Source: Dysidea avara (lineage: Eukaryota > Porifera > Demospongiae > Dictyoceratida > Dysideidae). From it: a DNA stretch of 64,000 bases. A program made the translations under genes and the position numbers. The stretch spans positions 17,992,220 through 18,056,219 of the forward strand of contig NC_089275.1 of assembly GCF_963678975.1 (NCBI RefSeq), read 5' to 3'. Positions 1 to 64,000 of this stretch are shown here, piece after piece (position 1 is the first letter of the stretch; the number at the start of each line of letters is the position of its first letter). The notes under the pieces are model-generated. The model was not told the DNA's origin and searched no databases. It saw only the letters and a list, made by a program, of their open reading frames with translations.

Positions 1-343
1 GCCTTTTGGCTCCTAAATGAAGGAGATGCGTGCAAGGTGGTAAAATGAAGTTACAAGAAATTACCTCCTAACCACCCACAAATGTTAGTCTTGGTGCCCA
101 ATCACAAAAACTGTCCTGGAAATTAAAAGGCGTTTCTTTCTCTACCATGTATGGGTGCATAAAGCGGCATTCACGTGCATATTTGGACACCCATATAAAA
201 TAGAGAAATAAACGCCTTTCAAATTCCAGGACGGTTTTTTGTGATTGGGCATCAAGACTAACATTTGTGGGTGGTTAGGAGGAAATTTCTCGTAACTTCA
301 TTTTACCACCTTACAAGCATCTCCTTCATTTAGGAGCCAAAAT
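1..343. repeat. Long palindromic (foldback/MITE-like) element
   Basis: The two halves are near-perfect reverse complements. The left arm begins TTTTGGCTCCTAAATGAAGG and the right arm ends with its complement, CATTTAGGAGCCAAAA. Arms are about 150 bp and the centre lies near 175. No ORF of note is present. The left edge may continue beyond the window. This fits a non-autonomous foldback element; the superfamily is not assignable. Confidence 0.8.
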
Positions 344-1494
344 GCAGCGTGCCAACGGAAATATCCTGAATATAAACCTTAAAAGCACACTTATACTCTT
401 GAAAGATATTTATTTACCTGCCTCTGTACTTTAGTACTGGTGCAATTGATGCAAAAGCATCAAGACTCACGGTAGTGAGTTGCGCGGCCAGTAAAGCAGA
501 AACGCGCGCCGTAGACAATAAATGACGCGACCACTACGTGAGGATTTTACAGGAACGAACGTTGTCGTTGTTATTTGTTATTATCTACTTTACCAGTTAG
601 GCACTCGAGGGTGTACACAGAAGGCAGAGCCTGTTCGAGGTGTTTACCCATAGCCTAGGAGCCTAAGCGAAAATCTTTGAGCTAAATATCCTAAAGTGAA
701 ACGGGACAAATACCTAGAAGGGCTGAAAAAAAGGCAACCCCATCGTGACTTGATCCGCAGGCCACCCAGATTGTCAAATTCGGCCGTCCTGTAACTCACC
801 CGCCACTTACGCTATCCCTCTGAAACTCTAGAGTTGAACTCATCGTGTCACTAGTAACTACCACATAAGCAGTGAAGCAAATCCATGCCGATTGTTTCGT
901 GATCGAGATTGCCGACATCAAAGGGGAAGTTTCTTTTTTTTTTATCGCATGCGGTTAGACGCAACCGCAGGTGTATGCCTTGCGTTCCTTTGTGTATTCC
1001 AAACATTGATTTCCCTGCTATCGCTTCAGTATTCACTCAATCGCCTCAAGATTCACATCATCGATTTCACCATACATGATTATGGAAAGCCATGTTGATC
1101 ATAACACACGTACATACTGAAAACTACAACATACTACTACTCATTACCTAACTATATACTTATTACTCGACTTATTACTACCTATACGTACTTAACTTAA
1201 CCAATGTCAAAGTCAGGAAATTCGTCCTCAGCAGTAAGCGAATACTGGCGGAGTATCATTTTTGCATTGTACCTCCACAAAGTCACAGACAGTGATTATC
1301 CTACAGTCGTAATTTCAGCACCAAACGAAGTTTCAGTCGTCCTCAGTCGACCTAGAGGCCAAATACAAAACCCAGATTGTTGTTTTCCGCAATACTAGCT
1401 TGGCACGTAGTGCAATGTGTCTTTAAACTGTTCTAAACGTTTCGTTTAGATTGAAACATATGTTTTCGAGAATGGCTAGTTTGAAATTTGAATT
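344..1494. other. Intergenic stretch, no gene recognised
   Basis: No recognisable protein or RNA gene was seen. Short ORFs on both strands lack family resemblance. At about 452-520 a stretch containing CACGGTAGTGAGTTGCGCGG resembles the 5' end of the repeat at 36,975 (CACGGTAGTGTGTCGTGCGG), so this may be a diverged or truncated copy of that element. Confidence 0.4.
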
Positions 1495-1800
1495 TAGTCG
1501 CCCCCGCGTAATTTGCTCTCTCTAAGAATTTTACTCGGAATTTAAAGAATGACGCAGAACACAACTGCGGTCACTGGGTATTGATGAACTGGCGCTCTAT
1601 GTAGTTAATCAGTGCATAAAGCCACAAAGAAGTGTGCTGCCATAGATTATAGTCCACAGATATAATCTATGGTGCTGCATACCATCGTTCGTTTTTAACA
1701 AATTTAGTTGCCCCCACTGTGACGTAATTTGTCCTCTAAGGGCGCGGCTTAAAGAATGACACAGAGTACAACTGCAGTTACCAGTTGTTGACACAAGCTG
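1495..1800. repeat. Diverged direct duplication with a small hairpin between the copies
   Basis: Two diverged copies of about 90 bp (about 1,495-1,595 and 1,705-1,800) share blocks such as GTAATTTG, TTAAAGAATGAC, and a CAGA..ACAACTGC segment. Between them lies a hairpin with 11-bp arms, CCATAGATTAT and ATAATCTATGG, at about 1,641-1,675. No coding potential was recognised. Confidence 0.5.
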
Positions 1801-2600
1801 CGAGTAATTAGCACATGTAGCTAGCCAATTGTCACCATGCATTATTGCATTTTATAGCACCCCCGGCCCACACAAAAATTATACATGTAATTACAACATA
1901 CAGAGGAAACATGAATGCCAAACACTTTTCACAACAATAATGTAAGAATTGTACAATAATGACTGTAATATAACAGCTATGAAATGTTTTCCAGTGGCCC
2001 GCCATGGTAGCAAGTCTCACATGACGGCATGTATATTCATCCAACACATAAGTATGATGACAAGTTGGTATGACTCCATTTGTAGAATCCAGATGAGTGG
2101 GTGTGGCTCCAGTATGTCTAAACAGTTAACAAACATTCCTGTTATAAATACGTGCTAGAGTTGCAATATAATAGCATAGTATTTAAATGCAACAATACAT
2201 AGTCTCCATTGCATCACTATCAAACGACACTAAGTGGAGGATATTGTTGCATCTCTAGTATGTACACTCTATCAGTACAACCTGTCTTAATGGCCACCAG
2301 TATAGAAAGACAACCTCTCTTGAAAAGCCAATTCCAATTGAGAATTTATACACTGTTACCTGCTTATTGAGTGAGGGTGGCAATAAACAAGTTCCACCGT
2401 AATTTATACACATGATCTGATCTGTATATTCTGTCAGTGGATGAGATCCACTTGGCCAGGACAAAATGTGACCCAAATGTCCTGGATGATCCATACTCAA
2501 CCCACTTATGACCCAGTGGCACAATGGAACTGAGTATAGAGAATACAATTATATTTATTTCTAAGATGTGTGGATGTGTGGACACATTACAACACATTAC

Positions 2601-3240
2601 ATGTACACTGTTAAAACGAGGTGTTACAGGTACACCCATCATAAGGTGTTCATGTACACCCATGGTATTTACAACACCCTAGGGGAGTATTGTAGCACTT
2701 GGAGTGTTGTTGAATACCACAAATGTCATTTTACTCCCCAATAATAGCTAAGCCACTGTAAGGGTGTTTGCCTACACCTAGGTATATTGAAACCCACAAT
2801 TGGATGCTTCTATTGAAAATTAGGTTATAAGTACAGTTTGCTAACTTCTATAAGAGTGACTTGGAAACAACTATGTGGTAAGTATAAGGTGTTTCAAATA
2901 TATTATTGCGTACTGCTAATGTGCTTTGTTGTTGGTAGTCATTGAGTATAAATTGAAATCAATATGAAGGTTACTGGAATGCTATAGCAAGCCTACATTT
3001 TTTTTCAACAAAATGCCACCATGGAGAGCACTAGAACATCTTTAAAGTGTACCGTGACACCTTTATTGCTATTCCTAGAACACCCTTAGGGAGTGTTGCA
3101 ATGCCCTTGTAACACCTTTTAGTTGCTCCTAGAGCACCCCTGGGGAGTACTACAACTCCCTTCAAAGGAGTTTAATTTACACAGCAGTTAGAACTCCCCC
3201 AAAGGTGATTGGATTACACCCTATTTTTAACAGTGTACAT
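2601..3240. repeat. MITE-like element with 16-bp terminal inverted repeats
   Basis: The ends are ATGTACACTGTTAAAA and its exact complement TTTTAACAGTGTACAT. The interior is rich in repeated blocks around AGGTGTT, ACACC and GGGGAGTA in both orientations. These may be subterminal binding repeats. No clear target-site duplication was found. Non-autonomous, about 640 bp. Confidence 0.65.
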
Positions 3241-3368
3241 ACAAGACATGCTACGTACTGTTTTAGCATTTCAAGTCACCACATTATGTACGGACCAGTC
3301 AACAATGCTTCATAGTGCCCATCAGTAAACCTGAAGAAAAGTTACGAAAAATAAAAATTCACATAAGT

Positions 3369-3548
3369 ACAATGAAACCTCATTAATATGGCCAGCTGTG
3401 GAACCAAAGATTTGGCCTGAATAACAAGGTGGCCTTATGAATGAGGTCATAAAGTACTGCTTAGCTATATTTGGGATCTACTAGAGGTGGCCAATATAAT
3501 GAGGTGGTCTTATTAAAGAGGTGGCCGCTAAGTGAGGTTTTACTGTAC
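3369..3548. repeat. Inverted-repeat element ending in CAGTAAAACCTC-like termini
   Basis: The left end reads CAATGAAACCTCATTAATAT and the right end is roughly its complement, GTGAGGTTTTACTGTA. Internal GAGGTGGCC blocks recur in both orientations. A related fragment with GGCCTGAATAATGACCAGC and CACTGTA lies at about 4,318-4,350. This resembles a short Tc1/mariner-type MITE, but the superfamily call is inference. Confidence 0.5.
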
Positions 3549-4522
3549 ATACAGTTCACAATGGCGAACAATATTAATGGTTAACAATATACACTGAAAC
3601 TTGCAGGTCACTTGTGGAAGATTGCTCTCTACACAAAATGACACATTCAGAGATGGATGATACAGTAACACATTGTGACTTCAATACTCGTGATGTGTCC
3701 CTGCTAGGCAGCAACCATATACACAGCACTGCCAATGCACAACATCGTGCTTGTTTGTACACACAATTTTGCTCAAGATTTTACAAATTGATAATTAAGG
3801 GGTGTGGAAACTAGCTGCTCGCTCAAAAGACTGTGTGGCAGCTGTTTCCCTTCTGTACAAGTGGCCACCAAGACAGGTCCACTGTGGATGAAAGCTAGGC
3901 ATTAGATATTTGGTATTTCATGTGTTGAAGGCATTCCAGGGCTTCCGATAGTCTCAAATCTCACCACAGTTTAACTCAGGCAGTGTTGTGGTCACCACTA
4001 AACCACTGGAATGCTGTGTTATGTGAAAAATATATCCTATGGATAATGACTTCATCACTTTCTTCATCAGGAGCTTATAAGGACCAATAGTGAAACTTTT
4101 TACACTTTGGGCTGACAGCCAACTGCTTAAGTCTGAAGCAGTGCCTTTGGTGCTCTAACAGATTGGCTGCCCCCTTGCTGCCAGCACTCACTGTCTCATA
4201 CGTTGTCACACACTAAATCCATCTCTATAGCCAGTTAGAACAGTATGCTACTTACCTTTTTAAGGCGCAAAATGCAGCCACCTCTTTAAAAAGCTAGGTC
4301 AGAAAATTTTTTGTCCCTACGGCCTGAATAATGACCAGCTTTCACTGTACTATTAGTGATTAGTGATCATGGAGGATTATTTATTAAGATACTAAGATAT
4401 ACAAATGCTACAACCTCTAAATATAGCAGTAAATTTTTTACCCTGGTCCAATGTCTAATAATCGTGAGAGACTCTACTGTGACAAATACATGTTTATCAT
4501 GATATGTGCTAATCGCCTTTTT

Positions 4523-4579
4523 AAACCAGGCGCACGCCCACAGCCGGCCGAATGCCGGCTGTGGGCGTGCGCCTGGTTT
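4523..4579. repeat. Perfect GC-rich hairpin, 26-bp arms, 5-nt loop
   Basis: Positions 4,523-4,548 are exactly complementary to 4,554-4,579, with the loop CGAAT between. The arms include GGCGCACGCCCACAGCCGGC. The core CAGCCGGC/GCCGGCTG resembles the smaller hairpins beside the minisatellite arrays at about 22.5 and 42.07 kb. It is much more GC-rich than its surroundings. Confidence 0.85.
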
Positions 4580-4599
4580 ACTGTAATTGTTTCTGTAAA

Positions 4600-4647
4600 A
4601 GTGTGTGTGTGTACCTATCTATCTACCTATCTACCTATCTACCTATG
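4600..4647. repeat. GT run followed by a (ATCTACCT)n microsatellite
   Basis: A short GT run leads into four to five copies of an 8-bp ATCTACCT unit. Simple sequence repeat, directly visible. Confidence 0.85.
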
Positions 4648-5605
4648 TTTGTCCGTACGCACCCACGTAAGCAAAATCGTTTCATAACGGTAAAAGCAGA
4701 TTTTACGTAAGAAGTAAAATTGAAATGAAGTCTGTATTAAACTTTTGCACAGGTGAACTTTGCTCTGAGGTGGTTTCTTTTCGGCGGACTGAAATACGGG
4801 TGTGGTGACTTTCCTCAGATTACCTTCCCCTTGAGGTTTTCAGGCATTTAGCAACTGAAAAACAACGGTGCAGGCCACGTACACTGCCAGAAATAGCCTA
4901 TCGCCTCGAGTTGAAAGGGGGCGTATCCCTTACGTACGCGAATGAAAATGAAGAGCAGCTTTGAGGCTTTGTCGAGAGAATTTGTGGGAAAAAACACGTT
5001 AGTCACACTATAAAACAGTTTAGAAGATAGTTTTGTGTGTAATATGTTGGTAAAAGCGGTTTATTTAACAAACGCTTCCTTAGCAGTGCATAGCAACGTA
5101 ATTGAACGAATTACGAATATTTCATGAATTACGAAATACGAGAAATAGCTAATTATATTATTGCACAACCCAAACTACCCTATTGTAAAGTAGTAATACA
5201 TAGTTGGTTAATTCATAGCAGTATATATGTCTAGTTAATCCAGATGAGTTAGCTAGCTGCATGGCGCCTGGTTTTTAGAAGTAGCACAACATCAACTTGT
5301 TACAATTAAGTTTTACAACACAAATACATGTATAATTAAACTCACCAATTGTGACTAAATCCCTTCAACACGAAAAGACAAGTAATGAGACAACCTTGGA
5401 GACAACAGCCTCACAAGCCTATTCTGGTGCGCTTATTTAGTAGTAATATAAATTTTAAAGGCGTTTATTTACAACAGGACATAATTACGAGCGCCTCTAT
5501 TGTCTCTGTACATACTTGCCTTTTCTTTACTATTCTCATTTCATTTCACAAGATCTCTTGGCAGGGGCGTAGCTTCTTCACTTGAATTAGTCAATGCTTG
5601 AAGTA

Positions 5606-5789
5606 GATCGAGATACTCTAATAGAACAGTCACATTTCTACAAGTGCCACATTTTTATATTGTAAAGTGTGTAAGTAGCTAGTAATTTAAACTATATAAT
5701 CCAATGCTAAGCAGAAGTTGTAACTATGCTAAATGTTGATTGCAGTGTTACAGCTATTTTGTGACTGCTCTAATAGAGTATTTTGATCG
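5606..5789. mobile_element. Short element bounded by inverted copies of the ACTCTAATAGAGCAGTCA motif
   Basis: The left boundary contains ACTCTAATAGAACAGTCAC and the right boundary GTGACTGCTCTAATAGAGTA. The inverted match extends outward over a GATC-containing flank for about 28 bp. The 184-bp interior is AT-rich and non-coding. This is the clearest minimal example of a dispersed motif family seen about 20 times in the window. Confidence 0.55.
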
Positions 5790-5870
5790 TTTACAAGATG
5801 AAAGGCAAAGTGTTATTAAGGGTTTACTAGTTAAAATGGGTGTTAGTTGACTGCAGTTGCATGCCACTAA

Positions 5871-6055
5871 CAGGGCCGCCCAGAGAAATTAGGGGGCCCA
5901 GGGAAAAGAGTTAAACAGGGGCCCAGGGGCAAGGAAGTGTCTAGATCCTGACTGCTCTATTAGAGTATATCGATCTTTCTTTAAACAGGCAATCAAGGGG
6001 CCCCTTTTGGGTTGGGGCAGGGGGAAAATACCTCCCCCCCATGTGGGCGGCCCTG
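5871..6055. mobile_element. hAT-type MITE, 185 bp, with perfect 8-bp target duplication
   Basis: The termini are CAGGGCCGCCC and GGGCGGCCCTG. The element is flanked on both sides by GCCACTAA (5,863-5,870 and 6,056-6,063), an 8-bp duplication typical of the hAT superfamily. No transposase is encoded. One TGACTGCTCTATTAGAG-like motif lies inside at about 5,949. Confidence 0.8.
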
Positions 6056-6197
6056 GCCACTAAAATTACAGTTATATTTTAATATTATGTCACTGTAATC
6101 TGGGGTTTCTGTCAAAACCATGGAAACTCACCTACTGTTATCAACAGTGCATTGCTTATTCTAACAAAAAGTATTGAAATCCCATCCAAAAACAGCT

Positions 6198-6784
6198 TAT
6201 AGCTGTAAAAAAAGTGCGCGTCCAACTAAAGCAGAGCTAACTGTGACAAAAAGTAATGATATCATACTGCGGCCATGTACGAGGTGTGCAAGTTGTAAAA
6301 TCCATATTAGCTAATCAGATAATACAATGTTATTGTTAAAGTGTTAATGAGAACTATGTGCTGCTAGTTTATAAGTGTGTGAGCATCTTCATAAATGCCA
6401 CACAAATTTAATTTTCAATAAAGCAATGTGTATAGTTTCTCTGATAGCAATAAATAGTTTGAGTTTGGCCGCCTTTCCTGTATACGGCAATGCTACGAAC
6501 AAAGGAAAGGTGGCCAAACTCAAACTATTTATTGCTATCAGAGAATCTATACACATTGCTTTATTGAGAAATAAATTTGTGTGGCATTTATGAAGATGCT
6601 CACACACTTATAAACTAGCAGCACATAGTTCTCATTAACACTTTAACAATAACATTGTATTATCTGATTAGCTAATATGGATTTTACAACTTGCACACCT
6701 CGTACATGGCCGCATTATGATATCATTACTTTTTGTCGCTGTTAACTCTGCTTTACTTGGACGCGCACTTTTTTTACAGCTATA
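6198..6784. mobile_element. Large near-perfect palindrome (~290-bp arms), MITE
   Basis: The arms are almost identical reverse complements around a short centre near 6,490. The ends share TATAGCTGTAAAAAAAGTGC. That terminus resembles the ends of the three palindromes at 22.2, 27.9 and 42.1 kb (AGCTGTAAAAAAAGTGYGG), so they may belong to one superfamily. Mirror-image 72-residue ORFs on the two strands are a by-product of the palindrome, not genes. Confidence 0.85.
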
Positions 6785-7153
6785 ATTAACTTTACTGGTG
6801 GGCATGGCTAAATTAATAATAAAATATGTCCGAATTTACCGCAAAAAGTTGTGAGGCTGCTACTCCCTCTATGCTAAAGATACTGAATCCATTTTTTGGC
6901 CATTATTAGCAAATGAATACAGATATACTGTATACAAATTTGAAATAAATTAGACATTGTTTACTGGTAGTAATAATCAAAGTCCGAAAACTGGTAGGTT
7001 TGTCCGAACGTAGAATTTATCGGACCGAGCATACTATTGCCTACAACTTTCAAGCCATTAATCGTGCATAGCTGATTATTTGAGGATAATAACTACTTAG
7101 TGTAGCCTACATTTTGGTACAATAACGTAAGCTGCAGGATTTCTAGGAAGTGA

Positions 7154-7516
7154 GTGGTAGCTGTTCGAACATCGTATTATATATTACTTAAACGACATTA
7201 TGACATGGACCCATCTACATTTTTTACTTTAAATACTGCTACCACCAGGGGCCACTCTCTTAAGTTTTTTAAAGAAAGATCAAGATTACTTGTTAGGCAG
7301 AACTTTTTTACAAATAGAATAGTCAATCTATGGAACTCCTTACCTGACTTTATCATTTCAGCACCAACAGTTGCAACCTTCAAGCTGCGCTTGGATAATT
7401 TTTGGAAGCAATCTGGATATGGGCACCTTCAAAGGCCTGCGGCCTAGCCTGGCAAGTTAGCTTGCCTTGGCATCTACAAGCCCATTAAATAATAATAATA
7501 ATAATAATAATAATAA
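7154..7516 (+). mobile_element. 3' remnant of a non-LTR retrotransposon (LINE), 5'-truncated
   Basis: The 97-codon ORF contains RGHSLKFFKERSRLLVRQNF and FTNRIVNLWNSLPDFIISAP, the pattern seen at the C-terminus of many CR1/Jockey-like LINE polyproteins (R..F..R....WN.LP). It ends in a stop, then a short 3' UTR and an (AAT)n tail at about 7,488-7,516, as expected of a 3' end. The reverse transcriptase and endonuclease parts are absent, so this is a dead truncated copy. Confidence 0.7.
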
Positions 7517-7899
7517 ACTATTGTCCGTTAATCGATAGTTGACTCCAGCTAGGCTTGCACGAACATAATTATGGGACAGATCACAAATGTTTATGTGATT
7601 TAAGTGTTGTATGAAGTTACTAAATTCAGTAGCGCGTGTTCTCATGCGTGGCGAGTTTCTCGCGCGGCTAGTGCATATTCACGCGATATTCCACAGGTAT
7701 TGTACAGTACATTGCAAAAGAATGATCCCGCGAGAAGATGCGAGCGTTACTCGCATGTGTATACTCGCTACGTTACCTGTGAGCTGTACTATATCTATAC
7801 AAAACTTTTTACATTTCACTCCTTCAAAACGTCTATTTTTAATAGCTAGCTATTTTTATCAGAAAAAAAACATGTCTACGCTTGGTTAGCTGAGCTTAC

Positions 7900-8310
7900 C
7901 TGGGCAGTAACCAATCCTATAAGTACTACATGAAGCAGTGTCTTCCATGGAAAAAGAGGAAACTCTTTATCAGTCCATTTTTCAATGTGATTCTTGAATT
8001 GATGCCTTAGTTTCTCTCTTAATACAAAACGACTGCTTTCAAACTTCTCTTCCTCCTGTGCGTAACTTTGAGGTCTTGTTTTACCATGGTTTAGACACGC
8101 TATGACAAAATAACGAATTAATAAGGATATTAATCCGTATAGGAAGGACAACATTCTCTGTTTATAGTTGGTAGATTTATCCTTCGAATCCTCAGTGTTC
8201 TTCAGCATTCCGCTCGGTTTAATCAGCTCAGTGGGCGGCGTGTCTAAGTTTGCAATTGAGTTACCAATCACAGTTAAAGCTACAAACAAGTCATTAAATA
8301 TAAGTTCCAC
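7900..8310 (-). CDS. Putative mucolipin (TRPML)-like protein, N-terminal exon (partial gene)
   Basis: Mucolipins are endolysosomal cation channels of the TRP family. This exon opens with ATG at 8,310 and stays open to a donor after ..CTGCCCAG, followed by GTAAGC (boundary at 7,900). About 137 codons are encoded. Near the end, LREKLRHQF, then PWKTLLHVVLIGLVTAQ, match the layout just before and at the start of the first membrane helix of mucolipins (LRRKLKYFF...PWKL..Q..KI..VT.Q). The N-terminal ~95 residues are unlike known family members and an upstream or alternative start is possible. Later exons would lie at lower coordinates; none was recognised, so intron 1 may extend past the left edge. 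The family call rests on one short stretch and is tentative. Confidence 0.45.
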
Positions 8311-8625
8311 TTCAATTTACGTCCCTTATTATATCAATATATAGGCAACTTTCATTGGGCGCGCGCGATATCTCTACATTAGTTCGCCCGCCGCCTGCAT
8401 GTGCAGACTTGCTCAACCACAAAATTACGTAATACAGGAAACTGAGTTGTCACGTGATCACCGCACAAGCCGTTTTGTAGTCAACCACGTTTTCTGCGTA
8501 ACAATGACAGTCGAGTGACCTTTATTTAACGAAGTGGCTATGTTTACGGGCCCGTAACGTTTTTTTTTTTTTTTTTTTTTTTATTGTTTTTTTTTATAAA
8601 TAAAAAAACAGTAGCCTCATAGGCT

Positions 8626-8671
<46 letters not shown>

Positions 8672-8868
8672 TAAAACAGTACATAATAAAAAAAATTTTG
8701 CTATATTTTGCGCCTGTTTTTTGCTATATTTTGCGCCTAAAAATTTTTGCTGTAGGATTTTTTTGCTATATTTACGGCATTCCTAAGTGCGCATGTGCAA
8801 GCATCTCCTGACTAAATCTGTCACCATTGCGCCTGTTTTGTGTACATGATAAGTACGGTATAACCGAT
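8311..8868. promoter_or_regulatory. Divergent intergenic region with CpG-rich part and poly-T tracts
   Basis: This lies between two divergently oriented coding starts, the mucolipin-like exon (minus) and the transposase gene (plus). About 8,355-8,400 is CpG-rich (GGGCGCGCGCGATATC), as at many promoters. Long T runs occupy about 8,561-8,582 and 8,629-8,669. A unit TGCTATATTTTGCGCCT is repeated at about 8,700-8,740. The promoter role is inferred from position only. Confidence 0.35.
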
Positions 8869-9735
8869 ATGGATAGTAGTGAAGATGATGGTACCGCGGA
8901 TAGTTGCTGGGTTGGGAGTGAAGTAGAAAGAGGGTTTGGTTTTGATGTTGAAAACGACTGTAATCCGTCTCCAACCGCCATTACTGTTGGAATGGAATTC
9001 GATTCATATGAGCAGTTGTATTCTGCTATTACGGATTACAAATATTTAAACTACGTAGACTTATACAAGAGGAGTACAAGGGGCCTACATGGAGTCTGCT
9101 TAGAAGCGTGCTACAAAGCGCCGTTATTCCGATGCTTTAGTTTTCTCAGAGATAGACTATGCTTGCAAGCAAGGTGGCCGCGAGTATAAGTCACGTTCTA
9201 AAGGAATCAGGAAGGCACAGAGGTCAGTGTGGCTTTTGGTATGTGTTTACTCTCAACCCCGTACATTGCACAATGTAGCACTTACCTAAAGAATACCCAT
9301 TTAAAATAAAAATCAAAGCATCCCGAGATGGCCAGAAGCTGTGTGTGAAGGAAATCAGTGGTGAGCACAATCATCCAGTATCAAAGGTTTGTGTTGTGTG
9401 CAAGGGTGATTAATTATTCCACAGTGTGTTATATAATATCTTTGCATGTGATAGGAATCATTTATGCACATGCCAAACCAATGCCATTTTGGTCCAGAAA
9501 TTAAACAACAAGCAGTTGAAATGTTGGATATAAAATCTAACAAAAAGATGTTGCAGAATCATCTAATTCATGTGACAGGAAAGCCAGTCATACTGAAGGA
9601 TCTTCACAACCTGTATACTAAGTCAAAACCTAAGTCAAAATGTGATTTTCAGGAATTGGTAGATGCAATGAGAAGAATGAAAGGTACATTATTACTTTTA
9701 ATAATAAATATACACAGTATTCTTTGGATTTTTAG

Positions 9736-11086
9736 ATGCAGTCATAACAACGTTTGTTGATGGCAATAATGTGTTGTGGGCAATATTCTTTCAGACTCTT
9801 GACATGAAGAACACGTTCAAGTCATATCCAGAGCTACTATTCATAGATGCCACTTACAAGTTGAATGACTTGCAAATACCCCTATATGTTCTCTTGGCAG
9901 TTGACGGCAATGGAGAGAGTGAAATAGTCTGCTTGTGGATAGTGCAGTGTGAAGACAAAGAAATCATTGCAAGCTTGCTAGTTGAATTTAAACAGCATAA
10001 TGACAGCCGGTCGCTAATCAAATGTGTGATGTCAGACAAAGATATGACAGAGAGGAATGTTATAAAAGAGCACTTTCCACAGGCAAACCTTTTAATTTGC
10101 CTTTTTCATACCATGCGCACATTCAAGCGAGAAATTTCATGTGATAAGCTGGGAATTTCACAGAGTGAAAGAACATTATGTTTAGAACTGTTGACGAAAA
10201 TGGCCTATGTTCAAAGTGAAACAGCATACACTACACTGTACAATGAGTTTAGGCAAAGTGTGCCTAAGATTGCCACAGATTACTTTGATGATAACTGGCA
10301 CGGCATCCGTGAACAGTGGGTAGATGGATTAAAAAATTCATGGTGCAACTACTTAAACAGGACAACAGAGCGGAACGTATTAATGCCAAACTTAAGAGCG
10401 TTATCACCAGGTACTCCAGAATGACACAGTTCTTCAATAATCTGATGCAGTGCTTATCATCTCTGCAAGTTGAAAGGGATCACAGGGCCTTAGAAGTTGT
10501 CACAAAAAGAAGAGTCACTAGTGTTGATCCAACATCAGCTTTGGGATGATATATGGAACTACTCACACCTTATGCATTTGAATATGTGAAGAAGCAGTTT
10601 GAATTGTCTGAAAAGGTCATGATGTTGATGATAATAATTGCACAATAGATTCCAGGGAAGGAGAGCTTGTTACAAGCATAGATAACTGTTCATGTGTGTT
10701 TAGTTCTTCTATGAAACTACCCTGCTGACATATTTTGGCCACTCGTTGTCACAAGGGCTTACAAAGATTTGACGAAAATCTCTGTGCTGACCGATGGAAA
10801 TTGCAGTATTGTTTGACCAATCACCGAACATCTCAGAATTATCAGTGTGATGGTTTTGAACCCAAGGTTGCAATGGACATGATACATAATGATCCACAGC
10901 CATCAAAAGTCTTAACTGAGCAAGAAAAGTACAAGAAAGCATTTCAGATTGCTCAGCATCTTGCCCAGCATCTTTCTTCTATTGGAATGAAAGAATTTGA
11001 GGAAGGCCTTCAGGTACTGAAGATAATTAAATTAAAGTGGGAAGAAGGGAAGAAACTGACCATCATGGATATTGACAATGGTTCAG
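9736..11086 (+). pseudogene. MULE transposase core and SWIM finger exon of the broken gene
   Basis: The exon opens after TTTTTAG and carries LFIDATYKLNDLQIPLYVLL (first catalytic-region Asp) and CVMSDKDMTERNVI (second), then FHTMRTFKREI, the conserved mid-domain block. A frameshift near 10,360-10,370 moves the reading into AERINAKLKSVITRYSRM. TGA at 10,547-10,549 and a frameshift near 10,615 follow. The SWIM motif CxC...CxH appears as NCSCVFSSSMKLPC-stop-HI, where the stop (TGA at 10,726-10,728) stands where an Arg is usual. The exon ends at a GTAATG donor. Confidence 0.75.
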
Positions 11087-13272
11087 GTAATGAATACAGC
11101 ACTTCATGTAGACCTGCTTTCTACTCACATTTATTCTAGATGCATGGATTTGATGATAATATGATTGGTGATGCTGACATTACAAATGACAATGGTTTGG
11201 CTAATGCATACAATTACACTTGACATAGGTCTAATTTGTTTAATACATGTCACTTTTAGGTGGAAATGATGATATTAGAATGGGTGATGTTGAGGATACA
11301 GATGATGATTCAGCACTCGATACATTACTTCACGCTATGGAAACAGTTGAAGCATGTTGTAAGCTTTGTACTCCTGTTATTGCTTGCATGAAACTGTTAC
11401 GTTGTAAATATCTCAGAAGCTGCAACAATTAATGGAGACACTGATGGCGATACCAGGAGGGTACTAATTGAGCAAAATGATGAAAGTACGATTAAGTCAT
11501 GTTTGCGCATGCATATCTTGTACATATGGTGCACTTATTATGCACCATAAACTCACCTAACTTCTAAAGCTAATTAATTTTCAGGATACATATCTGACTG
11601 GCTATTGCACAGTTTAAAATCTTATTGTGAGAATGGACCACTGGCAGTAATTTTTTTCTATTAATAAAATTGTGGGATTGTTAAAGTTTATTATTGCTCA
11701 TGTGATGAAAACATACGTGTGTCTGAATTTGCATCCTATATTAATCAAACTTGTTACCCTTGCCACTTGATGAATTGAGAAATAGTAAAAACTAGTGCTA
11801 TAGCTTGTTCACAAGTGTTTTTCCGCAATACCACACAACATGAATACCATGAGTTGCAGCAAAACTTACCTTGCTAGAAATACCAGTCAGCTATGTGATT
11901 TCAGTGGTTGATCAAGATCCATTTTATTCTGAAAGAGCTCATGTGCATATCCAATGAGGAAGCCATTCACAACATACGTTGTGCCATCCAATTCCGGATT
12001 CTTAGACCATGTCATGTATGTATGCTTTGAAGGTGAGCCATTTATTTAAATTGTCTAACAGATTACATCACAGATACTTATTATACACCTGTGACAAATT
12101 ATTTGATAAGTGTTTGCAGTCACAACGATTGATGGAAGTCATTGCTGGTGTCATAAAAAAAGCTGAAGTCTAAGATAAAAGACAACAAAGTGGTATCTCA
12201 ATAATCTGTCTGAAGGTTTTAAGATTGCCTGGTCAATCCATGATAGCTTCCTACTTCCCTGTATAGACAGTATTATGTAGCTGTATGCATTCTTTATAAC
12301 AACTAAAGGTTTTATCTCTAAAATAAACATATTATACTATGAATATATATACGTATGTATTTTGTTTCACATGCGTTACATACTTAAGTATCGAATTGTG
12401 AATCACTCTTTGTTCACTGTTTGTTGCCTAGGAGAAATACAGATTGGTGATGTTCAGGTGCCCCCAAAGATGCATAAGAAGGGCAGGCCAAAAGGCAATG
12501 GACTAAAAGTCATTGGTTTACCTAAAAAGGTAAAAGGAACCAGTACCAAACCAACAACTTTTTTGAAGAAGTCTCAGTGGGAGAAAAGCAAATGTAAGTA
12601 GAGAAGAAAGTTGTGGTGGACTCAAACTCTTATTACTACTGTACTACTAGAAGATGTAGCTTTTAATGAGTATATTAATGGATGTAGCAGTTAGTTGTCA
12701 CTCCATAAAGTATGTGATGACCTGATCTAAAATTTAAAACCGATCACCTGCTCTAAAACCATTTTAAATGTTGTACAGTGGATGGGAGCTCACTGAGAAG
12801 GCTACTGACTTTCGTCACAAGCAGCTACGTGTATAGTTTTATACAGGCGTTTGTAGTGTTTTAAACAATACATATGTAGCTCTAATAAAGTTTACATTAT
12901 GAACACTTATAGGAGCCACATCTACATAGCTAGCCAACTGTAAAGAATCACATTGCACTTTCAACCAGTGATGGTCTGTTTCAACTCAACAGATAGCTCT
13001 CAACAAATTTAAGTTTAATCAAGTTCTTTCCCTAAAATTTGGGAGGGTTTAGATGCATGCGTGTCACATGAGGTGCAATATTCATTATGCTTAGCTGTAG
13101 CCAGCAAATAAAACTAGCTTTTAACTTTAATTGTGACTGGGCCTGCGAAAATAGGGTATGTGGGCACATGATTTTTGCCTACTTTTTCAAACTTTCATCA
13201 TTTATAATGTTTTGTACCATTATGCTATGGCAATGCAAATTTCAAGCATTTAATTTGCTTTATGATGCAAGC

Positions 13273-13956
13273 CAGCGTTGAAACCGGGTCGGGTCATGCG
13301 GTCATCCGGGTCACATTTTCTCCGGGTCATCCGGGTCTGACCCGGTTTACAATTTATCCGGGTCTGACCCGGATTGGATCACGTGAGAAACGAAATTGTT
13401 CGTTTGACGACGTGGAAACTTATAAATGTGACCCGGTCTGCGAAAAGGGCTCTTATAGCCTTTCCAATTGCATATATATGGTAACCCATAACTTGACTGG
13501 TGAATATGGTACAAGCCTACAATTTGGTCACTCATCAACCCTAACCTGGCAGTAGCTGTGGGTGTAATTACATGGTGATAGCTTTAGTAGATTAGGAGTT
13601 ATGATTAGCCAAACATGGATAATTGGAAAGGCTATAAGAGCCCTTTTCGCAGACCGGGTCACAAATGCTATCGCGTAGCTCTTTCGTGAACCACGCCCAC
13701 TTAGCGCATTACCAACATACGCAAGGGTAGCTATTGTCAGTAGGTGAAGACCTTTCTTTTTTTGGTCTTCAACCTACAGCTAGGCTGAAGTTGCAATATT
13801 TACTCAACACGAAACGAACGCTCAAAATGTAGACTCGTTCGCTCGCTCGAGACTAGCCGAAACACGTCTCGGCTTTAATTAATCCGGGTCACATCCGGGT
13901 CAAATCCGGGTCAGTGGGTCATCCGGGTCAGCAGTAGTGACCCGGTTTCAACGTTG
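13273..13956. mobile_element. hAT-type MITE carrying GGGTCATCC repeats, with a nested element
   Basis: The ends read CAGCGTTGAAACCGGGTC and GACCCGGTTTCAACGTTG, flanked by ATGCAAGC and ATGCAAGT, a nearly perfect 8-bp target duplication. Multiple CCGGGTCA and TGACCCGG units lie near the ends, plausibly transposase-binding repeats. A second copy lies at 58,581-59,091 in the opposite orientation. This copy is longer because another palindromic element sits inside it. Confidence 0.8.
13437..13663. mobile_element. Palindromic TGTGACC-ended MITE nested in the hAT element
   Basis: Both ends read TGTGACCCGGTCTGCGAAAA inward, with 40-bp arms of near-perfect complementarity and an AA dinucleotide on each side. 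The homologous point of the copy at 58.6-59.1 kb runs uninterrupted (TTTATAAA then CGCTATCGCG in this orientation), so that copy supplies the empty site. A related element with TA flanks lies at 41,740-41,978. Confidence 0.8.
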
Positions 13957-14525
13957 ATGCAAGTTACAGAATGGAAATATTCTGTTCCAGTACTGAGATA
14001 TGACCAGAAAAGTGATGGGGTGTAGTTTGTGTCCACATGCCCTGTTTTCACAGGCCTGGTCACAATTTTAGTTTGCATTGGTTAGAATGCACATAACTGC
14101 AACTGGTTAATAGTTGGGCATATATAGTGTTGTAGAATAGATAATATAGTGAAGGTAAATGCTCACATATCCGCGTATGAGATATTCTTTGGAGTAATAT
14201 GTTTTAAACCAGGTGAACCCATTTCAAAAACTGGTCAAGGATTCTAAAGATGTCATGTCATGTACAGATCTGTATATTAAGGACACCTTGAGACCAGCCA
14301 AAATTATACTGATTGTCAAGGTTTCATGATTTTCCAGGTCAATTAATATGCTGGGGGATACTTTGGGACCTAAGTTATGTGTCTGGTGTCCTCAGGTGTC
14401 CTGATTAACAAGCTCCACTGTAGATCTTTTTAATTCATTGTATTTGCAGCCCCTTGTAAAACCAGTAATCATGTTATTTAAACATCCTTGGACATTCTTA
14501 GTTGTAATGTCCCCTCTTTTTGCAG

Positions 14526-14860
14526 TAATGCTGAGCTGGTTTGTGGATGATGAAAAAGTGACGGATGCATTACATAACAATATATTGATTGAAGAGGAAG
14601 ATGTAGAAGTTCAGCCAGAATGTGTACCGATGAAATACCTTGATGAAAACGTATGCATGAGTAGAGTGAGAAGATACTTTACAAATGATGCTTGGGAGTT
14701 AGCTGAGAGTGTTATGGCCACGATAAGCAAAAGGCAAGTGTGGCTGTGCTCAAGTAGCTGGAATTGGGTACTAGTGATAGCATCGTGTGTGAAAGTTGCT
14801 TGGAGTGGTGTGTTGGCTAGAAAAAGCCACCAAAGTAGAAAGAGTGGTTTTGTCGGAGAT
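14526..14860 (+). pseudogene. 3' exon of the MULE gene with a degenerate PHD-like finger
   Basis: After a TTTTTGCAG acceptor the reading MLSWFVDDEKVTDALHNN continues to AWELAESVMATISKRQVWLC. A frame change then exposes DSIVCESCLEWC and, past two stops, EWFCRRCY. The Cys pairs and Trp-Phe-Cys spacing match the C-terminal half of a PHD finger, which C-terminally follows the SWIM region in related invertebrate MULE proteins. The frame change and stops show it is broken. Confidence 0.6.
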
Positions 14861-15074
14861 GCTACTTCATGTAACTCAATTCTTTTGTTAACTTGGTGAT
14901 CCCAGCAATATTGATATAGTAGATTACATCATAAGATATTAATTGTTATACTGTTTCAAACAATATTGATACTAGATATGTCCATTTGCATAATGTTTGT
15001 GCATGTTGTAGATTACTCCAGCACATCTTCCTGTAAGTGGATGGCATGGTTAAGTAACAGTACTCAATAAATAA

Positions 15075-15637
15075 CAGACATGGGGCCAAGTACATTTAAA
15101 AGTACTTAAGTAAAGTACAAGTACTTTTGAATTTTCCAAGTACAAGTACAAGTACTCCAATGACAATCAAGCGAGTACTTAAGTAAAGTACAAGTACATT
15201 TTGCTGTAGCAAAATATATACTGATTCAGTGTATTGTAGTATGTAAGTATACCTAGTGGGGTTAGTACTTTCAGGTTTTTGTCAACCATTCACTCTCTTA
15301 AACTCTTAAAATACACTAACTTAAGCAGCAGCATTGTTTTTGTTTGTCAGAATGCTATGCCATCATTAATCGTGGTTTCATGATACATAGTAATGTTAGG
15401 GAAGACACTGGAAGAAGTGTACACTGCGCCTTCATGCAATTTGTTGTGTACCCACTGTGTACAAACTACATACAATATTTGCAGTACTTACAAGTACTTG
15501 AGTACTCAAGTACATACAAGTACTTAGCAAAGTACTTGACTATAAGTACAAGTACACTGGGGAAATTAAGAAAGTATTTAAGTAAAGTACAAGTACTTTT
15601 AAATGTGTAAGTACTCATGTACTTGGCCCCATGTCTG
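15075..15637. mobile_element. hAT-type MITE rich in CAAGTACTT repeats, perfect 8-bp target duplication
   Basis: The termini are CAGACATGGGGCCAAGTAC and its complement. The flanks ATAAATAA at 15,067-15,074 and 15,638-15,645 are identical. The subterminal regions consist of many AGTACTT and AAGTACAAGTAC units, with an AT-rich centre. No transposase is present. Confidence 0.85.
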
Positions 15638-15924
15638 ATAAATAATATCAAGTTACCCAAATCACTGACTCAGAGGACCAACTCCTACTGAAAACTACAT
15701 AACTGTAGTTTTGTGTAAATCCACAAGTTTGCAACTCTAAATTATTTTCAATGTTTGCTAAGTTGAAAGTGCAAATAACTTGTGTTCACATAACAAAGGT
15801 TCCACTGCATTGCAATATAGACGTAATATCAAGAAAGGCTAATAACAATTAAAATCTGCACAATGTGAGTACAAATATTACTGTATTTACTTGGCTGGAA
15901 TTATTTCTTTAGGTGATGCATTGA

Positions 15925-16030
15925 CTATTCAAAGTCAACCACCACTTGGTGTTTAAGCCCTCGATTTCAAAAATCAATTGTGGCAGCACTCAAGTGTGAC
16001 TACTATTAAAGGTGTGGCATTTAACCAAGG
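15925..16030 (+). repeat. Dispersed ~100-bp repeat, second copy at about 56.35-56.49 kb
   Basis: This stretch shares TGATGC, GGCAGCACTCAAGTG (GGCATCACTCAAGTG in the other copy), ACTACTATRAAGGT and TTTAACCAAGGAAATA with about 56,395-56,487. It is non-coding and the family is unknown. Confidence 0.45.
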
Positions 16031-17422
16031 AAATAATAAAACTGTCTTAAAAGTACAATTTTGCAACCATTAATCTAACCAATATTGCAAATCTAAAACA
16101 TTCCCATTGAAATAGCACATGCAGTGACAAACATATGCTGTCGAACCTCTTTAACGACCCTCTGAATAAAGGACACCATAAATGTTTAGAGCCGAGGTCT
16201 CCATTCACTTTTACTTCCGAAAAAGACCATATAATAGTATAATATTTAAATTAGCAGGTCCCAAAATGTCCATTATATAGTGGTCCCACTTTCTTGACAT
16301 TTACAGTGGCACAGTGATGAGAGTGGTATCCATGGATTGTTTCCTACTGCAGATTGAATTGTGTAGTGTATATGTGGCTATACAAGTTTATATGTAGCTA
16401 TACAAGTTTATCAAAAACAAGCAGCTAATGTGACATTTACAACTGGAAGTTTCACCATTGCATGGAAAGGTGTGTGTGTGTACGTGTGAACTATTCAATC
16501 ACCCTCACTTGCTAATAAATGATCTTCAGCCCACTTGACCCATGGATGGTTGCGGATTGTACTCATAGACATGGACTGGGAAATTCTTAACAATTACCCA
16601 TACATTGTGTATAATGCTGGACCATTATCAAGACGCAACTGCTGATACTGCTCTTTTCTTATAAATAATGAATGTTACACATGCAGTTGAGCCTCACGTA
16701 ATAGCTTTGTATGGTGATACATGGCTATTACCAACAACTTCAGTCATAAAATAACAGTGAACATCACTGTGCAAAAAGTTTGATATACTCAGGTGCACAC
16801 TAGTAGGCATAACTCAATTATACATTCAATTTACACAGGTATGTATGAATATGATATACTATAATTGTATATCCTGTGTATTACAAATTGGCTGCTATAC
16901 ACTGGTGTGTATCCATCATGTGTACATATGTAATAGATATACACAATGTAGTATAGCTTACCACAGCTTGTTGGCATGGTTACATGGGCACAGTACATAC
17001 AGCTAACTTATTATTAAATTCTTATGTATTCTGTGCTATTTTTAAAGAATTTATGTATAAAAATGTAATTCAATAAACTGTAACACACACAACAACAGCT
17101 CCATTGTCATCCCAAGTGGCATTAATCTAAGCTTGCCTTTATGTAGAATTACATTTGTATAGAAAAAAAACATTAAGATGTTCCCTGTCACGGTGGCTTT
17201 TCTTCATCTACACCAGGCCTGACCCAGTTGGTGGTTGCTGTACATCAATTCAAGCCATACATGTAGTACTATTTTCACCAGGCTGCATCTGCCAAGACAT
17301 AGTTATTTTAAAGAGCACATAGGCTACAATTACCAGCATAAAATTTATGGTACAACTTTATAACTGACTGAAAGAAACTGCAAAAGAACAGTTGTAAAGT
17401 TGTAAATGCTCAGACATACAGT
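16031..17422. other. Non-coding AT-rich stretch, nothing recognised
   Basis: No protein-coding similarity, RNA gene or clear repeat boundary was recognised. ORFs are short and the composition is about that of the introns nearby. Confidence 0.4.
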
Positions 17423-17985
17423 ACTTACCAGTTGTATGTCATACAGCTTCAGTTCTCCTCGCTGACTGAATCTGCAAAGGATATCAGCTGTTAGTGAACA
17501 AATGCTAGTGAAAACTTACCAGCTGTCCATCGTACACATGGGTACTCTCTGTTGAGTGAATCTGCCAAGGATATCGGTCATTATTATACAAAGGCCGTGG
17601 TCATACTTAGCAGTTGTCTGCCATAAACTTGGGTACTCCTTGATGGCCGAATGATATTGATTGTTAGTGCACAAAAGGCTATTGCAAGTTGTCCATCATA
17701 CAAAGACCATGGTCATTATTGTCCATTGAACAACTTGAGTATACTTTGTTGACTGAATCTGTCAAGAATATAAGCTGTTATTAGTATGCAAAGGCCATGA
17801 TCATACTTACCGATTGTCTGTCATTATAACTTCAGTACTCTTTGCTGACCAAATCTGCCAAGGATATCAGTTGTTAGTGCACAAAGGTCATCGTACAACT
17901 TGAGTACTCCCTACTGAGTGAATCTGGCACACTTTACTGGTTGAATCTACCATACCAAGAATATCAGTAGTAAGTGCACACAGGC
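17423..17985. repeat. Degenerate tandem repeat, ~95-bp unit, about six copies
   Basis: Units share CTTACCAGTTGTCNGTCATA, CTTGAGTACTC, CTGACTGAATCTGCCAAGG and ATATCAGTTGTTAGTGCACA in the same order. On the minus strand several units contain an AG acceptor-like site about 45-60 bp before a GGTAAG donor-like site. No transcript can be inferred from sequence alone. Confidence 0.65.
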
Positions 17986-18638
17986 TATAAGTTATGAGGG
18001 ACAAAACTTTGCAAAACTGTGTAAAACATGACTTTAAATTCACAAAAATCTAGAGAGCATCATTATACATTACTTCACTAAGGTAATCACTATAATAACC
18101 TCAATGATTTCATCAATATAATATTATATAGAAAACTGTCAATATTCACAAATTTGCAAGAATTTCATCCCTCAAAAATTTCTAGCATTTGTTGTCATTT
18201 CATCAATGCTTTTTTAATTATACAGTATTTAGGCATACTTAACAGTTGTTGGTGGAACATGACTGTTGGCGTACATAACATCTATGCTTTTGGGTAATGT
18301 CGTACACCACATTTATACCGCTGCAGTACCGGGAACATTGGCTTCATCGTCATATCATACACAAAGTATTAGGAGGATCTGTACTTGAAAATTATTATTA
18401 AGTCCTATATAAGGTAGGTAGTCAATTTAACTTTTAGGAACAGTATGTAAGCCACAGTGGTAGCTAGCAACATGCATACATACATTTGGCCAAGACTGTG
18501 ATATTAATATAGTCACCTGTAGTAACGCTAGTCACCTGGCTACTTGTTCTTCCTTAATAAATTTTGTTACAAAGGCCAGCTACCCAAACATTTGATAGCA
18601 CACACTGAAAGAACAAGTAGGCCTTACATAATATACAT
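17986..18638. other. Non-coding stretch, nothing recognised
   Basis: AT-rich sequence with no ORF of note and no recognisable repeat. It separates the 95-bp tandem repeat from the 406-bp duplication. Confidence 0.35.
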
Positions 18639-18801
18639 TTAGTACGGACTATTCAGGCGTAGAGAAACGTGTAAAACCACTGGAAGCGAACATATGCTCA
18701 CCTCTTTGATATGATTTGTTATAGTACCTATCTCTAATGAAAATTTTAATGAGCTGGACACATGCAAGTGCTGTTGTTTTCCTTGAGTAATGGTGCACCG
18801 C

Positions 18802-19733
18802 AATGCTGATTCACTGGGTAGGCGTGACCACATGTCTGCACATCCCAGACCAAACTCGTTTCTATGGAATTTTCTATTTAGCCAAATTTTCTGCTGACGC
18901 CTTCATAACTCTATTATGTTTAGCACTATGGGTATGATTTCAGTTAAGTCATACAAGAGACCAAAAAGTAAGCAGCATACTTTCGTATAGTGTGATGGAG
19001 ACTTTAGTCTATAATAAAAATGATTCATTGTAGATTGGTCACTTACTACGCACAGTGTAGAATTATTCACAGATTCTTTAACTATATGTATGTGATTACA
19101 CCCAACATTCTTTGTTTGTGTACAGTCATGAACATCCATTGTAATGCCAGTTTACAACAATGATTGCCATTTTACCAGACCACCACTGGAACGTGAAGCA
19201 TGACAAAGTGAAACTTGACAATCTATGAGGTACATACAGGCTGCTGTTGCTTCCTCCAAGAAAATTTCGTAGATCCCCTGAGGATGAATTATAGAGAAAT
19301 TTCAGTAATTTTATCATAATTGTCTCAAATGCTGATTCACTGGGTAGGCGTGACCACATGTCTGCACATCCCAGACCAAACTCGTTTCTATGGAATTTTC
19401 TATTTAGCCAAATTTTCTGCTGACGCCTTCATAACTCTATAATGTTTAGCACTATGGGTATGATTTCAGTTAAGTCATACAAGAGACCAAAAAGTAAGCA
19501 GCATACTTTCGTATAGTGTGATGGAGACTTTAGTCTATAATAAAAATGATTCATTGTAGATTGGTCACTTACTACGCACAGTGTAGAATTATTCACAGAT
19601 TCTTTAACTATATGTATGTGATTACACCCAACATTCTTTGTTTGTGTACAGTCATGAACTTCCATTGTAATGCCAGTTTACAACAATGATTGCCATTTTA
19701 CCAGACCACCACTGGAACGTGAAGCATGACAAA
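18802..19733. repeat. 406-bp direct duplication (18,802-19,207 and 19,328-19,733)
   Basis: The copies start at AATGCTGATTCACTGGGTAG and end at GAAGCATGACAAA, offset by 526 bp, with only a few differences seen (for example ATTATG versus ATAATG and ACATCC versus ACTTCC). The intervening ~120 bp differs. The near identity means a recent event. Minus-strand ORFs starting MWSRLPSESA occur upstream of each copy but resemble no known family. Confidence 0.9.
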
Positions 19734-20844
19734 CTTCCCTTAATAATGAATCACATTATAGAAGTCAAACGTGTCAGACGTGTCGCCAGTAGCGGTGTGA
19801 ATATAGTTTACAATTGTAGGGATTTCATTAGCTAGATAAACAGCCATCTAACCACTCAATACGTCAAAGCAAAAAAAGTGATTGTAAGTGTATATTAACT
19901 GCTACTGCTATGAGCACAATTATTTTGAGTTACTCTAATAAAACAGTCACCCATTTTTAGATTTATTTTTGTTACAGCGCACAGCAATCCTTCAAAGAAT
20001 AATTGTAGGCTTTGACGTTTAGAGTATTATTAGCAGTGCCATATGGGCTAATGAATTCATTGTAACTATGAATCTTGTTTAAGATAATAGTGGCGACATA
20101 GTCCAGACTAAATGACACCTATAACCATATGAATGTAATTTGCACTTGTATGGATTTCATTAGTTAGATAAGCTACTGGTTGATCAATAAAGCTGTCTGC
20201 ACACATCAATTAGCTCTCAGTACAACTATTTATGATTTATGACAAAGCAATTTTAAAACTCTCTAATAGAGCAGTCTCTCGTTTTTAAGTATTAAATAGT
20301 TGGTAATGAAATTATGCTCTTGGCAGAGTGGCTACAAGGTGAACAGTGTATGTTATATATAGCTAGCTATTGCGTGAATTGTATATGTTAGCTACAGCTA
20401 TTGTGTGAATTGGCTTACTTGAAGAAGTTGACCTGGTCCGGTCCGGGTTTTCTAAACCCCTTATTGTCGTGTGGGCAGTATTGCTAGCAAGTGAAAGCAT
20501 CAGAAGATGTGCTAGTAGGACATAAAGCCAGGTTTCATGGTTGAAACTTACAATAGTATTTTAATCTATTATTAGCTATTTGGCATTCCACAGTCTTTGT
20601 TAGGAGCAGTTAGAGTGACAATGAGCAAGACTGATGAAAAGCACTATAGCAGTATAGCTAATTATAAGTATAGCTTTTCAAATGTTCGCAGTATTGTGCA
20701 AACTCGGCCTCATACTTCTGGCATGTGATCTCATATTTGTGTACCTCCTGCTGTGATTATACTATAGTGTGATTACCCAGTGTCACACGTTCTTCTGTCA
20801 CTGATGCTAATACTGGTATATTGTACATAATTATAATGGTGGTA

Positions 20845-21030
20845 TCACTTCAACAGTATAGCAGAGCCAGTACCATATCTATTAGTAACTTCACATCTAT
20901 AAATTCCGTATTGAGCAACTTCAGAAATTATAAAGTTCAACTCAGGGTCTGGTGATATTTCAAGTCCTTTAGGACTGATCCATACATAACTGAAGGGTGG
21001 AGACCCAACAGCTCTCAGATGATAGCTCAT
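20845..21030 (-). pseudogene. Immunoglobulin-like domain fragment
   Basis: The 61-codon minus-strand reading contains GSPPFSYVWISPKG, then a short run to YGIYRCEVTNRYGTGSAI. This is the W strand and the Y-x-C-x-V-x-N-x-x-G-x-G signature of an I-set or C2 Ig domain. The first conserved Cys, expected about 11 residues before the Trp, is not seen. No neighbouring Ig exons were found. It may be an isolated exon of a receptor or adhesion gene, or a relic; the missing Cys favours a relic. Confidence 0.4.
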
Positions 21031-21181
21031 GACATTGTTACATGCTTAATGTAGTCTCGTGCAGGTATAGTGATTGGTGAAGTAGTAGTAGTAGGACAAA
21101 AGAGAATCTGTTATACTCTGACATGATCACATAACAATATGCTTATAAAATCTACATAGTACGTGGCTCAATACAGGGGCA

Positions 21182-21665
21182 GATCCAGGAGCTGTCAAGG
21201 GGAGGGGCATAAACAGGCTAAGTTATAGGTGATTGGGGAGAGCCAGATTCTCTTGTTAGCTGCTGCATTTTGAAGCAACAAATAATCACCACTTAACAGT
21301 GTCTCACTGTTAATTTTTGTGATTTTGGCCTTTGCAGATGGTTGTGAAGTCTTACAAGCATTTAAAAGGCTATGAATGTCTTCAACAATAGCACGACGAT
21401 AATTATTTTAGAGGCGCTTAGCACACACGAAGGTGCTGGGTGACAATCACAGCTAATTTGACTTTAATTCGCTTTGGTGTTGGTTCGCTTTGGTTTCAAG
21501 TGAATTTGTAATAAATGCTAGTAAATTGTGCATATTTTTGTGAGTTATAAATTGATCTTGGCCAGACATAAAGTTAAGTATTATAATGAAAAGAAATAAT
21601 GCTCCTCCACAATGGGGGAGGGGGGCATTTGCCCAAAATGCCCTATCCTGGATCCTCCATTGCAA
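21182..21665 (-). repeat. Interspersed hAT-like MITE with CAGGGGCAGATCCAGGA end (copy 1)
   Basis: It begins CAGGGGCAGATCCAGGAGC and ends near TCCTGGATCCTCCATTG, so the ends are inverted repeats. The body matches 61,177-61,650 in reverse orientation (shared AGACTTCA, TGGCC, CAGCACCTTCGTG-type blocks), and partly 28,262-28,515. Three copies in one window show an active past. Confidence 0.65.
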
Positions 21666-21885
21666 TATGAGGTATATTTTGTCTTACTTTTGCTTTTATT
21701 TCTCCCTGTAACCAGTTACAAAGGTTACCACAAGGCTTAAACTCTCATCCATTCTTCATACTACTCTTCATTGTCAACCTCACTGCTGTTCACTGTCATG
21801 AATACACATGTTTTCTCTTGAAGACACCAATTTATGAATTAGCAGTAGTATATACATTGGTTTTACTATACCCATACAGTACAAC

Positions 21886-22045
21886 AGGTTCATTGTGATG
21901 ATTACAACAGGTTACGGTAGGTTACAATGGGTTACAACAGGTTACAATGGGTTACAACAGATTACAATGGGTTACAGTAGGTTGCAATGGGTTACGGTAG
22001 GTTACAACAGGTTACGGTAGGTTACAATGGGTTACAACAGGTTGC
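21886..22045. repeat. Minisatellite with ~10-bp unit GGTTACAAYR
   Basis: About 15 units alternate among GGTTACAACA, GGTTACGGTA and GGTTACAATG. A short inverted piece, TGTAACCCATTGTAACCTG, follows at about 22,050-22,069. Confidence 0.85.
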
Positions 22046-22175
22046 GTACTGTAACCCATTGTAACCTGTCTATCTACCAGAAATAAATCTGTGTAAATTG
22101 CCAAAAAGCATTAGAAGTCAAGAGAAAAGAGTTAATTTAGAAGGTCTTGCATATGAACATTCTCCAGATATTATA

Positions 22176-22484
22176 ATCTAATCAAAAACAGCCAAAGGTT
22201 CGGCCCCTAAAAAGGCCATGGTAAAAAAGATGTGAAATCCAAGGTGGCGGCCAAGAAATGGCCGTGGTGGTATGTTAATGGTAAAATTTTTAACCACGAA
22301 AATTCATGTGAATTTGTGTTTCGGCACCAAATTCACCTGAATTGTTGTTATTAAAATTTTACCATTAACCTACATGTACCATCACAGCCATTTCTTGGCT
22401 GCCACCTTGGATTTCACATCTTTTTTCACCATGACCTTTTAGGGGCCACACCTTTTTTTACAGTATGGCTGTTTTTGATTAGAT
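22176..22484. mobile_element. Palindromic MITE beside minisatellite array 1
   Basis: Nearly perfect palindrome ending ATCTAATCAAAAACAGCC and its complement. The arms include AAGGTGGCGGCCAAGAAATG. The same element occurs at 27,848-28,180 and 42,120-42,444, and each copy is linked to a CCAAAGCCGGCC-type hairpin and a 31-bp minisatellite array. Here the hairpin CCCAAAGCCGGCC..GGCTGGCTTTGGG follows at about 22,510-22,540. Confidence 0.85.
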
Positions 22485-22689
22485 ATCACTTCTTTTTGTA
22501 TTTGTATACCCCAAAGCCGGCCATAGGCTGGCTTTGGGACTTTTTAAACCTATCCTTTTTTCTTTACCACAGGAACACTAAAAAGACAAAGCAGATTTTT
22601 AATACTTCAACTGTTTTTGATTTTATCAGTAATTATACAAATTATATACATACATTTATTACATGTTTATTATTCCCTACTGGATAACT

Positions 22690-23583
22690 TGTTCGCAATA
22701 ATGATCTCTCTACTAAGGGACTTGAAATGTACCTGAACTCTCTACAGGGTGATTTGCTTGTAGCTGAACTCTACACAGGATTCTCTCTAGAGGGTGAATT
22801 GTTTCTAGCTGGTCTCTTTACAGGGTGATTTGTTTGTAGCTGAACTATCTACACGGTAATTTGTTTCTAGCTGATCTCTCTACAGGATGGTTTCTTTGTC
22901 ACTGAACTCTCTACAAGGCAATTTGTTTCTAGCTGATCTCTCTACAGGGTGATTTGTTTCTAGTTGATCTCTCTACAGGATGGTTTCTTTATCACTGAAC
23001 TCTCTACAAGGTGACTTGTTTCTAGCTGATCTCTCTACAAGGTGACTTCCTCTAGCTGATCTCTCTACAGATTGATTTGTTTGTAGCTCAAGTGAACTCT
23101 CTACAGGGTGATTTGTTGCAGCTGAACTCTCTACAGGATGGTTTCTTTGTCACTGAACTCTTTACAAGGTGACTTGTTTCTAGCTGATCAAGGTGACTTC
23201 TTCTAGCTGATCTCTCTACAGGGTGACTTGTATCTAGCTAAACTATCTACAGGATGGTCTGTTTGCAGCTGAAATCTCTACAGGGTGACTTGTTTCTGGC
23301 TGATCTCTCTATAGGGTAACTTGTTTCTAGCTGAACTCTCTACAGAGTGGGTTCTTTGTAGCTGAACTCTCTACAAGGTGCATGACTTCTAGCTGATCTC
23401 TCTATAGGGTGACCTGATCTCTCTGTAGGGTGACTTTTATCTAGCTAAATTCTATATAGGGTGATTTGTTTGTAGCTGAACTCTCTACAAGGTAATTTAT
23501 TTGCAGCTGAACTCTATGCAGGGTGATTTGTTTGTAGCTGAACTCTCTACAGGATAGTTTCTTCGTAGCTGAACTCTCTACTA
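22690..23583. repeat. Minisatellite array 1, ~31-bp unit
   Basis: About 25-28 diverged units of the type TAGCTGAACTCTCTACAGGG followed by TGATTTGTTTG. This is the complement of the GTAGAGAGTTCAGCTAC unit of arrays 2 and 3. Adjacent units alternate GAACTCTC and GATCTCTC variants. The array lies on the hairpin side of the palindromic MITE. Confidence 0.9.
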
Positions 23584-24380
23584 AAAAAATAAAATTTTTG
23601 TGATCGCGTGTGGGTGGTTCGATTCGTTTGCTCTACATTTTCTCGACTTGGGGCCTGTTTATTTATTTATTTATTTATTTTCCAAAAATGTGTAGCCTCA
23701 GTTTGAGGATTAACGCACATATGAAACATGCATACAAAATGTTTTACAATATGATTGATTATGGGATTACTGATTGGTAGGGGAAAGTAATAATAATTTC
23801 AGTTGGTATACTTAAAAATTTGTAATGATTGTTGTTGGATATTTTATTACACAGGGGTTTAATATTACACATAAAACCATTGGCAATGAAAATATTGGCT
23901 CACCCCAACAATCCAGGCGCGAACTTTTTAACGAATCCCGGTTATCCAAGGCTAGATCGCTCCTTGGTTGAATACTTCAACTAGTTATACCGTTCGTGAC
24001 GAACGTTTTAAGTAATACAAATAATTTTATAAAAATCACCATCTCAATCCAATAGTCGCATACCCCGGCTGAGCACTCATTATTAGTGACGCGCGCGCTA
24101 TATTGCGTGGGCGAATTGCAATGGAGAAACATTCCGTTCTTGAATGTTTAATTCATCAACTTTTCAATGGCCAATAGGCCTTGTATATCATGCTAATAAC
24201 ACGTTAAACAGTTTTGATCACGTGATCCAACTTTGTGTTTTGTACATGTAATCAAATATATATATTTTTACAAATGGTAATTATAAAAGTTTCAAGTTAG
24301 CTGTTTGCAGTTCTCCAGAATGTAAACCTGTGGAAAAAATGGTCACATTTTAATTGGTGAATTTAAAAAAAATCTTTATC
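23584..24380. other. Non-coding stretch with a (TTTA)n tract
   Basis: A (TTTA)n run lies at about 23,650-23,682, preceded by GGTGGTTCGATTCG, which looks like a tRNA B-box and could mark a SINE relic. The rest is AT-rich without recognisable genes. A CpG-containing patch, GACGCGCGCGCTATATTGCG, lies near 24,090. Confidence 0.3.
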
Positions 24381-24384
24381 GTGC

Positions 24385-24461
24385 ACACACTACACACACG
24401 TACACAATCACACACACACACAATCACACACACACACACAATCACACACACACACACACAA

Positions 24462-24497
<36 letters not shown>

Positions 24498-24657
24498 ACA
24501 CACACACACACAATCACACACACACACACAATCACACACACACACACAATCACACACACACACACAATCACACACACACACACAATCACACACACACACA
24601 ATCACACACACACACAATCACACACACACACACACACACAATCACACACACACACAA

Positions 24658-24733
<76 letters not shown>

Positions 24734-24862
24734 CACACACTACACACACTACACACACTACACACACACACACACACACACACACACTACACACACACAG
24801 AGGCACACACACACTACACACTACACACACTACACTACACACACTACACTACACTACATATT
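24385..24862. repeat. (CA)n microsatellite with regularly spaced ATC interruptions
   Basis: Almost pure ACACAC for ~480 bp. The first 280 bp are punctuated about every 20 bp by CAATCACA, and the 3' part by CTACACA. Long ORFs of alternating Thr and His (plus) or Cys and Val (minus) come from the repeat and are not genes. Confidence 0.95.
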
Positions 24863-24869
24863 CACATAA

Positions 24870-26060
24870 AATAAAACACTACAAGGTATGGTAAGGGTTG
24901 TTTACATTAGTTAATTTTGTGGTGCACCACATAGGGAAATGTGTATCTGCGATCAAGAATTTAATTTAGATTCTAATATCATAAACAGATGGTCAGACTA
25001 CCTTTGTCAACTAGAGATGAACTGACTTTTGGTAAAAAGCGGGGGTAGCCAATGCCTTGGGACTCTTGTATGCTATATATGTGAGAAATCCAATCAAAAA
25101 TACACAAATATTTTAGAAACTAAATCCTAAATCCAAAATCACGTAAAAATAATGGAGAAAGTGAGTTTAACAAACTAGACAATGATCGATCACGAATAGC
25201 TAGAACAAGATGTAGATCAACAACTGTACAGGTAGTTACTAGTTAGCAATCTCACTAAATGCCTTTAAAATACATAAAGATTAGGACTCTTGTACACACC
25301 ATTTGGGTGCTTTGCGTGGGCGTTGGCAACCCCTCTGGTACACCATTTCAGTGTTTTTCGTGGGCGTTGGCTACCCCTCAGGAAAAATAAAAAAATAAGA
25401 GACTATACAGAAGCTGAGCCTGTACAGAAGATGAGCCCTGCACAGCTACGTGGGCTTCTTTGTACAAAGCATACACTCACCTTATTTGCACATTGCCCAA
25501 TCGTTATCATGAACGCTTCCACCTCCCACCGTGCACTAAAGTAATAGAAACATCATTAAATAATATAATCATTAATATTATTATCTTTCAACTCAGTTGA
25601 TGTAATACTGGTTCACCAGTGATTCATCGCTGAAATCACCTCTCATTTCTTGAGTAATCAGTATCCAGCAGTGGATTTAGTCAGATTTTTTGCACAAGTA
25701 CACCTCACAACAACCGAAATTAAGCAATAAACATTTGTACTAATACCACAACTGGTAGGATTTCACCTTATTCTTCACCTTCCATGTGTGCTGAATCTTT
25801 TCTCACCTTCAAATAATGCTCAGTTCATTGAGTTTGACAGCATAGTGACTCGTGATACAGTCAAAAATACTGGAAACCTCCAAATTTCCCATAAGAGGCG
25901 CCCCACTTTTCTAATTAACTGATCACGTGATACCTGCTACAAAGACGTTTTGGGGCTTAAATCAAGGAGATTTAGCGTGCCTTAGGAAATTTTATTGAAA
26001 ATCGTGAGATCAGCAAGCGGTCATGATATGAAGGCTGAAATCGTGTGTCTCACGACCAAA
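24870..26060. other. Non-coding stretch, nothing recognised
   Basis: It contains a short imperfect duplication (CACACCATTTGGGTGCTTTG and CACCATTTCAGTGTTTTTCG, each followed by CGTGGGCGTTGGC) at about 25,295-25,378. There are no recognisable coding exons. Confidence 0.35.
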
Positions 26061-26159
26061 TCGTGAGAGTTGAGAGGTCTGTATAACCCCTCCCTCCTCC
26101 CCGAAAGGAAATCAAAGCAGAGTGCCATCCGGTATGGCAGAAAAACTTTCTGCTTGATA

Positions 26160-26295
26160 TTATACGCATACCAGGTTAGTTACACTCATATGGTACGGAT
26201 TGCTGTACCATACGCGTATGGTTGTACCGCACGCGTATACGCGTATAGTATGTACCATACTGATGCGTATGGTACAAAATACGCATATGGTATAG
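26160..26295. repeat. Cluster of TACGCGTATGGTAC palindromes
   Basis: At least six variants of the near-palindrome GTACCATACGCGTATGGTAC are packed in 135 bp, in both orientations, just before array 2. The cluster can form alternative hairpins. No function can be assigned. Confidence 0.7.
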
Positions 26296-26319
26296 AACAC
26301 AGCTACAAGCAAGTCACTA

Positions 26320-27640
26320 TGTAGAGCTGATCTCTCTACAGGATGACTTTTTCTAGCTGAACTCTCTACAGGGTGATCTGTTCATAGCTGAACTCTCTAC
26401 AGGGTGATTTGTTTCGTGTGCAGCTGAACTCTCTACATGGTGGTTTCTTTGTAACTGAACGCTCTATATGGTGATGTCTTGTAGCTGATCTCTCTACTGG
26501 ATGACTTGTTTCTAGCTGATCTCTCTATAGAGTTATAACTTTCTCTATAGAGTTATAACTTGTTTGTATAGCTGAACTCTTTACAGAGTGGTTTTTTTTG
26601 ATTGGTTGCTGAACTCTCCAGCTACACAGTGACTTGTTTGTACTACAGAGTGACTTGTTTGTAGCTGAACTCTCTACAGAGTGACTTACTTGTAGCTGAA
26701 CATTGTATAAAGTAACTTGTTTGTAGCTGATCTATATGAACTCTCTACTGGGTAGCATTTTTGTAGCTGAACTATCTACACAGTGACTTGTTTGTAGCTG
26801 AATTTTCTACAGAGTGACTTGTTGTAGCTGAAATCTCTACAGGGTGATTTGTTTATAGCTGAATTCTCTTCAATATGACTTATAATGTTCTGAATCTCTA
26901 CAGCGACATATATGTAACTCACCTTGTAGAGAGTTCAACTACAAACAGATCACCCTGCAGATAGTTCAGCTACAAACAAGTCACCCTGTAGAGAGATCAG
27001 CTAGAAGAAGTTACCTTGTAGAGAGTTCAGCTACAAAGAAACCATCATATAAAGAGTTCAGCTGCAAACAAATCATCCCGTAGAGAGTTCAGCTACGAAC
27101 AGATCACCCTGTAGAGAGATCAGCTAGAAGAAGTCACCTTGTAAAGAGTTCAGCTACAAAGAAACCACCATGGAGAGAGTTCAGTTGAACAAATCATTTG
27201 TAGAGAGTTCAGCCAGAAACAAATTCACCCTGTAGAGAGATCAGCTAGAAACAAGTCACCCTGTAGAGAGATCAGCTACAAAGAAACCATCCCGTAGAGA
27301 GTTCAATTACAAACAGATAACCCTATAGAGAGTTCAGCTAGAAACAAGTCACTGTGTAGAGAGATCAGCTAGAAATAAGTCATCCAGAGATCAGCTAGAA
27401 ACAAGTCACCCTGTAGAGAGATCAGCTACAAAAAAAAACAACCTGTAGAGAGTTCAGCTACAATCAAGTTACACTATAGAGAGATCAGCTAGAAACAAAA
27501 GAGAGTTCAGCTGCAAACAAATCACCCTGTAGAGAGTTCAGCTAGAAACAAATCATTCTGTAGAGAGTTCAGCTAGAAACAAATCACCATGAAAAGAGTT
27601 CAGCTACAAACAATGAGAGTTTCAGCTACAGTTCAGTTAT
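26320..27640. repeat. Minisatellite array 2, inverted halfway
   Basis: From 26,320 to about 26,900 the units read TAGCTGAACTCTCTACAG. From about 26,925 onward they read CTGTAGAGAGTTCAGCTA, the opposite strand. The switch occurs around TATATGTAACTCACCTTGTA. The unit is about 31 bp as in arrays 1 and 3. Toward 27,600 the units degrade. Confidence 0.9.
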
Positions 27641-27847
27641 GTGAGAAGTCACCTTGTTAACTACAGTATGTGATAATCATCATTCAATGTTAAATAATTA
27701 TACAAATATTTCATCAGACAAAAGCTATACACACTATTACTTCCTTTGTTCCACAATTCCTGCAGTAAAGAGAAAAAAACAAGTTAAAAGGAAGCATCAA
27801 AGCCATATGGCCAGCTTTGTGGCTTGCAATACAAAAAGAAGTGATAT

Positions 27848-28180
27848 CTAAACCAAAACAGCCAAGCTGTAAAAAAAAAGTGCGGCCCCCAAAAAGGCCA
27901 AGGTGAAAAAAGATGTGAAATCCAAGGTGTCGGCCAAGAAATGGCTATGATGGTAGGCTAATGGCAAAAAGTTTAATTACAAAAATGCAGGTGAATTTGG
28001 TGCCGAATCCTAGTGGAGGAGGCAACACAAATTCACCAGAATTATCGTGATTAAATTTTTTTTCCATTAACCTACCATCACAGCCATTTCTTGGCCGCCA
28101 CCTTGGATTTCACATCTTTTTTCACCTTAGCCTTTTTGGGGGCCGCACTCTTTTTTTACAGCTTGGCTGTTTTGGTTTAG
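27848..28180. mobile_element. Palindromic MITE beside minisatellite array 2
   Basis: Ends ATCTAAACCAAAACAGCCAA and its complement; arms near-perfect and about 150 bp. Immediately upstream lies a hairpin relic, CATCAAAGCCATATGGCCAGC, corresponding to the CCAAAGCYGGCC hairpins at the other two copies, then about 130 bp of shared AT-rich sequence (AATAATTATACAAAT) joining it to the array. Confidence 0.85.
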
Positions 28181-28261
28181 GTAGACAATAATATCAGAGT
28201 ATCAGGGGGTATCCATATATGGTATCCATATACATAATACAAAGAAACAAAAGTGTGCATT

Positions 28262-28515
28262 AGTGGTTTAAGGCTTTGATAGTTCTTGTAACAGCTTGTA
28301 AGACTTCACAACCTTCTACAATGGCCTAAATGGTAAAATTCAACAATGAAACACCACTGAGAGGTGATTGTTTGTTGCATGATCAATTATATCAGACTAT
28401 ATAGCTAGAGTAGCTATATAGCTGCTCAGAGTACTTTCCCCTTTTTAATGGTGTAGATCTTAACTTGGTTGTTCCTCTCCCCTTGTCAGCTCCTGGATCT
28501 GCCCCTGGCATTCTT
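28262..28515 (+). repeat. Partial copy of the CAGGGGCAGATCCAGGA MITE (copy 2)
   Basis: It matches the 3' half of the copy at 61.2-61.65 kb, including AAGACTTCACAACC, AATGGCC and the terminal TCCTGGATCTGCCCCTG. The 5' half is absent. Confidence 0.6.
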
Positions 28516-29261
28516 GGCACATAGGTTAATCATCAAAAATTAGGGATGATAATTCACTTGTCTAAACTATGTAGTATCTTAACAACTGATCAGTTCTTGT
28601 ATTCATCATAATGATGAAAATGGTGCATGCATGGTGGCAATTAAGTAGTAAGTCACTATAAGTAGCTTCCAAAAGTTGATACTTAATATTTTTAGCCAGA
28701 ATGAAGCATTAATATTGCACTTGTATTCAAATACAGTAGTAGTCTTGATGAAGTCACTTATGATCGCTCATGAACAGGATAATTCTTAAAATCAAATTGG
28801 AGGCACCTCTGAGAAATCCTGATTACAGGCTGTCTGTTTGCATTGACGTACAGTTTTAATGTCATAATGACACAATACATTCTTTTTTAAAGAAACTTAC
28901 AATTATAATTAGTTAATAGCTGATTAACAGGCTAGGGTACATATCTATAATGCATGTGTGTGATGTGACATCACTAGTGTGATGGTATAAATCTAAATAA
29001 TATAGGATAAACTGCAAAATATAAGTGTTCTATATATTTCTATGATGAGTTTTATGGGCTGCATTTGGGGGGCGTCCAGGACTTTGGGGGGGTGCCTACT
29101 ATACAGTATGATAATGTACTTTACAGTTGATGGGCCATAAAGTACAGTTCCTACCTAAACCATACTTTTTCACCCATGCAAAGTTCTATAATAAATGAAA
29201 ATAATTTCTATGGCATATTTAAGGTATTCAACCTAAATGTCAGTAAGCGTTTACCTAAGAC
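28516..29261. other. Non-coding stretch, nothing recognised
   Basis: AT-rich sequence with G runs near 29,065-29,095 and no recognisable coding or RNA features. Confidence 0.3.
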
Positions 29262-30700
29262 CTGCAGCAGGGTAAAGCAACTGTTCTTCTATTTTTGGAA
29301 TTGCAAAATTTTCAAGAATCATCCTTGGTGCTGCTTATAGTTGATAGATTCTATTATTGTAAATTATGATTAGCATTACAACAAATGCATACATGTAGCT
29401 CTATGTGGCACAGTTATTATCTGCCAAATATCTAAATCACCAATATTTTCTCCCACCAAAATTTTGTGCCATACAGTATTTCTCTGTTATCATTATTGCT
29501 ATACCCTAGGCTAATAATCAGCCACACCACTTGCTTGATAGTTTAGAAAGAAGAATGATTCAAACACTGATGTCTGTTTATGGACCACTATTTAAGATCT
29601 GATGGATAATATTCCACAGATCTTGGCAAAAATATAATACAGTATGTCATGTAGGTGGAGGAGAACTTCTCTCCAGAGAAATGTGGACTTTGTAAACAAT
29701 CAGTGTTTTATAAGAGAGCTTAAAACATTTGATTGTGGGTTTCAGTTTAGAACTGCAAATGTAGTGTGATTTCCTTTATCCAGATACCTGTGTTCCAGTG
29801 ATCACAAAGACTTGCGTATTATGTCCATTCCGAATCAAAACCAACAGGCTCTCCCTCCCCTGTAAAACTTTCCTCCTAGCTGCATAAGATAAGTCTTACA
29901 ATAATGACTGCCAAGAATGTACTGCACGATCAACTACACATATGTACATATGCGAATGCTTGTGTCATGCTACATTTTTTTTTAGTTTGTTGGCTAGAAA
30001 TTGGACGAGAATAATTGAAGGTCAATTCGCCAAATTCACAAACTTTGCATCATACATTAGCAAGAGTCCATAATAGAGAAGGCTAATCTCTGTTATTAAT
30101 TCTTGACATTAGTTAAACTAATCAGTGTCATCATCGATACACAATGACAGATAATCTGCTTCCATCATTGAAATTAATTTTTTAAGGAAAATGTTTTGGA
30201 CTTTGTGTATACAAGCTATGTGTACACAAATTCTTGGGTGGGCAAGGTTTGCACTTCCTCAAATAAGTATTCATGCTTAAATTTCAAAATTTTAATTCAC
30301 ATACATGTTATAGTTGGTCTATCAGGCACACATTACAACTGTAGCATTGAAGTATAATACTACTGTATGCCACTGACACTGACAAATATGTAATGACGTA
30401 CACTGTACTTAATGATAGTACTTGTGACATGTCAATAGTAAACTATAAGTGGATAATTGTATAGAGTTTTTGACATAATATTTAAGACCTTAAGATTTTA
30501 TTTAGGACACATAGTTGATGTTCTTACACTGGGTGTTACACAGGTACAGTCATCAGGTCAGTGGTGATATTTGATGATAGACTGTTTGAAGGAGAGAGCT
30601 ATGCTGTGTAAGTTTATTGTGCCACCAACTCTGTTTGCTACATATCTTTGTGTGCAAGTTTTGCTATACACAGACATGGCTTTGTAGTGATATAAAATGT
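29262..30700 (+). repeat. Diverged duplicate of BBS2 intron 12/exon 13 region (56.06-57.45 kb)
   Basis: Shared segments lie in the same order and orientation: ACCTGCAGCAGGGTAAAGCA (29,262 and 56,063), GATTGTGGGTTTCAGTTTA (29,732 and 56,709), and ACATAGTTGATGTTCTTACA just before the exon 13 copy. Differences and indels are scattered, so the duplication is old. Confidence 0.75.
30544..30607 (+). pseudogene. Duplicate of BBS2 exon 13, still open with intact splice sites
   Basis: It has the same 64-nt length and phase as the exon at 57,332-57,395. It encodes [20 protein letters not shown], against [20 protein letters not shown] in the gene (three substitutions in this stretch). The acceptor (TTACACAG) and donor (GTAAGT) are intact. 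No partner exons in frame were found nearby and the exon 12 copy at 33.77 kb is frameshifted and lies downstream, so a working paralog is unlikely. Confidence 0.7.
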
Positions 30701-30707
30701 AAGACAT

Positions 30708-31110
30708 TAGAGGTGTACCAAAAATCAGATGGCCTGTTGTCAGTTATCGGCTATATTAACCTTGTTTTTGCATATGTATTGGGTCATAAAGTACAGATAT
30801 ACAAGAACCGTGTATTTTTGGGTGCCTGTGCTCTAGCAATATCCTAGATTTATGTACATGTACACGCAACTGTTGTTAAAGTCTCACACTGTCACTTTAT
30901 AACTGAATCGAGAAGATCTATACTACCATATCGGATCGGCTTTGTTTACTGATAACATATTCTTAAAATGCCATATTGGTTCACCTCTAATGCACATAAT
31001 TATTCGTATGTAGTGGTCAAAATTAGGGGTGTACTGATATACCAATGCATATTCTATTGGTGGCCGATATGGAAATTTTACCAATATCGTTTGGTTACCA
31101 ACCACACAAC
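30708..31110. repeat. hAT-like MITE remnants with AGAGGTGTACC ends
   Basis: The left end ATTAGAGGTGTACC and right end GGTTCACCTCTAAT (about 30,983-30,996) are inverted. A second terminus of similar type, TTAGGGGTGTACTGATATAC, starts near 31,023. TATCGG and CCGATA repeats inside recall the elements at 49.9 and 52.75 kb. No exact target duplication was found. Confidence 0.45.
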
Positions 31111-31757
31111 AATCAATCGTGGTAGTGAGTTATAAAAAGCAGCCTTGCTATGAATGAACCCAGGGGGGATAGGACAAGCCCACGTGAATACGTAATAACA
31201 TTGCACAAGTAATGAAAGTATTTCACGTGAACTGAATAGACCCTGTACAAAAAGTAGAGGAAGGGGATCGACAGGGATTAATACATATTTTAGTTCTACT
31301 TAGTTTGTTGTGTGCAGTGGTGTGATTCACGATTGGAAAAACGCTGCCGTTATGGAGTAATTAGACTTACAACGATGACGATGTGTGGCGATGACGACTT
31401 TCACATCAACAGTAACAGTGGTCATCAATGATTACAATACAATCGTTTATTGTACGATCTATTAATTCAACAAGTAGTATGACTACGTTTAAAATAAATA
31501 TTTTTGTTAGCACTCCATAGTGCACGTGGTCATGTCCTACCCCCTGGAATGAACCAGTAACACAACTTTAAACAACCAGTCATTACTGAAATATGGAGTA
31601 GTGCAGACCAATCTTAGTGGAAGCATGCATTAAAATATTTGTGGGTGCCGGTTGAGGCCACACCACCACAGGCAACCAAGCATTGCCAGTGAGTAAGTAG
31701 ATTTCTAGGAAAACAGGATGGAAAGCAGGAATGGGACAGCGGGAGCAGGAGCAACCT
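31111..31757. other. Non-coding stretch, nothing recognised
   Basis: No coding exon, RNA gene or clear repeat was recognised here. Confidence 0.3.
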
Positions 31758-32672
31758 GCCTGATAAAGGTCATCATATCAATGATTTTGCAGCACAATGC
31801 TTCTTGGTAGCATTGTTGGATCCTTCCACTAAAACATTCTAAACACTCTAATAGAGCAGTCACTTGCACTGAAACACTCTAATAGAGCAGTTACATTAAT
31901 TATCTCACTGGACCTACATTGAAAATCTGTGAATTAATGGACTATAGCTAGCATAGATTAGATATATAGACTAACTAACTCATCAATACTGAATCAAAAA
32001 CATTTTATTTAAAGATTCAACTCTTAAACATGAAGAGGGTTTCAAAGTATTCTAGTTAACTGACAGTGCCTATTACTGCTTTGAAAACTGCTTCTGCTGC
32101 TTCCAGATAAGAAGTTATATTGATAGAGACATCACAACAGTTGCATTCGGTATGTGTCAAGCTGAGGTGGCTTCAATAAGAAGACTTAAGAACAATGTAA
32201 ACAGTCATGAGGAGAGCTGCTTCAGCCTGACAAGCAACTGTTGCATATCCCATCATGTAGCCTCTTATCTGAATACCCTGAGGATGCAGGTACAACTTGC
32301 TGCTTTTATATGGTATATGCAGGCACTGTTAGATGTAAACCTATTCATGTCCAATGGTTGAATCTTTCAAAATGTTTATAGTTTAAGAGAGTTTTCATTT
32401 TCAGTGTTGGTGACTTAACTAGTCCATATAGGCATATGCCTAATCTATGTTCCATCAGTTCACAGACTTTCAATGTGGGTACCTGCAGCTGGTGGGGTAC
32501 GTAGCTATATAGTTAACAAAACATTTTTGACTGCTCTATTAGGGTATTTTACTGCAGATGACTGCTCTATTAGAGTGTTTCAATCATTTTAGAAGAATCC
32601 AACAATGCTGCAGAGAAACATTGTGCTATAAATTCAACCTTTATATTGGCACAATGACCTTTATCAGTCATT
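31758..32672. mobile_element. ~0.9-kb inverted-repeat element with doubled CTCTAATAGAG motifs in each arm
   Basis: The left arm reads TGATAAAGGTCAT, AGCATTGTTGGAT, then two copies of ACTCTAATAGAGCAGT(C/T)A. The right arm is the reverse complement in the same order, two TGACTGCTCTATTAG copies at about 32,528 and 32,559, then ATCCAACAATGCT and ATGACCTTTATCA. Arms are about 140 bp with indels. The interior has a short ORF without similarity. Confidence 0.65.
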
Positions 32673-33159
32673 TTCCATTGGTCGTTTTGGTCCCGTTTTT
32701 CTAGAATTCTACTTACCCTTGCCAGCAATTGTTAGCACTTCGTATTGGAGTGCAAGAATGATGAAATTCTTCAACATGATATATCTTTTTTAATCATCAT
32801 AGCTCCAGGTGGTCCTCACTAATTCAAATTAGACTAAGGCACACATAGTATGCTGTGAAGTTTAGTCGTTAATGAGGTATTTAAAATCAATAGATACCTA
32901 CGTGTAAATCAATAGATACCTACGGGTAGGTATCTAAACTGGTTAGATACCCGTGTCAAAATTTTTTGTCACGTACGTCACTTGTTTTACTGGATTCCAG
33001 TCACAACAGCCATCAGAAATCATCGCTAGAGTGTAAAGAAAGCATCGCTAGATAATAAAGATGATTGTATTCACCGACCTACCTACACAAATTTTCTGAA
33101 ATTTTGCCCATGCAACATAAGATTCAATAGATATGGCCTTCCAGCCGACAAATACCCTA

Positions 33160-33620
33160 AGATTAAAAGTGTGTTCACTGGGCTACTTAGAAAAGGTTAA
33201 ATGAACACTGTAACTACAGTAGCTTAATTGTTATGAAGCAATGAACAGCGACGAATTGCATCTCTGTATTTCATAATTCTTGCCACGTGTTTAATTTTGA
33301 TTGTATTTTACTCATGTGAGTCATATATGGCCTGATAGAAAATTTCACAATGAATCGAATGGAAGTTGTTGCAAGGTGAAAGAAGCAACTACCATCGAGT
33401 TATCAACCATTTTATAAAGGTATGTAAACGGTTAGCATGTTTCCTTATACTGAAAAGTTATTTTCACGGCTAGTTTTGACCTCACCATTTAGTGTTAGGG
33501 TAAAACCCTAGGTATCATTGTAATCTTTGTTACATCACAAGTAGAATGATGTAAATTTCATAGCCACAGGATGAACGCTCCAAAAGGTACAGTGCTTTGT
33601 GCAGGGTATATGTATTTATT
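33160..33620 (-). repeat. Inverted diverged copy of BBS2 intron 9 sequence (50.4-50.8 kb)
   Basis: The reverse complement shares AACCTTCT/AGGTTAAATGAACA, AAATTTTCTATCAG, CACCTTGCAACAA and GGTAAAACCCTAGGTATCA blocks with 50,425-50,800 in the same order. It could be part of the rearranged BBS2 duplication or an ordinary interspersed repeat. Confidence 0.55.
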
Positions 33621-33767
33621 AAGTTTATATCCAGTTTTCTGGATTGTGTGGGTGTAAGGTTTAAACATGGTGTCTGTCTTAGAGAAATTCCACAATATTA
33701 GTGTAAGTGATTTTCACATAAGTATTTAATGTACATCACTACCTACATGTGTGTTTCACATTAACAG

Positions 33768-33880
33768 ATAACAAGTTACAAGGATCCCACACGTTCAAAT
33801 TGACATGTCAGTTACCATGAGTGTCATCCCGGCTGAAACATTGCAAGTGTCAACTTTTGTCAATCATTGTTATAAATTGA
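33768..33880 (+). pseudogene. Broken duplicate of BBS2 exon 12
   Basis: After an intact TTAACAG acceptor the sequence matches the exon at 52,425 over ACAAGTTACAAGGATCCCAC, then ATGAGTGTCATCCC and GCTGAAACA. An insertion within the stretch after CCCACAC shifts the frame, and a TGA follows. The 3' part of the exon is lost. Downstream intron sequence (ATACATTTGATTGTGGTATT at 34,006) also matches 52,559 onward. Confidence 0.75.
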
Positions 33881-34469
33881 TTGTCCTGTGAAAACATTAA
33901 CATAATATAATATATTGTAACTATCGTGATATAAGTTCCATGATCTCCTAATTATCATGATATTAAAATTTTTGTATCATGGTATCACTAAATACAATAC
34001 ATTTGATTGTGGTATTAGTGTAGTGTCCCATAGCCTCATGTGCTATTGACCATAGAGAGTCGAGACTATAACAGTAGTGAGTTAATATTGTATTGTATTA
34101 TGCATATGGGTATGAGTTGTGTGTGTATTAGTTTATGTGTGGTGTATGTATATATTGTGTATATATAAGTGATGTAAATATTTGTACTACATTCTTGTAT
34201 TGTACACTGAACAGTCTCTTATGTGAATAGACAATCTATTCTTTCACTTCAAGTGAGCAGCAGACATGCTTCACCCTCATGCATACTTTTAAGCAGTATA
34301 ATGGACAGAGCACACTGTGGAATAGGCACTTGCGATAATATTGTGCCCTAAATGGCATCTTTTATGTGTGGTATTTGTAGCATACATGATGTGTCACAAT
34401 GAGTTATGTGTGTTACTGATGAGTTTTGTAGCTATGTATGCACTAAGATATTACAGTAACACAGAGAGG

Positions 34470-34900
34470 GTTAACTGTGTACTGTATAATGTAGTTCAGT
34501 TCAGACAATCCAGTGGTCTGATTTTCATTTCCACGAATGTAACATCCTAACTAGACCATGATCATTGTTGAGTTATATCACACTACATTCATTGTACCAT
34601 CATCCACCTCTATTTGTTGCATAATTACCATGCATCGGTAGAATTATCATCATGATCTTGATCACAATATGTAAATGATGAATGAATGTCATCACTGATG
34701 AAAGGATCAGTCAGCAAATCCTAGTTGATATTGGTCCTCAGCTGGTCACATTGCAAATTGTTTATTTTGAAGATGAGATTTTGTTCCATTAGTAACTTGA
34801 TACAGTTGATAGTGTATTCACAGTTCCCAATTTCCATGGCTGGTCAGGTAATTCATAAATCTCCAGAATTCTCCAGTAATATCACCAAACCCATCTTCAT
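34470..34900 (-). pseudogene. Decayed duplicate of the fibrinogen-domain gene at 54.67-55.44 kb
   Basis: Segments GTACTGTATAATGTAGTTCA, CCAGTGGTCTGATTTTCATT and CAATTTCCATGGCTGGTCAG match the 3' half of the fibrinogen-domain gene nested in BBS2. Internal deletions and indels remove any long reading frame, and the signal-peptide end is missing. Confidence 0.7.
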
Positions 34901-34973
34901 ATAGTGCTCCCTTGATTATCAGAACACTTAGTTATCCAAGCAGTAAAAATGACTGCTCTATTAGAGTATTTTG

Positions 34974-36585
34974 TCTAAGATGTACTGTGTAACAACACAT
35001 TGGCGACATTTTAATTTAGCGAAATTCCTACTTGTAAAAATAGGCAATATGCACTGTTGCAACATGTTTAAGCTGGGTTGTGATTTAATAGTCATGATCA
35101 GTCACTGTATGCATCAGTAAAACAATACTGTAACTCGATCAGTAGCTAGTATGATAGGCTGGCTACCATACGCATCCCCCTGGTCAATATCAGAATTTAT
35201 TGACTAATTATTTTTCTTTCATGCATGCAGACTATACCGTCATGTCAACATTGCAGTATAATTTTATTGCAGCAAACGTTAAAGAGTATGCCCTATAGGG
35301 ATTAATTACATTATAGAAACTGATCATGATCTGAGGTGGTATAGGTGTAAACTGGAAAACAATGCATACAGTTGAGAATAAAAAATAGTGAAGTCTATAA
35401 CACTCACAACAACTTAACAAAAAAAAAACACTTTGATAATCAGCACACTTGTCCATTCATACCCCATGCATTTTTGTATATTTATTATTTTAGCATAGTT
35501 GGAAATTTCCTAAGTGGCAAGGGAAGTACATGAAAGTAACTACATATTGGGCCCCTGAAATCATTGACATCAGTTACATCACTAGTACAGTAGTACTGTG
35601 ACCACTAACATTAATTTTTTTAGTTATATACGTTATATAAAATCCCTCTTGAAAATCTGTGCCTGTTGCAGCTGCTGAGCATACACATGTGCATGCCAGA
35701 GCGTTGACATTGAGCTCAAGCAAATTCTGGAGCCAGCATAGTTGTGCCATTTTAAAGGATTAGTGCATGCAAAGACTGTGACAATAATAATTTTATCCAT
35801 GCAGTGCTATAGCTATTGCTTTCTGGTACTGTAGCTACAGAATGCAGATTATTATTGTGCATAGAACTATAATAACAGCTAGCTAGTTGGTATTTACATT
35901 TCAATACATGACTGGTAAACTCTTGACATGCACAGCAAACAGAATAAGCACACTTCCCATTAAGAAATACACACTACTAATCAGTTATATTTAGTGGCTA
36001 CGCACACAGTGTTGCATATAATAATACTAGCTAGCTGGAACTCAATATCACAAACCATTCTAGATTGCCTAATAGTATGTTTGTCCAAAATTCTGATAGA
36101 ACACTCACTAAGAATGTAGAACTTGGGAAGTACTAAAAAGGGGGAACACATGCAGATATTGTATAGTAAAATATAAGCTTTGTGGTAGCTATATTGCATG
36201 GAAATCTGTGTAGCTACTTCTGAAACAATCATGCATTGACACAAGCATTTTTGTAAAACTGAAATAATAATAGCTAACTATATAGTTGGTATAGTTACAT
36301 TGATTTTGTGTAATTCATTACTGGCATAACTGGTAACTCTTGGTATGCATGCACACACTGAGCAAAGAGAATATATCCACCAGTGCCGGGCAATGTCTAG
36401 ATCTCACCTGCATGTACGGGGGGCCATGTAGGGCACAGCATGTTGTATGATAGCTATATAGCTGTAATATGAAGTAGAATTTCTGGTACCCCCAGCCGAA
36501 TATTTGCAATTTGAAGGATTGAAAACTAACAATGCCAGTCTACACTACTGAAACTTCCTCCCGAGATTTTTCAGGGGGATCCCCC
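34974..36585. other. Non-coding stretch with a diverged ~400-bp tandem duplication
   Basis: Blocks at about 35,885-35,960 (TAGTTGGTATTTACATT ... ACTGGTAAACTCTTG) recur diverged at about 36,283-36,370 (TAGTTGGTATAGTTACATT ... ACTGGTAACTCTTG). No coding exon was recognised. A TGACTGCTCTATTAGAGTA motif lies just before, at 34,950. Confidence 0.4.
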
Positions 36586-36587
36586 TT

Positions 36588-36815
36588 AAAATTTATTTAT
36601 TTATTTTTTTACTTATTAATGCTTTACAGCACAAGTGCACAAGTGCTGAGGGTCTGTAGGGCCCAGGTCCTACAGCCTGCTCAAAGACTTTAGCTACAGA
36701 AGGTGTGTTTGAAAAGTTGGAGAAAGGAGAAAAAATCCATGACTGGACCTAGGTGGCCTCGAACCCGCAGCCATCCGATTTACGCTCAAACGCTTACAGG
36801 GGTCTACCAGGTGGT
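36588..36815 (-). mobile_element. tRNA-derived SINE with (AAAT)n tail
   Basis: On the minus strand, a D-arm/A-box-like CCTGGTAGACCCC is followed ~35 bp later by the B-box GCGGGTTCGAGGCC, in the order and spacing of a tRNA gene. A ~120-bp unrelated body follows, ending in AAAAAATAAATAAATAAAT at about 36,590-36,612. The A-box is imperfect and the T stem pairs poorly, so this is a tRNA-like pol III promoter and not a tRNA gene. Confidence 0.6.
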
Positions 36816-36974
36816 CAGGATGTTTTCTCCTTGTTATTTTCATGTAATTATATCCATAGGAATTCTAGAGAGTAACTCATTATCTCTAAGTACCCCAACT
36901 AGAACCAAATGGACACTAGTTTATTTATTACAAATCTCCTATACTTCCCACTAATAAGCCTGAAACATATATAT

Positions 36975-37806
36975 ATATCAAGACACACGGTAGTGTGTCG
37001 TGCGGCCCAAGAAGCCGGCGCGCAACCCCGTGAGTATATTGACAGGAAGAAAGAAAACGCAATTTTCGCACCTCCGTAGCTCTGTGCTGCCTTGATGAAA
37101 CAAGACAAATTTTGCTGTGTACATTCCCTCCAACTTCAGTACTCCACATTCCAAATTTGAGCGAAAGCGCTTCAGGAATTCCTGAGATATGCGACTTCAA
37201 AAATTGGCTTAGTTTCTTCGTTTTTTTCTTCTTATTTTTCTTCCTCTTTTCGCACACTTACAAAAACTGCTATAAAACGCGAACGCGTTATCGGATTGCC
37301 TTGAAATTTGGCACACAGAAGGGGGGTATAAAGGCGCATCTCTGTACCAACTTTGGCAGGAATACCATAAACAGGCAAAGAAATATGAGCGATTATGCAC
37401 GAAAAATAACACCAATATGTTGTCACGCCTACAGGGTAAACCGCGTATGGGAAGAAGCTGAAAATCGGTGGGTGAATAGGTTAACTATTGAACCTCAAAC
37501 CTTTTGTGGTTTGAAAGAAATCGAGCTAAAAACCAGGAAGATACAGCGAAAAAATCAACAGTGTGTAACAATTACGCAATCGAGATTAGCTAATTTTTTA
37601 TTATTATTATTATTATTATTATGCTTGCCAAGCCTACCAGATAAACCACTTGGGGTAATGCTTTGAAAATCGCTGTACAGATGGAGTTATCATCTTAGAA
37701 AGGCTCTTCAATGGTGTAGAAAAATCAGACTTAAAGCCACGGAGTTATAACACGAAATCCAACTTGGTGTAGCAAGTGCGAGATCGAGATACTCTAATAG
37801 AGCAGT
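36975..37806 (+). repeat. Repeat-like segment with a 184-codon ORF and CTCTAATAGAG motifs at its end
   Basis: It starts near ATCAAGACACACGGTAGTGT, a start partly shared with about 450-520. An ORF at 37,112-37,666 has a poly-Phe run and a poly-Leu run from T-rich and TTA repeats, and matches no family I know. CTCTAATAGAGCAGTCA sits at the 3' end at about 37,788, just before array 3. Possibly a non-autonomous element; the ORF is probably fortuitous. Confidence 0.4.
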
Positions 37807-37819
37807 CATCCTAATAGAG

Positions 37820-40800
37820 CAGTCACCCTGAACAGAATTCAAGAGATCAGTTAGAAATAAGTAACCTGTATAGAGATCAGCTACAAACAAATCACCCTGT
37901 AGAGAGTTCAGCTACAAACAATTCACCCTGTTCAGACATCAGTTAGAAGAAGTTTTCTTGTAGAGAGTTCAGTTACAAACAAATCACCCTGTTGAAAGAT
38001 CAGCTAGAAGATGTCACCTTATAGATAGTTCAGTTACAAAGAAACCACCATGTAGAGAATTCAGCTACAAACTAGTGACCCTGTAGATACATCAGCTAGA
38101 AGAAGTTACCTTGTAGAGAGTTCAGCTACAAAGAAACCATTCTGTAAAGAGCTCAGCTGCAAACAAATCACCTATACAGAATTCAGCTACAAACAAATCA
38201 CCCTGTAGAGAGATCAGCTAGAAGAAGTTACCTTGTAGATAGTTCAGCTACAAACAAATCATCCTGTAGAGAGATCAGCTAGAAGAAGTTACCTTGTAGA
38301 TAGTTCAGCTACAAACAATTCACCCTGTACAGAGCTCAGTTAAAAAGGTTTCCTTGTAGAGAGTTCAGCTACAGACAAATCACCCTGTAGAGAGATCAGT
38401 TAGAAGAAGTTACCTTGTAGATCGTTCAGCTACAAACAATTCACCCTGTAAAGAGATCAGCTAGAAGAAGTTACCTTGTAGAGAGTTCAGCTACAAAGAA
38501 ACCATCATGTAGAGAATTCAGCCGCAAACAAATCATGTATAGAGAGTTCAGCTACAAACAAATCTCCCTGTAGAGAGATCAGCTAGAAGAAGTTTCCTTG
38601 TAGAGAGTTCTGCTACAAAGAAACCATCATGTAGATAGCTCAGGTACAAACAAATCACCCTGTAGAAAGATCAGCTATAGAAGAAATCACCTTGTAGAGA
38701 GTTCAGCTACAAAGAAACTATCATGTAGAGAGTTCAGCTACAAACAAATCGGCCTGTAGAGAGATCAGCTAGAAGAAATTACCTTGTAGAGAGTTCAGCT
38801 ACAAAGAAACCATCATGTAGAGAGTTCAGCTGCAAACAAATCACCTGTAGAGAGTTAAGCTACAAACAAATCTCCCTGTAGAGAGATCAGCTAGAAGAAG
38901 TCACCTTGCAGGGAGTTCAGTTACAAAGAAATAAACCATGTAGAGAGTTCAGCTGCAAACAAATCACCTGTAGAGAGTTCAGCTAGAAACAAGTCACCCT
39001 GTAGAGAGATCAGCTAGAAACAAGTCACCTTGTAGAGAGTTCAGCTAGAAGAAGTCACATTGTAGAGCTACAAAGAAACTACCATGTAGAGTTCAGCTGC
39101 AAACAAATCACCCTGTAGAGAACTCAGCTACGAACAAATCGCCCTGTAGAAAGATTAGCTAGAAGAAGTTACCTTATAGGGAGTTCAGCTATGAACAGAT
39201 CACCCTGTAGAGAGTTTCGGAATAGATCGCAAAATGGCATACATAAATAAAAAATACCATTCCGGTTTAATATGAATAGGAGTAACTAAAATGTCGGCCT
39301 CCTTAAAATTCTCGGCATCACCCAAATAATCCGGAAAAAAATAAACAATAAAAACAAACAAAACAAAAAATAACATATTTCCCGATAAATCCTTTACCGT
39401 ATAATAAGGATGAAACGGTATTTTCTCTACATCAGAAGGCAAACCCATAGGATTATTTGACCCCACTTTATGCAAAAAATGCAAATGAACTAACGCCAAG
39501 AAGGACAAAACAAAAGGAAACAAGTAATGTAAACTAAAAAACCTATTTAAAGTCGCATTACAAACCATCGGCCCACCTCAAATCAAAACAACAATATCCT
39601 GCCCCACATAAGGAACAACTGAAATAAAATTAGTGATAAACAAATCACCCTGTAGAGAGTTCAGCTACAAACAAATCACCCTGTAGAGAGTTCAGTTACA
39701 AAGAAACCACCATGTAGAGAGTTCAGCTGCAAAAAAAATCAATCACTCTGTTGAGAGTTCAGCTAGAAGAAGTCACCTTGTAGAGAGTTAAGCTGCAAAT
39801 AAATCACCCTGTAGAGAATTCAGCTACAAACAAATCACCCTGTAGAAAGATCAGATAGAAGAAGTTACCTTGTAGAGAGTTCAGCTACAAAGAAACCACC
39901 ATGTAGAGAGTTCAGCTGCAAACAAATCACCTGTAGAGAGTTCAGCTAGAAACAAGTCACCCTGTAGAGAGATCAGCTAAAAACAAGTCACCCTGTAGAG
40001 AGTTCAGCTAGAAGAAGTCACATTGTAGAGAGTTCAGCTACAAAGAAACTACCACGTAGAGAGTTCAGCTGTAAACAAATCATCCTGTAGAGAGTTCAGC
40101 TAGAAGAAGTCACCTTTTAGAGAGTTCAGCTACAAAGCAACCACCATGTAAAGAGTTCAGCTGCAAAAAACTCAATCACCTTGTAGAAAGATCGGCTAGA
40201 AGAAGTTACCTTGTAGAGAGTTCAGCTACAAAGAAACCACCATGTAGAGAGTTCAGCTGCAAACAAATCACCTATAGAGAGTTCAGCTATAAACAAGTCA
40301 CCCTGTAGAGAGTTCAGCTAGAAGAAGTCACATTGTAGAGAGTTCAGCTACAATGAAACTCCTATGTAGAGAGTTCAGCTGCAAACAAATCACCCTGTAG
40401 AGAACTCAGCTACAAACAAATATGCAGTGTAAAAAGATCAGCTAGAAGAAGTTACCTTGTAGAGAGTTCAGCTACAACGAAACCACCATGTAGAGAGTTC
40501 AGCTACAAACAAATCACCTGTAGAGAGTTCAGCTAGAAACAAGTCACCCTGTAGAGAGATCAGCTAGAAACAAGTCACCTTGTAGAGAGTTCAGCTAGAA
40601 GAAGTCACGTTGTAGAGAGTTCAGCTACAAAGAAACCACCATTTAGAGAGTTCAGCTGCAAACAAATCACCCAGTAGAAAGTTCAGCTATGAACAGATCA
40701 CCCTGTTGAGAGTTCAGTTAGAAACAAGGAATCCTGTAGAGAGATCACCTAGAAGTATCGCCTTGTAGAGAGTTCAGCTACAAACAAATCACCTGTAGAG

Positions 40801-41716
40801 AGTTCAGCTACAAACAAATCACCCTGTAGAGAGATCAGCTAGAAGAAGTCACCTTGTAGAGAGTTCAGCTATAAAGAAACCACCATGTAGAGAATTCAGC
40901 TGCAAACAAACACCCTGTAGAGAACTCAGCTACAAACAAATTGCCCTGTAGAAAGATCAGCTAGAAGAAGTTACCTTGTAGGGATTTCAGCTACAAACAG
41001 ATCACCCTGTAGAGAGTTCAGCTACAAAGAAACCATTCTGTAAAGAGCTCAGCTGCAAACAAATCACTTGTACAGAATTCAGCTACAAACAAATCACCCC
41101 GTAGAGAGATCAGCTAGAAGAAATTACCTTGTAGATAGATCAGCTACAAACAAATCACCCTGTAGAAAGATCAGTTAGAAGAAGTTACCTTGGAGAAAGT
41201 TCAGCTACAAAGAAACCATTTTGTAAAGAGCTCAGCTGCAAACAAATCACCTGTACAGAATTCAACTACGAACAAATCACCCTGTAGAGAGATCAGCTAT
41301 AAGAAGTTACCTTGTAGATAGTTCAGCTACAAACAAATCTCCCTGTAGAGAGATCAGCTAGAAGAAATTACCTTGTAGAGAGTTCAGCTACAAAGAAACC
41401 ACCATGTAGAGAATTGAGCTGCAAAGAAATCACCCTTTAGAAAATTCTGCCAGAAACAAATTGCCCTGTAGAAAGATCAGTTAGAAGAAGTTACCTTTTA
41501 GAGAGTTCAGCTACAAAGAAACCATTCTGTAAAGAGCTCAGCTGCAAACAAATCACCTATACAGAATTCAGCTACAAACACATCACCCTGTAGAGAGATC
41601 AGCTAGAAGAAGTTACCTTGTAGATCGTTCAGCTACAAACAATTCACCCTGTAGAGAGAGCAATTAGAAGAAGTCACCTTGTAGAGTGTTCAGTTACAAA
41701 GAAACTACCATGGAGA
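37820..41716. repeat. Minisatellite array 3, ~31-bp unit with higher-order structure
   Basis: Over 100 units of the type GTAGAGAGTTCAGCTACAAA followed by CAAATCACCCT. Variant units recur in a fixed cycle: ..AGAAGAAGTTACCTT, then ..AAAGAAACCACCAT, then ..GCAAACAAATCACCT, then ..AGAAACAAGTCACCCT, a ~4-unit higher-order repeat of about 124 bp. The array is interrupted once, by a mitochondrial insertion at 39,217-39,636. Confidence 0.95.
39217..39636 (-). pseudogene. Nuclear mitochondrial insertion: cytochrome b fragment
   Basis: Cytochrome b is the mitochondrially encoded core of respiratory complex III. On the minus strand ~140 codons read [65 protein letters not shown] and [19 protein letters not shown], all hallmark cytochrome b blocks of the C-terminal half. 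The single TGA falls at the conserved Trp of the W-G-G block and so is sense in mitochondria. There are no other stops or frameshifts, so the insertion is recent. Both ends are sharp against minisatellite units. It cannot be expressed as a functional protein from the nucleus. Confidence 0.95.
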
Positions 41717-41739
41717 TTTCTGTAATCAATATAATATTA

Positions 41740-41978
41740 TGTGACCGGATTTGCGAAAAGGGGTCTTCCACACACATCCAATTCCGTAAACGTTGGAGAC
41801 CATACCTCAGTGTTCAAGTAACATATTAACCTGAAAATGCCACCACTTATTCAGCTATAGTGGTGCTCACCACTGTCCAAACTTCAAGGCAATAGCTCTT
41901 TCCAATCTGAAGTTATCAATTGTCAAAGTTGGCAAATTGGATGTGTGTGAAAGACCCCTTTTCGCAAATCCGGTCACA
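41740..41978. mobile_element. Palindromic TGTGACCGG-ended MITE with TA target duplication
   Basis: The ends are TGTGACCGGATTTGCGAAAA (41,740 on, first T at 41,740) and its complement. TA dinucleotides flank both ends, suggesting a Tc1/mariner-type target. Related to the nested element at 13,437-13,663, which shares TGCGAAAAGGG. It separates array 3 from the hairpin and palindrome that accompany it. Confidence 0.8.
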
Positions 41979-42062
41979 TATGTATTATACAGTATATATA
42001 ATTTGTACATTTACTGATAAAATATTTAAAGTACATCTACTTCATCTTTTCTTAGGTTAAAG

Positions 42063-42444
42063 TCCCAAAGCTGGCCATAGGCCGGCTTTGGGGTATACAA
42101 ATGCAAAAAGAAATGAAATCTAATCCAAAACAGCCAAGCTGTAAAAAAAGTGTGCGGCCCTCAGAAAGGCTATGGTGAAAAAAGATGTGAAATCCAAGGT
42201 GGCGGCCAAGAAATGGCTGTGATGGTAGGTTAATGGTAAAAATTTTAATAACGACAACTCAGGTGAATTTTGTGCCAAGACCAAGCGGCACCAAATTCAC
42301 CTGAATTGTTGTTATTAAAATTTTTACCATTAACCTACCATCACAGCCATTTCTTGGCCGCCACCTTGGATTTCACATCTTTTTTCACCATAGCCTTTCT
42401 GAGGGCCGCACACTTTTTTTTACAGCTTGGCTGTTTTGGATTAG
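42063..42444. mobile_element. Hairpin plus palindromic MITE beside minisatellite array 3
   Basis: The hairpin CCCAAAGCTGGCC..GGCCGGCTTTGGG (about 42,063-42,098) precedes the palindrome 42,120-42,444, which ends ATCTAATCCAAAACAGCC and its complement. Same arrangement as at arrays 1 and 2. The right end is only ~190 bp upstream of the BBS2 start codon. Confidence 0.85.
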
Positions 42445-42635
42445 ATATATATATATATGCATGCACAGTTATTACATCTAGTGGGTACAAGCCGTACGGT
42501 GTTGCATATAAATTATACTAGCTAGTTGACAGAATCGTTAATTAAATAAATCACTATAATGTACCAAGGCTTGAAAGACTTAGCGCACAAAGAATAATAT
42601 TAAGCGCCACTGTTATATTATTAGTTGAAAGCGTA

Positions 42636-42752
42636 ATGTTGGTTCCTGCGTTTACTTTAAAGCTAGGACAGAAGATTCACCCCAGATTAGTAACAGTTGG
42701 AGAATACGATGGTTTCCATCCTTGTTTAACAGCAGCTACGACCGGCGGAAAG
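42636..42752 (+). CDS. BBS2: BBS2 exon 1
   Basis: 39 codons from the start ATG to GGK, followed by GTTTGT. Contains [12 protein letters not shown], the highly conserved first propeller strand of BBS2. Phase 0 at the 3' end. Confidence 0.95.
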
Positions 42753-45700
42753 GTTTGTTCCAATTAATACACACCCAAGAAGCGCGCTTGACCACCTTCT
42801 CTTTCAGGTGCTGATCCACAGCCCGTATGCTGGTGTTACGACAGGAGGGCGCTTAGTTGCTAGTACTGGGGATGTATCACTGCTTAATATTGGACAGCAG
42901 ATTAGCGCGATTTGTGCTGCCAAGTTGTTACCAGGCTCCAACAGGGACGTGCTTGTGATTGGAACACAGACCAACCTGCTAGTCTATGATGTCTACCAGA
43001 ACTCTGAACTGTTCTACAAAGATGTGAGTCAGATCATGTAATTTTAATAGACACTATCCAAAACCACGCCCACTTTTCGGACGCCATTTTGAATGGGGCC
43101 AATTTCAATAATCACTGACTGCACAGCATTGAAATTCAGCGATGAAGAAAGCTCGAACTAAGTGGTATTGTCAAACAATAGTCCATGGACACTTTCAATG
43201 CTGTAAATTCCTTGTTCTGGCTAAAGGCAGGTGATGAACAAGGCGTCCCTTGTTTACCTGTACAAGGAGCGCCTGGATGGTCAGCCGCTACTATGGTTAC
43301 TATCACTAATAATTTACCATCACTAATAATTTACCGCAGTAATGGATACTAAAATACTATCTATTTGCTTCGCAGTGCTTCCTGTGTGGGCCAACAAGGC
43401 AATTTTTGGGCTGTCGATGTTTCGCGCCTTGTTCAACCCTGATAACCACCTGTCCCTAACCAATTTACAACCTTGAAGACTTCCACGGCCAATTGTTCAA
43501 CAATACCCCCTAGTTCGAGCTTTATTCATCATTGGATTCCAATGTAGCACAATTGTAATAATTGATATTGGCAAAATGGCGGAAAGCTGTTGCTATGATG
43601 ATTACGTAGTTTTGGATTGTGTCTATTAAGATAGAGGGTCCTTCTAATGGACACTTTTGTCAATGATCAAACTGGATTGGTCAGTGCAAGACACTGCTCA
43701 TGGCACACAATCATTTACTTTAGTGTTACCACTAAGAACCCTTGGTTTTATCAAGACATAGTTTTGGCTTTTTACTAACCTGCATTCCATCTGCATAGTA
43801 CACATACTTGAAATATGAATGCAAGTTTCTAACAAACTCAATGAGGTTTCTACTATGCCAGGAGGATTCTTAGTGAGATCAAAGCATACTATGTATGCCA
43901 TGTTCTAATTGTAAATATTGTATTGAGAAGGGAGCAGGTGTGGGACGTAGCACATGGGTACTTGTGCTTAAGGACAACTCTTAAGGTATGTACTCAGTCC
44001 CATCAAGTTTGGTGCAACTTAGGTACTCGACTACTAGTAGTACCTCAGTGCTCCTTTTAATATATATTTGGTTTATGACTACAAACGAAGATGTGCTTTT
44101 GTTACTATTATTGGTAACTCCTGTTACTATTATTAGACTAGTCAATAAAAGAGTCATTCTATTGTGGATTAGGGACTGCTGTGTAATAATAGTAACATGT
44201 AGGCACCAGTTCTGGTGAAGTCTTTAGGTTACTATTAATAGACTGCAGTCTGAGTGGCTAGTGCATTCCTTTTGAAATTACTTGGCAATCAAATAGTCTT
44301 GCCAACCAGCTTATTTCTTATCATTTGGTCAGGAAGAAAGACAGGGTCTTTTTCGTGACCAAATGACAAAGGGAAATATAGAGGGTGGCTGGTGAGACTA
44401 ACAATCAAAGTGTGACTTGTTAACAGTACTGTCTACAGTGGTTTCATTACATTATCAACTACATTTAAGCAGGTTTTTATAGAGAGGAATTAATTTTAGT
44501 GTTTGGGGTCATTCGCTAAAAATTAATTCGTGAAAATTTTGGCACCATGGTAATAACGCTATCGCGTGATTTAGCCTAAGGCCTCAGCTTCATCACTAAG
44601 CACTCTGGAAAGATATGTTTGCCCAGCTAAAGTCAGAGACAAAGGTGTGTACAGTTATAATTTATGGGTTATGCGAGCCGAAGCAAGTGCGGATAAGGAA
44701 AGGTACAAGTGATCCGAACTAACCAATGAATTGCAATTTAGCTGCTAGCAAGGGTCCAATTCTCTATTAAATTTTGCTCCCAGCCCATGCAGAGTATAGT
44801 TTAACGATGGATATGACCAGGGATGCGAAAGACAGCAAACAAAGCGATGCAACGGTTGTGTGTACAACACCATGCAGCATGAAACACTTTGTTTCCACTC
44901 TGCTGCTAAGTTGAAACTAAACTGGTTTGCACTTGTTACAAGTGTTACCACATCAGATTTTTGTGCATATATTAATTAAAAGCAAGGGTTAACTTTTAGT
45001 GTTGCCATTCAATCGCTAAATTTTCTGCCGCTATTTTTAAATTAAAGCAGGCCTTCATTTAGGAAATGACTCAAGAGGGAGCTAAATAAGGTTTTATGAG
45101 AAGGGGTGGGAGAGAACTGGTATATCTCAGACTTTCATTTAAACTTTTTGCTAAAATTAAAGGGGGGGAGAGAGTTTGTCAAGGAAGGCGAGCGTCTTCC
45201 CCCCCCCCCCCCATCCCAATGAAAGTAGTGTTGGTACACCTCTAGTTATATTACACAACATAATGTTACCATGTCAACTGTTGTGTGTTACCACAGTTAC
45301 CAGATGGAGCAGGAGCACTCCTGGTTGACATAGACACCAGACCCAACCCTGTATTGTATGTTGGGGGGAACTGCTCCATACAGGGGTTTGATTACCATGG
45401 CAATGACATGTTCTGGACTGTGAGTTGTGTTGTACATGTCCTTGCTAGCATACATCTGTACATAAGTATGTGTGTATATATTATGTGCTGTTTTTTTTTT
45501 GTATACAGTGTGTTTGCATGCGTCTGTGTGTGTGTTATTTGTGAGGGTCCCTACCTATTATTCCACAGGTTACTGGTGATAATGTGTGCTCACTTGCTCT
45601 TTGTGACTTCAATGGTGATGGAGAGAATGAGGTACATACTGTGCAGTAGAGTTTTAGTAATAAAATTAATGTGTTTGGATGAGTACAAAACTTAAGCTGA

Positions 45701-48700
45701 TACACTGAGGTGTATTTTAGTATCATACATGGCTGTTGTAGTAGGGTGATTGCTGTATTAGAGTGAGCCCACCCTATAGGCACTTTATCTTGTTTTCTGC
45801 AACAAAACCAATCATTAAGGGGAGCTAGATAATTAATCTGTTTTCTGTAGTGAATGGATCGTCACATGCTGCTATCTAATACCTTTTTCTTACAGTGGTG
45901 TAGACCTGTCCAGCTGAAACAACGTCGAACAGTGAAAATCAAACCCATAACTTTACTCGTTATCGAGTTACGCTTGCCTGAAGGCATCAGTCAGTCAGTA
46001 GAAAATTCCACCGAATATATAATTTTGTAGTGACCTATTTGTTGTAAGCATTTCAGGTCATACTGAATGCACTTTGGGCTTGGTTCTACCTAACCAATAC
46101 TGCCAAGGTGCCATCAAAGTATTGTGAGGTGAATTTTAGGGTGATATTTTTGGCCCAAACCTTCATGATCCCTAATATACAGTGCTATCGTACTGTATAC
46201 AATACAGTACAATCATACTATATGATAAGTCTATACCATATGTTACAGTGGGTGCATCATTAATATTTGCTACCGTATATTCCAGTTGATAGTTGGTTCA
46301 GAAGATTTTGACATCAGAGTGTTTAAGGGAGATGAGTTATTACATGAAATTAATGAAGCTGAAGTGAGTTTATACCATGTGTGGGTCTACATATGTACTA
46401 TTTCAGTGTGTTTGCGCGTGTGTGTGTGTGGCGTGCGTGCGTGCGCGTGTGTGTGTATGTCCTGTACATTGTAATTCTGGGGATGACCTGTTTAGCACAT
46501 CCAGAGGTACAAATCCAGTTACTAGAAATATATCAAACTCACTACCAATAATTGTAGGGTATACCATACATCACACATGACACTTATGTCATCTACGTAC
46601 TTCTTACGTGTCTCTATCTAGGCTGTCATTTCCATCGTCCCACTTGCTGACCGTTGCTTTGGTTATGCTCTAGCCAATGGGATCATCGGAGTATATCGTG
46701 GACATGACAGATTGTGGAGAGTGAAGGTACTACATTACTACATATGATACATGCAAGCGTACATGTTGTGGCTGTGAATGACTATTACATCACTTTGAGA
46801 AATGTTTATAATGAATGGTTATCAGGGGAAGAGAAATGGGGGGGGGGGCTCACTTTTTCCAGTACCCAGTTGCTAAAGTAAAGCAACTATTGTAGTCATT
46901 AGCCAACTTACTTATCTTGATTTACTGGGATTTGTGCTAAAGGTTATGCGAAAATGGAATACTGCATGAATCAGTGCTGGGAGTGTACAAGATCGATATG
47001 CTCTAATAGAGCAGTCACCTAACTATTTTAAGTGGAATTGTATAAGTTGGTCCTGCTATATGCAGTTAAATTCAATATGTCTTCATTAACACATGTATCT
47101 ACATGCAATCAAGAGCACAAGTCTATCTGAAATGCCTTCACCATTAACTGATGTATCCAATTGTACAGTATCTTAATGATAGTCATTGCTATAATATTAA
47201 AGGAGTATCCTATTCAAGTACACATGTAGCACTGAAAATGCTCTCGGATTTAATCTCAAAGCATTCAAATTTTCTTATGCCCCCAGACCCCTTTAGTTAT
47301 GGCATACTTTGCATGCTAGTGTGCTTCATACACTAAGGTACAGTTAATGATTTTAAAACACTTTGTAACCTACAAAAACCCCACATGACTCAACCCCCCT
47401 GCTTTTGATTACTGTTCTCCGCCCCTGATGGTCATGTTATGTATTGTGTCAAAATCTGTTCATTGCTTGTATCTGGTAATTATTTTATGATGCTCCTCGC
47501 ATACAATAGACCAAGAACCAGCCAGTAGTCATGACAACCTATGACCTGAACAATGATGGGATGGAGGAGATGATTGTGGGTTGGTCCACAGGAAGGGTGA
47601 GTTGTGGGATAGTTGGAGTGGTGGTGGCGTATTGTCCTGCTATATACTGTAGATTCCCTAAAATTTCGGCATCTCTAAATATTCGGCACTCCCCGTGCTT
47701 TGAACGCAATGTGCTCTAAGTTTCGGCAAGCGCAGGAAAGTTTTTAATTATAAGCGCGCTAATTTTTCAGCACTTGGAGTACTAGTTTAACGAAGGTCTC
47801 TTGAGTACTGAGGATTCCCAGTGACCTCACACAATATGTTACCTCGATTCTGTATGAAGCACCAAGTGTGAAATTGTTCAGGGAACGTACCCAACGATAT
47901 CATCGTGTGACATCACGGCCGGCTATAGCAAAACGGTCTTCGTTTCTGTTCACAGAATAAAATCTCTCCTGGCCCCACCTGATACACCCTCAGATAACAC
48001 TTTGTTAAGCCATGGAACACTTCATGCAGCATCTGGTAGCAAGATTTATCACGAGATAGTTTAATAATATTATTGATTGTGGTTTCTATTTTTTATTACT
48101 TGTTGAAATCTTTAATATTACGTCTGGGTGATTGTATTCAAAAGCAATGTAGTAATGACATTGACCACCCCTCCTGGATAATGTAGACAATCATAGTATA
48201 TAACGCTGCGGCCAAGTGAGTGTTGTGGTATCGTCAGCTCCGCCTCGAGGCGTACCTGTTGGTCCCTGTAGAAAGAAATCTAGAAAGTAAGCAGTAAACG
48301 GATCGCAAATAACATAGCCGTGAAGCATGCAGACTGTATTAGAGATAGATCCCTAAAAATTCGACAATAGCACCAGGTTGGTACATTTTTTTCCTAATTG
48401 TTCGGCCTGACCTGAACAGAATTTATTTATTTCTGCTGAATTTTTAGGGAATCTACGGGTACTACATCCCTATCACAAAGTTACAGTACCACTCTGCACA
48501 AAGTAACCACTCTACAATACAAGCAACCTTACCTATTTAGATCTTTAATAAATTCCGTAATTATTCCATTAATGATTTAACAGCACTGATCCGCGTAACT
48601 GAAATTCTTTGTCCATTCATCGTAAGCTTGGGTGATTGATAACTCTGTGAAGGCTATTGGCCAGATGTGTTGCATATCTGTAACATGGGGCAATTGGGCT

Positions 48701-51700
48701 TTTACCTGATACATATGTATGCCCTCATGCCTGTGTTACAACTATTACATATGCATACAATACATACATGTGTAAGCTGCATAGGACCCTTATTACCTGG
48801 TCTCAGGCAATGGTAAAAGTGTTCAGACAAGTGATGTCCATATATTTAAATATGGTATTCGAAATACTCTAACAGAACAGTCATATCCAAGTTTGGATAA
48901 ATGACTGTTGAGGGTCTACCGTACTTCTACAGAAATATTGTAAGTACATTAACAGTGATTATGTTTTGTGTAGTTTGATGCTCGTAATACCACTACTGGG
49001 GAGGTGATATTTAAGGACTCCATTGGATCCATCATTGCTGGAATGGTGAAGGTGTGTATATATGTAGTATGTGTATAGTGTGTGTATGTGAAGTGTTGTG
49101 TACTGTTTGATGGTGTAAGTCTCTCTGTCTGTGTGAGTGTGTATCTACACATTGTTTCTCTCCCACATAGTCTGACTACAGACAAGACAGACAAATTGAA
49201 CTAATATGTTGTTCAGCTGAAGGAGAAGGTGGGCGTTATATAGAGTATGGTATATTTGATGTCTCATGTATAAAAGAGTTGTGACTACTGTTGCTATGTA
49301 GAATTTCCCCTACATGTGTGTACACATGAACGTGTGTTAGTAAACCATGTGCTCCAGCCTTGGCATGTTTGGCTGTGACGGAGGTCCTCCACCTGAACAT
49401 ATGTATACTTTTTATTAATTTACAGGAAATTTAAATAATAGTTAGACATCGAAACACAGGGTTTTACATAATTTAGAAACCTGAAAGGCCATGTGTTGTG
49501 GTACACAAGCAAAGCGAGGGTGCTACTACTACTACATGACCTGAGAGTTTCTAAATTCTGTTGAACCCTGTGTTTCAATGTCTAACTAAATTTAGACCAC
49601 AGCTTGTTCATGTACAGTACCTTTGCTGCTGCTTCTTGTACCTTCCCAGCTGCTTGTAACACAAGAAATGTAGCAGTTCGTGAGTAGAACAAGCCCCTGT
49701 AAATTGTAACAGCACTTACTATCCAGTTCTACCCAAGTGTTGCCAATGTTACAGTTTTTGTATTGTCCCAGAGACAGGGACCTACTGAGACATAAACAAG
49801 GGATCTACAGGATTTGGATACCTGCAAGTAGCCAATGAAATTCAAGTATTTCAACTTGCTGTGGTCTAACCCTGCATAGGCCAGAAAACTCACCCAAATA
49901 TTAGTGATGCACCTATACCAATACTAGTATTGGTATCAGCCCTATTTTGGTGGTATCGGACTTGTATCGGTAAAACTATAAATGTCTGATACCAACCGAT
50001 ACTCTTAATTACATCATTTAATTACTTTTCAAGATGGCGGCATACATAACGCATCAAACGGAGTTGAGCAAAAGCTGATATAAGCTATGAATTCCTAAAG
50101 GAAGCCAGCTACTAGCATTATTAGTGCAGTGGAAACTGAAGTAAGCCACGAAATAAGATTCATAGGAGCCATAAGCTATTATATTGGTGCGTAATTGGTA
50201 GCCACAAAACCAGTAAATTGCAGTTGATGAGATTAGCAAATGAGTTTAGCAAGCTGGTTTATTAACTATTATTCAAATCACTAGCTGTTTCTTGTGAGAA
50301 ATGGCTGCGGGGCAAAGTATTGGTATCAGATCGGTATCGGCCATTTCCGGCCTCAAATGTATCGGTATCGGATCGGTAGTGAAAAAGTGGTATCGGTGCA
50401 TCACTACCAAATATGCATGCCTTGCTCAAAGCGCTGCAACTTTCAAAGCATCCATCCTATGGTTATGCAATTTATGTCATTCTACTTGTGATGCAACAAT
50501 GGTTAAATTGATACCTAGGGTTTTACCTTCACGCTAAATGGTGAGGCCAAAGCTAGCCATGTAAGTAACTTTTCGGTTACATTCTTTATAAAATTATCCG
50601 TAACTTAATGGTGGTCACCTTGCAACAAGTTCTGTTCGTTTGGCCATAAAATTTTCTATCAGCCACATATGACTCATGAGAGTAAACCCACAATCGAAAT
50701 TAAAGACGTGGCACAAATGTTGAAACACGGAGACATGTTGTTTGTCACTTCATAACAAGTATGCTGCTGTAGTTACATTGTTCATTTAACCTTCTCCATG
50801 TCCCTTATTATTGAGGAATCCAGATTTCAGGGGGCCTTTGTTATGCGGTTACATGTCTGTACTGTGTGATTACACTGTACAACACATCTAGTTAGAGGAT
50901 ACCTACCTGCTGCTGAAGATATTAAGGACAACTTGATGGGTGTGGACCTTGTGGCTGAACAACTACAACAACTGAACCAACTCAAACAGGTAAAGTAGTG
51001 TATGGATACACCTTGTGTGGGGTTGTGTGTGTATACATGTACTGTAGAATAGAGTCTGTCAGGGTATAGGTATAAATCTTCTATATGTGGGGACATATGT
51101 CTTGGCAAGAACACTAGCTGGTCATATACATAATATTCCTGTAGATTTAAGGAAGGACAACACTGCAAACTAACTGACAGTTCTATTAGAGTAGTTTCCT
51201 AACTGCTTTATTAGAGTATTTTGATTTTTTTTCTCAGTTGCACTTATGTAGTCCCACAGGATGATAAAATAATATTTTATCGTATTTTTAATGTAACAGT
51301 ACTTATCCTGCCACATAAAGTGTTAACAGATCATTGTATTTGTTTGTATTTGTTTAGAGTTTACTTCAAGAGCTCAAGAATTTTGAAACTAATCAAAAGG
51401 TATGGTATATATTACTTATGCAGTACACACCATATACTGTGTACACTAGTTCATGTGTAGCAGCTTTGTAAGGTGGATTGTTACTTGCAATGAGATTGTC
51501 AAGTTTAACTATGTTGCCTTGCTAGATGAATCCTAGTCCTGTGTCATTCACTAAAACAGTATGAAAGGAGAGTACCAGTGTGGCACTCGTGAGCTAGCAT
51601 CAGATAGATTCCAAGTAGCATACACAAATCCTAGCATCACAGGCAGCTACTTTTACCTTATTTAGTCTCTCTGGTACACTGGTTTTTCTATACAATAATT

Positions 51701-54700
51701 ACCATCAAAATTTGGGAACAGTGTACTTGTCAAATGGCACTTTTATCATTTGCTTCATTTATGCCATTCACTGTAAGAGCACTATTTTCTGTTGTTTCCA
51801 TCGTTAGCTGGGCTTGAATGGCTGTTAGTGGCAAGAACGGTGGTGGACTATCATTAGCACTAGAATCATCACCAGTGGCTTTCTCAACTACAACACTAAT
51901 AGCATTTATACAACTTCCGTAGTTTGAAGACAGGTTGTTGAAATACAGCGAGACAAAAGTTTTCTTGAGAGAGAAAGGCTACTATACCTAACGTTAATCT
52001 AAGGAAACTTGGGGTGCATATATGGTAGCACAAGAATAAGTTTCAGCTTTGAAAAAAGTAGTTTTGTACTGGAGTCAATGTTGTGGTCATTCCAAATAAG
52101 TGAAGAAGTAATTAAAACTAATGACATGTTTTGGTTTGATTAAGGAAAAGATGTACATACTGAATAATGCTGTAAATTTATGATTCACAATTTGATTTGT
52201 ACTTAGTGAAGTACAAAGTTGAGTGGTCTATATGCCTGTCGTTTGCATACTGATGATATAATATACATGTTTTTATGCATCACTGTTCTGGCTATACAGA
52301 GCTGGGGTTACACATATGGCTATTTTTCTCAATAAAAACTATCCAAATCCGTTACCATTTTTAGATTTGCCTACTACATACATTTACACTAGTATTTGAA
52401 CATGTGTGTGTTCCACATTGACAGATAGCAAGTTACAAGGATCCCACACAAGTTGACTTGTCAGCTGCCATGAGCGTCATCCCAGCTGAAACACTGCTGA
52501 AGTCAGAATTCACTGTTGTCATGGGCAACACAGAGACCAAAGCACCGGTAATAATACAATACATTTGATTGTGGTATTAGTGTAGTATCCCATAGCCTCA
52601 TGTACTATTGACCATAGAGACTAACAGCAGTGAGTTAATATTGTATTGTATTATGGGTGTAAGTTGTGTGTGTTGTGCAGTTTGTTTAAACGATTTAAGT
52701 TATGATGTAATATTTGTACTGAATTCTTGCTTAACAGTCTCCTTTGTAGTAGGGTTCCACAGATACAGTAAAGTACCTACTGATCCGTAACCGTACCTAC
52801 TGATCCGATACCTAGTAGTAAATTTTCACCGATACAGATACCAATACTGATAATTACCATACAATTTACACACCTGTCAAGTTAGCTATGTGTGACTGCT
52901 CTATTAGATTTTATTGTGCAGTGACTATTCTATTAGAGTATTTTGATCCTTTTCATGCAAACATAGTAAGTAGCAGTTGCTCAATGTTTAACAAAACAAT
53001 TCTTGCACCATTAATGAATACTCAACACTATCTCCAGCCTGTTATACCCCACGTTTTGATAGCATAGCATTTATGATGATAGTTATGATGATGACAATTG
53101 GTGCGAGTGGCTATTGGAATGCCTAAATAGATGATACCAATCGATACCAAAATGCCCAATATCGGCTCCGATTCAATACCGATCCGATTATCAGTGGAAC
53201 ACTACTTTGTAGTACTTTATACACAGGTAAATACGTGCAGGCAATCTGTTCTTACAGTTGAAGTCAGCAGATTGATTGCTGTTATGCTTCACCCTCATAC
53301 CTATAAGGTGGCGGTCAAGCAAATAATAGGCTCCCTGGTTATTAGAAACCTTATTACTTATGAAGCCACTGTTGTGTAATGATAACCTACAAATATGCAT
53401 GGTTAGATTAGCAATGTGGGTATGCCTTGTTCTAGCACAGTTACGACCATGGTAATAATCCTTATTGAGTTGTTTCACGTGTAGAGAATACATTGTAACA
53501 ACCCTTCAGTACAATCTCTTGTAGAATAGAAACCCTCACAGATCACATGTTGAACAGTCCACTGTGAAATTCACATTGATTATGTAATGAGATGTAACTC
53601 GTTAAATTGAGCGTCTGTTCTACCACTACACCTGATAAGCAGGTTTTTTTCCACAACGGCTCATCGTAACAGGCCAAAATTTTGAGTATTAGTTGTGGAC
53701 AGGTTAAGGAATGTTCCCGCGTATAACCATCGTGCTACAGTTAGTTGTTTTAGCAGCTGCTTTTTCCAAGCTTAGTGTGAGTTTTGTGTATTTTGTAGTG
53801 CCAGTGTTGATGATAATACGAACACTGTTAAGAATCACTGGTTACCAAAAGAGGGGGCAATTATCGCTCCACTTTTGTTTTTAAAATTGACATTCTTATA
53901 ACATAGTGCTTGAGATGAAATGGTCTTCTTTACACAGCAGGAACATAGGTCACTGGTAGAACTCCCTGAACTCTGTGAAGAGGGAAAGATACAGCATTTC
54001 GAAAAAGTTTATAACAATACGGGGCTGGCATCTGCTTGACTGCCACCTTAAGCTGTATATTGAACTTAACACAACTGATGAAATGGGCCATTACATACTA
54101 CAGTACATAATGCCAAGACATTGTGAAAGTAATTTAATGTTGTTTTCTAGTTAATCATACAATTTGCTAGTACTGTATGGTAGGGACCCGCACCCCCACC
54201 TCCAAATTCCACCCATTGTAGAAACATTTTATGCAATGAAGTGTGAGGCCCACTCGAGGTATTCTAATAAAGCAGTCACTAGCTTTGTTCAATAAAACAG
54301 TCGCGTGTGTATATCATAGCTAGAGGTAAAAAAAAACTGAAACTAGTGCATTTAAAAATTATCAAATGAAAGTAAGGAACTAAGCAATGAAATATGAATG
54401 ATGGTATTACAACATAGCCTGTATGGAAAATCCATACATTGGCATTGAACAAAATAATTATATTACGTATGGGGTATTCTCACAGAACTCTCTTGTAAAC
54501 CATCATTTGTATATCTTGTTTCACATCTCTGCTTTCAAATACACTTGTGTTTTCAAGAAAAATTATTGTAGTTGATGTATTGTATGTACATGATGTGTTA
54601 GTTATGTATGTAGATGTTAATAACACAGAGTTAAGTGTGTACTGTATAATGTAGTTCAGTTCAAATAATTTAGTTAATGTCACAATCCAGTGGTCTGATT

Positions 54701-57700
54701 TTCATTTCAAGAAATGTAGGATAGTGGTATGCACCATTAATAAACATCCTAACTTGACCACGGCCTTCATTGAGATAAACCACACCACAACCATTGTACC
54801 ACCATCCTCCAGTACCATAAGCAGATGCGCAATTATTACTAGACCAAGTATCATTATCTCGATCACGAGACGTAAATCTTGTTCCATTCATTGACCATGC
54901 ATAATGACTGCCATCACTGATAAAAGGATCGGTCAGTCCAACACTATCAAATCCTGATATGGTTAGTTAATATTGGTCCTCAGCTGTTCCCACTGCAAAC
55001 TGTTTATAGTGAAGATAAGATTTTGTTCCATTCTTCAATTGATAGTCTATTCAAAGTTCCCAATTTCCATGGCTGGTCAGGCAATTCATATATCTTAGAC
55101 CAAGCCAGAATTCTCCAGTAAGATCACCAAATCCATCTTCATATTCTACCCAGTCTCTTGCCGCAAACTCAACACTTCCATCTTGTCTCCTCTGAATAAC
55201 AGTCCATCCTCCTCCTCCTGAGGTAGCATCACAATATACTCTAGTATTGGAACATTTCACTCCACAGAAGTTACCAATAATGTTGACTCCTGAACTCTTT
55301 ACATTGTAGTTGTTGTTATTGTAGCCAAGACAACAACAGTTGTCAATAGGTCCACCGTTAGTTTGACACTCTCCATCAACCAACACTATTCCTAGACTAA
55401 CTAGAACTACTAATGATATAAGATTTGCCATTGTATGCAACAATCAGTTATACAGTTTATAACACAACCTTCAGTCTTTTATAGTATCGCTGTGACTAAG
55501 TATGGACAAAACTATATATAGTTTCCTAATTTTAGTAGCAAATGTATACTCCTATTACTATTATTAGAATTGATAGTGTCTAACTCACTAATCTGGTGTG
55601 TATGCAGAATTTTTTAAATGAAAAATTTCTTAAAACGTGGTGTTTGTGTTTTATTCACATGTGTTTTGCTGCTTCTACAACTTGCCACAATCCAACATGA
55701 TAGACATACCCAGAAATATTCGTGACTATATTTTCATGAAGGAAGTAGCTTTATTGCCTTCGCATAAAAAGATAGAGTAGCAGTCCATTCTATGTATACA
55801 TTTACTAGTGTTAAATTACTGTTCCAGATTAGTGTAAGAGTGTTGACCACAAATTGTTGATGTCTTGTATTACTATCATATACTATACTTTATTAAGCTG
55901 TGAACTTTTCTATAGTACAATATAGTGGGCAATCAAGTATAGTTCATACCTCAACTGTTACTTTATTATGGAGAAAAAAGTGATTTTCATTTGACATCGC
56001 CCGTGAAAATAAATTTAAATATGTGTCGTGGGTGTATTAAATATCAGTAAATGTTGAAATACCTGCAGCAGGGTAAAGCAACTGCTCTTCTGTTTTTGGA
56101 GTTGGAAATTTTTCTAGAATCATCGCTTATGATTGATTGATTATTTCTTTTTCACAATTGTTCTATATCATGATTAGCACACTACAGCATAGTGCAGCTC
56201 TACATGACACAGTTATTATCTGCAAGGAATTATCTGCCAAATTATACCATAGTTTAATGACTGAAATTTTCCCACCACAATCTTTTGTATCATATAATTA
56301 CTGTATTCACTTTGTAAATGCCACAGCATTAATTACTGTAGTTCCAAAACTCACTATGGTGATTATTCAAAATCGGCCACGACTCGATACACAAAAATGA
56401 TGCTTGAGTCCTTATTTTTGAAATCGATTGCGGCATCACTCAAGTGCAACTACTATGAAGGTACAGTGTTTAACCAAGGAAATACCATATTCCTGTTATC
56501 TTTATTGCTATACCCCAGGCCAATCAGCCACATCACTTGCTTAGCAATTAATAAAGAAGAATGATACAAACACTACTATCTATTTTTCAAGATCTGATGG
56601 ATAACATTCCATAGATCTTGGCAAAAATTATATATGTTATTGTAGATGGAGGATGAAATGTCTCCCGAGTACATTAATCTTGCTTTTATAAGAGAGCTCA
56701 GAACATTCGATTGTGGGTTTCAGTTTATAACTGCTAATACTACCATCGTGTACATAGGTGAATCCTTGTGTCACACTTGTCATGCTTGTTTGTGTCTTTT
56801 TTTAGTTGGCTAGAAATTAGACAAGAATTTTTGGTGAATTGAAGCACTAAATTCACAAGCTTTGTATCGTACATCCGTTAAACTAATCAGTATCATCATT
56901 GATACATGATCACATGCAATCTTCTGCCATCATCAGAATCAATAGAAAATGTATTGGACTTGTACAAGCTATTATCCTTGTGTGGGCAAGATTTGCACTT
57001 CCCCCAAAACAGTACACACATCCTCAATTTTTTTTTAATATTTTCAATATTTTATTCAAAGACGTGTATAGTTGGTCTATCGGGTACATATCACAACTGA
57101 AGCATTGACACTATATGTACAATATGTCATTAGTACGTAGCTATTCTGTAATGAATAGTAATATTATTTGTTGCTGTATTTGTATTTGTTGGTGTCATGT
57201 CAATAGTTATCTCACTAAACTAGTGGATAATTAGAGTTCTTAGCTCATTGTCATAATACTTGATACCTTGAAAACAGTTAAGGTTTTATTGAGGGCACAT
57301 AGTTGATGTTCTTACACTGGGTGTTATACAGGTACGGTCATCAGGTCGGTGGTGATATTTGCTGAAGGATTGTTTGAAGGAGAGAGTTATGCTGTGTAAG
57401 TTAATTATGCCACCACCCAGCTCCAAACTTTTCAACTGTTTGCTACATATCTTCTTTGTAAATTACAGCCATGACCTTTAGTGGTGTATATACATGTATA
57501 CATATACAGTTCTCCCTCGATTTTGTGAACCCCCTTAGGACCAAGACATCAGATAAGCAAAAATTTAGACGTTCATTTATATACAGAGCTGTTCAAATAC
57601 TCTACATCTTAGACAAAATACTCTAATAGAGCAGTCGTTTCTACTGTTCAAGTGTTCAGTGGTCCCCATGGGTTCCGAATAACTGATAGTCCACTTTGGC

Positions 57701-60700
57701 TATTTGTTAACAAACATTTTGTAACATTCATTTATGTATTTTATGTAGACTCTAATAGAGCAATCATTTGTTGCTGAGGCTCCACTGTGTTTGTGTGTGT
57801 TATTCTTTCATTATTAGTCATCCTCCGCTTGACAAGGTAGCTAATTTCATCAAGGTACCTCTGTATCCTGCCAAGGATGTGCCGTATGACTTACAAATAA
57901 AAGCATTAGTTGGACAAAAGAACAGGTATGTATCGTTTATAAGAACATGGCAAATATGGATGTGTGTTTGAATATGTTGTAAATTCTTCAGTTAAATGTA
58001 TTCTAATCCTTTACAATATAACATACAGCATACAGCACTCACCTTTATTGATACATTAGTTTAATTATGCAACCAGAATATTGTTGAAGATTCAAATTGT
58101 CCATTACCTAGGTACCACGTACACTCGAAAACTTTACACAGAAACTTTTCTATTATATGCATCATTTATGGTAATATGTCTTATCTTACAGTGCTCAGTT
58201 TCATGTGTTTGAAATAACCAGATCACTACCAAGGTATTTACGTATGTAATGTATTTGACCACTTGGCCGCTGTATTGTTACAATGAACTTGTGTTGGATA
58301 TACTTGTGTAGCTGGTGTGTAGTATTGTCATTATTCACTGCTGTACCTTTATTTTGTATCTTCATATTTCTCAACAGGTTTTCACTCTATGTTCCCTGCA
58401 AGCCAGACACAGCACCAGTACCTCAGTCTTATGTCAACTTTCTGATCAGTGAACGAGCAGAAAGGGTAAAACTTCAAAAGCATACATTTCTCCCTGAGTG
58501 TATTTTTCCCTTCCTGGCTATTACAAATTAATACTGTACATGCTCTACATGTATATGGTTGATCACAGAATTGTTGCAGTCAATGTTGAAACCAGGTCAC
58601 TACTGCTGACCCGGATGACCCACTGACCCGGATAGCAATCCGGGTTTGACCCGGATGTGACCCGGATTAATTAAAGCCGAGACGTGTTTCGGCTAGTCTC
58701 GAGCGAGCGAACAAGTCTACATTTTGAGTGTTCGATTCGTGTTGAGTAAATATTGCAACTTCAGCTAGCTGTAGGTTGAAGACCAAAAAAAAAAAAGCGT
58801 CTTCACCTACTGACAATAGTTACCCCTCACCATAGATACCCTCAGTTTCGTGCTACATACTACACTTACTAGCAAATGGGCGTGGATGAACGTATGTTGG
58901 TAATGCGATAAGTGGGCGTGGCTCACGAAAGAGCTACGCGATAGCGTTTATAAATTTCCACGTCGTCAAACGAACAATTTCGTTTCTCACGTGATCCAAT
59001 CCGGGCAGACCCGGATAAATTGTAAACCGAATCAGACCCGGATGACCCGGAGAAAATGTGACCCGGATGACCCGACCCGGTTTCAACACTGGTTGCAGTA
59101 GTCTAAAGGTCATTTAGTTGCTTTCAGAATAGTTTAGTTTGTTAGCCTTTATTTACACATGTATGTAGGTCAAAGCATTCCTATAATACACAGTCATTGT
59201 GGCTTACAAATACAGTAACAAGCTTAATTGTAAATGAGCATGCCAATGTATTACCAGGAACTTGTGAGCACTGGAGCTCCTAGTATTACATATATTTACA
59301 AATGGGACCATGATCAAGCTGTTTTCAGCTTGTCAGTGTGACCTTTTTGAGGGTCCCATTGTATAGTGAATTTTTTATCATCATGATTGAGTAGTTCATA
59401 ATGCAAACATGAGGTGGACATGTGCCTGTTCTATGCATGTAAGGCAAGTTTAACAACTAAAAGTCTCGCGTTGCCAGACTCCTTGTGTGTGGTTAGGGAA
59501 AAAAGAATCTGGTGAGCACTGTTGTTCTGGTAGCTAACAGATTTTTGGAATTCTGTTGTGCAGCTTCTGATTGAAAAGAAAGACTTCATAGAATCTGTAG
59601 CAGCTGGCTATGAGGCTATCACTAGCTATGTGATGAAGCCATGCTGTGATGTGCTAATGGAGAGTGACAACTGACTATTAAATGCATATACCTTTTCATG
59701 CCATCAGTAAACGACATCTTGTTTATTGTCTTTGCTTTTGTTTTCCACATTCACATTGTTGTCAGTGGTTGTCCCGAGTCATCAACACACGACCTTTACT
59801 GATCCTCAAGGCCTCTTACCTAAGCCTAAGGAAGTAAAGGAGTTTTGTTAGTATGGAACTGATGTCATCCATACCAATCAACACTCCTCTCTTTTCAGTC
59901 AGAAGCTGCACAACAGAATTCCCAGAATGTGTCAAACTGCCAGAACATCAGTGCTACGTTATGATTACCAGACCCTTTTCCCCCACTCACGCACAAAAGG
60001 AAAATAGCAGTCTGGCTATGCAAGACTAAACTAGAGCATGGGGTAGTTGAAATGATTAGTGTACATTATCTGATTACTACTACTTCATCATACGTAACAT
60101 GCTAGCCTTGTTGCTTTAGTGATCTTCACAGATCTATTGCTGATATTTAAGAATCATCTATAATGGAGGCAAAAGTTTTGGACATAAATCACCTAACTTC
60201 CTTCAGACTTGTAATCTCTTAACAGTTGTGTCAACTGCCCTGTACTAGCTACTTCTAATCTAAACAAATAGTTCCATAAGAGATGTTCCAGTACATGTGC
60301 ATTGTTGTTGTTATTGATATATGTCTAACTTATTTCTACATAGTTGTACAAATGGCTGGCTTCCAGCTTCCTCTATCAGACAGCAGAACAACAGGCCACA
60401 TCAAAGTTTGAAGCTTCCTTCATGTCCCTTCGTACTAACTCACCACTCATCATCACATTAGAGAGTAGTGGAGAAGTAAGTCTGTTTGTCTGTGTGTAAT
60501 GTATGTGGTATACGTAGGTGTGTTGTGTAGTACAGTGTGTGTGTGTGTGTACTGTGTTTGTATGTGTCTTGTGTATACGGTAGCATTCCTTTACTCAAAC
60601 TTTTTTGGGTGACTATCTATGGACATTTTTAGTGTAACATCACTGTTCATGCATATTGGATGCAGCATGTTTTCTGCGACACAAGATTATTGTATACTTG

Positions 60701-62585
60701 ATGATCCTAATTCTGCATTTGATAGGATAGACTGTCATGTCAGCTTTAGCTAGTATGTTTATTAGTAATTTCTGTAGAATAGAAAGTCACTTTTTCATAC
60801 TACACTCGTATGTATACATACACACTCAATCTTTTCTTTAGTAACCATAGCAACTTCTGTATGCAAAATGCTTGTCTTATCAGTCACATGTATTGTGTCA
60901 CGTGATATTAACTCACGAGTCAGGAGTGACATGTAAGTAAATTAGTTCCTAGCATACTCTGTCAAGCTGATGTTTGCTTAGGAGGTCATGTAGATACACA
61001 ACATGCAGACCACATGTTCAATGTACTGTGCAGGATCTGCATTGAAACAATCATAAGGCTTTGTTCAGTACAGCAACTCAAATCATTGCCTATGGCGTTA
61101 TGACTAATAGAATAGCAACAATAGCTGCCATAATAAGCAGCTGGTCAACAAGTGGAGTTTAATAAGAAACAAACCCAATGGCAGATCCAGGATGGAACGT
61201 TCGGGGCAAATACCCCCCCTCCCCCCCTCTCACCTTGTAGAGGAACCATATTTCTGATTAAAATACTAAACTTTGTCAGGCCAAGATCAACTTATAAAAC
61301 TCACGAAACTATGCACTTTTTACTAGCATTTATTGCAAAGTTACTTGAAATCAAAGCAAAACAAAACTATGAACTTGTCGCCCAGCACCTTCGTGGGTAC
61401 TAAGCGACTCTAAAAATAATTATCGTGTTGCTGTTGTTTAAGACATTCAGAACCTTTTAAGCAGCTTTTAAGACTTCATGACCATCTGCAAAGGCCAAAA
61501 TGGTAAAAATCAACAGTGAGATACTACTAAGAGGTGTATTATTTGCTGCTTCAAAAATATAGCAACTAACAAGATAATCTGGCTCTCCTCAACCACCTAC
61601 AACTTGGCCTGTTTGTGCCCCTCCCCTTGCCAGGTCCTGGATACGCCCCTGAAACATACATGGATGCTTGCATGCATATGCAGCTATGTATGTAGTGTGT
61701 CTTTGTCTTTGACACCACTTTACGCATACCTGTCTCCACAGATGAGCATTCAAACAGACGACATGGACCTTGCTGGAGATCTTGTCCAATCATTAGCTAT
61801 TTACCTGGATATTATGGTATGTACAAAGCTGTTTATAATATGTGAACAGTGAGTTTGAGACCAGATGAAGGTTTCCTCAAATAATATGTACCTGCACAAT
61901 ACCACACATGCCCCTGTTGTGGAGGTTTTATAATAGGTATTTCCATTATAGAGCACTCATTATACTATGGGTACATATAGCAAGTTTCACTAGTTGTTTG
62001 TGTTCATCTTTCTGTCTGCTATTAATGTACACATGCACTATGTGTTCATGTACAACCTTAACCTTCATAACATTTGAGTAGCGATATAAAGTGGCTATTA
62101 GTAGAGTATTACATGATAATGTATTCATGCATAAGTGCCAGAGCATTCGCACAATTTCCCTTCATTTAGATGTGATTATTCTGCACCAATTAAAGCATGT
62201 TGTGTACATGTGCTGACCCTGTGGTGTTGATAACCTTGTGATCATGTTGTGTGTGTATATAACACAAGTTGTGGTCTCCCTCACATGTGATATGATATGT
62301 CACATGACCAGTCACAGTGCACTATTGACTTTTAACACTACCAAGATTTTTGTTGCTTCTGTAGGCTCTAGGTCATACCTACTTAACTCAATTCTGTTAG
62401 TTATTTTTGACCTTATTTGTTTGTAACTATGTAAGCTATTTTTAGCTGCAACATGTGTACTTAATTATTTATGTGATATGTGTGTACATATGAGTAGTGA
62501 AAACAAATATTATTATTAACAGGATTTGCAGTCTACAATTGACTTCCCAAAACAACTCGAGGAATTTAAAACTATCTTATTAAAG
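42636..62585 (+). CDS. BBS2: BBS2, BBSome complex subunit (19 exons; 3' end beyond window)
   Basis: BBS2 is one of the eight BBSome subunits, which form a coat at the base of cilia that sorts membrane proteins into and out of the cilium; BBS2 pairs with BBS7 and contacts BBS9. The ATG opens [19 protein letters not shown], aligning with the conserved BBS2 N-terminus. Exons 1-10 encode the N-terminal beta-propeller (to about residue 320), exons 10-11 a coiled coil, exons 12-15 the GAE (gamma-adaptin-ear-like) region, and exons 16-19 the platform part. All introns are GT-AG with compatible phases, except that exon 12 ends in phase 0 while exon 13 begins with two nucleotides of a split codon, so a short exon (about 25-31 nt) is missed. 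About 590 of the expected ~720 residues are present; the C-terminal helices lie past 64,000. No stop or frameshift was seen; the gene looks functional. Confidence 0.95.
42808..43023 (+). CDS. BBS2: BBS2 exon 2
   Basis: 72 codons after CTTTCAG. Contains [16 protein letters not shown] and [20 protein letters not shown], the best-conserved block of the propeller. Intron 1 is only 55 bp, in contrast to the kilobase introns that follow. Confidence 0.95.
43045..43628. mobile_element. Inverted-repeat MITE in BBS2 intron 2
   Basis: The ends TAATAGACACTATCCAAAAC and GTTTTGGATTGTGTCTATTA are near-perfect complements. Arms of ~150 bp share CGCCATTTTG/CAAAATGGCG and AGCTCGAACTA/TAGTTCGAGCT. The interior is unrelated and non-coding. 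Confidence 0.75.
45297..45419 (+). CDS. BBS2: BBS2 exon 3
   Basis: 41 codons between CCACAG and [21 protein letters not shown] and NDMFWT match the family pattern GGNC.LQGF...G.D.FWT. Confidence 0.95.
45569..45631 (+). CDS. BBS2: BBS2 exon 4
   Basis: 21 codons, [20 protein letters not shown], with the DxDxDG-like loop DFNGDGENE typical of FG-GAP/integrin-like propeller blades. Confidence 0.95.
46286..46363 (+). CDS. BBS2: BBS2 exon 5
   Basis: 26 codons with [17 protein letters not shown], nearly invariant in BBS2 proteins. Confidence 0.95.
46622..46726 (+). CDS. BBS2: BBS2 exon 6
   Basis: 35 codons with [20 protein letters not shown], matching the FGYALSNGTVGVY block of the propeller. Confidence 0.95.
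47510..47596 (+). CDS. BBS2: BBS2 exon 7
   Basis: 29 codons with [20 protein letters not shown], another Asp-rich blade loop (DLNxDGxxEL..GWSxG). Confidence 0.95.
47649..48456. repeat. Inverted-repeat element in BBS2 intron 7
   Basis: The ends GTAGATTCCCTAAAATTTC and GAATTTTTAGGGAATCTAC are inverted. An internal CCCTAAAAATTCG copy lies at about 48,351. TTCGGC blocks recur. No target duplication was identified. Confidence 0.55.
48974..49051 (+). CDS. BBS2: BBS2 exon 8
   Basis: 26 codons, [18 protein letters not shown] and SIIAGMVK, matching [19 protein letters not shown] in other BBS2 proteins. Confidence 0.95.
49171..49228 (+). CDS. BBS2: BBS2 exon 9
   Basis: 58 nt, [19 protein letters not shown], ending one nucleotide into a Val codon completed by exon 10. 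Confidence 0.95.
49439..49588. mobile_element. 150-bp palindromic MITE in BBS2 intron 9
   Basis: TAGTTAGACATCGAAACACA at the left end mirrors TGTGTTTCAATGTCTAACTA at the right, with further pairing through CTCTGTTGAACCC/GGGTTTTAC-type arms and a short centre. Confidence 0.7.
49902..50406. mobile_element. hAT-type MITE, 505 bp, perfect 8-bp target duplication, BBS2 intron 9
   Basis: The ends TAGTGATGCACC and GGTGCATCACTA match the common hAT terminus. Flanks CCAAATAT at 49,894-49,901 and 50,407-50,414 are identical. Many GGTATCGG and CCGATACC units crowd both ends. No transposase is encoded. Confidence 0.9.
50425..50800 (+). repeat. Intron 9 segment repeated in inverted orientation at 33.16-33.62 kb
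   Basis: See the copy at 33 kb. Both copies keep the order of four short identical blocks. Whether it is a transposon or part of the BBS2 duplication is unresolved. Confidence 0.5.
50892..50989 (+). CDS. BBS2: BBS2 exon 10
   Basis: 98 nt; completes the split codon and reads RGYLPA, the end of the propeller, then enters a Gln/Leu-rich coiled coil, [13 protein letters not shown]. Confidence 0.95.
51358..51399 (+). CDS. BBS2: BBS2 exon 11
   Basis: 14 codons, [14 protein letters not shown], continuing the coiled coil; family pattern LLLELRNYEENA. Acceptor TTGTTTAG, donor GTATGG. Confidence 0.93.
52425..52547 (+). CDS. BBS2: BBS2 exon 12
   Basis: 41 codons from [20 protein letters not shown] to MGNTETKAP, leading into the GAE domain. 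Phase 0 at the donor GTAATA. A frameshifted duplicate lies at 33,768. Confidence 0.93.
52750..53204. mobile_element. hAT-type MITE, 455 bp, perfect 8-bp target duplication, BBS2 intron 12
   Basis: The ends are TAGGGTTCCAC and GTGGAACACTA. Flanks CTTTGTAG at 52,742-52,749 and 53,205-53,212 are identical. CCGATACC-type repeats crowd the ends. Two TGACTGCTCTATTAG-like motifs lie inside at 52,891 and 52,921. The duplicated intron at 34.2 kb lacks this insertion. Confidence 0.9.
54670..55443 (-). pseudogene. Fibrinogen-related secreted protein gene broken by two stops, nested in BBS2 intron 12
   Basis: A single reading frame of 258 codons runs on the strand opposite BBS2. It opens with a signal peptide ([20 protein letters not shown]) and a short Cys-rich linker, then a fibrinogen C-terminal domain: [43 protein letters not shown], the Ca-binding loop [21 protein letters not shown] and the end [10 protein letters not shown]. 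Such proteins are secreted lectin-like molecules in invertebrates. TGA at 55,051-55,053 (directly after HGNWEL, where Arg is usual) and TAA at 54,967-54,969 (before LTISGFD) interrupt an otherwise undamaged, in-frame sequence, so inactivation is recent. Sequencing error or a polymorphic null allele are alternatives. Confidence 0.85.
57332..57395 (+). CDS. BBS2: BBS2 exon 13
   Basis: 64 nt, in frame [20 protein letters not shown], matching the IIRAVLIFAEGIFTGES block. It starts with two nucleotides of a split codon, so a phase-1 exon must precede it. An intact duplicate lies at 30,544. Confidence 0.93.
57818..57925 (+). CDS. BBS2: BBS2 exon 14
   Basis: 108 nt; [20 protein letters not shown] and [12 protein letters not shown] match the GAE-domain block I.PPKDVPVDLHLKAFVG. 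Confidence 0.95.
58192..58233 (+). CDS. BBS2: BBS2 exon 15
   Basis: 42 nt, [13 protein letters not shown], matching QFHVFE.TRQLPRF; codons are split at both ends (phases agree with exons 14 and 16). Confidence 0.95.
58378..58465 (+). CDS. BBS2: BBS2 exon 16
   Basis: 88 nt, [13 protein letters not shown] then [15 protein letters not shown], matching the SYVNF.IAERAQR block at the start of the platform region. Confidence 0.95.
58581..59091. mobile_element. hAT-type MITE with GGGTCATCC repeats, second copy, perfect target duplication
   Basis: The ends read CAATGTTGAAACCAGGTC and GACCCGGTTTCAACACTG; flanks GTTGCAGT at 58,573-58,580 and 59,092-59,099 are identical. It is the uninterrupted relative (opposite orientation) of 13,273-13,956. 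Lies in BBS2 intron 16. Confidence 0.9.
59462..60027. mobile_element. Inverted-repeat element enclosing an exon-like ORF, BBS2 intron 16
   Basis: The left arm (AGTCTCGCGTTGCCAGACT ... CTGGTGAGCACTGTTGTTCT) is mirrored by the right arm ending AGTCTGGCTATGCAAGACT. Arms are ~85-100 bp and diverged. The interior from about 59,546 to 59,925 is unlike the arms and includes a spliceable ORF ending in a stop. Confidence 0.55.
59564..59674 (+). CDS. Exon-like ORF of unknown identity (possible captured or alternative last exon)
   Basis: After a TTGTGCAG acceptor, 36 codons read [20 protein letters not shown], then [16 protein letters not shown], and stop at 59,672-59,674; ATTAAA lies ~10 bp downstream. 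The composition is protein-like, and phase 0 would permit splicing from BBS2 exon 16. I do not recognise the family. It could be an alternative BBS2 terminal exon, a gene fragment captured by the surrounding inverted-repeat element, or chance. Confidence 0.35.
   Translation, partial: LLIEKKDFIESVAAGYEAITSYVMKPCCDVLMESDN
60344..60475 (+). CDS. BBS2: BBS2 exon 17
   Basis: 44 codons, [16 protein letters not shown] to [11 protein letters not shown], ending at GTAAGT; corresponds to VVVWLGQNFLL...F.SLR...L.I...GE in the family. Confidence 0.93.
61177..61650 (+). repeat. Interspersed CAGGGGCAGATCCAGGA MITE (copy 3), BBS2 intron 17
   Basis: The left end is GGCAGATCCAGGATGGA (first bases lost) and the right TCCTGGATACGCCCCTG. 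The body matches 21,182-21,665 in reverse complement and part of 28,262-28,515. Confidence 0.7.
61742..61816 (+). CDS. BBS2: BBS2 exon 18
   Basis: 25 codons, [20 protein letters not shown], the conserved TDDIDLAGDIIQS block. Confidence 0.95.
62523..62585 (+). CDS. BBS2: BBS2 exon 19 (last seen)
   Basis: 21 codons, [20 protein letters not shown] plus Lys, matching EDLQVEADFP..FEELRKVLVK. The remaining ~130 residues are not in the window. Confidence 0.93.
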
Positions 62586-62660
62586 GTATGTGTGTGTGTG
62601 TGTGTGTGTGTGTGCGTGCGTGCATGTGTGTGTGTGTGTGCGTGCGTGCATGTGTGTGTG
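62586..62660. repeat. (GT)n microsatellite
   Basis: TGTGTG runs with GCGTGCGTGC interruptions directly after BBS2 exon 19's donor. Confidence 0.9.
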
Positions 62661-62669
62661 CTAATGTTG

Positions 62670-63895
62670 TTTTAGTAAGGACTTTTAGTTTTAGTTATAG
62701 TAATTTTTCTTAATTCCTTTTAGTTATTGATTTAGTTATGGTTATATTGTCTGTGTTATTTTAGTTTTAGTTATAGTTTTAGTTTAAAATGTGAAAATCT
62801 TTTTGTAAATACATATTTGTCTTACATCTTACTAACAGTACTTTAACTTTTAGTTGTAGTTAACTAAACATCAAGTCACAAACTATAGCATATATGTGAC
62901 CATCTTAACGTCTAGTTCGCGCTCTGAATTTTTTTAAAATTTCTCAGCATTATCTGCATTGTCCAAGGAATGGTTCGCCAAAGTTTCAGCCTTTTGTGGT
63001 GAGTAGTTTTGGAATCACAGTGCTAGAAAGTAGGAAGAACAAGGAAATCGATTTGTACAGTGACTATACTAAAAATAAACTACAGGCGCTTACATTCGCA
63101 GCCATAACTTCCATTTGAATTAGTCTACAAAGTTGGGATTTGGCTTGCAATGTTCACCATGGATTGGCAGATCAGCCAAGGTATAGTTTTAGCCATGCAG
63201 TCACTTGTGTATAGGTGTATGAAGGTGGTTTTATTGAAGAAACGGCGACGATTTTGTTTACGTCTACCACATTGTAAGCAAATGCATGTGACACGCAAAC
63301 CATTGGGGCTACAGAAATGAAACAAAGATTTTCGAACTCCCCATGAGTAGGCAAATAAGGTGGTATATAGTTTTAATCGATTTGAGTCTTCCTTCTTTGA
63401 GTATTGGCCCGATAAAAACTTGCATATTTTTTCTTGTATCATGCATAATTTCATGTAAATTTCGATTTTCTCAATGCACATGCTTGTGCGAACTAGACGG
63501 GTTTTTGCTGAGACAGTCACATATTGATGTTTGGATGCTACATATAGCACTATACAGTTTCATTCGGTGCTTTGTTCCACCTATAGAACATATGTGAGCT
63601 TATACATACAGTGGTCTGAGCAACATGGTATTGTTTTAGTAAAGAATTTTAGTTTTAGTTATAGTAATCCTTCTTAGTTATAGATTTAGTTATGGTTATA
63701 ATGTCTTTGTTGATTTAGTTTTAACTACAGTTTTAGTTGTGCATAAGAAAATCGGTTTTAGTTATAGTTTCTTAATTCTTTTTAGATTTAGTAAATTGTT
63801 CTGTTGTTTTTTAGTTATAGTTTTAGTATAGTTAACTAGTATATATTTGCCATACTAAAAGTACTTTTAGTTTTAGTTATGGCAACATTAGTATA
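62670..63895. repeat. Two blocks of TTTTAGTTATAG repeats flanking a ~0.63-kb inverted-repeat element
   Basis: The blocks at about 62,670-62,890 and 63,630-63,890 consist of TTTTAGTTATAG-type units in the same orientation and share TTAGTTTTAGTTATAGTAAT and TTTAGTTATGGTTATA. Between them, about 62,893-63,523 has inverted ends (TATGTGACCATCTTA..GTCTAGTTCGC and GCGAACTAGAC..GTCACATA), so a MITE probably inserted between or split the repeat. All within the BBS2 intron after exon 19. Confidence 0.55.
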
Positions 63896-63904
63896 TACAT
63901 CTGT

Positions 63905-64000
63905 GTGTACTTGCGTGACAGTGAGAAATGCAGTGTGTATGTGCATGCATCTGTGTGTCATGTGTGTGTTGTGTGTCTGTGTGTCTGTGTGTGTGTGATT
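63905..64000. repeat. TG-rich microsatellite at the right edge
   Basis: Imperfect GTGTGTCTGTGTG run reaching the end of the window. Confidence 0.7.

Follow-up and report, generated by a model that had tools for sequence, protein, structure and literature searches.

Three diverged copies of a composite repeat are located within 20 kb of contig NC_089275.1 of Dysidea avara, inside the 64,000-nt stretch analysed here (the window), at 22.18-23.58, 26.3-28.18 and 37.8-42.44 kb, where the initial annotation had placed them. Oriented on the array, all three copies retain the proposed order of parts, running from a minisatellite array through a linker, a hairpin and a spacer to a palindrome, and copy 1 lies on the minus strand, opposite to copies 2 and 3, as had also been noted. 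The relative orientation of array and palindrome is identical in 3/3 copies, and inside the window each of the three arrays has a palindrome and each of the three palindromes of this family has an array. The earlier argument that such co-occurrence is unlikely by chance agrees with random placement, which put three palindromes no more than 500 bp from the correct sides of the three arrays in 10 of 2,000,000 trials. Since the parts are visibly homologous, however, the real comparison is with common descent rather than with chance, and on the evidence of their alignment the three copies share one origin. The outer edge of the palindrome is the end point of all three.

Palindrome, hairpin and linker

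The palindrome of about 320 bp described for each copy could be delimited at 22176-22486 in copy 1 (minus strand), 27849-28181 in copy 2 (plus strand) and 42121-42447 in copy 3 (plus strand). The ungapped arms span 79 nt with 85% complementarity in copy 1 (gapped, 125/133), 126 nt with 94% in copy 2 and 134 nt with 98% in copy 3, where they enclose a 10-nt loop. Identity between palindromes amounts to 88.3% for copies 1 and 2, 91.0% for copies 1 and 3 and 89.2% for copies 2 and 3. Taken alone, the palindrome has terminal inverted repeats, as a MITE does. By eye, the bordering dinucleotides are TA/TA in copy 2, TA/TT in copy 1 and AA/TA in copy 3, and no target duplication of the 9-10 bp that would be typical of a MULE was seen around any of the three.

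Across 122 gap-free columns comprising both arms of the three copies, the arms differ from their own partners at 12, 10 and 1 positions in copies 1, 2 and 3, respectively, a mean of 7.7 that is driven by copy 3, compared with means between copies of 13.2 for same-side and 12.8 for opposite-side arms. The true pairing of arms sums to 23 differences and the other five pairings to 33-42; both arms of one copy have changed together in 6 of the 25 variable columns, and none of the 25 parts all left from all right arms. Individual arms do not all follow this trend: the left arm of copy 1 is closer to the arms of copy 3 (10 and 9 differences) than to its own partner (12), and the right arm of copy 2 shows 8 and 9 differences to the arms of copy 3 versus 10 to its own partner. 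We suggest that the arms may have been homogenised within copies.

The short hairpin ascribed to each copy forms a strong predicted DNA fold in copy 1 (CCCAAAGCC..GGCTTTGGG, 22510-22538, minus strand; z -4.19) and in copy 3 (42064-42092, plus strand; z -4.95), but in copy 2 only a decayed, aligned counterpart is present (27798-27819, plus strand), the fold of which is not significant (z 0.15). Hairpin and spacer together are 84-92% identical between copies, with copies 1 and 3 the closest pair here as well as in the palindrome. The AT-rich linker of copy 1 (22543-22680, minus strand) aligns above all 300 shuffles both with that of copy 2 (27660-27795, plus strand), to which it is homologous, and with that of copy 3 (41717-42062, plus strand, including a nested MITE). 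A linker common to the copies, as previously described, is thus retained for pairs 1-2 and 1-3, whereas copies 2 and 3 are indistinguishable from shuffles (44 vs a maximum of 50). Between copies 1 and 2, the linker string ATAATTATACAAAT is reversed in its sense with respect to the element.

Arrays, distal edge and flanks

An edit-distance scan of the whole 64 kb for the 31-bp unit (edit distance at most 11) recovered a long array in each copy as annotated, although that of copy 2 is not one-directional and that of copy 3 is interrupted. The copy 1 array (22683-23581, minus strand) contains 28 unit matches, all on the minus strand. In copy 2, 41 matches at 26288-27620 (24 plus, 17 minus) comprise a plus-strand unit at the distal edge (26290-26326; 29/37 positions match the unit), an inverted stretch (26327-26905, minus strand) with 17 minus matches flanked by plus matches, and a forward part (26915-27625, plus strand) of 23 units in A-B-C-D order. 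The copy 3 array, on the plus strand, is divided into a left part (37842-39216; 46 matches at 37799-39206, 45 plus and 1 minus) and a right part (39638-41716; 68 matches at 39621-41711, all plus). Among the clusters listed by the scan, the others have at most 3 matches each, with a mean edit distance of at least 9.

Arrays of different copies have unit types in common, and their order is partly shared. With types A-E, which we picked from copies 2 and 3, the forward part of copy 2 matched copy 3 in unit order better than any of 300 shuffles, while 6/300 shuffles were as good for copy 1 and 18/300 for the inverted part of copy 2. The true and the reversed order score nearly equally for copy 1 (170 against 166) and equally for the inverted part of copy 2 (107 against 107), so that a directed order is seen only in the forward part of copy 2. 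From the shared unit types and partly shared order, we conclude that array and palindrome probably dispersed together, with the array already built.

Two insertions are found in copy 3. The array is split by a 421-bp numt (39217-39637, minus strand), a mitochondrial cytochrome b fragment (phmmer E 2.4e-53) that covers residues 146-284 in 140 codons without a stop under code 4, and 7 bp of one array unit are missing at the junction. The linker harbours a separate MITE (41738-41980) with 46-nt TIRs and TA on its flanks, which is absent from copies 1 and 2. After dispersal, the array would have gained the mitochondrial DNA, for which repair of a double-strand break is the simplest route, and the linker its MITE.

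In the initial annotation, the minisatellite was said probably to travel inside a large mobile element, as its variable interior. The joint descent of array and palindrome fits that description, but the array forms the distal outer edge of the unit in all copies rather than its interior. Cyclic alignment under 20 settings per copy placed the distal unit phase at 1 in 19/20 settings for copy 1, at 1 in 7/20 for copy 2 (otherwise 11, 15, 17 or 27) and at 5 in 13/20 for copy 3, the distal edge of which fell at 37842 in 13/20; a fixed distal phase, with the same start in copies 1 and 2, is not supported by these alignments.

A second end was sought in the 345-nt distal stretches. The palindrome end matched there no better than at random (39%, 88% and 30% of 500 controls scored as high), the subterminal inverted match of linker plus hairpin was equalled by 65%, 90% and 91% of 300 controls, and the best motif common to the stretches by 17-84% of 300 controls. 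With all three within the control range, a two-ended element was rejected. A Helitron CTRR end, represented by CTAA just before the palindrome, was likewise discarded, because homology continues past CTAA into the palindrome. The envisaged target duplication around the whole unit was not found at 6 bp or longer, no 6-mer being common to the outer flank of the palindrome and the distal-edge 160 nt. The best flank similarity between copies extends over 24 nt on the array side (E 0.02) and 18 nt on the palindrome side (E 0.05), and by this comparison the flanks of the three copies are unrelated.

Elsewhere in the window, a diverged relative without an array is located at 6165-6785 (plus strand). 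Its 59-bp edge (6165-6223) resembles the spacer and outer palindrome arm (81%) and leads into a different palindrome (6197-6785) with 290-nt arms; the hairpin beside it has no significant fold (z -0.44). An ORF for a MULE-type transposase is present at 9708-10421, with no visible link to the composite repeat, and neither a transposase nor an empty site could be tied to the repeat; nor did any of the 12 ORFs scanned give a Pfam match to Rep/helicase. Rfam returned no match at gathering score and ARAGORN no tRNA. The array pattern had 0 matches in viral_contigs and 0 in genome_contigs, whereas an 18-base palindrome pattern had one match in viral_contigs and a 20-base palindrome pattern one in genome_contigs, both dismissed as chance with only 19-21 nt shared with the window. 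Hit lists from searches of the open-access literature showed no account of this composite repeat.

Interpretation and comparison with known elements

Minisatellite dispersal by mobile DNA, to which the composite bears likeness, is reportedly known from rice, where Inukai (2004) is said to have described minisatellites propagated by transposable elements. HINEs are distinguished by 5' and 3' subterminal inverted repeats and a short hairpin within approximately 8-35 bp of the 3' end, insert at T-rich sites without duplication, as empty sites show, and have an autonomous Rep/helicase partner whose ends match theirs. The composite resembles HINE/Helentron elements and the bivalve Pearl elements in the constant orientation of its tandem array to the flank (3/3, with an internal inversion in copy 2), in its one-sided hairpin and dispersal, and in that a target duplication was not found. 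In contrast to HINEs, no left flank with subterminal and inverted repeats was found beyond the array, and homology continues for about 350 bp past the hairpin, through the spacer into the long palindrome, so that the hairpin, though strong in 2/3 copies, is not near the 3' end. Non-autonomous HINE/Helentron elements with central tandem repeats include oyster Cg_HINE (PMC7492417) and DINE-1 (PMC4067079), as described in the available text of these sources; the oyster survey (PMC7492417), in that same text, took monomers of 100-500 bp, compared with 31 bp here.

Other elements share different traits. Tetris of Drosophila virilis is a foldback element with long inverted repeats and internal tandem repeats, in the portion of PMC4079207 at hand, and the composite likewise combines both; however, its palindrome is one-sided and its array lies outside the palindrome, not within paired terminal repeats. 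MITEs with tandem repeats, exemplified in a review by Xenopus Xmix/Xstir and miDNA4 (PMC9659126, available sections), are similarly non-coding units that join inverted repeats to a tandem array, but there, as far as those sections go, the repeats lie within the MITE, whereas the array of the composite sits alongside the palindrome. With only one mobile-element end visible, the composite seems to be one more case of mobile DNA of the known kind that spreads tandem repeats, and is best read, by analogy, as operating in the manner of HINE/Pearl elements that carry satellites or of foldback elements, without being assigned to either class.

From the constant order and orientation of the parts, the homologous palindromes, the shared unit order and the unrelated flanks, we favour, at about an even chance, a family of non-autonomous, DNA-transposon-like repeats of which one end can be recognised. 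Each unit would comprise array, linker, hairpin, spacer and palindrome, with the outer palindrome end as its fixed end, and its array would already have been complete when the unit was copied to new sites; slippage or unequal exchange may later have altered array length and order, as may inversion in copy 2. Hairpin and palindrome would supply the ends and another element the enzymes, while the missing distal end could be the array sequence itself, through one-ended, rolling-circle-like copying, or have been lost in all three old copies. Against such a family, neither a second end nor a whole-unit duplication of 6 bp or more was found, a directed unit order is confined to the forward part of copy 2, the linker and hairpin of copy 2 are weakly kept, and local duplication would give the same picture of three copies within 20 kb. 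In a more specific form, which we consider quite improbable, the long palindrome would be both the fixed end and the working part of a one-ended element: copying would start anywhere in the minisatellite and stop at the palindrome, which would be renewed from one arm every time. Such a mechanism would account for a distal edge that varies within array sequence, a palindrome edge that does not vary, the lack of a second end and the arm changes shared within copies.

Spread without any transposon, by DNA repair or local duplication that carried the neighbouring palindrome along, is possible but rather unlikely. Template switching or break-induced replication from the array, or ectopic exchange between arrays, would suit the clustering of the copies, a distal edge that varies within array sequence next to a fixed proximal part, and arrays reworked in situ by the copy 2 inversion and copy 3 mitochondrial insertion, yet some flank homology would be expected past the palindrome, where no pair exceeds the 18-nt match, and the same palindrome edge ends all three copies. 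A foldback or long-TIR element that once had two ends, and whose distal end has disappeared from each of the three copies, is in our view unlikely: no inverted palindrome end was found distally in 3/3 copies, and the inverted arrays of copy 2, which superficially resemble foldback arms, have a plus unit outside them and are therefore inverted internally instead of forming a terminal arm. The length and near-perfection of the palindrome would fit such an element, as would the precedent of Tetris for tandem repeats in or beside TIRs (PMC4079207, in the portion at hand).

That the palindrome is an independent MITE, inserted repeatedly into one and the same position of an array-linker-hairpin repeat, is very unlikely, since the same spacer and junction are present in 3/3 copies and copies 1 and 3 are closest in palindrome and hairpin-spacer alike; the related-edge palindrome without an array at 6165-6785 and the TA on both sides of the copy 2 palindrome are in its favour, but such TA borders occur in 1/3 copies only and the 9-10 bp duplication was not seen by eye. 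Least credible is an assembly artefact, whether a collapsed or chimeric repeat or a chimeric mitochondrial join. Assemblies are well known to go wrong at long arrays and at intact mitochondrial sequence, but the palindromes are 9-12% diverged between copies, and flanks and orientation differ.

The locus displays in one place the later reworking of arrays, by inversion, nested insertion and the incorporation of mitochondrial DNA. Should there be no second end, the composite would offer a tractable case in which to ask whether repair-type copying can spread tandem repeats and palindromes without a two-ended transposon. If the composite is mobile, it would add a non-bilaterian animal to the lineages whose mobile DNA spreads ready-made tandem arrays, and would stand out for its short 31-bp unit and single visible end.

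Arrangement of the composites and order within the arrays

Tandem Repeats Finder, inverted-repeat searches and a scan of the window with the 31-bp unit by edit distance confirm three composites with their parts in one order, as described in the initial annotation; the sample is these three copies in a single 64-kb window. In the reading direction set by the unit GTAGAGAGTTCAGCTACAAACAAATCACCCT, each composite runs from the minisatellite array through an AT-rich linker, a hairpin and a spacer to the palindrome. Copy 1 (22176-23581) lies on the minus strand and copies 2 (26290-28181) and 3 (37842-42447) on the plus strand, in keeping with the opposite orientation first ascribed to copy 1. Identity between copies 1-2, 1-3 and 2-3 is 88.3, 91.0 and 89.2% for the palindrome and 85.4, 92.3 and 84.3% for the hairpin plus spacer. 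Copies 1 and 3 have a strong hairpin, and that of copy 2 has decayed. Linker homology is seen for pairs 1-2 and 1-3, and the similarity between the linkers of copies 2 and 3 is no better than the shuffle range. In random placements, three palindromes fall beside the correct ends of the three arrays in 10 of 2,000,000 trials.

Cutting the arrays gave 28 units for copy 1, 16 and 23 for the inverted and forward parts of copy 2, and 45 and 67 for the two array parts of copy 3. They were assigned to five types (A to E) that had been drawn up by eye on copies 2 and 3. All five are present in copy 1, the copy 2 forward part and both copy 3 parts, type D being absent among the 16 units of the copy 2 inverted part. 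The succession A-B-C-D is found repeatedly in both copy 2 and copy 3. Neighbouring units were scored as pairs against the copy 3 pairs, with 300 shuffles and with pairs spanning unassigned bases omitted. The copy 2 forward part (22 pairs) fits copy 3 better than all 300 shuffles and its true order beats its own reversal (147 against 163). For copy 1 (23 pairs), 6 of 300 shuffles fit as well, and the true order scores almost the same as its reversal (166 against 170); for the copy 2 inverted part (11 pairs), 18 of 300 do so, and both directions score 107. On this unit-pair evidence, copies 2 and 3, at least, derive from a common array already holding several ordered unit types, which favours dispersal of a ready-built array rather than separate expansion of each copy from a single seed unit.

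Edges of the unit and palindrome arms

The three copies share one and the same edge at the palindrome, and the best similarity between their outer flanks is 18 nt (E 0.05). On the distal side, where the array ends, the copies have no sequence in common, the best similarity between flanks being 24 nt (E 0.02). An inverted palindrome end sought there scores no higher than 39, 88 and 30% of 500 control places, an inverted partner of linker plus hairpin is equalled by 65, 90 and 91% of 300 controls, and no motif is common to distal flank pairs (84, 44 and 17% of 300 controls equal). None of the 6-mers just outside the palindrome is repeated within the 160 nt taken from the distal edge, so that no target duplication of 6 bp or longer is seen around the whole unit, shorter duplications being undetectable here. 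The distal array edge falls on unit position 1 for copy 1 (in 19 of 20 settings) and on position 5 for copy 3 (13 of 20), the position in copy 2 being uncertain. The array thus forms the edge of the unit that can be seen, with no second end detected, rather than the interior of a large mobile element, as originally envisaged; that proposal is only partly supported.

The palindrome arms differ within a copy at a mean of 7.7 of 122 columns and between same-side arms of different copies at 13.2 of 122. Both arms of one copy are altered jointly in 6 of 25 variable columns, and none of the 25 splits left from right arms. This suggests that the arms may correct each other or be renewed at copying. 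The pattern is not uniform: the within-copy mean is driven by copy 3, and copies 1 and 2 each have one arm that is closer to the copy 3 arms than to its own partner. Related to the spacer and outer arm is a stretch of 59 bp (81%) that runs into a different large palindrome at 6197-6785 (arms of 290 nt, 96% complementary, 9 nt between) that carries no array, and thus the palindrome end can occur without one.

Later changes and surroundings

The array of copy 2 holds an internal inversion, because minus units sit between a plus unit (26290-26326) and further plus units. The array of copy 3 is interrupted by a minus-strand fragment of mitochondrial cytochrome b (39217-39637), stop-free over 140 residues and matching residues 146-284 of the best chain (phmmer E 2.4e-53). 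Seven bases of one array unit are lost at the junction, as would be expected had the mitochondrial DNA been joined during repair of a break. Sponges, cnidarians and placozoans use mitochondrial code 4, which fits the codon use of the fragment (TGA at an aligned tryptophan, AGG at an aligned arginine). The copy 3 linker contains a separate MITE (41738-41980; 46-nt TIRs, flanking TA) that is missing from copies 1 and 2; a second member of its family lies at 13427-13663, with a TIR near TATGTGACCGGATTTGCGAAAAGGGG in both.

Copy 3 ends ~190 bp upstream of the probable start codon (42636, by eye) of a BBS2 gene (Pfam BBS2_N, E 2.5e-21; PDB BBS2, E 5.1e-15). Taken with the codon use of the cytochrome b fragment, this downstream gene points towards a non-bilaterian animal. 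A dispersed 18-mer, TACTCTAATAGAGCAGTC, has 22 matches with at most 3 mismatches (0.08 expected) from 5614 to 57765 and is frequently paired; the pairs at 31844/31875 and 32529/32560 point towards one another, as the terminal repeats of one element would, and one match (37790) lies at the distal edge of the copy 3 array. Elsewhere, an ORF of 238 aa (9708-10421) matches MULE transposase (E 1.5e-22) as well as ZSWIM1-3 RNaseH-like (E 1.6e-36), and the minus strand carries pieces of a fibrinogen C-terminal domain gene at 54673-55443 (E 5.3e-21 and 2.7e-7). Other repeats comprise a 300-nt direct repeat of 100% identity (18802-19101 and 19328-19627), either a recent duplication or an assembly fault, a (CA)n-rich repeat of ~470 bp (24384-24854) and an inverted repeat at the window edge (1-345; arms of 110 nt, 95% complementary, 125 nt between).

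Relation to known elements and possible origins

The closest known systems are of two kinds: satellite-carrying elements of oysters and flies, namely the non-autonomous Helentrons (HINE) and Pearl (PMC7492417, PMC4067079), and foldback elements, of which Tetris is an example (PMC4079207). The composite appears to function like these; MITEs with tandem repeats are listed in a review (PMC9659126). However, HINEs are described with subterminal inverted repeats and a hairpin near the terminus, and foldback elements with inverted repeats at both ends, whereas the composite, when tested, lacks all of these features and is therefore assigned to neither group.

Among the alternatives, spread of the unit by repair or local duplication is possible but unlikely. 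Somewhat more doubtful is a two-ended element that has lost its distal end. Recurrent insertion of a MITE is improbable, and an artefact is more improbable still. The reading we prefer, at about even confidence, is that the composite is a transposon-like, non-autonomous unit of which one end can be seen.
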